From Candidatus Mediterraneibacter intestinipullorum (lineage in GTDB: Bacteria; Bacillota; Clostridia; Lachnospirales; Lachnospiraceae), in NCBI GenBank assembly GCA_019118665.1, contig DWYM01000003.1, forward strand, positions 1 through 39,196: DNA of 39,196 bases, in the 5' to 3' direction. Shown here piece after piece: positions 1 to 39,196 of this stretch. A program made the translations under genes and the position numbers. The number at the start of each line of letters is the position of its first letter. Positions within the stretch are counted from its first letter, which is position 1. Under the pieces are notes generated by a model that was not told where the DNA came from, did not search any database, and was given only the letters and a program-made list of their open reading frames with translations.

Positions 1-116
1 CATAATTTATCTCAGTCTTCTATATTATACTATATATGATAAAAATTAAAAGCAGTTCTTTTTATGCAAAATCAATAAAAAGTTCAAAAAAAACAAGAAA
101 AAATTGTAAATTATTA

Positions 117-144
117 TTGGCTAAAAATAAATATATGGTATAAT
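117..144 (+). promoter_or_regulatory. Promoter of glgC
   Basis: TATAAT at 139-144 is preceded by TG at 136-137, giving an extended -10 element. A weak -35 (TTGGCT, 117-122) lies 16 bp upstream. The surrounding 1-175 is very AT-rich, and no gene is seen there. The GAGGTG ribosome binding site at 165-170 follows, so the leader would be about 25 nt. Confidence 0.7.
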
Positions 145-175
145 GAATACATCTAACTAGAAATGAGGTGACGCA

Positions 176-1450
176 ATGTTCAAAAAGGAAATGATCGCTA
201 TGCTGCTGGCGGGTGGACAAGGCAGTCGACTGGGGGTGCTTACAGCAAAGGTTGCAAAGCCTGCCGTTGCATTTGGCGGCAAGTATCGGATCATTGATTT
301 CCCGCTGAGTAACTGTATCAATTCGGGGATCGACACAGTGGGCGTGCTGACGCAGTATCAGCCGCTGCGTCTTAACACACATATCGGGATCGGTATCCCG
401 TGGGATCTGGACAGAAACGTGGGAGGGGTGTCTATACTACCGCCCTATGAGAAGAGTTCGAACAGTGAGTGGTATACAGGGACGGCAAATGCGATCTATC
501 AGAACCTGAACTATATGGAGACATACAATCCGGATTACGTCCTGATCCTGTCAGGGGATCACATCTACAAGATGGATTACGAGGTCATGCTTGATTTCCA
601 CAAGGCGAACAAGGCGGACGTCACCATCGCCGCGATGCCTGTGCCGATCGAGGAAGCAAGCAGATTCGGGATCGTTGTGACGGATGGTGAGAGTCGGATC
701 AAAGAGTTCGAGGAGAAGCCCGAGAAGCCGAGCAGCAATCTGGCTTCCATGGGGATTTACATCTTTAGCTGGCCGGTGCTCAGGGAAGCACTCATCAAGC
801 TGAAAGACCAGCCCAACTGTGATTTTGGAAAGCATATCATTCCTTACTGTCACGGCAAGGGGGACAGGCTCTTTGCCTACGAATACAATGGATACTGGAA
901 AGATGTGGGAACCCTGAGTTCTTACTGGGAAGCGAATATGGAGCTGATCGACATCATTCCGGAGTTTAATCTTTATGAGGAGTTCTGGAAGATCTACACA
1001 AACAGCTCGAGCATCCCGCCTCAGTATATTTCAGAGCAGGGCGTGGTGGACCGCTGCATTATCAGCAATGGGTCTGAGATCTATGGCGAAGTTCACAGTT
1101 CAGTGCTGGGCAGCCGCGTTTCAGTGGGCAAGGGCAGCATTGTGCGGGACTCTATCATCATGCAGGGCGTTACCATCGGAGATAACTGTGTGATAGAAAA
1201 AGCCATCATTGCCGAAGATACTGTGATCGGAAATGATGTAGTGATCGGTATCGGAAGCGAGGCGCCGAATAAGACGAAGCCCAATATTTACAGCGGCGGA
1301 CTGGCCACGATCGGGGAGAACTCGGTGATCCCGCCGGGTGTGCAGATCGGGAAAAACACCGCCATCAGCGGCACGACTGCCATTGAAGATTATGAAAACG
1401 GAGTGCTGGAGAGCGGCGAGACATTGATAAAGGCAGGTGACAGAGTATGA
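176..1450 (+). CDS. glgC: Glucose-1-phosphate adenylyltransferase, catalytic subunit GlgC
   Basis: This enzyme makes ADP-glucose from glucose-1-phosphate and ATP, the first committed step of bacterial glycogen synthesis, in the cytoplasm. The 424-residue length fits the family. The N-terminus carries the nucleotidyltransferase signature ([13 protein letters not shown] near residues 11-23, then [15 protein letters not shown]). The substrate region reads [10 protein letters not shown], and the last third is a left-handed beta-helix of hexapeptide-like repeats, for example [20 protein letters not shown]. The ATG at 176 is chosen because GAGGTG sits 5 nt upstream. The stop overlaps the glgD start by 4 nt (ATGA), so the two are translationally coupled and probably form the GlgC/GlgD hetero-oligomer known from Firmicutes. 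No glgA or glgB lies in the window. Confidence 0.95.
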
Positions 1451-2565
1451 GAGCAGTAGGAATTATCCTGGCAGGCGGAAACAACCGTAAGATGCACGAG
1501 CTGACGGCAAAACGCGCAGTGGCGGCAATGCCTGTCGCGGGGAGCTACCGGGCGATCGATTTTGCGCTCAGCAACATGACGAATTCTCATATTCAGAAGG
1601 TCGCGGTGCTCACCCAGTATAACGCAAGATCGCTCAATGAGCATCTGAATTCTTCCAAATGGTGGGATTTCGGAAGGAAGCAGGGCGGCCTGTTCGTGTT
1701 TACCCCAACGATCACTGCCGACAATGGTTACTGGTACAGAGGAACGGCAGATGCGATCTACCAGAACCTGGATTTCTTGAGAAAGTGCCACGAGCCGTAT
1801 GTGATCATTACATCCGGTGACGCGGTGTACAAGCTGGATTACAATAAGGTACTGGAGTACCACATCGCCAAGCAGGCGGATATCACGGTGGTGTGCAAGG
1901 AGCTGGGACCGGATGAGGATGCGACCCGGTTCGGAACGATCCGCATGAATGAGAGCTCCAGGATCGAGGAGTTTGAAGAGAAGCCTATGGTGGCGCATTC
2001 TCACACTGTATCCACGGGGATTTATGTGATCCGCAGAAGGCAGCTCATCGATCTGATCGAGCACTGCGCGGAGGAAGAAAGACATGATTTTGTGACCGAT
2101 ATCCTGATCCGGTATAAAAACCTGAAAAAGATATACGGTTATAAAATAAACAGCTACTGGAACAACATTTCAACGGTAGAGGCATATTATCAGACAAATA
2201 TGGATTTTCTGAAACCGGAAGTGAGAAATTATTTCTTTAAGGAGCTTCCGGCAGTATATTCCAAGGTAAGCGACCAGCCGCCGGCAAAATACAATCCCGG
2301 CGCCATCGTGAAGAACAGCCTTGTAGGAAGCGGAAGCATCATCAACGGCACGATTGAAAATTCCGTGATCTTTAAAAAGGTTTTTGTCGGAAATAACTGC
2401 GTGATCAAAAATTCTATTATCCTGAATGATGTATACCTTGGAGACAATACCTATATTGAGAACTGTATTGTTGAGAGCCGTGACACGATCAGGGCGAACA
2501 CAAGGCATATCGGAGAAAACGGTGTCAAAGTAGTAGTCGAAAAAAACGAAAGATATGCATTATAG
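1447..2565 (+). CDS. glgD: Glucose-1-phosphate adenylyltransferase, regulatory subunit GlgD
   Basis: This 372-residue paralogue of GlgC has the same fold: a nucleotidyltransferase domain followed by a C-terminal beta-helix ([17 protein letters not shown] onwards). The catalytic N-terminal signature is degraded: GlgC has GGQGSRL where this protein has GGNNRKM. That loss is typical of GlgD, which in Firmicutes acts mainly as a partner that raises GlgC activity. The substrate segment [10 protein letters not shown] is partly kept. It starts inside the glgC stop codon (ATGA overlap), with an AGGTGA-type ribosome binding site in the end of glgC. Confidence 0.93.
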
Positions 2566-2660
2566 ACTTACAGAGGAAGTAAGCAGGAGCAGAACTGCCG
2601 GGGCATAGGAGACCTGAAGGCAGCCTGCGGTGATGCAGATGAGAAAGGAGAGCTGAGAGT

Positions 2661-2948
2661 ATGCAGATTACAGATGTGCGCGTACGCAAAGTTGCAAAAG
2701 AGGGGAAATTAAAGGCGGTTGTTTCTATCACCATTGATGACGAATTCGTAGTACATGATATCAAGGTGATAGAAGGAGAGAAAGGTTTATTCATTGCTAT
2801 GCCCAGCAAGAAATCGCTGGACGGCGAATACCGGGACATCGCGCATCCGATCAATTCGGGCACAAGGGAGAGGATACAGGCAACGATCCTGGAAAGATAT
2901 GAGCAGTCGCTGGAGGAAGAGGAAGGAGCGGCTGAGGAGGAATTGTAA
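2661..2948 (+). CDS. spoVG: SpoVG family regulator
   Basis: At 95 residues it has the usual SpoVG size and pattern: it begins [11 protein letters not shown] and includes the core segments [10 protein letters not shown] and [14 protein letters not shown]. SpoVG proteins are small nucleic-acid-binding regulators, first known from sporulation and septum control in Bacillus and later shown to bind DNA or RNA in other Firmicutes. The acidic C-terminal tail ([11 protein letters not shown]) is common in clostridial members. The ATG follows AAAGGAG at 2644-2650. The gene lies 95 nt after glgD with no convincing promoter between them, so read-through from glgCD is possible. A strong terminator follows directly. 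Confidence 0.95.
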
Positions 2949-2950
2949 AG

Positions 2951-2999
2951 AAAAATAACGAAATCCGGAAGCATGCAGTTTCCGGATTTCGTTATTTTT
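2951..2999. terminator. Bidirectional intrinsic terminator between spoVG and the pseudouridine synthase gene
   Basis: A perfect 20-bp inverted repeat (arms 2951-2970 and 2980-2999, 9-nt loop) has an A-run at its left end and a T-run at its right end. It can therefore end transcription from spoVG on the plus strand and from the convergent gene on the minus strand. Confidence 0.93.
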
Positions 3000-3066
3000 C
3001 CTGTTCCAAGAGTTTAGACGTTTTATTCAATGGCAGTTCCCTGAAGATCCAGATTTATCATAAATT

Positions 3067-3876
3067 TTACGGCAGTGTAAATGCAAGTCTTTTCCCTGTT
3101 TCCGGATGTATAAATTCAAGACGATATGCGCACAGTCGCAGCGGTCCTGAATTTTTTATGTGTGCCGGGGATTCAGTTCTTTTTGCACAGGTCTCCCCGA
3201 AATATGCTGATACTCCTCCGTATTTTTGATCCCCCACAAGCGGACATCCCAGATGTGCCATCTGTACCCGGATCTGATGATGACGTCCGGTATCCAGTCG
3301 GATCTTTACGAGAGAAGTGACAGGCTCAGTATCTTTGTATATCTCATCCACCCGGTAATGGAGCCGAGCCAGTTTTGAGCCGGGCGTGTCTTTTGCGCAC
3401 ACGCGTGAAGTGTTGGTGCGCGCGTCCTTTACCAGATAATCTTCCAGTGTGCCCTCAGACGGATCTGGTATCCCGGTGACGAGGGCGCGGTAATATTTCC
3501 CGAAACTATGGGATGTAAGCTGTCGGTTCAGTTCTTTTGCGGCTTTTGGGGTTTTCGCGAAGACGAGAAGTCCTTCCACAGGCTGATCGAGGCGGTGGAT
3601 GACTGCAAGATAGGGTTCTCGGCTGTGCCGGATCGTCTTCTGTCCATCCTGCCGGCCATAGGGTCGGGTGTCTGGGGAATAAGGTTCCTGCATATCAAAG
3701 AGGTAGTTTTTGAGAAGGCTCACCATATCCCGCGCGCCGATCCTGGAGGTCTGTACCGCGATGCCTGCGGGCTTGCGGCAGACAATGATATGGGTGTCTT
3801 CATATATAATGAAAGTTTGGATATCTGGTTTCATGCGGCTCCTTTTCTCAGGGGTGTCCTGCTTTTTTAATTTCAT
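3067..3876 (-). CDS. RluA-family 23S rRNA/tRNA pseudouridine synthase
   Basis: It converts specific uridines in structured RNA to pseudouridine; which RNA cannot be told from sequence. The catalytic signature reads HRLDQPVEGLLVFAKT around residues 93-108, where the Asp after Arg-Leu is the catalytic residue. The usual motif is HRLDRxTSG, so the Gln-Pro-Val-Glu variant is slightly unusual. An early YEDTHIIVCRKPAGIAVQ segment and a late LDTGRHHQIRVQMAHLGCPLVGDQKYG segment are classic for the family. No S4 domain is seen at the N-terminus. Two starts are possible: 3876 (AAGGA with 8-nt spacing) and 3834 (AAGGAG with a short 4-nt spacing). The shorter form still contains the whole domain. It is convergent with spoVG and divergent from the XpaC-family gene. 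Confidence 0.9.
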   Translation of the reverse strand: MKLKKQDTPEKRSRMKPDIQTFIIYEDTHIIVCRKPAGIAVQTSRIGARDMVSLLKNYLFDMQEPYSPDTRPYGRQDGQKTIRHSREPYLAVIHRLDQPVEGLLVFAKTPKAAKELNRQLTSHSFGKYYRALVTGIPDPSEGTLEDYLVKDARTNTSRVCAKDTPGSKLARLHYRVDEIYKDTEPVTSLVKIRLDTGRHHQIRVQMAHLGCPLVGDQKYGGVSAYFGETCAKRTESPAHIKNSGPLRLCAYRLEFIHPETGKRLAFTLP

Positions 3877-3930
3877 TTTTCTGTTCCTTTTTGGGCTGTG
3901 CCGTCTTGCTTTTTTTGAGGCTTCGGATTC

Positions 3931-3959
3931 TTGACTTTTTTATGTACAGCGGCTAAACT
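3931..3959 (+). promoter_or_regulatory. Promoter of the XpaC/TelA operon
   Basis: TTGACT (3931-3936) and TAAACT (3954-3959) are separated by exactly 17 bp. The same two hexamers with the same spacing occur in front of rpsL at 38044-38072. Transcription would begin near 3966. Confidence 0.7.
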
Positions 3960-4011
3960 GATTATCATATAAATGGTTTTCAGGGTCAAGATAAAAATAA
4001 GGATACATTGT

Positions 4012-4037
4012 TTCCGGGCGGTGATCTGCGCCCGGGA
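4012..4037 (+). promoter_or_regulatory. GC-rich hairpin just upstream of a ribosome binding site
   Basis: CCGGGCG (4014-4020) pairs with CGCCCGG (4029-4035) around an 8-nt loop, and the stem extends by two weaker pairs. It lies 6 nt before the AAGGAGG at 4043-4049. No T-run follows, so it is not a terminator. A role in mRNA stability or translation is only an inference. Confidence 0.45.
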
Positions 4038-4055
4038 TCATTAAGGAGGAATTCC

Positions 4056-5291
4056 ATGATAAATAATGACTGGGAGAGATTTGGAGATGAGATACGCAGG
4101 ACGATACAGGATGCGGTTGATTCCAGAGATTTCCGCAGATTGAATCAGACAGTTTCGGATACGGTGGGCCGGGCAATGGACACCGTGTCCAGGGGAGTGA
4201 AAAGCGGCGGATGGTATCGGGAGAATCCGGCAGGAAAGGCGCATGACAGCGGTGCCCGGAACGGTTCTGTTCAGCATGGGACAGGATATGCGGGACAGAC
4301 ATATGCCGGGACAGCCGTGCAAAAACAGAGACCGTTGTATCTTAAGGGAACTTCCGTTAAAGTGGGAGGGATCTTTCTGGCGGCTACGGGACTTGTGTTT
4401 GGAGCTGCATCGCTCGTGTTTCTGCTTCTTCTCTGTATCGGAGCTCTGGCAACCGGCCGGGATCTGATGCTCCAGATCGGCGTTGGGGCGTTTGGGGTGT
4501 TTACTCTTGTCTTTGCGCTGATGGCGATGACCGGGATAAGAATGGCCGGTTCTGTCGGCAGGTTCAGAAAATATGTCAAACTTCTGGGAAACCGGGAATA
4601 CTGCGATTTGAAAGAACTGGCGCAGAAGACAGGGCGGCCGGTGAAGAGCATCGTGAAGGATTTAAAAAAGATGATAAAAAAGGGGTGGTTCTGCCAGGGG
4701 CATCTGGATGAACAGGACTCTTGTCTCATGGTCAGCGACAGAGCCTATCATCAGTATACAGAACTTATAGAACGGACGCGCAGGGAGAAGGCGGAACAGG
4801 AAGCGGCCGCGCAGAAGCGGCAGCAGGAATACTCCAGGCTCTCTCCCGAAGTGCAAAAGGTCATCGAGGCGGGCGATGAGTATGTAAAAAAGATCCGCGA
4901 GGCAAATGACGCGATACCGGGAGAGGAGATTTCCGCAAAGATCTATCGGATGGAGACCCTGGTAGACCGGATCTTTGACCGCGTGGAGCAGAAGCCGGAC
5001 ACTGTTGGCGATATACGGAAGCTTATGGAATACTATCTGCCCACTACTATCAAACTTTTGGAGGCATACGAAGAGCTGGACGCTCAGCCCGTGCAGGGAG
5101 AGAATATTATCTCGTCCAAACAGGAAATAGAAAAAACGCTGGACACACTGAACGCAGCGTTTGAAAAGCTGCTGGATGATCTGTTCCAGGATACGGCCTG
5201 GGACTTATCATCGGATATTTCTGTGCTGAATACGATGCTCGCGCAGGAAGGACTGACCGAGGACGGCCTGAACACAGGCGGCAGGAAATAA
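4056..5291 (+). CDS. XpaC-family membrane protein (5-bromo-4-chloroindolyl phosphate hydrolysis family)
   Basis: This 411-residue protein has a polar N-terminus, then two adjacent membrane segments (IFLAATGLVFGAASLVFLLL and LMLQIGVGAFGVFTLVFALM, roughly residues 108-165). A long charged cytoplasmic region follows, with a helical hairpin-like C-terminus from about residue 265 (LSPEVQKVIEAGDEYVKKI). The architecture and the adjacent TelA-family gene match the XpaC family; in Bacillus subtilis xpaC and the telA-like yaaN are also neighbours. The biochemical role is not established despite the family name. A short region after the membrane segments (YCDLKELAQKTGRPVKSIVKDLKKMIKKGW) looks like a winged-helix-type fold. 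The start at 4056 is preferred because AAGGAGG lies 6 nt upstream; the open frame extends further but has no ribosome binding site there. Confidence 0.8.
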   Translation: MINNDWERFGDEIRRTIQDAVDSRDFRRLNQTVSDTVGRAMDTVSRGVKSGGWYRENPAGKAHDSGARNGSVQHGTGYAGQTYAGTAVQKQRPLYLKGTSVKVGGIFLAATGLVFGAASLVFLLLLCIGALATGRDLMLQIGVGAFGVFTLVFALMAMTGIRMAGSVGRFRKYVKLLGNREYCDLKELAQKTGRPVKSIVKDLKKMIKKGWFCQGHLDEQDSCLMVSDRAYHQYTELIERTRREKAEQEAAAQKRQQEYSRLSPEVQKVIEAGDEYVKKIREANDAIPGEEISAKIYRMETLVDRIFDRVEQKPDTVGDIRKLMEYYLPTTIKLLEAYEELDAQPVQGENIISSKQEIEKTLDTLNAAFEKLLDDLFQDTAWDLSSDISVLNTMLAQEGLTEDGLNTGGRK

Positions 5292-5317
5292 GTTATGAGG
5301 ACATGGAGGATGAACAG

Positions 5318-6454
5318 ATGAACAATGAATTTAAAGACATGAGCACAGCGCCGACTCTGACACTGGATCCGTTTCAGGCGCAGGAGGAGAAGAAGCCGCC
5401 TGTCATACAGGCGGAAGAGCAGGGGCTGAACGACAGCGTATTGACGGAGGAGGAGCGCAGGATGGTGGACTCGTTCGCAGAGCAGATCGACCTGACAAAT
5501 TCTGCTCTCGTACTTCAGTATGGGGCGGGAACGCAGAAGAAGATGGCGGATTTTTCAGAGTCTGCCCTGGAAAATGTACGGTCTAAGGATCTGGGAGAGG
5601 TGGGAGACCTGCTCGCAGGCGTTGTGACAGAGCTGAAAAGCTTTGATGAGGAAGAAGAAAAAGGCTTATTCGGGATCTTCAAGAAGGCTTCCAATAAGAT
5701 AGAATCCATGAAAGCAAAGTATGCAAAGGCAGAGGCGAACGTGAATGAGATCGTGAAGGTGCTGGAGAAACATCAGGTGCAGCTCATGAAGGATACGGCT
5801 CTGCTGGATAAGATGTACGAGCTGAACCTCGCATATTTTAAAGAACTGTCCATGTATATCATGGCGGGAAAGAAAAAGCTGGAACAAGTCCAGAGTACGC
5901 AGCTTGCGGAACTCACCAATAAAGCGCAGGCCTCTGGGCTTCCGGAAGATGCACAGGCTGCCCGTGACCTGGAGTCCATGTGCCTGAGGTTTGAGAAGAA
6001 GATACATGACCTGGAGCTCACGCGGATGATCTCCATCCAGACTGCTCCTCAGATCCGTCTCGTGCAGAATAATGACACTCAGATGGTGGAAAAGATCCAG
6101 TCTACTATCGTGAACACAATTCCGCTGTGGAAGAGCCAGATGGTGCTCGCTCTCGGCGTGGAGCATTCCGCCCAGGCTGTGGAAGCGCAGCGTAAAGTAA
6201 CGGATATGACTAACGAGCTGCTTAAGAAAAACGCTGAGAAGCTCAAGGTGGCAACTGTGGAGACTGCAAAAGCGTCTGAGCGCGGTATTGTAGACATTGA
6301 GACGCTGAAAGCTACGAACGAATCGCTGATCTCTACCCTGGATGAAGTGATGAATATCCAGAGAGAGGGAAGGGAGAAACGCCGGGCGGCAGAGGCTGAA
6401 CTTCAGAATATGGAATCCGAGCTTAAGAACAAGCTGCTTCAGATACAGGGATAA
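5318..6454 (+). CDS. TelA-family (toxic anion resistance) protein
   Basis: This 378-residue, largely helical, soluble cytoplasmic protein is rich in Glu, Lys and Leu. The TelA core starts near SFAEQIDLTNSALVLQYGAGTQKKMADFSE. It continues through long coiled-coil-like helices (KKLEQVQSTQLAELTNKAQ, and LTRMISIQTAPQIRLVQNND, which carries the conserved QTAPQIR-type stretch). It ends in a charged helix. The family is named for tellurite resistance, but in Firmicutes it is linked more broadly to envelope stress, and its biochemistry is unresolved. GGAGG with 8-nt spacing supports the ATG at 5318 over one 15 nt earlier. It follows the XpaC-family gene by 26 nt and surely shares its transcript. Confidence 0.87.
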   Translation: MNNEFKDMSTAPTLTLDPFQAQEEKKPPVIQAEEQGLNDSVLTEEERRMVDSFAEQIDLTNSALVLQYGAGTQKKMADFSESALENVRSKDLGEVGDLLAGVVTELKSFDEEEEKGLFGIFKKASNKIESMKAKYAKAEANVNEIVKVLEKHQVQLMKDTALLDKMYELNLAYFKELSMYIMAGKKKLEQVQSTQLAELTNKAQASGLPEDAQAARDLESMCLRFEKKIHDLELTRMISIQTAPQIRLVQNNDTQMVEKIQSTIVNTIPLWKSQMVLALGVEHSAQAVEAQRKVTDMTNELLKKNAEKLKVATVETAKASERGIVDIETLKATNESLISTLDEVMNIQREGREKRRAAEAELQNMESELKNKLLQIQG

Positions 6455-6480
6455 ATCTTTGAATAAAGATCACTTATTAG

Positions 6481-6524
6481 AAGAACCAATATGTCGGGCC
6501 CCCGGTCATATTGGTTCTTTTTAT
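6481..6524 (+). terminator. Intrinsic terminator after the TelA gene
   Basis: AAGAACCAATATG (6481-6493) pairs perfectly with CATATTGGTTCTT (6507-6519), and a T-rich run ends the structure. It separates the XpaC/TelA operon from the Tad locus. Confidence 0.92.
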
Positions 6525-6616
6525 GAAAAAATCTGTCGGACTTCCAGCTAAAACCCCTGACATCATATACCAGAAATTACCAATATTTCAAAAAGATATT
6601 CCATTTTCTGGATAAA

Positions 6617-6627
6617 TATAGTATTAT
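6617..6627 (+). promoter_or_regulatory. Possible -10 region for the Tad locus
   Basis: The 265-nt gap before tadZ must hold the promoter of the long downstream operon. The best -10 candidates are TATAGT (6617-6622) and TATTAT (6622-6627) in an AT-rich stretch. No good -35 box lies at the right distance, so an activator or another sigma factor may be needed. This is a weak call. Confidence 0.3.
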
Positions 6628-6719
6628 TTAAAGCGGAATTACTGAGAAAGCAGACGTGCACATTCTATTCGAGGAAGCCAGATTAAAAGAAAGGCAAAAG
6701 GTAATGGGGGGATAAGGCT

Positions 6720-7781
6720 ATGCGTATTAAACTCGCAATTCTTGAAAATGATCAAAACTATCTAAAAAGGATTGTCTCTGTTTTCAGCACAAAATATGCA
6801 GACAAACTTGAAGTGTATTCTTTTACAGATCGTGAGCTCGCCTTCCAGACTTTGGACAAGTCAAGGATCGATGTTTTTCTTTCCGGCGAAGTCTTTGATA
6901 TTGACACGGATTTGATTCCTAAATACTGTGGGTTTTCTTATCTGGTCAATTCTCCTGGCGTTGAGTCCTGCCGTAACCAGCGGGCGATATGCAAATTTCA
7001 GAAAGTTGATTTGATTTATAAACAGATTTTGAGTATCTATTCGGATAATGCCGGCAGTATATCCGGACTAAAACTGGGAGACGACAGTACGAAAGTGATC
7101 GTATTTTCTTCTCCGGGTGGAGGAGCGGGTACGTCTTCAGCAGCGGCAGGTTGTGCGGTCCATTATGCCCGTCAAAATAAAAAGACACTGTATCTGAATC
7201 TTGAAAAATATGGTTCATCGGATATTTTCTTCTCGGCAGATGGGATGTTCAATATGAGTGATGTTATTTTTGCACTCAAAAGCAAAAAGTCAAATATTGC
7301 CATGAAGCTTGAAAGCTGTGTTAAACAGGCCGAAAGTGGTGTGTATTTTTATTCCAGATCACAAGTGGCACTCGATATGCAGGAACTGGACCGGGAAGAT
7401 GTTTTGCGGCTTATTTCTGAACTTAAACTGACTGGTTCTTACGACTACATAATACTGGATATGGATTTTAACATGGATAAAGACACAATGGATATATATC
7501 GACAGGCCCACGCGGCGGTATGGGTAGGGGATGGCTCGGAAATATCCAATATAAAGCTGCAAAGAGCATATGAGGCGCTATGCCTGATGGAGCAGAACTC
7601 AGAAGAAATGCTATCAAGAAGACTCTGCCTTGTATATAACAGATTCAGCAGCAAGGCGGGGCGGACAGCACAAGGCATAGATATCAAAAACATCGGCGGG
7701 ATTCCGGTATATGTACATGCGGATGCCAGACAGGTAGTAGAGCAGATAGCACCTATGAGTATGTTTGACAAAATAATCTGA
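6720..7781 (+). CDS. tadZ: TadZ/CpaE-like pilus localisation ATPase homologue
   Basis: This 353-residue protein has a receiver-like N-terminal domain (IKLAILENDQNYLKRIVSVF at the start) followed by a ParA/MinD-type domain from about residue 122. This is the arrangement of TadZ/CpaE, which place Tad pilus machinery at a site in the cell. The P-loop is strongly altered. At residues 131-140 it reads SPGGGAGTSS, so both the deviant signature lysine and the lysine before Thr/Ser are missing. The later motif YDYIILDMDFNMD matches the Walker B region. ATP may still bind weakly or not at all. The gene opens the Tad operon; GGGGGG lies 8 nt upstream of its ATG, and cpaF follows 14 nt later. Confidence 0.85.
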   Translation: MRIKLAILENDQNYLKRIVSVFSTKYADKLEVYSFTDRELAFQTLDKSRIDVFLSGEVFDIDTDLIPKYCGFSYLVNSPGVESCRNQRAICKFQKVDLIYKQILSIYSDNAGSISGLKLGDDSTKVIVFSSPGGGAGTSSAAAGCAVHYARQNKKTLYLNLEKYGSSDIFFSADGMFNMSDVIFALKSKKSNIAMKLESCVKQAESGVYFYSRSQVALDMQELDREDVLRLISELKLTGSYDYIILDMDFNMDKDTMDIYRQAHAAVWVGDGSEISNIKLQRAYEALCLMEQNSEEMLSRRLCLVYNRFSSKAGRTAQGIDIKNIGGIPVYVHADARQVVEQIAPMSMFDKII

Positions 7782-7795
7782 CAATGGGGGCTCAC

Positions 7796-9034
7796 ATGGA
7801 ATTTGAAAGAGAACAACAGTTTGTCCTTGAATTGAAACAGTATGTTACAGACAACCTCAGCCTGAGCAAGATGACGGACCAGGACCTGGAGGAGAAAATT
7901 GAAGAACTGGTCATCAGCCGTCTGGGAAACCAGTACTGCTCCATTGGACAGAGGGTATCCATTGTCCAGCAGATCTTCAGCTCTATCCGGGGGTTCGGGC
8001 TGCTGGACAGCATTATAAGTGATGATACCATTACGGAGGTCATGATCAACGGTCCGGAAAATATCTTTATCGAGCAGGATGGGCGCCTGTTTAAACTGGA
8101 CAAGCAGTTTGAAAGCCAGAGAAAGCTGGAAGATGTTATTCAAAGGATCGTAGGTCTTGCAGGGCGGGAGGTCAACCAGGCAAATCCAATCTGTGATACC
8201 CGGCTGCCGGACGGCTCCCGTGTCAACGTAGTGCTGCCCCCGGTAGCGCTGTGCGGACCAACCCTTACAATCCGTAAGTTTTCCAAAACGCCTATGACCA
8301 TAGAAAAGCTGATTGAATACGGTTCGATCACAAAGGAAATCGCAGCCAGGCTGGAATTGCTGGTCAAGGCAAAGTACAACATCTTCATAAGCGGTGGTAC
8401 CGGATCAGGTAAAACAACCTTTTTGAATGCGCTTTCAAATTATATACCAAAGGATGAGCGTGTTATTACGATCGAGGATTCTGCGGAACTTCAGATCGCA
8501 GGGGTGGACAACCTGGTCAGCCTTGAGACGAGAAACGCAAATGCTGCGGGTGCGGGGCAGATTACGATTCGTGATCTGATCAAATCGTCACTGCGTATGC
8601 GTCCGGAGCGGATCGTTGTGGGCGAGGTCCGGGGCGGAGAGGCGCTGGATATGCTTCAGGCTATGAACACAGGGCATGACGGCTCTCTTTCCACGGGTCA
8701 CGCAAACTCCACAGAAGATATGCTCAGCAGGCTTGAGACAATGGTTCTTCAGGGGGCTGCCGGGCTTCCTCTGGAGGCGATACGGCAGCAGATCGCATCG
8801 GCTGTGGACATCATCATCCATCTTTCAAGGCTGAGAGACAAATCGAGAAAGACCATGGAGATTACAGAGGTGGCAGGATATGAGAACGGGAAAATAATTC
8901 TCAATCCGCTTTATCAATTTGAGGAAGATGAAAACAGTACTTTGAGTAAGGTTTCGGGTTCTCTTAAAAGAACTGACAACGATATGATCAATACGTTTAA
9001 GCTGCAGCTTGCCGGTGTAAAAGGAAAGATATGA
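7796..9034 (+). CDS. cpaF: CpaF/TadA-type pilus assembly ATPase
   Basis: This is the motor of the Tad pilus, a secretion ATPase of the GspE/VirB11 superfamily that acts as a hexamer at the cytoplasmic side of the membrane. The 412 residues contain an N-terminal domain with IISDDTITEVMINGPENIFIEQ. A CDTRLPDGSRVNVVLPP segment follows, then the Walker A motif GGTGSGKTTFLNAL (about 200-213), an acidic ITIEDSAELQ, Walker B RIVVGEVRGGEALDMLQAMNTGH, and the GSLSTGHANS His-box. All catalytic motifs are intact. The start at 7796 is chosen because GGGGG lies 5 nt upstream; an in-frame ATG 12 nt earlier has no ribosome binding site. A single ATPase for the locus suggests it drives both assembly and any retraction. 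Confidence 0.94.
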   Translation: MEFEREQQFVLELKQYVTDNLSLSKMTDQDLEEKIEELVISRLGNQYCSIGQRVSIVQQIFSSIRGFGLLDSIISDDTITEVMINGPENIFIEQDGRLFKLDKQFESQRKLEDVIQRIVGLAGREVNQANPICDTRLPDGSRVNVVLPPVALCGPTLTIRKFSKTPMTIEKLIEYGSITKEIAARLELLVKAKYNIFISGGTGSGKTTFLNALSNYIPKDERVITIEDSAELQIAGVDNLVSLETRNANAAGAGQITIRDLIKSSLRMRPERIVVGEVRGGEALDMLQAMNTGHDGSLSTGHANSTEDMLSRLETMVLQGAAGLPLEAIRQQIASAVDIIIHLSRLRDKSRKTMEITEVAGYENGKIILNPLYQFEEDENSTLSKVSGSLKRTDNDMINTFKLQLAGVKGKI

Positions 9035-9044
9035 GGTAGGGCAG

Positions 9045-9896
9045 ATGAAGAAAAAACAAACAGTACGAGAACCAGAATTTTATACCTCTGCGACAAATAT
9101 ACGAACAATCAACTACAGGGTTTACTATATGAAGCCCTGGGAAAAGATTCTGTATTTCATGATCGCATTCATAGCAGGAGCCTGCGTTGGTTATCTGTTT
9201 TATGGAGGGATAGGAAAGGACGAATTCGGGGAGGCAACCCGGCTGACGTGGATACTCAATATTACAATTCCCACCATAGTCGGCATCATTGCGGGACGAC
9301 TATTTCTTCCAATGAGAGTCAAGTCGATTATCGAGAAGAGGAAAAGCGAGTTAAACCACCAATTCCGGGATATGCTGGAGGCATTGACCACATCCCTCGG
9401 AGCGGGGAAAAACGTAAATGATTCTTTTCTGAGTGTGTACGAGGACCTGAAAATCCAGTATGATTCAGACGCTTATATACTTAAAGAACTGGAAGTGATC
9501 ATTTCCGGCATACACAATAATGTGGCTGTTGAAGAAATACTTGAAGACTTAGGGAAAAGGAGCGACAACGACGATATTTGGAGTTTTGCCAAGGTCTTTA
9601 AGATAAGCTATCGAAAGGGCGGCAATATAAAAGATATTATCCGCAATACGCACAGTATACTGAGCGATAAGATGGAGATCGCCGAGGACATAGAAACACT
9701 AGTAACGTCAAACAGGATGGAACAGAATATAATGGTGGTCATGCCTATAGCTCTGATCGGGCTGATCAAAATGATGAGTCCGGAATTTGCGGCCAATTTT
9801 GTAAGTGTGACAGGTCTTATCTCAACCACGATAAGCATCGTGATATTTATAATTGCGTATTTCATCGGGAAAACAATCCTTGATATTAAAATATAG
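9045..9896 (+). CDS. tadB: TadB-like inner platform protein (type II secretion F domain)
   Basis: This 283-residue membrane protein has two N-terminal helices (ILYFMIAFIAGACVGYLFY and WILNITIPTIVGIIAGRLFL). A cytoplasmic F domain follows (HQFRDMLEALTTSLGAGKNVNDSF to FKISYRKGGNIKDII), and there are two C-terminal helices. TadB and TadC form the membrane platform on which the pilin polymerises, next to the CpaF hexamer. It starts 11 nt after cpaF, with GAGGT upstream, and is followed by tadC after 11 nt, so all three are in one operon. The GAGKNV segment and overall size are as expected for TadB. Confidence 0.88.
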   Translation: MKKKQTVREPEFYTSATNIRTINYRVYYMKPWEKILYFMIAFIAGACVGYLFYGGIGKDEFGEATRLTWILNITIPTIVGIIAGRLFLPMRVKSIIEKRKSELNHQFRDMLEALTTSLGAGKNVNDSFLSVYEDLKIQYDSDAYILKELEVIISGIHNNVAVEEILEDLGKRSDNDDIWSFAKVFKISYRKGGNIKDIIRNTHSILSDKMEIAEDIETLVTSNRMEQNIMVVMPIALIGLIKMMSPEFAANFVSVTGLISTTISIVIFIIAYFIGKTILDIKI

Positions 9897-9907
9897 GAGG
9901 TACATAT

Positions 9908-10786
9908 ATGCCAGGCCTGCAAATACTGGACTATATTATGATAGGCGCGGGGGCGGTCTCTCTTATTATCTGGATGGTATTCTACATCAAAGGACTGAAA
10001 TACAACGCTATGTTTGATGTCCTGGAGGAAAAGGAATATCCCTTCAAAGAGATATACGGACTTGGATATGCCGTGTTGCAGTTAGTTAAATACAATTATA
10101 AAAGTAAAGGTGACAGGAAGCTCAGACAGCAGTTAAATGTTCTGTATGGGAGTAAATATTCAGATTACTATCTTCGGGTGATCCATTCACAGCAGGTCAC
10201 GCTGGCGTTCACCCTGTTCGTTCTCTCATTTGCGTTTTACGGGCTGACAGCAGAAGTGCTGGCAAGTGTTGTCGGATTCATGTTTGCCGGAGTAGCGTAC
10301 TATTACTTTGGTACGACTACAGCGAAAAAAATACTGAAAAGATCAGACGAACTGCTTCATGATTTCTCGGAAGTTGTGTCAAAGCTGGCGCTGCTGACCA
10401 ATGCCGGAATGATATTAAGAGAGGCATGGCAGGAGGTTGCCGAAGCGGGAGACAGCATTATATATACTGAGATGCAGACAGCAGTTAACGATATGAATAA
10501 TGGAATGGCAGAGATAGATGCAATTTTCGGTTTTGGAACAAGATGCATCATTCCTGAGATAAAAAAATTTACATCCACGATCATACAGGGAATGACAAAG
10601 GGAAACAGCGAGCTTACAGAAATGCTTCAGGAGCAGAGCAAGGAAGTGTGGCAGTTAAAGAAACAGCTTGTGCGGCGTGAAGGAGAAAAAGCGGCAAGCA
10701 AACTGCTTATCCCGATTTGTGTCATGTTTGTGGGAATCCTTATTATGATCCTCATACCTATTTTCACAAATCTGGGTGTTTCTTAA
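9908..10786 (+). CDS. tadC: TadC-like inner platform protein (type II secretion F domain)
   Basis: This 292-residue partner of TadB has one N-terminal helix (IMIGAGAVSLIIWMVFYI), a paired helix region around residues 96-135, and an F domain (LHDFSEVVSKLALLTNAGMILREAWQEVA to TSTIIQGMTKGNSELTEMLQEQS). A final C-terminal helix is ICVMFVGILIMILIPIFTNL. The usual TadC ending with a cytoplasmic Arg-Glu-Lys-rich segment before the last helix (RREGEKAASKLLIP) is present. The ribosome binding site TAGGAGGT is strong. The gene is followed by an AT-rich 54-nt gap before the pilin, where an internal promoter is possible. Confidence 0.87.
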   Translation: MPGLQILDYIMIGAGAVSLIIWMVFYIKGLKYNAMFDVLEEKEYPFKEIYGLGYAVLQLVKYNYKSKGDRKLRQQLNVLYGSKYSDYYLRVIHSQQVTLAFTLFVLSFAFYGLTAEVLASVVGFMFAGVAYYYFGTTTAKKILKRSDELLHDFSEVVSKLALLTNAGMILREAWQEVAEAGDSIIYTEMQTAVNDMNNGMAEIDAIFGFGTRCIIPEIKKFTSTIIQGMTKGNSELTEMLQEQSKEVWQLKKQLVRREGEKAASKLLIPICVMFVGILIMILIPIFTNLGVS

Positions 10787-10789
10787 GGC

Positions 10790-10795
10790 TATAAT
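10790..10795 (+). promoter_or_regulatory. Possible internal -10 element before the pilin gene
   Basis: A perfect TATAAT lies in the short AT-rich gap between tadC and the pilin gene. No recognisable -35 box or extended TG motif is seen. It would make sense for a highly expressed pilin, but the evidence is weak. Confidence 0.3.
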
Positions 10796-10840
10796 ATTTT
10801 TAATATATAGCATTTATTTTAGAGGAAAGGGGGAAAGAGG

Positions 10841-11071
10841 ATGATTCAGAGTCTCATTATGCTGGGCAGCATGGCAAAGTTTAAACTCAGAGATCTGTTT
10901 TCTGACGAGAAGGGTGAAGTGAATATTGTTGCGATTGTTGTTCTCATTGGTATCGCAGTTCTTCTGGCCCTGATTTTTAAAGAGCAGATTGAAAATTTAC
11001 TGGAAACATTATTCCAGACCATTACGCAAAATGCAAACGAAGCTGTTGGCGGCGGCGGTGGAGGTGAGTAA
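10841..11071 (+). CDS. Flp-like major pilin (Flp1-like family)
   Basis: This 76-residue prepilin has a polar leader ending in DEKG, followed by the hydrophobic assembly helix EVNIVAIVVLIGIAVLLALIF. The prepilin peptidase (17596-18261) is expected to cut after that Gly, near residue 27, leaving a pilin of about 49 residues. The mature C-terminus ends in NEAVGGGGGGE, a flexible Gly tail. It is the only typical short pilin in the locus and is therefore the likely fibre subunit. A GGGGG ribosome binding site lies 7 nt upstream. A stable hairpin directly follows the stop codon. Confidence 0.85.
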   Translation: MIQSLIMLGSMAKFKLRDLFSDEKGEVNIVAIVVLIGIAVLLALIFKEQIENLLETLFQTITQNANEAVGGGGGGE

Positions 11072-11088
11072 ACGCTTCTCCATGCAGA

Positions 11089-11126
11089 AGCAGGGACGCA
11101 TGGTGCGAAAGCGCCGGCGTCCTGCT
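11089..11126 (+). other. GAAA-capped hairpin downstream of the pilin gene
   Basis: AGCAGGGACGC (11089-11099) pairs with GCGTCCTGCT (11117-11126) with one bulge. Inside, GGTGC (11102-11106) pairs with GCGCC (11111-11115) around a GAAA tetraloop (11107-11110). No T-run follows, so it is not a classic terminator. It could stabilise the pilin mRNA end or mark a processing site. Confidence 0.7.
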
Positions 11127-11158
11127 CAACTTATGTGTTTACAGAAAGGCTAACAAAT

Positions 11159-11821
11159 ATGGGAGGAATACTGAAGAAAACAGAGGAAAGTGAAAATGGG
11201 GCAGTTCAGATTGTGGAAGCTACATTTGTCTTCCCTGTCATGTTTATTATTCTTTTCTTTCTGGTATACATGGGGAATGCCCATTATGTGAAAGCTCAGA
11301 TAGAATCTGTGGTATTGACACGGACTCTTGAAGGAGCCGGATATTGTGCGGACCCTATTTTACAAACTATGAAAACAACCGGGACGATACCGTCTCTTGA
11401 TAATCTGAATGTAGAACCATATCGTTACATATTCGGTGGTATGGATGAAATTGAAAGTCAGATTGGAACAGCGGTGGAGTCAGACATTGAGGATGGAACG
11501 ATGTTGTTCTTCAACAATATGAGCCCCAGGCTTAAGACAAACAGCGCTGATATCGCCAAATTTAACAATTATGTCGTTTATTCTACTTTTTCAGTGGACG
11601 TGGAGTATGCGGTGGAGTTTCCGATCCGGTTCATGGGTCAGGAGGCGCCGGCTGTTCTGACGATCAACGCAAGGGCGGAAGTTCCGGTAAACGATACATC
11701 AGAATTTATTCGGAATACAGATATGGTGATCGACATATTTTATGGAACTAAATTCGGTCAAAGCATATCAGATATGTTTGGGAAGATTAATGATTTTATT
11801 GAGAACTTTGCAGGCAAATGA
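11159..11821 (+). CDS. TadE-like pseudopilin protein
   Basis: This 220-residue protein has a short N-terminus, then NGAVQIVEATFVFPVMFIILFFLVYMG near residues 13-39. The Gly-Ala-x5-Glu-Ala pattern before a single membrane helix is that of TadE-like minor pilins, which may be processed by the same prepilin peptidase. The rest lies outside the membrane, shows no known domain, and ends in an amphipathic helix. The start at 11159 is set by GAAAGG 9 nt upstream; an ATG 24 nt earlier lies in the hairpin flank without a ribosome binding site. Its stop overlaps the next open frame. Confidence 0.75.
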   Translation: MGGILKKTEESENGAVQIVEATFVFPVMFIILFFLVYMGNAHYVKAQIESVVLTRTLEGAGYCADPILQTMKTTGTIPSLDNLNVEPYRYIFGGMDEIESQIGTAVESDIEDGTMLFFNNMSPRLKTNSADIAKFNNYVVYSTFSVDVEYAVEFPIRFMGQEAPAVLTINARAEVPVNDTSEFIRNTDMVIDIFYGTKFGQSISDMFGKINDFIENFAGK

Positions 11822-11832
11822 GGAGGGATGGA

Positions 11833-14800
11833 ATGAGAATGATGAGGAGAACAAGGGGGGCAATATCAATATTTCTTGTTATTATCTTGGTTCCGATGAT
11901 GACGGTATCGTCACTTTTTGTTGATGCCAGCAAACTTGAACTCGGAAAAGGTCTCGCGATGTCAGCGGGAGACCTGACGCTTAATACTGCTTTGACAGAT
12001 TATGATACAAAGCTGAAATCTCTGTATGGACTTTTTGCCACCGCCCAGGACACGGACGAGCTTTTCGGCAAGCTGGAAGAATACTACAGAACCTGCATCA
12101 CTTCGTCCGGCGTGAGCAGCGAGGACGCGGATTCCTATGTAGAGAAGATCATGGCTCAGCTTGGCATGGTGTCGGAGAATGACGATACAGCGGATATTCT
12201 CAATATGGAAGTGACGGAATTTAATATCAAAAAAAGAGAGGACGCCACGCTTGCCAATTCTACGATGATAAAACGGCAGATCGTTGATTTCATGAAATAC
12301 CGGGCGCCAATCAACACCGGGCTTAGCTTTCTGACGTCCCTTCAAAGCTTTTCTACGCTTGGAGCGCAGACCGATCTTGTGGACAAACGCCAGTCTTATT
12401 ATGAGGCGGAAAATGAACTTATGGAAAAGGCGCAGGAAGCATGGGAGAATATTAATAACTATAACGGAACTCCGATCGTAAAGACGGAAAACTACTTTGA
12501 TGATATGGACAGCAGATTCAGTTCTTATGAAGCAGCGTATAAGGGCCATGCAAAAAAGATAATTATGGATTTGTATGACACTCTAGCTTACAAAGACTGC
12601 ACTACATATAATTACGACGCGGGAAAACAGAGTGTTGAGGTGAGTGAGGGCGTCACAGAGTATATTCCGACATTCTTTATCAATGGGCAGCGTCAGCGGC
12701 TGTTCACGGACTACACCACATATTCCGAAGGCAATCAGCCCTCTGCCAGCGCTGTAAAAAAGGCTTTGGATACCTATCATACGGCAAAAGAAAACTATGA
12801 CACGGCTTTAGACAATGTACTGCCATATGAAGGGAACGTATATGGGCTCCAGTATGTGGTCCAGACAAACCGTAAAGGCGCGTATGATAAAGTGGCGGAC
12901 GCTCTTAAGGCATTGTACAGCGCCTACAGTAATCTTCGCCACACAGTGACCTATGCTAATGACAACGTGATGAACAAAAAAGAAAAGCTTTACGGCACCA
13001 GCTCGCAGACCTATGCTTCTTATGCGAAGCAGTTCATTACTCAGTTCGAGGGCGGGTTTGCATCCTGGATAGATGAATTTAAGAAATATGAAGGACGCAT
13101 GCAGTCAGGAGCGAGTTACGCGCAGTCTCAAACAGACCCTTCAGCCACTTCAAACGCAGTCTTAAACCTGTACAATGAAATTACGGCATACAAGACAGAG
13201 ATTTCGACAGCAAAGGACCATCTGGATAAAGCTGTCAGCTGCCTGGCTGAGGTGGGCGAATACGTGAGAGACGGCGGGAAGCTGGATCAGAAGAAGGAAG
13301 AGTGGAAAGGGGCTGCGGGAGCGGATGAGTTGTCCGGGACCTCTCTGGGGAAACAGGATCTTGCCGAGATCGAAAGCCTCTCCACATATTTGAATGAGGA
13401 GGAGGTAAACAAGCTAAAGACCAGACTTCAAAATATAAGCGACAATTTGGGAAAAGTCCTGGACCAAATCGACAGCTATCAGTTCTTTGGGAAAAAACTG
13501 ACAGACATCAGCAGTTATGATGTTCTTGTGTCTTTGCTGGAGAATCAGATCGGAGCCGCTAAGCTTAAAGCGGTGCCGTATGATTACCAAAGCCTTGTCC
13601 AGCAGGCAGACAGCTGGTGTTCCGGCAAGTTTACCATAGGACAGAAGTTAAATATTTCCTGGACAAATCAGACGGGGACGCAGACTGATCTGATAAAAGA
13701 CAAACTGAATTTTTACAGCTATCTGTATACGCACTTTAATACGGGTGAGGTGTCAACGAATACGGATAAAAAGGAAGAGAATAACTATAACGGTAAAGAA
13801 CTTTATGATGAAATTAAGAATGACACTTCTCAGGATGCTTCAGAAAATGCGGAGGACGCTTCATCGGGAAATCCGATGGATTCCAAAGAAATCAGCCAGC
13901 TAAGCGGTCTCCCATCTGAAGGAAGCGGGGGCAGCCCACCGGAGATCACTGCGGACACAGGGAATACCGCACCTGGAAGCACAAGCGCCAGCCTGACCAG
14001 TATGTTCTCCGGCTTAGCATCATCGGTAATGAGTATGGCGACCGACCTGAGAGACGCACTTTATATATCGGATTATATCCTCGGCATGTTCAGCTATGAC
14101 ACGATCGAGAAAGAGTTCGCAGTAAAACAGGGAGGGGAAGGCGAGGTTGCAGCTTCAGCAGACCAGGCGAAGGCAGCCATACAGACACTGACCCTGCAGC
14201 CGATCAATTCAGAGAATAACTATGCTTACGGCAGGGAAGTGGAATACATCATATATGGAGGTGACAATGCCGGTAATATCACGAAGGCATATGGCACGAT
14301 CTATGGCATACGGCTGGGCTTTAATCTGATCTATGCATTCACGGACTCTTCAATCCGGGATACGGCGTTTGCCATCGCAACGCCAATCTCCGCGGCTACT
14401 CTGGGAGTGATACCGGTGCCCCTTATCCAGGCGGCAATTATCATAGCCACAGCCTGCTGCGAATCGGCGCTGGATCTGGTTAGTCTGCGAGACGGAGAGA
14501 GTGTGCCCTTGTTTAAAAACAATCAGACATGGAAGTGTTCCATACAAGGCATTATGACAACTGTACGGGAAGAGGTCGGAAAGGCTCTGGGAGATGCTGG
14601 AGAAAAGATTATTGATACAGGTGTCGAGGAGCTGACCAAGCTTCTGGATATGGGGAATGAAGAATTAGATAAATTTTTACAGACAAGTGCAGGCAACGTG
14701 GAAAGTGCACTGGATGCGGTGGAAGACTCCTTTGATACGATGGTAGAGCGCTATGCAAATATGGCAATCCAGAAGTTCACGACCCTGTGCAGTAGTGTGG

Positions 14801-15540
14801 TTGATGAAAGCAGGATAAACCCTGAGATGGACATGGATGACATGGCAGAGAAAGTGGAAGTCGGTCTGGATGCATGGATTAAGGAGCAGGGAGCGCAGAG
14901 CAGCGGAGATGATCTGGCATATGCTGTAATGCAGGAGTCCGTAAATATCATTAAGCAGGAGTATGTACAGGTGACACTGGATGAACTGGCAAAAGAGGTA
15001 GATCCAAATCAGGATATTTCCGGAGCGATAACCAGACTGACTGAAATTACAAACGATCTGAGGCAAAACATTATGGATAATATATCCGAACAGGTCGAAT
15101 CATACAAAGTTCAAATGCGAGAAGAATTAGAGGAATCCATAAGTAATGGGGCGGAAAGCCTTAAAAATACGCTGAACAGCAAGATAGAAGGAATCTTTGG
15201 ATCATCTTCAGCGTCAAAGGAGGAGATAAATACGACAGGCACAGCTTCATTGCTGTCATTCTCGTACAGCGACTATCTGAGACTATTCCTTGTAATCGGT
15301 TTGCTCAGCGGAGAAGGTGTTCTTTTGAGAACAGCAGATGCGATTCAGGCTAATATGGGGTACATACAAGGAGATGACGGATACCGGCTGACTAACTCAG
15401 CAGCTTATGTCGAGATATCAGCGACAGTCCAGGTGCGGCCTACCTTACTGGCGCTGCCCCTGTTCGCAGATGTGGAGGGAAATCCGTCGAAAAATGAGAG
15501 ATGGTATACATTTGAGTATAAGGAAATAAAAGGATATTAA
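11833..15540 (+). CDS. Large TadG/DUF5702-like protein of the Tad locus
   Basis: This protein of about 1,235 residues starts with RRTRGAISIFLVIILVPMMTVSSLFVDASK. That is the TadG-type N-terminus: an Arg-Gly junction followed by one membrane helix, then a long extracytoplasmic body. The body is rich in predicted helices and coiled coils (for example residues 150-560), with a Ser/Gly/Asp-rich linker near 670-740. A second hydrophobic stretch lies around 860-890 (PISAATLGVIPVPLIQAAIII), and a conserved-looking ending (YSDYLRLFLVIGLLSG, then a globular tail) closes it. I believe this matches the clostridial DUF5702 proteins found in Tad loci. AGGAGGG at 11821-11827 with 5-nt spacing sets the ATG at 11833; an ATG at 11818 overlapping the tadE stop is also in frame. 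The exact role is unknown. Confidence 0.72.
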   Translation: MRMMRRTRGAISIFLVIILVPMMTVSSLFVDASKLELGKGLAMSAGDLTLNTALTDYDTKLKSLYGLFATAQDTDELFGKLEEYYRTCITSSGVSSEDADSYVEKIMAQLGMVSENDDTADILNMEVTEFNIKKREDATLANSTMIKRQIVDFMKYRAPINTGLSFLTSLQSFSTLGAQTDLVDKRQSYYEAENELMEKAQEAWENINNYNGTPIVKTENYFDDMDSRFSSYEAAYKGHAKKIIMDLYDTLAYKDCTTYNYDAGKQSVEVSEGVTEYIPTFFINGQRQRLFTDYTTYSEGNQPSASAVKKALDTYHTAKENYDTALDNVLPYEGNVYGLQYVVQTNRKGAYDKVADALKALYSAYSNLRHTVTYANDNVMNKKEKLYGTSSQTYASYAKQFITQFEGGFASWIDEFKKYEGRMQSGASYAQSQTDPSATSNAVLNLYNEITAYKTEISTAKDHLDKAVSCLAEVGEYVRDGGKLDQKKEEWKGAAGADELSGTSLGKQDLAEIESLSTYLNEEEVNKLKTRLQNISDNLGKVLDQIDSYQFFGKKLTDISSYDVLVSLLENQIGAAKLKAVPYDYQSLVQQADSWCSGKFTIGQKLNISWTNQTGTQTDLIKDKLNFYSYLYTHFNTGEVSTNTDKKEENNYNGKELYDEIKNDTSQDASENAEDASSGNPMDSKEISQLSGLPSEGSGGSPPEITADTGNTAPGSTSASLTSMFSGLASSVMSMATDLRDALYISDYILGMFSYDTIEKEFAVKQGGEGEVAASADQAKAAIQTLTLQPINSENNYAYGREVEYIIYGGDNAGNITKAYGTIYGIRLGFNLIYAFTDSSIRDTAFAIATPISAATLGVIPVPLIQAAIIIATACCESALDLVSLRDGESVPLFKNNQTWKCSIQGIMTTVREEVGKALGDAGEKIIDTGVEELTKLLDMGNEELDKFLQTSAGNVESALDAVEDSFDTMVERYANMAIQKFTTLCSSVVDESRINPEMDMDDMAEKVEVGLDAWIKEQGAQSSGDDLAYAVMQESVNIIKQEYVQVTLDELAKEVDPNQDISGAITRLTEITNDLRQNIMDNISEQVESYKVQMREELEESISNGAESLKNTLNSKIEGIFGSSSASKEEINTTGTASLLSFSYSDYLRLFLVIGLLSGEGVLLRTADAIQANMGYIQGDDGYRLTNSAAYVEISATVQVRPTLLALPLFADVEGNPSKNERWYTFEYKEIKGY

Positions 15541-15555
15541 AAAGGAGAGAGAAAG

Positions 15556-16206
15556 ATGAAAAATAGAGTGGTAAGTTTGTTGGTGGTTATGACGATGGCG
15601 TTTTTGGGAGGATGCGGAAACCAGGAGAAAACACCGGAACCGACTCAGGAGCAGACAGAGCAGGAGAAAACGAGCACGGAGGAAACAGCCCGGGAGGAGA
15701 CTCAGAAGGAGACAGAGGGACAAAAGAGTTCGCTTCTGACAGGTACTTACAAAGTTCCACTGAAAGACATTTATATTGACACCCCGAATTATCATGAGGT
15801 TGAAGAAGGTTATATGCAAATTTTTACTGTTCCGGACACGAAATATGTTGCAATAAGCACTCAGCGGAAGAAATCACCCACGAATGTTACAGAGGCCCAT
15901 GAGATGGCAACAGAGATATTTATTAAAGGTATGAGCAGTCATGATGGAGGAGTTAACAGTATCAACATCACAGAGGATGAGGTCATCGATGTAAATGGAA
16001 TAGAAGTGTACAGCTTTGAGGGAACAATTAATTATGGAAGGGTAAACATACATGATGGCTGGGCAAAGGGATATTCCTTCATAATGGACGGCATTCCATG
16101 CCAAATCATCGGTTCTGTGACAGATGATTCACAGAGTCAGGAGCTGATCGATGAAATTGATGAGATCGTGACAGCGATGATGGAGTCAGTGCGTTCAGAG
16201 GAGTAA
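15556..16206 (+). CDS. Putative lipoprotein of the Tad locus
   Basis: This 216-residue protein has a signal peptide ending in the lipobox LGGC (Cys20), so it should be lipid-anchored on the outer face of the membrane. A Glu/Thr/Gln-rich spacer follows (about residues 21-55). A compact domain then begins at LTGTYKVPLKDIYIDTPNYHEVEEGY and ends in an acidic helix (LIDEIDEIVTAMMESV). I do not recognise the domain. It lies 15 nt after the large TadG-like gene with a good AAGGAG site, inside the pilus operon. It may help pilus passage through the wall or act as an assembly factor, but this is inference from position only. Confidence 0.75.
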   Translation: MKNRVVSLLVVMTMAFLGGCGNQEKTPEPTQEQTEQEKTSTEETAREETQKETEGQKSSLLTGTYKVPLKDIYIDTPNYHEVEEGYMQIFTVPDTKYVAISTQRKKSPTNVTEAHEMATEIFIKGMSSHDGGVNSINITEDEVIDVNGIEVYSFEGTINYGRVNIHDGWAKGYSFIMDGIPCQIIGSVTDDSQSQELIDEIDEIVTAMMESVRSEE

Positions 16207-16252
16207 AAACACCGCATTGAGAAAACAAAAGATTTTGCGAGGAGGGATGGAA

Positions 16253-17599
16253 GTGTTAAGGATATTTAGAAATGAGAGTGGTTCTGTTACAATAGAGGCT
16301 ACCATCTCTCTTTCCACCTTTATGTTTGCGATTGTTACGATACTGACTATAGTGAATATTTCCATGGCTCAGGCAAGGATTTCTTATGCTCTTAACACAA
16401 CGGCAAGGGAGATCTCCCAGTACAGTTATCTGTATTCTTTGACAGGGCTTAAGGAAAGTCAGGAAAAGCTTTACAATGCGGGCATATCTGATACAGAGGG
16501 GCTTAGTCAGGTTTTTTCTGATATTAATGAAGTTTACAATGAAATCCAGAATCTGGGGGAGACAGGGAGCCAGACGCCGAATGATATCGATGGTATCATG
16601 TCGGCATGGGAGTCGGTCAATGGGAGCATCGATAACATAGACCAGGCAATAGGGTCGTTGGAGAGCAATCTTTCCAGCATCGCAGATGACCCCAAAAGCC
16701 TGATGTTCGGAATCGCGAAACTGGCAGCAAACGAAGGATTTGATCTGGCAAAATCCCGGCTGATCGCCGCGCCTCTCGCCAAGGTGATGGTGCAGAAGCA
16801 TCTGGTCAGCACAGACGGAGGGAGTGTGGATGAATACCTGAAGTTTCTTGGGGTCGTTCCATCAGCGACAGGCTCATACATAGACGGGCTGGACTTTTCG
16901 CAGTCCACACTGTTTCCTAACGGATCAAATGAGATACGGCTTAATGTTACTTACGATATTGAGGTGATTCCCCTGCTGCCTCTGGATTTCACCTTTCACT
17001 TTAATCAGACGGCAGTTACACATGGATGGTTAAACGGAGAGGAAAGCTATACAGATGCTGCCGCATATGTTGAGAATGATACGCTCTGGACAAAAGCAAC
17101 TGTAAATGAGAGGGCGAGTTTGATACGCCATATGGTGATCCAGGATATGCTCGGAGAAGGCTATGAAAAGACAAGCGGGTTGACAGATGTACAGTTGTAT
17201 AATAAGGATAAAAACGAATTTGTCATGATATCTTCCATGAATCCTCTGTGGAGCGCGGAGGGAGAGCCGACGCTGACGCTGGCGGACCTCGATGATCAGG
17301 CCATACGCAATAGTATAGAGAGGCTCTGCGGGAAGATGAACAGTACAACAGATGGCCTGACTTCGGTAACGACAAAGACAGAGACAAATGGGACAACCTC
17401 CAAAAAAGAGAATAACTGTACCGGCGCGTCTAACAAAATAGTGCTTGTCGTGCCGGAAGACGCGGGGCTGAAAGAAAAGATAGAATCAATCATAGCAGAC
17501 GCTAATACAAACGGCGTCACGATCGAGGTTGTCGCCAGCTTTGGAAACGGTGCAAAGTCAACCGCTTCAACAAACGGAGGGGGAGGAACAGGAGAATGA
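16253..17599 (+). CDS. Second TadE-like protein, longer form
   Basis: The N-terminus reads FRNESGSVTIEATISLSTFMFAIVTIL: a Gly-Ser-x3-Glu-Ala motif followed by one membrane helix, as in TadE/minor pilins. About 400 extracytoplasmic residues follow, with a helical region up to residue 180, a beta-rich middle (IRLNVTYDIEVIPLLPLDFTFHFNQ) and a segment KIVLVVPEDAGLKEKIESIIADANTNGVTIEVV. That last segment resembles the toxin/nuclease-like or lyase-like folds seen at the ends of other Tad proteins, but I cannot assign it. The start is a judgement: GAGGAGGG lies directly before an ATG at 16247 but is correctly spaced (7 nt) from the GTG at 16253. The C-terminus is Gly-rich. The stop overlaps the peptidase start by 4 nt. 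Confidence 0.72.
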   Translation: MLRIFRNESGSVTIEATISLSTFMFAIVTILTIVNISMAQARISYALNTTAREISQYSYLYSLTGLKESQEKLYNAGISDTEGLSQVFSDINEVYNEIQNLGETGSQTPNDIDGIMSAWESVNGSIDNIDQAIGSLESNLSSIADDPKSLMFGIAKLAANEGFDLAKSRLIAAPLAKVMVQKHLVSTDGGSVDEYLKFLGVVPSATGSYIDGLDFSQSTLFPNGSNEIRLNVTYDIEVIPLLPLDFTFHFNQTAVTHGWLNGEESYTDAAAYVENDTLWTKATVNERASLIRHMVIQDMLGEGYEKTSGLTDVQLYNKDKNEFVMISSMNPLWSAEGEPTLTLADLDDQAIRNSIERLCGKMNSTTDGLTSVTTKTETNGTTSKKENNCTGASNKIVLVVPEDAGLKEKIESIIADANTNGVTIEVVASFGNGAKSTASTNGGGGTGE

Positions 17600-18261
17600 T
17601 AATTGCGATAGACGCAGTAGTATCTTCTATTCTGATTGCGGCGGGATATGTGTATACCTGCTATTATCTTAATGGAGTGCATTGGAAATCGAGAAATACG
17701 GAGGTTTTGAGACTGAGAAGAAACCGGATACTATATCTGGTTTTTGCAGCTTTGACAACTGCCGTGCTTATTTGTCTCTTTTATACCGTATACAGGATGG
17801 AAGTGATCCAAAGTATTAAGCTTCTGTGTTTGGTTGAAATTCTGTTTCCGATTGGAGCAATTGATTTCCGACTGCAGAAAATACCGAATCAGATACTGCT
17901 CACTGCGGTTATAATCAGAGGCGTGTTGTATATTCCGGAGTTCATATCTTCTCCGGCAACAGGATTTCTTATACTGAAAGATAATCTGGTGGGCGCTGCT
18001 GTGATCGGGATTTTTTTCTTCCTGCTTTTTCTCGTATTTAAGAACAGTATTGGCATGGGAGACATAAAATTATTTGCAGTAATGGGTCTGTATCAGGGCC
18101 TGTGGGGGGCGGTCAACTCTGTGTTCTTTTCCCTTGTCGTCTCGTTTGTCCTGTCTGTGGGACTGCTGATAACGAGAAAGAAGGGGCGTAAAGATACGAT
18201 ACCGTTTGGTCCCAGTATACTGATAGGGACTGCGATTGCGATTGGACTGGCTGGGATGTAA
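17596..18261 (+). CDS. A24-family prepilin peptidase (TadV/CpaA type)
   Basis: This aspartic membrane protease cuts the leader from Flp-like pilins and TadE-like proteins at the cytoplasmic face. The 221 residues hold about six membrane helices. The two catalytic aspartates are visible in GAIDFRLQKIPN and in the GxGD signature GMGDIKLFAVMG. The late motif PFGPSILIGTAIAIG is also typical. No N-terminal methylase domain is present, as usual for Tad-type enzymes. It overlaps the preceding gene by ATGA and is 14 nt before the next, so it sits firmly inside the operon. Confidence 0.92.
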   Translation: MIIAIDAVVSSILIAAGYVYTCYYLNGVHWKSRNTEVLRLRRNRILYLVFAALTTAVLICLFYTVYRMEVIQSIKLLCLVEILFPIGAIDFRLQKIPNQILLTAVIIRGVLYIPEFISSPATGFLILKDNLVGAAVIGIFFFLLFLVFKNSIGMGDIKLFAVMGLYQGLWGAVNSVFFSLVVSFVLSVGLLITRKKGRKDTIPFGPSILIGTAIAIGLAGM

Positions 18262-18275
18262 GAGAGGGTGTTTGT

Positions 18276-19589
18276 ATGAAAAAGTATAGAGCGCTGGTTC
18301 CTGTGGTGATGATCGTATTGATGGCGGCTTCGTGGTATTTGCTGACATCAGACGCTGTTGCCATGGAAAAGGAATACAATACTTATCTGAGCGAAGCGCG
18401 TAAATATGCGGAAGATGGGATTACCAAGTACGCGATTGAAAATTATAACCTTGCCATCGGGCTTAAAAGTACTCCTGAGATATATGCCGAGGTGGCGCAG
18501 TATTATCAGTCACAGGGACGAGACAAAGAATACTTGTCATGGTCTAAAAATTTCTTTGAAACATATCCCACAGAACCTGAGGCTTATGACTGTATTCTCG
18601 GGGCGTATATGGATAACAAGGATTATGAGTCCTGCTATGATATTATTGAAACGGCGGACAAGAGAAATATTTCGACTGACTTTATCAGTGAAGTCCGGGA
18701 AGAAATCATGTATGTGTTTACCATGGATTTTAACTCCTATGACAATGTGGGGATATATAGTAATAATTATTGTGCTGTCAGCAATGACGAGCGGTGGGGA
18801 TACGTAGACCGGTACGGAAAGATCCGCGTGGCGGACACATATGTCCAGGCAGGAGCATTTACTCAGTCGGGATTCGCGCCTGTGGTAAATGAGGAGGGAG
18901 ATACTTACTTTATAGATAAAGAGGGATACAGAGTGCTTGTACCGGAGGAAAAGTACATAAGTCTTGGCATTATAGCGGATGAGAAGATTGCGGCTCTTAG
19001 ACCGGATGAAAAATATACATATCTTGATACGGATCTGAATGTCCTTTTCGGTGAATATGATTTTGCTTCCACTGCCAATAATGGCATTGCCGCAGTAAAA
19101 GAGAGCGATGCATGGAAGCTGATCGATTCAGAGGGAGAGGAGATCGCAGATACTGCCTATACAGATATAAAACTGGATGAAAAAGGAATTGCCTACAGGA
19201 ACGACAGAGTATTTGCGGCTCGTTCAGAGGGAGAATATGTTATGCTTGATGGAAAAGGACAACAGGTGGGGTCAATGACTTTTGAGGATGCCAGAGTGTT
19301 TGCCGGAGACGGCCCGGCAGCGGTAAAGATCGAGGGACAGTGGAGTTTTATAGGTAAAGACGGGAAATTAATTTCCGACAAAAAATATGACGATGCCCGT
19401 TCTTTCATGAACGGTCTGGCGGCAGTCTGCATAGACGGGAAATGGGGATTTGTCGACACGGACGAGAATATAGTCATTGAGCCGCAGTTTTCCGGGGCAA
19501 AGGACTTCAATGAGAAGGGAAGCTGCTTTGTAGGTGTAGGAAATAAATGGCAGCTTCTCAAACTGTATCGGCTCAACAGGGAGGAATGA
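18276..19589 (+). CDS. Membrane-anchored WG-repeat protein with TPR-like N-terminus
   Basis: This 437-residue protein begins with one signal anchor (LVPVVMIVLMAASWYLLTS). A helical TPR-like part follows (residues 30-140: ARKYAEDGITKYAIENYNLAIGL and the next pairs). From about residue 165 there are WG-type repeats: RWGYVDRYGKI, QWSFIGKDGKL and KWGFVDTDENIVIEPQF are the clearest, with weaker copies between. WG repeats form small beta modules thought to bind ligands or wall material. The protein is predicted to face outward. Its stop codon overlaps the AGGGAGG/ATG region of the FHA gene, so translation is coupled. Its role in the pilus is unknown. Confidence 0.8.
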   Translation: MKKYRALVPVVMIVLMAASWYLLTSDAVAMEKEYNTYLSEARKYAEDGITKYAIENYNLAIGLKSTPEIYAEVAQYYQSQGRDKEYLSWSKNFFETYPTEPEAYDCILGAYMDNKDYESCYDIIETADKRNISTDFISEVREEIMYVFTMDFNSYDNVGIYSNNYCAVSNDERWGYVDRYGKIRVADTYVQAGAFTQSGFAPVVNEEGDTYFIDKEGYRVLVPEEKYISLGIIADEKIAALRPDEKYTYLDTDLNVLFGEYDFASTANNGIAAVKESDAWKLIDSEGEEIADTAYTDIKLDEKGIAYRNDRVFAARSEGEYVMLDGKGQQVGSMTFEDARVFAGDGPAAVKIEGQWSFIGKDGKLISDKKYDDARSFMNGLAAVCIDGKWGFVDTDENIVIEPQFSGAKDFNEKGSCFVGVGNKWQLLKLYRLNREE

Positions 19590-19591
19590 GG

Positions 19592-21361
19592 ATGAGAGAG
19601 TTTACATATGAAACCCAGGGAACAAATACATATCTTGTTTATACATTGACGCCGGGGGAAATAGCAGACAGTATGAGCCTGGGGATGCTGACCAACAATA
19701 AGATACCGGGACTGGCATCTGCACTGTTCACACAGATGGATGAGGAAAAATACATAAAGTACAATGTGTCATCCAAAATTTCGGTGAGTCAGTTCTTTTC
19801 AGGCGCAGTCAACAGGAAACGGCTGCTGGGTGTGTTTGGCGGGATTGTCAATGCTCTGATCTCAGCGGAAGATTATATGATAGATACAAATACGATTCTC
19901 CTTGATCTGGATTATATTTTCGCTGACGTGACTACATGTGAGACAGTGCTTATCTGTCTGCCTGTAGAGGGGGCGGCACAGGAGTATGATCTGGGAGCAT
20001 TTTTTAAGGAAATCATGTTTGCTACGCAATTTGATCAGACTGAGAACTGTGACCACGTAGCTAAAATTATCAATTATCTGAACAGCACGCCTGTATTTTC
20101 GTTAAATGATTTTAAAAGAGTTTTGGATGAGATCGCACTGTCCGGACAGTCTCAGACAGGTGGGACCAGTCAGCCGGGGCTGTCTTCTGGTGTGATACAG
20201 GAGGCGCCCGGCCGGGGTGACCCATCCGCGGCCCCGGGACGGTCTAGTCCCAGTCCCTTTGCGGCGTCCGGACAGGCGGAAATACATGGAGCCGGGGGAA
20301 ACTACGGGACGCAGAATCCGGGTCAGCCATCCCCGCAGACTGTGGAGCAGCCCGGCTTGGGGAAAAGTCCGCAATTATCCCAGAATCACGGTGTGCGCTC
20401 CCCGGGAGCGGCAGCAGCTTATCCTGGGATGAATATGCCCCATAGTCAGCCTGTGCAGCCAGTGACGCCCCAGAGCGCGCGAGGCCCTGCAGGAACAGCC
20501 GGCGCAAGTGAGGAGAAGAAAATCAGCATGCTGGGGCTATTGATGCATTACAGCAAAGAGAATAAAGAACTCTATAAAGCTCAGAGAGCGGAGAAAAAAA
20601 ATATGCAGGTCGCCTCAAAACCGGCAAAAAAAGAAAAAAAGAAGAAGAAAGAAATCACATACCAAAGTGAGGTTTATACAGCCGGTCCCGACTTTGCTAT
20701 TCCCGGGCAGACACCACCAGCCACAGGCGGGGGTATGCCCATGGGAGCTCAAAACGCTGGCTTGATGTCCGCTTCTGCGAAAAAAGAGAGCCGAAAGAAA
20801 AAGAACAAGAAAGAGACACAGCCCCCCCAGCCGGCAGCACAGCAAGCCGCGTCGCCCCAGGTGCCATACTCAACGGCGCAGCCATCTTATCAAGGAGTGA
20901 CGACGCAGCCCGTGCAGCCGGGCCCTGCATCCCAGTCTCCTTATCCGGCCGCGCAGCCACCTTATCAGGGGGCGCAGATGAACTTCGGAGAGACCACGGT
21001 TCTCGGCGGGGGAGGGATCGGAGAGACCACAGTACTCAATGAGGGGCAGAATCCGGCGCAGACAGCCGCGCCCCATTTGATCCGGGTGAAGAATAATGAG
21101 AGAATTCCGCTGAACAAGGCCGTATTCCGCATTGGTAAGGAAAGAAGCTTTGTGGACTATTTTATTGGAGACAATACGGCAGTAAGCCGCAGTCACGCGA
21201 ATTTTATTACCCGGGACGGCGAATATTTCGTGGTAGATACGAACTCCACGAACCATACTTTTGTAAATGGGCAGATGATCCAGAGCAACAGCGAAGTGAA
21301 AATCTCTCCTGGAGATACGATCAGGCTGGGCAATGAGGATTTTGAGTTTAAGATATATTAA
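19592..21361 (+). CDS. DUF6382-like protein with C-terminal FHA domain and tandem phosphosite motifs
   Basis: This 589-residue protein has no membrane segment, so it should be cytoplasmic. Residues 1-180 form a globular domain resembling DUF6382 (MREFTYETQGTNTYLVYTL). A long low-complexity linker rich in Pro, Gln, Gly and Ala follows (about 185-465), including a Lys-rich patch. GETTVL then occurs twice, at 466-471 and 477-482. An FHA domain fills 496-589 with the expected phosphothreonine-binding residues: Arg in RIGKE, SRSHA and NSTNHTFVNG. FHA domains bind phosphothreonine, and kinase and phosphatases are encoded just downstream. The arrangement recalls GarA/OdhI, where an ETTSV-type motif next to the FHA domain is phosphorylated and bound in cis. 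AGGGAGG with 7-nt spacing selects the ATG at 19592. Confidence 0.88.
   Translation: MREFTYETQGTNTYLVYTLTPGEIADSMSLGMLTNNKIPGLASALFTQMDEEKYIKYNVSSKISVSQFFSGAVNRKRLLGVFGGIVNALISAEDYMIDTNTILLDLDYIFADVTTCETVLICLPVEGAAQEYDLGAFFKEIMFATQFDQTENCDHVAKIINYLNSTPVFSLNDFKRVLDEIALSGQSQTGGTSQPGLSSGVIQEAPGRGDPSAAPGRSSPSPFAASGQAEIHGAGGNYGTQNPGQPSPQTVEQPGLGKSPQLSQNHGVRSPGAAAAYPGMNMPHSQPVQPVTPQSARGPAGTAGASEEKKISMLGLLMHYSKENKELYKAQRAEKKNMQVASKPAKKEKKKKKEITYQSEVYTAGPDFAIPGQTPPATGGGMPMGAQNAGLMSASAKKESRKKKNKKETQPPQPAAQQAASPQVPYSTAQPSYQGVTTQPVQPGPASQSPYPAAQPPYQGAQMNFGETTVLGGGGIGETTVLNEGQNPAQTAAPHLIRVKNNERIPLNKAVFRIGKERSFVDYFIGDNTAVSRSHANFITRDGEYFVVDTNSTNHTFVNGQMIQSNSEVKISPGDTIRLGNEDFEFKIY
20987..21037 (+). repeat. 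Tandem GETTVL motif before the FHA domain
   Basis: Two identical hexapeptides Gly-Glu-Thr-Thr-Val-Leu are encoded at 20987-21004 and 21020-21037, separated by a short Gly-rich spacer. Codons differ at two positions (ACG/ACA, GTT/GTA), both synonymous. They are candidate kinase targets and FHA ligands. Confidence 0.8.
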
Positions 21362-21375
21362 AAGGGGGATGGAGC

Positions 21376-22308
21376 GTGGATTTCTTAGTTTCGGCTGCAA
21401 CTGACATCGGTCTGACGAAAACAGTCAACCAGGACAGCTACGATGTTCGCGTTTACAGGACTGGTATGGGGAAAGTAGTGTTCGCCGTCATATGCGATGG
21501 CATGGGTGGTCTTTCCGGCGGAGAGATCGCCAGTGCTTCCGTTGTATGCGCATTTTGCAGATGGGCGGATATGAGGCTGCCGCTTCTGTGCGGGAGTGGA
21601 ATCAGGGATGACACCGTCCGGTCTGGCTGGATGGATATAGTAAGCAGCTGCAATGAGAACATAAAGACTTATGCAGGGATGTATGGGACGCGCATGGGAA
21701 CGACAGTTACGGCGCTTCTTATCACGCCGGTGCGATATTACATATTGAATGTAGGGGACACCAGGGTGTATGAGATCGGGGACAGAGTCAGAAAACTGAC
21801 CCGGGATCAGACCGTGACTGCCAGAGAGATAGAATTGGGCAACATGACAGAGGCGGAGGCAGAGAGGGATTCAAGAAGAAGCGTTCTGCTCCAGTGTGTA
21901 GGAGCTTCCAGGGAAGTATATCCCGATATGTTCTTTGGAGATACGAAAGACAATGCAGTATATATGCTGTGCAGTGACGGATTCCGCCATGAAATTACCG
22001 AGGAGGAGATACAGCGTTATCTCAATCCCGGCGTGATGACAGACCCCGGAGGAATGGGGCGGAATATGGAACATTTGATCAGCCTGAACAAACAAAGGGG
22101 AGAGCGCGATAATATCTCGGCTGTCTCAATCCGGACCTTTGATGGGGAAGGGACAGAGCAGAGGTGTGTGAGTGCGGAAACAGAGAGGCTCTATCCACAG
22201 TATGGAGAGTCTGCTCCGACCGACCGCCTGTATCCGGAATGGGAGCCGTTACAATTTGCGTTAGAAGCAGAACTGGCATTTGCTGAAAGTTCAAAGATCA
22301 TAAAATAG
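21376..22308 (+). CDS. PP2C-family Ser/Thr phosphatase with a repeated C-terminal tail
   Basis: This metal-dependent protein phosphatase has all core motifs: Asp10 and NQD at 18-20, CDGMGG at 40-45, GTTVTALLI, LNVGDTRVYEI, LTRDQTV, LCSDGFRHEI and ERDNISAV. It begins with GTG (21376), supported by GGGGG with 7-nt spacing and by alignment with the second copy. After the catalytic domain (about residue 255) there is a tail of roughly 55 residues that the second PP2C (24285-25070) lacks. It holds two 13-residue repeats with the core T-[ED]-R-L-Y-P. It most likely removes phosphates placed by the kinase encoded at 25083. No membrane segment is seen, so it is cytoplasmic. Confidence 0.93.
   Translation: MDFLVSAATDIGLTKTVNQDSYDVRVYRTGMGKVVFAVICDGMGGLSGGEIASASVVCAFCRWADMRLPLLCGSGIRDDTVRSGWMDIVSSCNENIKTYAGMYGTRMGTTVTALLITPVRYYILNVGDTRVYEIGDRVRKLTRDQTVTAREIELGNMTEAEAERDSRRSVLLQCVGASREVYPDMFFGDTKDNAVYMLCSDGFRHEITEEEIQRYLNPGVMTDPGGMGRNMEHLISLNKQRGERDNISAVSIRTFDGEGTEQRCVSAETERLYPQYGESAPTDRLYPEWEPLQFALEAELAFAESSKIIK
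22171..22248 (+). repeat. 13-residue tandem repeat in the PP2C tail
   Basis: Units at 22171-22209 and 22210-22248 encode SAETERLYPQYGE and SAPTDRLYPEWEP. The T-x-R-L-Y-P core is kept while flanks vary, which suggests the core matters. Thr at residues 269 and 282 each have Leu at +3. Confidence 0.75.
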
Positions 22309-22326
22309 AAAATAAGGAGAGAGAAG

Positions 22327-24231
22327 ATGAAAAGAAGAGGATTTAGAAAATTTGGCGCGGCTCTGACCGCGGCGGCAGCAGCGGCGGCTCTGATGCCGGT
22401 CATGCCGCAGGGAACAACGACGGTATATGCCGCTCAGCCGGATGTGACACAGTTTGCCACAAAGGAGCAGTTGATGACATCCTTTGATACGGATGATACG
22501 GATGGCGAGGCTAATGGGAAGAAGATTTACTTCGGATGGAATGATCTGTGGGGCGAGCCTCAGAGCTGGTGGATCGTGGGACAGGACCCGGCGGATACGG
22601 AGGGGAATGGGCTGGTGCTGTTTTCATCTACACCCCTGATTCATGATCAAAAATTTGATTCCGAGACAGATCAGTTCCAGGATATACCATATGACCCGGC
22701 ATGGGGAGCAGTCTACGACGTCGCGCCTGATGCTGTCAGAGCAAGCCATTATGGAGCCAGTGAAGTGCGGCTTAATGTGTTAAAGCCATTGGAGACAAAT
22801 TTAGATTATTTTTCTTCGTCAGAGCAGCGGATGATGGTGGATACAGAGATCGCGACCGATGATTTTCTAAATGGAAACAATTATGTTCTGACTGACAAGT
22901 TGTATCTGCCATATGGTGAACTTACAACGAATTTTATTCTGGCAGGAAGTAATTCAAAAGCAGACTTGGTAAGCGGATTACATGTGGACACTCCGTATTG
23001 GGGGAGTGTTTTCTGGTTGAGAACACCACATGCAGGCACTTATGTAGGAATGGCTGCGAACAATGATATAGTAGGGGATACTCGAGTGGATCTCCTTCAT
23101 AATGTTCACCCCGCACTTCAGGTAGACCTCTCCACCGTCGCTTTTGCCTCCTCCGCGCCGTCGGCTTCAACTCTTGAGACAGCGGAGTCGGGCAGCCTGA
23201 CGATTGACAAAGATAATACCTTCACCCTGCGCCACACCGGCGGAGAAGGTTCAGCGGTTATTGACCCGACAGGGACATTTGTTGAGGTGAGCGGCGCTCC
23301 CGCTGATGCATATCTTGTAGTGCAGAACAGTGAGGGAGCATGGGCGACGGCTGTAAACTCCCAGGACCGGGTTCAGATCAGTGAGGTCACCATAGCAGGC
23401 GCATCCCTTACCTCGTTTGGTGGCTGCAGAGTCTGGCTGGAAAGTACGGATGCAGACCGGATCACGACAGCGGTAATGGCTGAGAGCAGATCGGACTTTT
23501 CTGTATCAGTCACTGGGGGAAACCATATGACAAAGACAGCGGATTCCGGAGCAGAGACTCAGACAGTCCCTGCAGGAAGGGCCATGACGCCTGTTGTGTA
23601 CACTGCCGATGAAGGCTATCACTTCCCGGCGGACTATGTGAACACATTGGCAAGGCAGACGGGAGTTACCGTTGTAAGGGACAGCGATACGCAGATCACA
23701 GTGAGCGGGACGCCGGCAGGGGATGTATCCCTGATGCTGCCCGATGCTCAGGCAGAGACGGTCATGCCGACTTATACGATCACGACAGACATCACGACAC
23801 TGGATTTTGCTGCTGTCAGTGAAGGATATGGGACAAGCCCGGCGGCAGGACAGGTGACAGTTACCAACACCGGGAACAGCGCAGTGAACCTGGTGCAGCC
23901 GGTGGGCACAAATTTCAATATCGGAGCGCTGTCCGCTGTCAGCCTTGCGCCGGGAGGAACAGCAACATTTACAGTACAGCCGAAGACAGGGCTCGCGGCA
24001 GGTGCCTATAACGAGATGATAACGATCGCGACGGATCAGGGGACGAGTGTCCAGGTAAACGCGAGGTTTACCGTAAATGCGGCAGTTGCCGCACCGGTGA
24101 CAGAGCCGGCGCCGTCAGGAGCAGCGCAGACCGGAGACAATAGTTCTTACTCACCGTACGTGTTTATGCTGGCGGTAAGTCTGGCGGCAGCGGGAATAGC
24201 AGGCAGGAGACTGTACAGACAGAACAGATAA
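22327..24231 (+). CDS. Secreted, probably wall-anchored surface protein
   Basis: This 634-residue protein has an Ala-rich signal peptide ending near VYAAQ (about residue 36). Residues 40-280 form a domain with WWIVGQD, EVRLNVL and VFWLRTP stretches that resembles DUF6273-type regions of clostridial surface proteins. A middle region follows, and then a beta-sandwich near residues 480-590 of the choice-of-anchor-D type (VTVTNTGNSAVNLVQPVG). The C-terminus has AAQTGD, a membrane helix (YVFMLAVSLAAAGIAG) and the basic tail RRLYRQNR. That is the shape of a sortase signal, with AAQTG in place of LPxTG. Its gene sits between two PP2C genes of the same ancestry. It may be a pilus-associated adhesin; this is inference. 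Confidence 0.75.
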   Translation: MKRRGFRKFGAALTAAAAAAALMPVMPQGTTTVYAAQPDVTQFATKEQLMTSFDTDDTDGEANGKKIYFGWNDLWGEPQSWWIVGQDPADTEGNGLVLFSSTPLIHDQKFDSETDQFQDIPYDPAWGAVYDVAPDAVRASHYGASEVRLNVLKPLETNLDYFSSSEQRMMVDTEIATDDFLNGNNYVLTDKLYLPYGELTTNFILAGSNSKADLVSGLHVDTPYWGSVFWLRTPHAGTYVGMAANNDIVGDTRVDLLHNVHPALQVDLSTVAFASSAPSASTLETAESGSLTIDKDNTFTLRHTGGEGSAVIDPTGTFVEVSGAPADAYLVVQNSEGAWATAVNSQDRVQISEVTIAGASLTSFGGCRVWLESTDADRITTAVMAESRSDFSVSVTGGNHMTKTADSGAETQTVPAGRAMTPVVYTADEGYHFPADYVNTLARQTGVTVVRDSDTQITVSGTPAGDVSLMLPDAQAETVMPTYTITTDITTLDFAAVSEGYGTSPAAGQVTVTNTGNSAVNLVQPVGTNFNIGALSAVSLAPGGTATFTVQPKTGLAAGAYNEMITIATDQGTSVQVNARFTVNAAVAAPVTEPAPSGAAQTGDNSSYSPYVFMLAVSLAAAGIAGRRLYRQNR

Positions 24232-24284
24232 GGAAAAATAAGAGCATATAGTGGTGCCGATATTTATAATGAAGGTGACTCAGA

Positions 24285-25070
24285 GTGGGATTTTTAAGCG
24301 TTGTACACAGTGACACAGGAATACATAAGGATATGAATCAGGACGCTGTCCTGATTAAAGAGGCTGAAACAGACTACGGGAAGGTAATGCTGGCCGTAGT
24401 CTGCGACGGTATGGGAGGCCTCTCCAGAGGCGAGGTTGCCAGCGCCGCTTTGATCAGGGCTTTTTCAGACTGGTTTGAAACCCGGTTCCCTGACCTGCTT
24501 TATACCCGGCGTACAGAAGAGGGTATCGAACGGAGCAGGCTGGAGCTGGAGCTTGATGGGCTTGTTCAGGATATGAATGGGAAAATACAAGAATACAGCA
24601 GGAAATTTCACGGGAAGATGGGCACTACGGCGGCGCTCCTTTTGATGGCAGAAGGGAATTATTACACAATGAATGTAGGAGACTCAAGGGTGTACAGAAT
24701 TACTTCAGACACTGTCAGCCGGCTTACAACGGATCAGACAGTGGTCCAAAAGGAGATTGAACAGGGCAGGCTGTCCCGGGAAGAAGCGCTTAACCATCCT
24801 CAGAGAAACGTCCTTCTTCAGTGTGTGGGGGCAAGTAAAAACGTTGTTCCGGAATTTACATTTGGAGCATACGCAAAAGGCGAAATATATATGCTCTGTT
24901 CCGATGGCTTCCGGCATCTGCTCACTGAGGAAGAAATGCTGCAGACCATGTCTCCCAGCGTACTTAAGACGGAGAGACAGATGTACGAGGCGGCTGTTTC
25001 TTGTACAGAGTTAAACAAGATGCGTCAGGAGAGAGACAATATTTCTATAATCCTTTTGAAAATATGCTAG
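24285..25070 (+). CDS. PP2C-family Ser/Thr phosphatase, short paralogue
   Basis: This 261-residue phosphatase has the same motifs at the same positions as the copy at 21376: Asp10, NQD 18-20, CDGMGG 40-45, MGTTAALLLM, MNVGDSRVYRI, LTTDQTV, MLCSDGFRHLL and ERDNISII. Many linking stretches match as well (for example NVLLQCVGAS), so the two are clearly duplicates. It ends right after the catalytic core and lacks the repeated tail of the first copy. The GTG start at 24285 has GAAGGTGA upstream and gives the same N-terminal length as its paralogue. It precedes the kinase gene by 12 nt, the usual phosphatase-kinase pairing of PrpC/PrkC systems. Confidence 0.93.
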   Translation: MGFLSVVHSDTGIHKDMNQDAVLIKEAETDYGKVMLAVVCDGMGGLSRGEVASAALIRAFSDWFETRFPDLLYTRRTEEGIERSRLELELDGLVQDMNGKIQEYSRKFHGKMGTTAALLLMAEGNYYTMNVGDSRVYRITSDTVSRLTTDQTVVQKEIEQGRLSREEALNHPQRNVLLQCVGASKNVVPEFTFGAYAKGEIYMLCSDGFRHLLTEEEMLQTMSPSVLKTERQMYEAAVSCTELNKMRQERDNISIILLKIC

Positions 25071-25082
25071 AGGAATGGAACT

Positions 25083-26813
25083 ATGCTGGAAATCGGGTCG
25101 ATTGTAGACGGAAAATATAAAATATTGAATAAGATCGGCCAGGGAGGCATGAGTGTTGTATACCTGGCGATGAATGAGAGAGCCAATAAACAGTGGGCGA
25201 TCAAGGAAGTCCGAAAGGATGGGAGCAGGGATTACGAAGTTGTCAGACAGGGGCTGATCGCGGAGACCGATATCTTAAAAAGGCTGAACCATCCGAATCT
25301 GCCAAGCATTGTGGACGTGATTGACTGCGGGGATTCTTTCCTGATCGTGATGGACTATATTGAGGGAAGACCGCTTGACCACTGGCTGAAAAATGAGGGC
25401 GCACAGCCTCAGGAAAAAGTAGTGGAGTGGGCGAAGCAGATATGTGATGTGCTTGGGTATCTGCATTCCAGAAAACCACCCATTATATACCGGGATTTAA
25501 AGCCTGCCAACGTCATGCTCAGACCGGATGGACAGATCGAGATCATAGACTTTGGAACGGCGAGAGAATTTAAAGAAACCAGCATAGAAGACACGTCCTG
25601 CCTGGGCACTCAGGGATATGCTGCACCGGAACAGTATGGCGGTCATGGACAGACGGACGGGAGAACAGATATTTATACACTTGGAGCCACAATGTATCAT
25701 CTGCTTACCGGGCACAATCCAAGCCTTCCACCCTATGAGATGTATCCCATCCGGCAGTGGAATCCGATGCTTTCATCCGGTCTGGAGCAGATTGTGCTCA
25801 GATGCACTCAGAAAAATCCGGAAGACCGTTACCAGTCTTGCGCGGAGCTGATGTATGCGTTGGAGCATTACACGGAACTGGATGTAGAATACAGGAAGAA
25901 ACAGTCCCGGAAATGGAGGGCATTTCTTGCTTCCTGTATCCTGTCAGTTCTGTCTTTGGGCGGCTGTCTTGGGTTTTATTTTGCAGAGCGCTCTGCTACA
26001 CAGAGCAGCTATGAAAGCCACCTGAGAGCGGCTTCTATGTCCTCAACGGAAGAAGAGATGCTGCAAAATTACCAGAATGCGATCAATCTGTCACCTGAAA
26101 GGCTTGATGCCTATGAGGGACTTTTGACAAATGTTTTTTTGGCGGACGATAATTTCTCTCAGGAGGAAGCTGCCAAAATGACGGAGATCCTGGGATACAG
26201 GGGAGACAGCAACAGGACAAACGAAAGTATCCTGCAGTCAGATAATAGTGCCTATGATTCGTTTTCCTTTCAGATGGGGCTTGCCTATTATTATTACTAT
26301 GAGGACGTGGGAAATAAGCCAATGTCCAGAACATGGTTTCAGACAGCGGCGGACAGCGCCACGCTGGATACCAGTCAGGTGGAACGGGCGAAGAGGCTTG
26401 GAAGAATTGCAGGATATTATACTTCGCTCAACAGCAGCGACCGGGCGGGAGACAGCACAGTTACATATCAGGATTACTGGAATGACCTGACCAGCCTGTC
26501 AGAAGGAAACCTGGTGAAAATGGATAATGTGAAAACAGCGCTTGTCGTATACAAAGAACTTGTGTACCAGATTGGTCAGAATGCCTTGAACTTCAAGTCA
26601 GCAGGGGTCACAGAGAGCGAGCTGACAGAGCGGCTTGAATATACGCGGGCCCGGCTTGAGACGGACATTGAATCAGCAGGGGGCAACCGGGAGGAGACAG
26701 AAGAGCTCAGGGAATCCATTCTTCAGAATATTCAATGGGCTCAAAACGAGGTGGAAGTGGTATTCTCAGCCAGGTCATATGAAGAAGCTGAAGAAGCGGA
26801 ACAGGGGGAATAA
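25083..26813 (+). CDS. Transmembrane Ser/Thr protein kinase (Hanks type)
   Basis: The cytoplasmic kinase domain spans residues about 10-265: Gly-rich loop IGQGGMSVVY, ATP-binding Lys41, catalytic loop YRDLKPANV (Asp138), DFG at 156-158, activation segment with TSCLGTQGYAAPEQ, and the later DIYTLG. All catalytic residues are intact; Tyr replaces His of the usual HRD. One membrane helix (about 279-300) leads to an outer region of about 275 residues with TPR-like helices (LQNYQNAINLSPERLDAYEGL) instead of the PASTA domains of PrkC. It therefore probably senses something other than muropeptides. Natural partners are the two PP2C phosphatases and the FHA protein upstream. The ATG follows GAGGA at good spacing. 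Confidence 0.93.
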   Translation: MLEIGSIVDGKYKILNKIGQGGMSVVYLAMNERANKQWAIKEVRKDGSRDYEVVRQGLIAETDILKRLNHPNLPSIVDVIDCGDSFLIVMDYIEGRPLDHWLKNEGAQPQEKVVEWAKQICDVLGYLHSRKPPIIYRDLKPANVMLRPDGQIEIIDFGTAREFKETSIEDTSCLGTQGYAAPEQYGGHGQTDGRTDIYTLGATMYHLLTGHNPSLPPYEMYPIRQWNPMLSSGLEQIVLRCTQKNPEDRYQSCAELMYALEHYTELDVEYRKKQSRKWRAFLASCILSVLSLGGCLGFYFAERSATQSSYESHLRAASMSSTEEEMLQNYQNAINLSPERLDAYEGLLTNVFLADDNFSQEEAAKMTEILGYRGDSNRTNESILQSDNSAYDSFSFQMGLAYYYYYEDVGNKPMSRTWFQTAADSATLDTSQVERAKRLGRIAGYYTSLNSSDRAGDSTVTYQDYWNDLTSLSEGNLVKMDNVKTALVVYKELVYQIGQNALNFKSAGVTESELTERLEYTRARLETDIESAGGNREETEELRESILQNIQWAQNEVEVVFSARSYEEAEEAEQGE

Positions 26814-26815
26814 AA

Positions 26816-27259
26816 ATGCGGGAAGCGGAACAGTTGATCGCTGTGTATCATATGGGCTTTCTTGTCTGCCTGTGCCTGACAGTGGCTTTTAGTCTGTTAA
26901 GTACTGTGCTTTTCTTCCGGTTCAGGATCAGATGGGTGTTTGGATATATTACCGGACGGGCGGAAAAACGCAGTGTAAAACTGCTGAAAGATAAAAGCGC
27001 CATGTCCGTGAGATTAAAGGATGAAAAGGTGCCTGTTCGGATGATTCCAAACGAGGGCGCACAGCAGCGTGTTGTGGAGGAACACAGTCCGGTTACGGAA
27101 TTGCTGTCACCGGAGGAACACAGTCCGGTCACGGAGCTTCTGTCACCGGAACAGCCAGGCGATGCTCGGGATGTGGCCGGCATTGACGCGCATCAGCGGA
27201 CAGGCAGGTTCATCATTGTAAAAGAGCAGATATGGGTTCACACGGATGAAAGGATATAG
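26816..27259 (+). CDS. Small single-pass membrane protein with tandem TELLSP motifs
   Basis: This 147-residue protein has one membrane helix (MGFLVCLCLTVAFSLLSTVLFF, about 13-34). The basic stretch RFRIRWVFGYITGRAEKR follows, which puts the C-terminus in the cytoplasm by the positive-inside rule. Residues 88-111 are two identical 12-residue units, EEHSPVTELLSP. Each has Thr followed by Leu at +3, like the GETTVL motifs of the FHA protein. The end, GRFIIVKEQIWVHTDERI, looks like a conserved short beta segment. I do not know a named family. It is 3 nt after the kinase gene and is a good candidate kinase substrate and membrane anchor for the FHA protein. Confidence 0.75.
   Translation: MREAEQLIAVYHMGFLVCLCLTVAFSLLSTVLFFRFRIRWVFGYITGRAEKRSVKLLKDKSAMSVRLKDEKVPVRMIPNEGAQQRVVEEHSPVTELLSPEEHSPVTELLSPEQPGDARDVAGIDAHQRTGRFIIVKEQIWVHTDERI
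27077..27148 (+). repeat. 36-bp tandem repeat, synonymous differences only
   Basis: Units at 27077-27112 and 27113-27148 differ at four bases (GTT/GTC, GAA/GAG, TTG/CTT), and none changes an amino acid. Both encode EEHSPVTELLSP. Confidence 0.92.
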
Positions 27260-27290
27260 AGGAATAAGCAACAGAAGGGATGAGGAGAGG

Positions 27291-27713
27291 ATGAAACAGA
27301 GATTTTTACTTGCGGCTGCAGCTTTTTTCCTGTCGGCTGCATCAGTCTGGTTTGTCCCGGCGGCGTTTGATGAGAACGGGAGCATGAACGGACTTGCCTA
27401 CGCGGCGGGGGCGTTGTTCTGGGTCGGTCTTTTAGGGGGGACGGCGGTCTATGTGCTTAGTTTTCGTAAGAAATACAAAAGACCGAATGTGCTGAAATTC
27501 TTCAGCAATGGGGCAGCCTTGGTGTCAGATGGGGTTTTGCTCATATCGGCAGGCGTGACGGGGTATGCGGCATATGCCGGGAATGTGGAAAGAACTGTCA
27601 TATTGGGAGCAATATTTTTCCTGCTGCTAAGCCTGTATTTTCACTTTCTTTTAAACGGACAAGTTTTTACAGATATTGTGGGGAAGAGAAAAGGGAAAGG
27701 AAACCGTACATGA
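27291..27713 (+). CDS. Small integral membrane protein
   Basis: This 140-residue protein has about four membrane helices (FLLAAAAFFLSAASVWFV, LAYAAGALFWVGLLGGTAVYVL, a segment near VSDGVLLISAGVTGYAAYA, and ILGAIFFLLLSLYFHFLL). It has a short loop KKYKRPNVLKFFSNGAA and a basic C-terminus (GKRKGKGNRT). No family is recognised. The start at 27291 has GAGGAGAGG directly upstream; the longer open frame from 27246 would add a polar segment before the first helix. The stop overlaps the giant gene's start (ATGATG), so translation is coupled. It may assist export or anchoring of the giant protein. Confidence 0.72.
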   Translation: MKQRFLLAAAAFFLSAASVWFVPAAFDENGSMNGLAYAAGALFWVGLLGGTAVYVLSFRKKYKRPNVLKFFSNGAALVSDGVLLISAGVTGYAAYAGNVERTVILGAIFFLLLSLYFHFLLNGQVFTDIVGKRKGKGNRT

Positions 27714-30700
27714 TGAAAAAAGTGAGAGTGCGCGAGAAAATATGTGCGATTATGATGGCAGTTTTAATGCTTCTGTCAAGTGTGCTGCCATCGGTGCCGG
27801 CTATGGCTCAGGTGACTGCTCCTCATAAGGATATCGCCGGGAACACGGTGTATCTCTTTGTGTATGAGACATATACTGATGAGCAGGGACAGATTCAGAA
27901 GATTCCGGTAAGTGGCGTCAGGGTGAGAGGGCAATTTTATTTGTCTGATGGCACAGAAGTGCCGGAGGAGGTATCAGGTCAGACGGATGTCAATGGCATG
28001 GTTTCTGTAAACTGTTCTGCCGGCACGCTGGATTCGGACGCAAAATTTAAGTATCAGGTGGAGAAGACAGGATACAGTACCAGGGAGAATATAGAGCTTG
28101 CCGCCTCTGACTTTGGAACTGAACAGATGCCTGCCCAGTGCGCTGTGACAATGTCGGATATTGAACTGGGCTGGCAGGAAAAGGAAGAAGGTCAGGACCT
28201 GAATGTAGTAGCCGGTGGATCTCCAGTTATACTTGAGATCTTAAATACAATTGCGGATGAAAACATTCCCGATGAGGCTTATGTATGGGAATGTGAAAAC
28301 CCGGAGCTCATCACAATCTCTGATGTACAGGATACTCCGGCAGATCAGTCAGGGACACCGGATCAGATAACTGTGAAAAAAGCAATTACCGGTGTGAAAA
28401 GCGGGGAGACACGGATAAAGGTGTACCGGTACGGAAAAGAAGCGTATGTCAATGTGAAAGTAGAGGAATCCCTGTCGGACAACGAAAGTCAGACAGGGGA
28501 TGACAAAGATTCCGGGGAAGTGGAAACACCCGGTTCTGATGATGAGCCGGCGGATAAGGCGGAGGTTGAAATCACTATAAAAGGGGCTTCTGAGATTACT
28601 TATGGGGATCCGGCTCCGGAGATAACTGTACAGGAGAATACTGATACAGGGAGAGAGATCTCTTATTCGATAGAAACACTCGAATCAGCGTCGGGGGACG
28701 TGGCAAGTATTGACTCTGCTACCGGGGTAATAACGGTTACAGGAGCAGGAAAAGTAAAAATTACGGCAACGGCACATGAAAATGAGGTCTATGCGTCCGC
28801 CAGTGACACACATGAACTTGTAATATATAAAAAGTCGATTACAATCGGGCGCGATCAAGCGGAAAAATTTGTATGGAGCACAGGTCAATATGGGGCTGTA
28901 AAGGTGTATGACGGCGATGCCGGATTTGAGATACAGGGTACGTTAAGCGGAAGTGAAGATGGGATTGTAGGTAATGATCAGATCACCCTCTCTGTGACCG
29001 CGGATGTGGCAAGCTCTGATGAGAAAAAATCGGGGGATGCCGGGGTGTATAATGGTGTGAAGATCAGCAGTGTTTTATCATCCGAGAACATGGAGGAAGA
29101 AAATCCCAATTACCAAATTACGATTGGGAAAGATTTTGCTGACACTTCAATCCTGCCCGACACCACCTTTGAGATAAAAAAACGCCCTCTTTATGTAGAA
29201 CCTGCCGATGACATTACATTTCAGTACGGACAGGATGTGAATGTGGCTCTTCAGGAGTCTGGAGAGGTTAAGCTGGCAGGAGAAAACGGCAGTATTGACG
29301 ATTCCCAGGATCAGGGACTTATAGAAGGGGAGGCACTGCCGGAGTATGTGAAAGATTATGTGGACTTTGTTTTTGCAGGGGAATATGCAAGTCCGTCGGA
29401 TGCTCCGCAGTATGTAGGGAGTTATCCCAATGCTGTAATGCTTAAGCGAAATGAGACAGAGTGTCCGGGAAACTATGAGATCTGTGTGGATGAGTCGGTC
29501 CCCGCTCTGGTGGATCTGAAAATTACCGCCCAGAAGATCAGCGATGATGAATTGTGGGAGGCTCTGGAGATTGACGAGGAGAATAGCTGCAGCTACTCTG
29601 CTGACAGTGAGGATACCATATGGGTGAGCGCGGCAGGGGGAAAACTGGCCTTCAAGATAAAAGAGGAGAGCGAACTCAGCCAGTTGTATGATGAGGTCTG
29701 GCTGAAGACAGGAGACGGCAGCTTTAACACTTATCTTGAGCATTCCGCTGATTCTGAGAGTGCAGTCATAGAGAGTGAGATCAGTGTCTATTTAGGCTGC
29801 AGCAGGGATGAAGATGATTCCCCTACCCGGACTGCAAGCTCGGATGGAGAGGGATATAACAAGATTCCGGCAGGAGAGATCAAATTTGACAACAATGCAC
29901 CTTCCATAGTATTTACCGGAGAAGATCACATCCCATATAAGATATATAAAGAGGGACTGTTTCAGTTTGGGGATTTCTCTTATTTTACCAACAAGGCATA
30001 TCATGAATCTGTAACTATTACAGATGGAGAGAGCGGTCTGGCAGACCAGCAATATCATTTGCTGCAAGTCCAGAAAGGCGAGAATGTAACAAAAGCCATC
30101 ACACAGGCTGTTAATGGCTTTAATGAGTGGGACAAGCTGGAGTTGTCCGGTAAAGGAGAAGCGGTCATATCTGTACCTGAAACAAAAGAAGGGGGCTATT
30201 ATGTAATCCTGGTGCGGGCAGAGGACCGGATGGGAAATCATGTAGTGTATGCCTCAAACGGACTGGTGATCGAGCAGACGGAACCACCTGTAGTCACATT
30301 TAATGTCGATCCTCCAGATGGTGAAAACAATTGGTATAAATCAGATGAGATTGATTATGTCCTTACAGTAAAAGATTTTAATGATCCACATTCAGAAATA
30401 TATTCAGGAATTAAAGAGGTGGAAGTCACAGTAAGGGTGTATGGTACGGACCCTGAAATATATGAAGAACTGGAATCTGGCGGTGTTGAAGATGGAATAT
30501 ACGTTAATTCTTTTAAACTGACAAAGGAACAAATCGACGACATTGCGATACCGCAGCATGATGGGAACGGGTATACGTTTGATGACCTGAAAAATAAAAG
30601 CGGGCTTTCTATTAAGGGGAAAATTCGTATTCCCGGTACCAGCCGGAATACGGTGGAAATCACTGCCAGGGTTATCGATGAGGCGGGAAATGGAAGTCAG

Positions 30701-33700
30701 GCTTGCAAGGCGTTGATGGTGGATAATGTTCCTCCTGAAATGTTATGGGAATGGGAAAGTGAGGATGAGGACGGCATCTATCAAACAAGGACAGCAATAG
30801 TTACTTTTATAGAGCAGAAGTTTAAATCGGAATTAGTTTGGCTGTACATGTATAGAAATCATGGCTTGCAGGAAGTATATACTCTCCAGGACCTGGAAAC
30901 CGGAAAATTGAAAGGTGTTAAGGCTGAGCGAGTATCAGATGATGCAATGGATTCCAACATCAGCCCGGACGATGCGGGGAATAAGACCGTATATCAGATC
31001 ACCTTTGAAAATGAAACGAAGGATGATGTCCATTACAGATTCATTCCGCGTATACAAGATGAAGCTGGTAACTGGTATTATGGCGATGAGCAGAGCTTCA
31101 CCATTGACAATAAGCCTCCTGGCGTTTCGGTTGAATATGACGATGGTGATGAGGACAAAGGGAACTTTCCCACTAACGGTAAATATTTCAAGGCTGAAAG
31201 AACGATGACCCTTACGTTCACAGAAAGGAATTATTCGGAAGAGCTGGCCGGACTTGAACTCGCTGTGGAGGGTGACGTTGATGAAAATGAGGAAGAGCAG
31301 CACAGAATTTCTCTTGCTGAGCTTTTAGATACTCCTTCAAAAGGAACTCAATATGGAATAGCCATTATTAAAGCGGTATCGGACAATACGAGTGAGACGA
31401 ATGAAGAACACAAATACGAGATCACATTCGGAGAAGATGGCAAAGAGTTTGACTATCATGTGGTACCGTATATTATTGATCAGGCTGATAACGAAAACGA
31501 GAGTGTGGAGTATGCAGAAGAGAGCAACCCGGATACACAGGCTGACTTTGCTGTAGACATGAAAGCGCCTGTACTGAATGTATCATATTATATACTGTCG
31601 GATGACGAGGGGATTATGTCGCCGGATGATGAGAACATTACTTCAGAAATTGATGCAAGTGCAGACAACGAAGACAGCAGAGTCTACATGAACAAAAAGA
31701 TTTACGCAAAGATAGAAATTGAGGAGCGAAACTTCAGTTCGAGAGAAGGCGGCTTTGGGGATGGTCAGATGGAGGCAGTGATGGAAGCTGTTGACGCCGC
31801 CGACAATCCTGTAACCGCAGAGTCATCGGAAGACGACGCAGCGGCAGCGCTTAAAGGGCTCATCAATAATCCCGGGGAATGGGATTCATCTCAGGACGGA
31901 GAAAACACTCATGTGCTTTCACTGGAGTTTTCTGCTGACGCGAACTATACGTTTGGGCTGGATTATGAAGATCTGGCAGGGAATCCAATGGTACTGGGCG
32001 AGAATCAGGCGCTTTCCGGCGAAGGCAGCGGGGACTATGGCCTGCGCTATTTTACCGTGGATACTGAGGCCCCGGAAGGAACAATCAGCATAGAGAATGA
32101 AACGGATTTTCAGACAGTGCTTCTAAAGGTGCTGGACATCATTACTTTTGGAGTATTCCATCAGGAAAAAACGAATATCGTATTTTCAAGCGATGATCAG
32201 ACTTCCCCGCATAAACAGTCCTATTACCTGTACGATCCTCAGTCCGAGGGGGAACACCAGCTAACCGAGGAGGAGCTGAAAAAGCGATTCTTAGAAGAGG
32301 GAATTGAATCCGCGGGCTTTTCAGAAGAGGGTCAGGAGCAGACGCACTCTGCTGAGGCGAACACCCAGCAGATTCCGTATCTGCGCGTGGAAGACATGGC
32401 AGGGAATGTAGAATATTATACAGGAGAGGGGCTCGTCGTTGATAACGTGAAGCCGGATATAACGATTGAACTTCTTGATTCCGAAGGCAATGCTGCTGAT
32501 GCCAATATGATTTTTTCCGGCGATGTTCCGTTCAGGATTTTGACAGAGGATCCTCTCGGGGAAGAAACTGGCGCTTATTCAGGCATACAGTGTGTGCAGT
32601 ATGAGATATTCATGGATGGAAACCGCACTGCAAAAGCCGAGTACACAGTCAGCGGTTCAAACAAAGGGGCGGATTTCCGTCAACAAAGTGTGCTCTGGGA
32701 TAAGAATGGAGAAGAACCGCTGATGATATCTGCTGGGGATAACAACAGCAACAATGTTGTTATTCGGGTTACCGCAGAGGATAATGCGGGTAATCCTGAA
32801 ACAACTGAGCTTCCTTTAAAGATTGATACAACCCCTCCTGAAATAAGTGTTGAATATGACAACCATGACGTCCGCAATGGCAGGTATTTTAAAGACGACC
32901 GGGTGATGACAGTCACATACAAAGAGCGCAACTTCGATGAAGCAGGACTTACTTTTGACATCTTAGGGGAAGACGGGACATGGGAAGAGGGAGTGACTCT
33001 TCCTGAGTTAAAAGAAATGGATGGCTTTGAGTTTGAGGCTGAGTGTGAGGATAATCAGGCGGAAATCCCTGAGGCTGAGCGGACAGATGAGCGTGAGATT
33101 GTGTATCGGATTCGTTTTTCAGGAGGTGAGTCAGGAGATAAAGATTATGGCATCCGTCTGCATGCCAGAGATATGGCGGATAATTCAGATGAAGGCGTGA
33201 ATTATGATGAAGAGCAGGCATCTGAAGAATTTACTGTTGACAAAGTACGCCCTCAGCTGAAAGTTGTGTATAAGGCTGGAGAGCAGGAGATAACGCCGGG
33301 TCTGAAAGAAGAAGACACTTATTATGAGAGAGAAGAAGAGATCACGGTCGTTGTGAGTATCAGCGAGCGTAACTTCTGTCAGGAAGATGAGTTTGCTCCA
33401 GAGCAGATCCAACTGGACCTTACGGCAACGGACGCCGCGGGGAAAGATGTGCTGTCTGATGTGGTAAGCGCATATAAAGATGCCGTTTTGGATACAGACA
33501 GGTGGAAACATGCGGTCAGCGCAGAAAGCACGGATACAAAAGAGCAGATATTTACCTTTGGTGAAGATGCGAATTATTCATTCAGCTTTGATTATGAGGA
33601 TCTTGCCGGCAACAGGGCCGTAGAGGCGGGAGAATCGGAAGACTCATCCCCAGACGAGCCGGAATCCATGGTTCATAAGTGCAGGTACTTTACCGTAGAC

Positions 33701-36139
33701 AAAACCGCGCCAGCCGGAAGCATTCAAATTGAGAGTAATATCTGGAGACAGTTTGTTGACATGATCACGTTTGGCATTTTCACGAATCGCAATATGACAG
33801 ATGTGATTATCTCCGGGCAGGATGATACAGCAGGCATTAAATCAATACAGTATTATAAATTCGTCCCGCCGGTGGAGAGCAGAGGAACGTTTGCCGGGCT
33901 TACGGAGGACAGGCTGGATAATCTTCCGGACAATGTCTGGGAGGATGGCGAAAGGCTGACTCTGCGGGGCGAGCAGCAGGCTGTGATCTACGCGAAGATT
34001 ATGGATAAGGCAGGAAACAAGACTTATATCAGTTCAGCAGGAGTGATCGTGGACACGACAAAAGCATCTCCTGAGATTATCATTGAGACTGCGCCTTCGG
34101 CTTATGGCTATTACAGCTCTGACGTGCCGTTTACACTGCGTGTGACGGATCCCCAGTCAGGTGGGACGTATTCCGGGCTCAAGGAAGTGTCTTATGAGAT
34201 ACTGCGGAATGGACAGCTGACTCAGGCAGGGAATTATGCAAATGAACTCTCTGACCGGACTCAGCGCAGAAAGGAGATTACGAAACGGGAGACAGTCAGC
34301 GCTCAACTTAACAACAGCAACAATGTACAGATACGGGTGCGGGCGGTTGACTGGGCTGGAAATGAATCAACCGCAACAAAGGATATCCGGATTGACATCA
34401 CTGCACCGGCTGTCAGCATCTATTATGACCTGAACAACCCTGTCAATGGCAGATATTATAACGCCGCCCGGACGGCGACAGTGGTAGTGTCAGAGCGCAA
34501 TTTTGATGAAGCATTGTTTACCTTCAATGTTACAAATACGGATGGTACGCGGCCCTATATCAGTGAGTGGACGCATAGTACAGGAAATGGTGTGTCCGAC
34601 GAGACGACTCATACCTGTCAGGTGGTGTTCTCTGCGGACGGAGATTATACTTTTACGGCGGATGTATCGGACCTTGCCGGCAATCACGCTTCTTATGGTC
34701 AGACTGACGAGTTTACGATCGATCAGACAACGCCTGTTATAGAAGTGGCCTACGACAACAACGATCAGGGAGAGCCCGGCTATTATAATGCGGCGCGCAC
34801 AGCTGTTATCCGGATAACAGAACATAATTTTAACCCGGCGGATGTCAGCACGTACATTACAGCCGCTCTGCAGGGGACAGGTCTGACTGCCCCGGCATTG
34901 AGTGAATGGAGCACGCAGGGAGATGTGCACACTGCCAGTGTTAGCTTTGCCAGTGACGCGGACTATACGTTTGACATCAGCTATACAGATCTTGCCGGGA
35001 ATGCCGCTCAGGATTACAGCCAGGATAGTTTTACAGTAGATACGACCATGCCTGAACTGGAAATATTTGACATAGCAGACAAGTCGGCAAACAACGGAGC
35101 GGTGGCTCCCGCAATCCAGTACAGCGACATAAATTACTCTGAAAGCGGAGTAAGTATTGTCCTTGAGGGAACAATGCATGATGCCAGAGAGGTTGAGGGA
35201 GATCGGACTGCAGTGGAAAACGGAGCTCGGATCAAGATGGCGGACTTTGCATACACGAAGGATAATGATGACTTGTATACGCTTACTGCATCTGTGCAGG
35301 ACCGGGCAGGAAACCGGGTAGAAAAGTCAATTGTTTTTTCTGTGAACAGATTTGGCTCAGTATATGTATTTTCCAATGAAACAGAGACAATGCTGAATGA
35401 TTTCTACTCAAAAGAAGCTCAGGATATTGTTGTCACGGAGATTAATGTGGATTCCTTAGTATTTAACGGCATATCTTACGGTCGTGACGGTGAGCTTGTC
35501 AATATGAAGGCAGGTGAAGACTATACAGTTGAAGAAAGCGGCACTGAGGCTTCATGGAAAGAGTACCGGTATACGATACATAAGGAAAACTTTGAGCAGG
35601 AGGGGCATTATACTGTGACCATCGACTCAGAGGACCGGGCTGAAAATCTTATGAATAATAAGGTGAAAGACAGCGCTATTGAGTTTGTAATTGATAAGAC
35701 GAAGCCAACGGTTGTCATAACCGGGGTTGAAGACAATGCGCAGTACAGGGCTGATTCCAGAGAGCTGACTGTTGATGTGGCGGATAATATTGCGATGGGT
35801 GGTGTTGATCTCTATATTAATGGGGAAGACGCGCCGGCAGAACACTATGACGCGGACACTATACAGCAGTCTGGCGGGAAGCTGTCTTATATGCTCCACA
35901 GTGACTCAAGGTTCCAGGACATAAAAGCAGTGGCGTGGGATGCTGCGGGAAATGAGGCGGTTACAGAGGACATCAGTATTCTGGTAACCTCCAATCTGCT
36001 GATTCAATACATAAATAATCTGCCGCTTGTTATTGTCTCTGCTTTTGTCCTGCTTTTACTGATCGGACTGATTCTTCTGGTGATAAAACGCAGAAAGGAT
36101 AGGGACGAAGAAGTTGACAACATCACAGTTATCCGTTAG
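27710..36139 (+). CDS. Giant multi-domain Ig-like surface protein, membrane-anchored
   Basis: This 2,809-residue protein has a signal peptide ending near VPAMAQ (residue 34). A carboxypeptidase-regulatory-like or B-type domain follows (YLFVYETYTDEQG), then a Big_2-like domain (to about 260) and an acidic linker. Next come an MBG-like domain (ITYGDPAPEITV) and a YDG-like domain (AVKVYDGDAGF). From about residue 700 to the end there are serial beta-sandwich modules. About sixteen carry a D-x-A-G-N-type signature (for example EDLAGNP, VDWAGNE), and seven contain an ERNF-type motif (FTERNY, YKERNF, ISERNF, VSERNF, ITEHNF and two weaker ones). Two modules share D-[IM]-I-T-F-G-x-F. The end is one membrane helix (PLVIVSAFVLLLLIGLILLVI) with a charged tail; no LPxTG is seen. 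It should project far from the cell, as an adhesin or stalk. Its last codons contain the proS promoter. Confidence 0.85.
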   Translation: MMKKVRVREKICAIMMAVLMLLSSVLPSVPAMAQVTAPHKDIAGNTVYLFVYETYTDEQGQIQKIPVSGVRVRGQFYLSDGTEVPEEVSGQTDVNGMVSVNCSAGTLDSDAKFKYQVEKTGYSTRENIELAASDFGTEQMPAQCAVTMSDIELGWQEKEEGQDLNVVAGGSPVILEILNTIADENIPDEAYVWECENPELITISDVQDTPADQSGTPDQITVKKAITGVKSGETRIKVYRYGKEAYVNVKVEESLSDNESQTGDDKDSGEVETPGSDDEPADKAEVEITIKGASEITYGDPAPEITVQENTDTGREISYSIETLESASGDVASIDSATGVITVTGAGKVKITATAHENEVYASASDTHELVIYKKSITIGRDQAEKFVWSTGQYGAVKVYDGDAGFEIQGTLSGSEDGIVGNDQITLSVTADVASSDEKKSGDAGVYNGVKISSVLSSENMEEENPNYQITIGKDFADTSILPDTTFEIKKRPLYVEPADDITFQYGQDVNVALQESGEVKLAGENGSIDDSQDQGLIEGEALPEYVKDYVDFVFAGEYASPSDAPQYVGSYPNAVMLKRNETECPGNYEICVDESVPALVDLKITAQKISDDELWEALEIDEENSCSYSADSEDTIWVSAAGGKLAFKIKEESELSQLYDEVWLKTGDGSFNTYLEHSADSESAVIESEISVYLGCSRDEDDSPTRTASSDGEGYNKIPAGEIKFDNNAPSIVFTGEDHIPYKIYKEGLFQFGDFSYFTNKAYHESVTITDGESGLADQQYHLLQVQKGENVTKAITQAVNGFNEWDKLELSGKGEAVISVPETKEGGYYVILVRAEDRMGNHVVYASNGLVIEQTEPPVVTFNVDPPDGENNWYKSDEIDYVLTVKDFNDPHSEIYSGIKEVEVTVRVYGTDPEIYEELESGGVEDGIYVNSFKLTKEQIDDIAIPQHDGNGYTFDDLKNKSGLSIKGKIRIPGTSRNTVEITARVIDEAGNGSQACKALMVDNVPPEMLWEWESEDEDGIYQTRTAIVTFIEQKFKSELVWLYMYRNHGLQEVYTLQDLETGKLKGVKAERVSDDAMDSNISPDDAGNKTVYQITFENETKDDVHYRFIPRIQDEAGNWYYGDEQSFTIDNKPPGVSVEYDDGDEDKGNFPTNGKYFKAERTMTLTFTERNYSEELAGLELAVEGDVDENEEEQHRISLAELLDTPSKGTQYGIAIIKAVSDNTSETNEEHKYEITFGEDGKEFDYHVVPYIIDQADNENESVEYAEESNPDTQADFAVDMKAPVLNVSYYILSDDEGIMSPDDENITSEIDASADNEDSRVYMNKKIYAKIEIEERNFSSREGGFGDGQMEAVMEAVDAADNPVTAESSEDDAAAALKGLINNPGEWDSSQDGENTHVLSLEFSADANYTFGLDYEDLAGNPMVLGENQALSGEGSGDYGLRYFTVDTEAPEGTISIENETDFQTVLLKVLDIITFGVFHQEKTNIVFSSDDQTSPHKQSYYLYDPQSEGEHQLTEEELKKRFLEEGIESAGFSEEGQEQTHSAEANTQQIPYLRVEDMAGNVEYYTGEGLVVDNVKPDITIELLDSEGNAADANMIFSGDVPFRILTEDPLGEETGAYSGIQCVQYEIFMDGNRTAKAEYTVSGSNKGADFRQQSVLWDKNGEEPLMISAGDNNSNNVVIRVTAEDNAGNPETTELPLKIDTTPPEISVEYDNHDVRNGRYFKDDRVMTVTYKERNFDEAGLTFDILGEDGTWEEGVTLPELKEMDGFEFEAECEDNQAEIPEAERTDEREIVYRIRFSGGESGDKDYGIRLHARDMADNSDEGVNYDEEQASEEFTVDKVRPQLKVVYKAGEQEITPGLKEEDTYYEREEEITVVVSISERNFCQEDEFAPEQIQLDLTATDAAGKDVLSDVVSAYKDAVLDTDRWKHAVSAESTDTKEQIFTFGEDANYSFSFDYEDLAGNRAVEAGESEDSSPDEPESMVHKCRYFTVDKTAPAGSIQIESNIWRQFVDMITFGIFTNRNMTDVIISGQDDTAGIKSIQYYKFVPPVESRGTFAGLTEDRLDNLPDNVWEDGERLTLRGEQQAVIYAKIMDKAGNKTYISSAGVIVDTTKASPEIIIETAPSAYGYYSSDVPFTLRVTDPQSGGTYSGLKEVSYEILRNGQLTQAGNYANELSDRTQRRKEITKRETVSAQLNNSNNVQIRVRAVDWAGNESTATKDIRIDITAPAVSIYYDLNNPVNGRYYNAARTATVVVSERNFDEALFTFNVTNTDGTRPYISEWTHSTGNGVSDETTHTCQVVFSADGDYTFTADVSDLAGNHASYGQTDEFTIDQTTPVIEVAYDNNDQGEPGYYNAARTAVIRITEHNFNPADVSTYITAALQGTGLTAPALSEWSTQGDVHTASVSFASDADYTFDISYTDLAGNAAQDYSQDSFTVDTTMPELEIFDIADKSANNGAVAPAIQYSDINYSESGVSIVLEGTMHDAREVEGDRTAVENGARIKMADFAYTKDNDDLYTLTASVQDRAGNRVEKSIVFSVNRFGSVYVFSNETETMLNDFYSKEAQDIVVTEINVDSLVFNGISYGRDGELVNMKAGEDYTVEESGTEASWKEYRYTIHKENFEQEGHYTVTIDSEDRAENLMNNKVKDSAIEFVIDKTKPTVVITGVEDNAQYRADSRELTVDVADNIAMGGVDLYINGEDAPAEHYDADTIQQSGGKLSYMLHSDSRFQDIKAVAWDAAGNEAVTEDISILVTSNLLIQYINNLPLVIVSAFVLLLLIGLILLVIKRRKDRDEEVDNITVIR

Positions 36140-36142
36140 AAT
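36114..36142 (+). promoter_or_regulatory. Promoter of the T-box/proS unit, embedded in the end of the giant gene
   Basis: A consensus TTGACA (36114-36119) is followed after 17 bp by TAGAAT (36137-36142). The TAG stop codon of the upstream gene (36137-36139) forms the first half of the -10 box. Transcription would start near 36149, at the edge of the T-box. Confidence 0.82.
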
Positions 36143-36148
36143 CACATT

Positions 36149-36417
36149 TACGGACAGCGACGAATGGGATTAGTATATATGGGGAATGCTTCAGAGAGGG
36201 GGCGTTTGGTGAGAGTCTCCGCAGGACCATATAGAACCGGCCCGGGAGCTTCTGCATGAAAGTGCAGCGTAGAGCCTGCGTTAAGGGCGAAAGAGCGAAC
36301 CGCGCGGAAGCAGATCATTTTATAGAAGAATTGTGAAAGCGCAGTTAATTAGGGTGGTACCGCCGGGATATCCGGTCCCTTGTGTGAGGGACTTTAGATG
36401 TCCCGGCGTTTTGTTTT
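36149..36417 (+). promoter_or_regulatory. T-box riboswitch (tRNA-Pro) controlling proS
   Basis: The diagnostic AGGGTGGTACCGC lies at 36351-36363. Stem I is visible: an AGTA motif at 36172-36175 leads into TATATGG (36174-36180), which pairs with CCATATA at 36227-36233, followed by GAA and the likely specifier codon CCG (Pro) at 36237-36239. Uncharged tRNA-Pro would stabilise the antiterminator and allow proS transcription. This fills the 394-nt gap between the giant gene and proS. Confidence 0.93.
36361..36417 (+). terminator. T-box regulated terminator
   Basis: CGCCGGGA (36361-36368) pairs with TCCCGGCG (36401-36408), with an inner stem GTCCCT/AGGGAC and a TTTTGTTTT run after it. The left arm overlaps the T-box sequence, as needed for the switch. 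It is the first terminator seen after the 29-kb Tad operon. Confidence 0.92.
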
Positions 36418-36533
36418 CAAGTCTGAGCTGAGAAGCAGCGGAATCGAGCTGCCGCATGCGTAAAAGAGCATGTATTGAAGGAAAATCAGAACGCATCTTA
36501 AACATTAAACTATATTTCAAAGGAGAAGAGGAA

Positions 36534-37976
36534 ATGGCAAAGGAAAAGAAACTGGTACAGTCGATCACTTCCAGAGATGAAGACTTCGCGCAGTGGTATA
36601 CGGATGTTGTCCGCGAGGCGAAGCTGTGCGATTATTCAGGGGTAAAGGGATGCCTGAATTACCTGCCAAACGGCTATGCGCTCTGGGAGAATATCCAGGC
36701 GGATCTGGACAAACGTTTTAAAGACACAGGCGTGGAGAATGTTTATCTCCCGGTGCTGATCCCTGAGAGCCTGCTCCAGAAGGAGAAGGACCATATCGCG
36801 GGATTTGCTCCGGAGGTGGCGTGGGTGACACATGGGGGAGCGGAGCAGCTCCAGGAGAGGTTCTGCATCCGTCCCACATCTGAGACTCTCTTCTGTGACG
36901 TGTGGAGCAAAATCGTGCAGTCTTACCGCGACCTGCCGAAGGTCTGGAACCAGTGGTGTTCCGTCCTTCGCTGGGAGAAGACTACGAGACCTTTCCTGCG
37001 TTCCAGGGAGTTCCTGTGGCAGGAAGGACACACGATCCATGCCACATATGAAGAGGCGGAAGAGCGCACAAAGATGATGTGGGAAGTGTACAAGAGCTTT
37101 GTTGAGGAAGACTTGGCGATCCCGGTCGTTGCGGGAAGAAAAACTGAAAGTGAAAAATTCGCGGGCGCTCAGGACACATATACAATAGAAGCTCTGATGC
37201 ATGACGGTCAGGCGCTTCAGTCAGCGACCAGCCATTTCTTCGGCAATTCCTTCCCGGATGCGTTTGACATCAAATATGCGGATAAGAACAATGAGCTGCA
37301 CAGTGTGTATGAAACGTCATGGGGACTGTCCACGAGGATCATCGGAGCCATCATTATGGTACATGGAGATGACAGCGGTCTCGTGCTTCCGCCAAGGATC
37401 GCGCCGGTACAGGTGAGAGTCATTCCGATCGCGCAGCACAAGGAGGGTGTGCTGGATAAGGCAAACGAACTGCTTGGCGCGCTCAGGGCAGCAGGCTATC
37501 GCGCAAAGATCGATGATTCCGAGAAGAGCCCGGGATGGAAATTCAGCGAGCAGGAGATGCTCGGCATCCCCGCGCGTATCGAGATCGGACCGAAGGACAT
37601 CGAGAATGGGCAGGTCGTAGTAGTGCGCCGTGATACAAGGGAAAAGATCGTTGTGGAGATTGATGAGATCACGACAAAGCTGGGAGAGATTCTTGAGACT
37701 ATCCAGAAAGACCTCTATGCGAGGGCAAAGGCATTCCTTGACGACCATATCAGTACGGCTGTGACAATGGATGAGATGAAAGACGCAGTCCAGAATAAGA
37801 AGGGGTTTGTCAAGGCAATGTGGTGCGGCGAAGAAGCTTGCGAGGATGAGATCAAAGCTCAGGCAGGCGGCGTAACGTCCAGATGTATTCCAATGGAAGA
37901 AGAACATCTCTCCGATGTGTGCGTGTGCTGCGGCAAACCGGCGAAGCATATGGTTTACTGGGGAAGAGCGTACTAA
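36534..37976 (+). CDS. proS: Prolyl-tRNA synthetase, short archaeal/eukaryote-like type
   Basis: It charges tRNA-Pro with proline. The 480 residues match the short type (ProS type 3), which lacks the editing domain inserted in the long bacterial enzyme. Class II motifs are visible: motif 2 region [12 protein letters not shown] and [30 protein letters not shown], and motif 3 region [18 protein letters not shown]. An anticodon-binding domain follows ([16 protein letters not shown]), with a C-terminal zinc-type extension ([23 protein letters not shown] to [18 protein letters not shown]). The start at 36534 has AAAGGAG 8 nt upstream; the longer open frame would begin in the leader. Control is by the T-box directly upstream. 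Confidence 0.95.
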
Positions 37977-38016
37977 AAATGTAAAAACAATATAAAAACA
38001 CAGGATTCTTGCAGGC

Positions 38017-38025
38017 TGTTACAAT
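38017..38025 (+). promoter_or_regulatory. Possible upstream extended -10 promoter for rpsL
   Basis: TGTTACAAT combines a TG element with a five-of-six -10 box. The -35 region (ACA match only) is poor. It may be a second start site ahead of the main rpsL promoter. Confidence 0.35.
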
Positions 38026-38043
38026 AAATTCTTGCAAAATCCC

Positions 38044-38072
38044 TTGACTTTCCAATATAAACGTAATAAACT
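38044..38072 (+). promoter_or_regulatory. Main promoter of rpsL and downstream str genes
   Basis: TTGACT (38044-38049) and TAAACT (38067-38072) have exactly 17 bp between them. The start site would be near 38079, giving a leader of about 118 nt before rpsL. Confidence 0.75.
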
Positions 38073-38080
38073 AGTCTAGC

Positions 38081-38167
38081 GTGCATGAAAAGGCATCGTT
38101 CTTTTCGTGCGCTCAAAATGGATAATGATCAAGTTATCCGCAGCCCCTTGCGGCATGAGCCGTGAGG
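38081..38167 (+). promoter_or_regulatory. Structured 5' leader of rpsL with three hairpins
   Basis: Hairpin 1 pairs 38081-38092 with 38101-38112 (12 bp with two G-U pairs, 8-nt loop). Hairpin 2 pairs GGATAA (38120-38125) with TTATCC (38134-38139). Hairpin 3 pairs 38146-38154 with 38159-38167 around an ATGA tetraloop. None has a T-run. It may be a ribosomal-protein autoregulatory leader, but no known class was recognised. Confidence 0.5.
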
Positions 38168-38197
38168 TAACGAATAATTCATAGGAGGTGAAAAGGA

Positions 38198-38617
38198 ATG
38201 CCAACATTTAACCAGTTAGTTAGAAAAGGACGTCAGACTTCTGAGAAAAAGTCTACTGCACCGGCTCTTCAGAAAGGCTACAACTCTCTGAAGAAGCGTG
38301 CGACAAACGTATCCGCACCGCAGAAGAGAGGTGTGTGTACGGCTGTTAAGACTGCTACGCCGAAGAAGCCTAACTCAGCTCTGAGAAAGATCGCCAGAGT
38401 TCGTCTTTCTAACGGAATTGAAGTAACAAGCTATATCCCGGGCGAGGGACACAACCTTCAGGAGCATAGCGTTGTTATGATCCGTGGAGGAAGAGTTAAG
38501 GACCTGCCTGGTACAAGATACCACATCATCCGTGGTACACTGGATACGGCAGGTGTTGCGAAGAGACGTCAGGCGCGTTCTAAATATGGCGCTAAGAGAC
38601 CGAAAGACGCAAAATAA
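38198..38617 (+). CDS. rpsL: 30S ribosomal protein S12
   Basis: This 139-residue S12 has the signature segments [32 protein letters not shown] and [18 protein letters not shown]12 lies at the decoding centre of the 30S subunit. The two lysines whose substitution commonly gives streptomycin resistance (in TPKKPNS and in GRVKDLPG) are the normal residues here, so no resistance allele is seen. The ribosome binding site TAGGAGGTGA is close to consensus. The order rpsL-rpsG is that of the str operon. Confidence 0.98.
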
Positions 38618-38844
38618 TAAGTAACTGAGAGTTAAATCGTATCACAAACAGAACTATGATTATCGTAGGGTTGCGGATTTAAGTAGAGCACTTGACGAGA
38701 TGTTTTCGAGTCTGGTGCCGACATTAATATACAAGAGTCCCGCGGCCGCGAGCACATGAAATGCGATTCCATAGAAAGACACATGTGAGTACCGATGAAT
38801 TAATCCCGGCTTGACCGGAAAATATGATTAAGGAGGGAAGGACC
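38618..38844 (+). other. 227-nt gap between rpsL and rpsG
   Basis: No open frame, terminator or convincing promoter is seen. It contains the 10-bp palindrome CGCGGCCGCG at 38741-38750 and a small CCGG-loop-CCGG hairpin near 38806-38818, flanked by TAATC/GATTA arms close to the rpsG ribosome binding site. In Escherichia coli the S7 autoregulatory site is in this same gap; whether that holds here is unknown. Confidence 0.5.
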
Positions 38845-39196
38845 GTGCCACGAAAAGGACATACTCAGAAAAGAGATGTATTAGCGGATCCGATATACAA
38901 CAATAAAGTTGTTACCAAACTTATCAACAACATCATGCTGGATGGTAAGAAAGGCGTAGCACAGAAAATTGTATACGGAGCATTTGAAAGAGTAGAGGCA
39001 AAGGCTGAGAAGCCGGCGATCGAGGTGTTTGAGGAAGCAATGAACAACATGATGCCGGTTCTTGAGGTTAAGGCAAGACGTATCGGCGGTGCAACATACC
39101 AGGTGCCGATCGAGGTTCGTGCTGACAGACGCCAGGCGCTCGCTCTTCGCTGGCTGACAATGTACTCCCGTCAGAGAGGCGAGAAGACAATGGAAG
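38845..39196 (+). CDS. rpsG: 30S ribosomal protein S7, N-terminal part (cut by window end)
   Basis: Translation from a GTG at 38845 gives [19 protein letters not shown], the typical S7 N-terminus. It continues through [23 protein letters not shown] and [14 protein letters not shown] to [13 protein letters not shown] at the window edge, about 117 of the usual 156 residues. S7 initiates assembly of the 30S head by binding 16S rRNA. AAGGAGGG lies upstream at proper spacing. The start is not ATG, which can lower initiation and is compatible with regulation from the long gap upstream. Confidence 0.96.

Follow-up and report, generated by a model that had tools for sequence, protein, structure and literature searches.

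T-x-x-L tags kept in an FHA linker and a membrane protein tail suggest a phosphothreonine signalling module beside Tad or type VII secretion genes

Do the short threonine motifs that recur around a Ser/Thr kinase gene form a code which the kinase writes and a neighbouring FHA protein reads? The question is raised by a 39,196-nucleotide stretch of DNA from Candidatus Mediterraneibacter intestinipullorum, the window analysed here, in which an earlier note described paired T-x-x-L motifs in an FHA protein, a PP2C phosphatase and a small membrane protein (MEM), and proposed a shared kinase-target and FHA-docking code linking all three. Our comparison of sequences supports such a code for the FHA protein and MEM but not for the PP2C, whose tail is not kept by relatives and scores low on the motif profile. 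The features concerned, all on the forward strand, are listed below, with names that refer to the T7SSe components TseJ, TseF, TseD, TseK/TseH and TseI described in the available text of Garrett et al. 2024 (PMC11217815).

19547..21361, +, DUF6382-FHA protein, TseJ-like, presumed phosphothreonine (pThr) reader (Pfam DUF6382 E 2.1e-21, FHA E 2.9e-14)
20987..21004, +, GETTVL copy 1 (Thr483), FHA linker
21020..21037, +, GETTVL copy 2 (Thr494), FHA linker; 2 synonymous codon differences from copy 1, 0 residue changes
21128..21331, +, FHA domain; Ser-Arg-x-His and Ser-Thr-Asn kept, Arg of Gly-Arg replaced by Lys
21376..22308, +, extra PP2C with C-terminal tail (Pfam PP2C_2 E 7.7e-08)
22180..22197 and 22219..22236, +, TERLYP (Thr269) and TDRLYP (Thr282), PP2C tail; membership of the motif set doubtful
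24285..25070, +, canonical operon PP2C, TseF-like, no tail (Pfam PP2C_2 E 2.3e-09)
25083..26813, +, membrane Ser/Thr kinase, TseD-like (Pfam Pkinase E 2.8e-48); one transmembrane (TM) segment and extracytoplasmic part by eye
26816..27259, +, MEM, single-pass, tail predicted cytoplasmic from the TM segment and charge asymmetry; homologues directly after the kinase
27092..27112 and 27128..27148, +, VTELLSP copies (Thr94 and Thr106), MEM tail
27246..27713, +, 155-aa hydrophobic protein of the same operon, multi-TM by eye; homologues in 10 of 31 other MEM loci
27710..36139, +, 2809-aa envelope protein, TseI-like, signal peptide and C-terminal TM segment by eye; homologues detected in 9 of 31 other MEM loci

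All six T-x-x-L copies lie where they had been reported, two each in the FHA protein, the PP2C tail and the MEM tail, yet several details of that description had to be adjusted. "Exactly two" is true of the tails only, as the full-length FHA protein, PP2C and MEM carry 4, 3 and 2 copies. MEM, which had been called cytoplasmic along with the other two, has one predicted TM segment at about residues 15–33, and it is its tail that is predicted to be cytoplasmic. The residue numbers 466–482 given for the FHA protein fit a later in-frame ATG (19586 or 19592), whereas the listed ORF start gives Thr483 and Thr494; one of the later starts is probably the true one, because 19547 overlaps the preceding gene. 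Thr483 and Thr494 are 45 and 34 residues ahead of the Pfam FHA match, which begins at residue 528. The VTELLSP copies lie in a repeat of 11 codons whose 3 differences are all synonymous. In shuffling tests with 20,000 trials per segment, two copies arose by chance at frequencies of 0.028 in the 75-aa FHA linker, 0.034 in the PP2C tail and 0.014 in the MEM tail, so that the pairs exceed chance only weakly when taken one protein at a time. Since shuffling reaches each pair in 1–3% of trials, it is the relatives that decide; across homologous loci, the sequences argue strongly for non-random motifs in the MEM tail and the FHA linker, with no such demonstration for the PP2C.

Relatives share the gene order. 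The kinase is followed by MEM in 32 of 32 MEM loci, namely the window and 31 others (in L175 as a fusion), with a PP2C ahead of the kinase in 30 and an FHA protein ahead of the PP2C in 23. No FHA ORF was detected in the other 9 of the 32, which weighs against the reading favoured below; several kb upstream of the PP2C are covered in L174, L177, L179, L182 and L186, and the reader there is therefore missing, unrecognised or encoded elsewhere. The window's kinase contains RDLKPAN and DFG, which we take to be kinase motifs, and together with the phosphatase it makes up the pair, PPM phosphatase and membrane kinase, by which a T7SSe phospho-signalling module is recognised. Likewise, the window's FHA protein has the N-terminal DUF6382 and C-terminal FHA domain characteristic of TseJ. 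With E values as weak as 0.1 admitted, MEM still has no Pfam or NCBIfam match; it is probably TseK-like, judging by gene order and topology (from hydropathy and charge), although it may instead be a TseH or neither. The 155-aa protein matches no family above its cut-off.

The strongest evidence comes from the MEM tails, of which 29 of 32 carry at least one T-x-x-L, the number ranging from 0 to 12; the tails lacking it (L175, L185 and L195) count against the favoured reading. Spacings were counted after merging near-identical sequences (MEM tails 32 to 31, kinase-linked FHA linkers 23 to 22, kinases 33 to 31, PP2Cs 31 to 29), while 97 unlinked linkers and 120 DUF6382 domains were kept. In the 31 merged tails, Thr-to-Leu at +3 is the most enriched Thr–Leu spacing, with 148 seen against 27.9 expected (z 24, a score that overstates significance because relatedness of the sequences by itself produces z values as high as 7.6 in folded controls at other spacings, as for S to L at +4 in DUF6382). 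The 148 include juxtamembrane TGKL-type and C-terminal TNEL-type sites; 133 are left in the 32 tails once the 15 post-TM residues and the last 12 are excluded. Ser-to-Leu at +3 was seen 30 times in MEM tails against 22.3 expected, and there is no +3 excess of Leu after Thr in kinase C-terminal parts (38 seen, 47.3 expected), PP2Cs (24, 39.5) or DUF6382 domains (75, 76.7). Repeated cores are spelled with different codons in 18 of the 19 tails that have a repeated core, for example 7 TDVL in 7 spellings in L176 and 4 TTVL in 4 in L172, and the spacers between motifs vary in length and sequence. DNA slippage was rejected as the source of the repeats because the same cores occur in differing codons, and chance was rejected as the origin of the FHA and MEM motifs given spacing enrichment, placement and codon divergence in relatives.

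The FHA proteins of the 23 MEM loci that have one combine DUF6382 with FHA in 10 cases and have another N-terminus in 9, three being cut by a contig edge and one (L181) a short ORF. Their linkers hold two T-x-x-L copies in 18 of 23. No convincing copy is present in four (L181 and L190, without any T-x-x-L, and L176 and L178, with poor single copies) and one is present in L188 and L194; the MEM tails of these loci retain copies. In the 22 merged linkers, Thr-to-Leu at +3 was seen 37 times (6.6 expected), and +2 is enriched even more (50 against 7.1), because of the T-T-x-L / L-L form. FHA proteins with neither MEM nor kinase in the stretch also show the +3 spacing, at 94 against 35.4 expected in 97 sequences.

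A motif profile trained without the window (training sites being scored on their own profile) was applied to 24 window genes, that is, excluding the minus-strand gene at 3067–3876 and the cut gene at the window end. The FHA-linker and MEM sites score 4.9–13.0, compared with a background 95th percentile of 0.15, and one other window site, in the C-terminal part of the kinase, scores 4.0. Co-occurrence in homologous loci, the check proposed in the earlier note, holds for the FHA protein and MEM, since 20 of 23 loci carry one T-x-x-L or more in each of the two segments (L175 has none in MEM; L181 and L190 have none in the linker), but not for the PP2C, as shown below. FHA linker and MEM tail also tend to share the choice of Val or Leu at +2 (r 0.60 over 12 groups, permutation p 0.035). 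This comparison covers 12 of 14 groups, L175 and L193 having no usable letter, and omits L176, L178, L181 and L190, where linker +2 is neither Val nor Leu; the window and L171 disagree, which speaks against the favoured reading.

The PP2C is where the proposal as first made breaks down. The tail of the extra PP2C is absent from the other 30 of 31 PP2Cs, the window's second PP2C included, and from six further PP2Cs of the genus; outside the window it occurs only in a 99% identical protein encoded by a very close genome. TERLYP and TDRLYP score 0.7 and 0.2. These values are close to the 95th percentile of background sites and fall at the 15th–16th percentile of the training sites, whose median is 7.0. 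Their +2 residue is Arg, where 133 of 168 training sites have Val, Leu or Ile. A code shared by three proteins was therefore rejected as stated. The fuller reading, in which phosphatase, MEM and FHA protein would form one complex with the PP2C held by its own tail, appears rather unlikely on these grounds, even though +1 Glu/Asp and +3 Leu match the MEM motifs and 4 of 6 codons of the T[ED]RLYP repeat differ synonymously with a single conservative residue change, so that the repeat looks old and kept. The tail is thus a possible but unproven third participant.

Four pThr-contact residues, Ser, Arg, His and Asn, are conserved in the FHA domains of MEM loci without exception (23 of 23). The Gly-Arg position of the classical site is Lys in 21, Arg in 1 and Ser in 1, which argues against the favoured reading. 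In an AlphaFold model of the window's linker and FHA domain, 90 of 132 residues have pLDDT of at least 90, and the top PDB matches of this model include the FHA domains of EmbR, FhaA, DgcB and GarA. The model shows no docking of the linker on the domain (linker blocks have mean pLDDT 45–49, and AlphaFold is blind to phosphate), another point against. The accompanying alignment covered 19 of 23 linked proteins, omitting three cut ORFs and one near-duplicate.

Taken together, the T-x-x-L tags kept by many relatives suggest a writer–reader pair, with the kinase marking these sites and the FHA protein recognising them. Beyond the gene order, motif conservation, pThr-site residues and predicted topology, we infer phosphorylation, the threonines used, binding and output as follows, and consider the scheme probable. 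The membrane kinase (25083–26813) would phosphorylate T-x-[VLI]-L motifs on their Thr within two disordered regions: the pre-FHA linker, which usually has two copies, and the cytoplasmic tail of MEM, whose array varies in length. The FHA domain would read pThr with Leu at +3, and phosphorylated MEM would therefore hold several FHA protein molecules at the membrane; the linker copies might permit self-binding or FHA–FHA linking as in GarA/OdhI. The PP2C would strip the phosphates and so reset the switch, whose output is probably control of the assembly or activity of a neighbouring pilus or secretion machine. A bolder version, which we offer only tentatively, takes MEM as a length-tunable pThr scaffold (0–12 sites) written by the operon kinase. 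It would bring FHA proteins, most of them two-site, together at the envelope in clusters or condensates, thereby switching on the attached Tad pilus or type VII secretion, and the module would be an exchangeable controller of two unrelated machines.

The linker might instead act solely as a GarA-type self-switch, with phosphorylated MEM serving another reader, for example an FHA domain in a T7SS ATPase or in a protein encoded at a different place in the genome. Among FHA proteins without MEM or kinase in the stretch, 73 of 93 have at least one T-x-x-L in the 40 residues next to the FHA domain, and 10 of 93 have one in a segment lying 100 residues closer to the N-terminus (4 of the 97, whose FHA domain begins before residue 150, were omitted), which supports the favoured reading as well; the EssC-type ATPase of L254 has an FHA match just above the Pfam cut-off (22.0 against 20.7 bits); and the nine MEM loci without a detected FHA ORF fit as well. 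There is also precedent, which likewise speaks for the favoured reading, the self-peptide bound in DgcB, GarA and OdhI having hydrophobic +2 and +3 residues (available text of PMC6733907). However, the MEM arrays share the linker motif and are kept in Tad-linked loci whose stretch yielded no EssC-type gene (window, L183, L192 and L193), and we regard this alternative as unlikely. Turnover of simple tandem repeats in disordered tails, with no part in binding, to which the copy number of 0–12 and the ease of obtaining two copies by shuffling single window tails might point, is very improbable, as residue cores are kept while codons diverge, spacers vary in length and sequence, the signal is specific for Thr over Ser and, in MEM, for +3, and the same motif stands at a fixed place ahead of the FHA domain.

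Which machine would a kinase–FHA–MEM switch control? The operon is probably a phosphothreonine signalling module, lying beside Tad genes in some genomes and T7SS genes in others, so that the Tad locus is only a part of the picture. In the window, the module follows a prepilin peptidase matched to Pfam and genes which we take, from their translations, to encode TadZ, TadA, TadB and TadC; these served as queries in relatives. With these and T7SS queries, no loci but the window, L183, L192 and L193 showed three or more Tad markers next to the kinase module. Two such markers (TadG and WG) are present in L191, and L188 and L194 have a TadZ-like gene only, which need not mean Tad because a ParA/TadZ-like protein adjoins YukD in L254. 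T7SS genes lie beside the module in L189 and in one further genome (G184, with its downstream stretch). By the same kind of search, 96 loci with an FHA protein and without MEM include 15 with at least three Tad genes and none with EssC; since only 15 of 96 reach that number, those FHA-only loci are not called Tad loci. Queries from L254 and L189 found no TseC-type ATPase, WXG100, YukD or TseB in the 39-kb window, and the window is therefore not classed as a T7SSe system. Elsewhere in its genome, contig C102 carries an EssC-like ATPase and a single WXG100 match.

Titles and abstracts in the open-licence PMC literature yielded no T-x-x-L arrays in these proteins, which is weak evidence of novelty. 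For a suggestion already in print, that threonine phosphorylation may control some T7SS subtypes, our analysis supplies named residues and a reader–ligand pair that can be tested, and it extends the suggestion to Tad-adjacent loci in gut Lachnospiraceae, in a genus that appears to include [Ruminococcus] torques. If true, it would describe a separate-protein, multivalent FHA–pThr switch whose repeat number is tuned by evolution.

Among the closest known systems is T7SSe, which in the available text of PMC11217815 has a DUF6382-FHA protein, a PPM phosphatase, a membrane kinase, single-TM proteins whose cytoplasmic stretch is unstructured, and a large Ig-like envelope protein, and in which no mention of T-x-x-L arrays was found. 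The T7SSe-like set of L189 has two WXG100 matches, YukD and an FtsK-type ATPase alongside, whereas the window's module follows Tad-read genes without T7SS ATPase, YukD or WXG100 in the 39 kb. The ETTS switch of GarA/OdhI and Bdellovibrio DgcB offer, in excerpts of PMC8546545 and PMC6733907, a disordered segment with a phosphorylatable Thr before the FHA domain, an E-T-T context and hydrophobic +2/+3 residues. The window's FHA protein is compared with them in its working only, scoring 33.9 bits against the NCBIfam OdhI equivalog cut-off of 200, and differs in that there are usually two linker copies and that the array sits on a second protein, in the membrane. Phosphatases of the PP2C type also include PppA, which enters the next comparison. 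In the Agrobacterium T6SS, a kinase (PpkA) marks a membrane protein (TssL) whose pThr is bound by an FHA protein (Fha), opposed by TagF-PppA (available text of PMC3953482); unlike here, there is a single site on structural TssL and no array, in a Gram-negative T6SS. Finally, Rv1747/PknF of M. tuberculosis combines FHA domains with a disordered linker, and phosphorylation of Rv1747 by the cognate kinase promotes condensates, reversed by PstP, and membrane nanoclusters are described, according to the accessible part of a review (PMC9312465). There, FHA domains and linker belong to one ABC transporter, whereas here reader and array are separate proteins.

Three neighbouring proteins of the window carry paired T-x-x-L motifs (Thr with Leu three residues on, a +3 pair), and every copy lies where an earlier note had placed it. 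The genes concerned and their neighbours are as follows.

19547-21361: FHA ORF, DUF6382 and FHA domains (Pfam); GETTVL at Thr483 and Thr494
21376-22308: first (extra) PP2C; TERLYP at Thr269, TDRLYP at Thr282
24285-25070: second, canonical PP2C
25083-26813: membrane Ser/Thr kinase
26816-27259: small membrane protein, MEM; VTELLSP at Thr94 and Thr106
downstream of MEM: 155-aa hydrophobic protein
downstream of MEM: 2809-aa protein with signal peptide and C-terminal TM segment

Upstream lie genes whose translations we take to be TadZ, TadA, TadB, TadC and TadE/G-like proteins, together with a prepilin peptidase and a WG-repeat protein (Pfam). The whole proteins hold four (FHA), three (first PP2C) and two (MEM) T-x-x-L. 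When each tail was shuffled 20,000 times, at least two copies arose at frequencies of 0.028 for the FHA linker (75 aa, before the FHA domain), 0.034 for the PP2C tail and 0.014 for the MEM tail. Any single pair, taken alone, is only mildly unusual, so evidence for a role of the motif must come from relatives.

A DUF6382 match was found in 145 of 150 genomes (one per genus across the family). MEM turned up in 6 of the 40 further genomes searched within the window's genus, and a seven-member profile located it in 25 of the other 149 genomes of the family search. In an operon survey by profile search, covering 141 sources (the window and the fetched loci L044-L143 and L171-L210), 32 loci proved to contain MEM. 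The kinase lies directly 5' of MEM in all 32, a PP2C precedes the kinase in 30 (the exceptions being L185 and L195), and an FHA protein precedes the PP2C in 23. No FHA ORF was detected in the remaining nine, some of which are short stretches; five of them (L174, L177, L179, L182 and L186) contain MEM, kinase and PP2C with several kilobases covered upstream, and their FHA reader may lie elsewhere in the genome or have diverged too far to be recognised. In L175 (3613-4941, minus strand) the kinase domain shares one frame with a MEM-like TM segment and tail lacking a clear T-x-x-L array, a fusion that is either natural or an assembly artefact.

Lys and Arg are commoner in the 15 residues after the TM segment than before it in 30 of the 32 MEMs, which predicts a cytoplasmic tail for this single-pass protein. 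Leaving aside those 15 residues and the last 12, the tails hold 133 T-x-x-L in total, some of them (e.g. TPEL, TGNL) poor matches, with no copy in 3 tails, one in 2, two in 4, three in 6, four in 7 and 5-12 in 10. The repeats are of SEETTLLNSG type in L089 (genome G184), TDVL or TDIL in L176, L178 and L181, and ETTVL, TELL or other forms elsewhere. Over 31 whole MEM tails, Leu follows Thr at +3 in 148 cases vs 27.9 expected; +2 is also raised (62 vs 27.8), +1, +4 and +5 show no excess or a deficit, and Ser to Leu at +3 stands at 30 vs 22.3. The +3 excess is absent from kinase C-terminal parts (38 vs 47.3), PP2Cs (24 vs 39.5) and DUF6382 domains (75 vs 76.7). Common descent alone gave z up to 7.6 in these controls at other spacings or residues (Ser to Leu at +4), and z for MEM at +3 is 24. 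At least two codon spellings of the repeated core occur in 18 of the 19 tails having one (all except L184).

The 23 FHA proteins linked to MEM and the kinase differ at the N-terminus, with DUF6382 in 10, another N-terminus in 9 (within the genus, a signal peptide and TM segment), three cut and one short ORF. Before the FHA domain, 18 carry two T-x-x-L, three carry one (L176, L178, L188) and two none (L181, L190); TSKL (L176), TTQL (L178) and TGNL (L194) match poorly. In 22 linkers after merging, +3 pairs number 37 vs 6.6 expected and +2 pairs 50 vs 7.1. The motif extends to unlinked FHA proteins (fetched stretch without MEM or kinase module), of which 73/93 have at least one T-x-x-L in the last 40 residues before the FHA domain, against 10/93 in a control segment; 97 such linkers hold 94 +3 pairs vs 35.4 expected. 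In L084-L089, from the same genus (e.g. L085, 8847-10526, plus strand), the operon FHA protein has a signal peptide, outer part and TM segment in place of DUF6382, and still carries two GETTLL ahead of the FHA domain. Apart from the window's FHA protein, PF00498 matches just one protein in the available assembly of the window's genome (L002, contig C74); it is 189 aa long, has a hydrophobic segment at the N-terminus and lacks T-x-x-L ahead of the FHA domain.

Across ETTVL, TELL, TDVL and TVLL, the constant Thr is the one three before Leu, with Val, Leu or Ile at +2 in 133 of 168 sites and Glu at -1 in 91. Hydrophobic +2 and +3 residues occur in self-peptides of DgcB, GarA and OdhI, and in DgcB the +3 residue is directed into the FHA cleft (PMC6733907). 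The operon FHA domain has sequence homologues in DgcB, Rad53, GarA, OdhI, EmbR and Rv1747, and its confident model matches the structures of EmbR, FhaA, DgcB and GarA. All 23 linked domains retain the pThr-site residues Ser, Arg, His and Asn; 21 of the 23 have Lys at the Gly-Arg position, a conservative change relative to the classical site. The linker is modelled with low confidence (pLDDT 45-49) and is not docked on the domain. With the window's genus counted as one group and the comparison confined to loci having Val or Leu at +2 in the linker, the +2 choice of Val or Leu agrees between FHA linkers and MEM tails in a set of 12 groups (r 0.60; permutation p 0.035, which ignores the tree), L171 and the window being discordant.

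The motif tail of the first PP2C is absent from 30/31 PP2Cs and likewise from six further PP2Cs of the genus. A protein in genome G164 retains it; at 99% identity this copy was not counted as independent. On a profile of 168 training sites excluding the window, the scores are 13.0 and 8.5 for the FHA sites, 4.9 for both MEM sites, and 0.7 and 0.2 for the PP2C sites. For comparison, 200 background sites have a median of -6.8 and a 95th percentile of 0.15, and the training sites, run against the profile built from them, a median of 7.0. The six-codon PP2C repeat, with Arg at +2, has four synonymous differences and one residue difference and so looks old; the tail is possibly a lineage-specific recruit to the motif set. 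In G164, a near relative, a 2.4-kb stretch of L231 (1-10091) covering the C-terminal part of the FHA protein and the first PP2C has 95% DNA identity to the window, and the FHA N-terminus and upstream gene order are not the same, reflecting either recombination or misassembly. Between the two PP2C genes of the window lies a 634-aa protein (22327-24231; signal peptide and C-terminal TM segment by eye) whose start is also found 3' of the first PP2C in G164, and which may have been acquired together with the extra PP2C.

The earlier note had read the pairs as one kinase-target and FHA-docking code shared by three proteins. This was right in kind for the FHA protein and MEM, whose motifs recur in relatives, but is unproven for the phosphatase, given its rare tail and low scores. 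We infer each step of such a code: the motifs would be phosphorylated and then bound by FHA domains. The larger finding is a T-x-[VL]-L array, conserved and of variable length, carried by a dedicated membrane protein and adjoining in most loci an FHA protein that usually has two copies of the same motif.

Garrett et al. 2024 (PMC11217815) describe similar parts in T7SSe: TseJ (a DUF6382-FHA protein), TseF (phosphatase), TseD (kinase), TseK and TseH (each with a single TM segment and an unstructured cytoplasmic stretch) and TseI, which is large and Ig-like; they also raise threonine-phosphorylation control. By description rather than sequence, MEM is more likely a K than an H, since T7SSj is given there as having F, J and K and lacking H. 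Such a set adjoins an FtsK-type ATPase, YukD and WXG100 proteins in L189, and ~13 kb downstream of MEM in G184 lie YukD and an ATPase of EssC type that has an FHA match, whereas Tad-type genes lie upstream of the module in the window, L183, L192 and L193. The common element is therefore the module and not the T7SS, and we do not class the window as T7SSe. Another contig of its genome (C102; L250, L252) encodes an EssC-like ATPase and has a single WXG100 match, which lies in an open frame of 307 aa. The proposed mechanism would resemble the PpkA-Fha-TssL pathway of the T6SS, the ETTS switch of GarA and OdhI, and, from a review, the clustering of Rv1747 promoted by phosphorylation.
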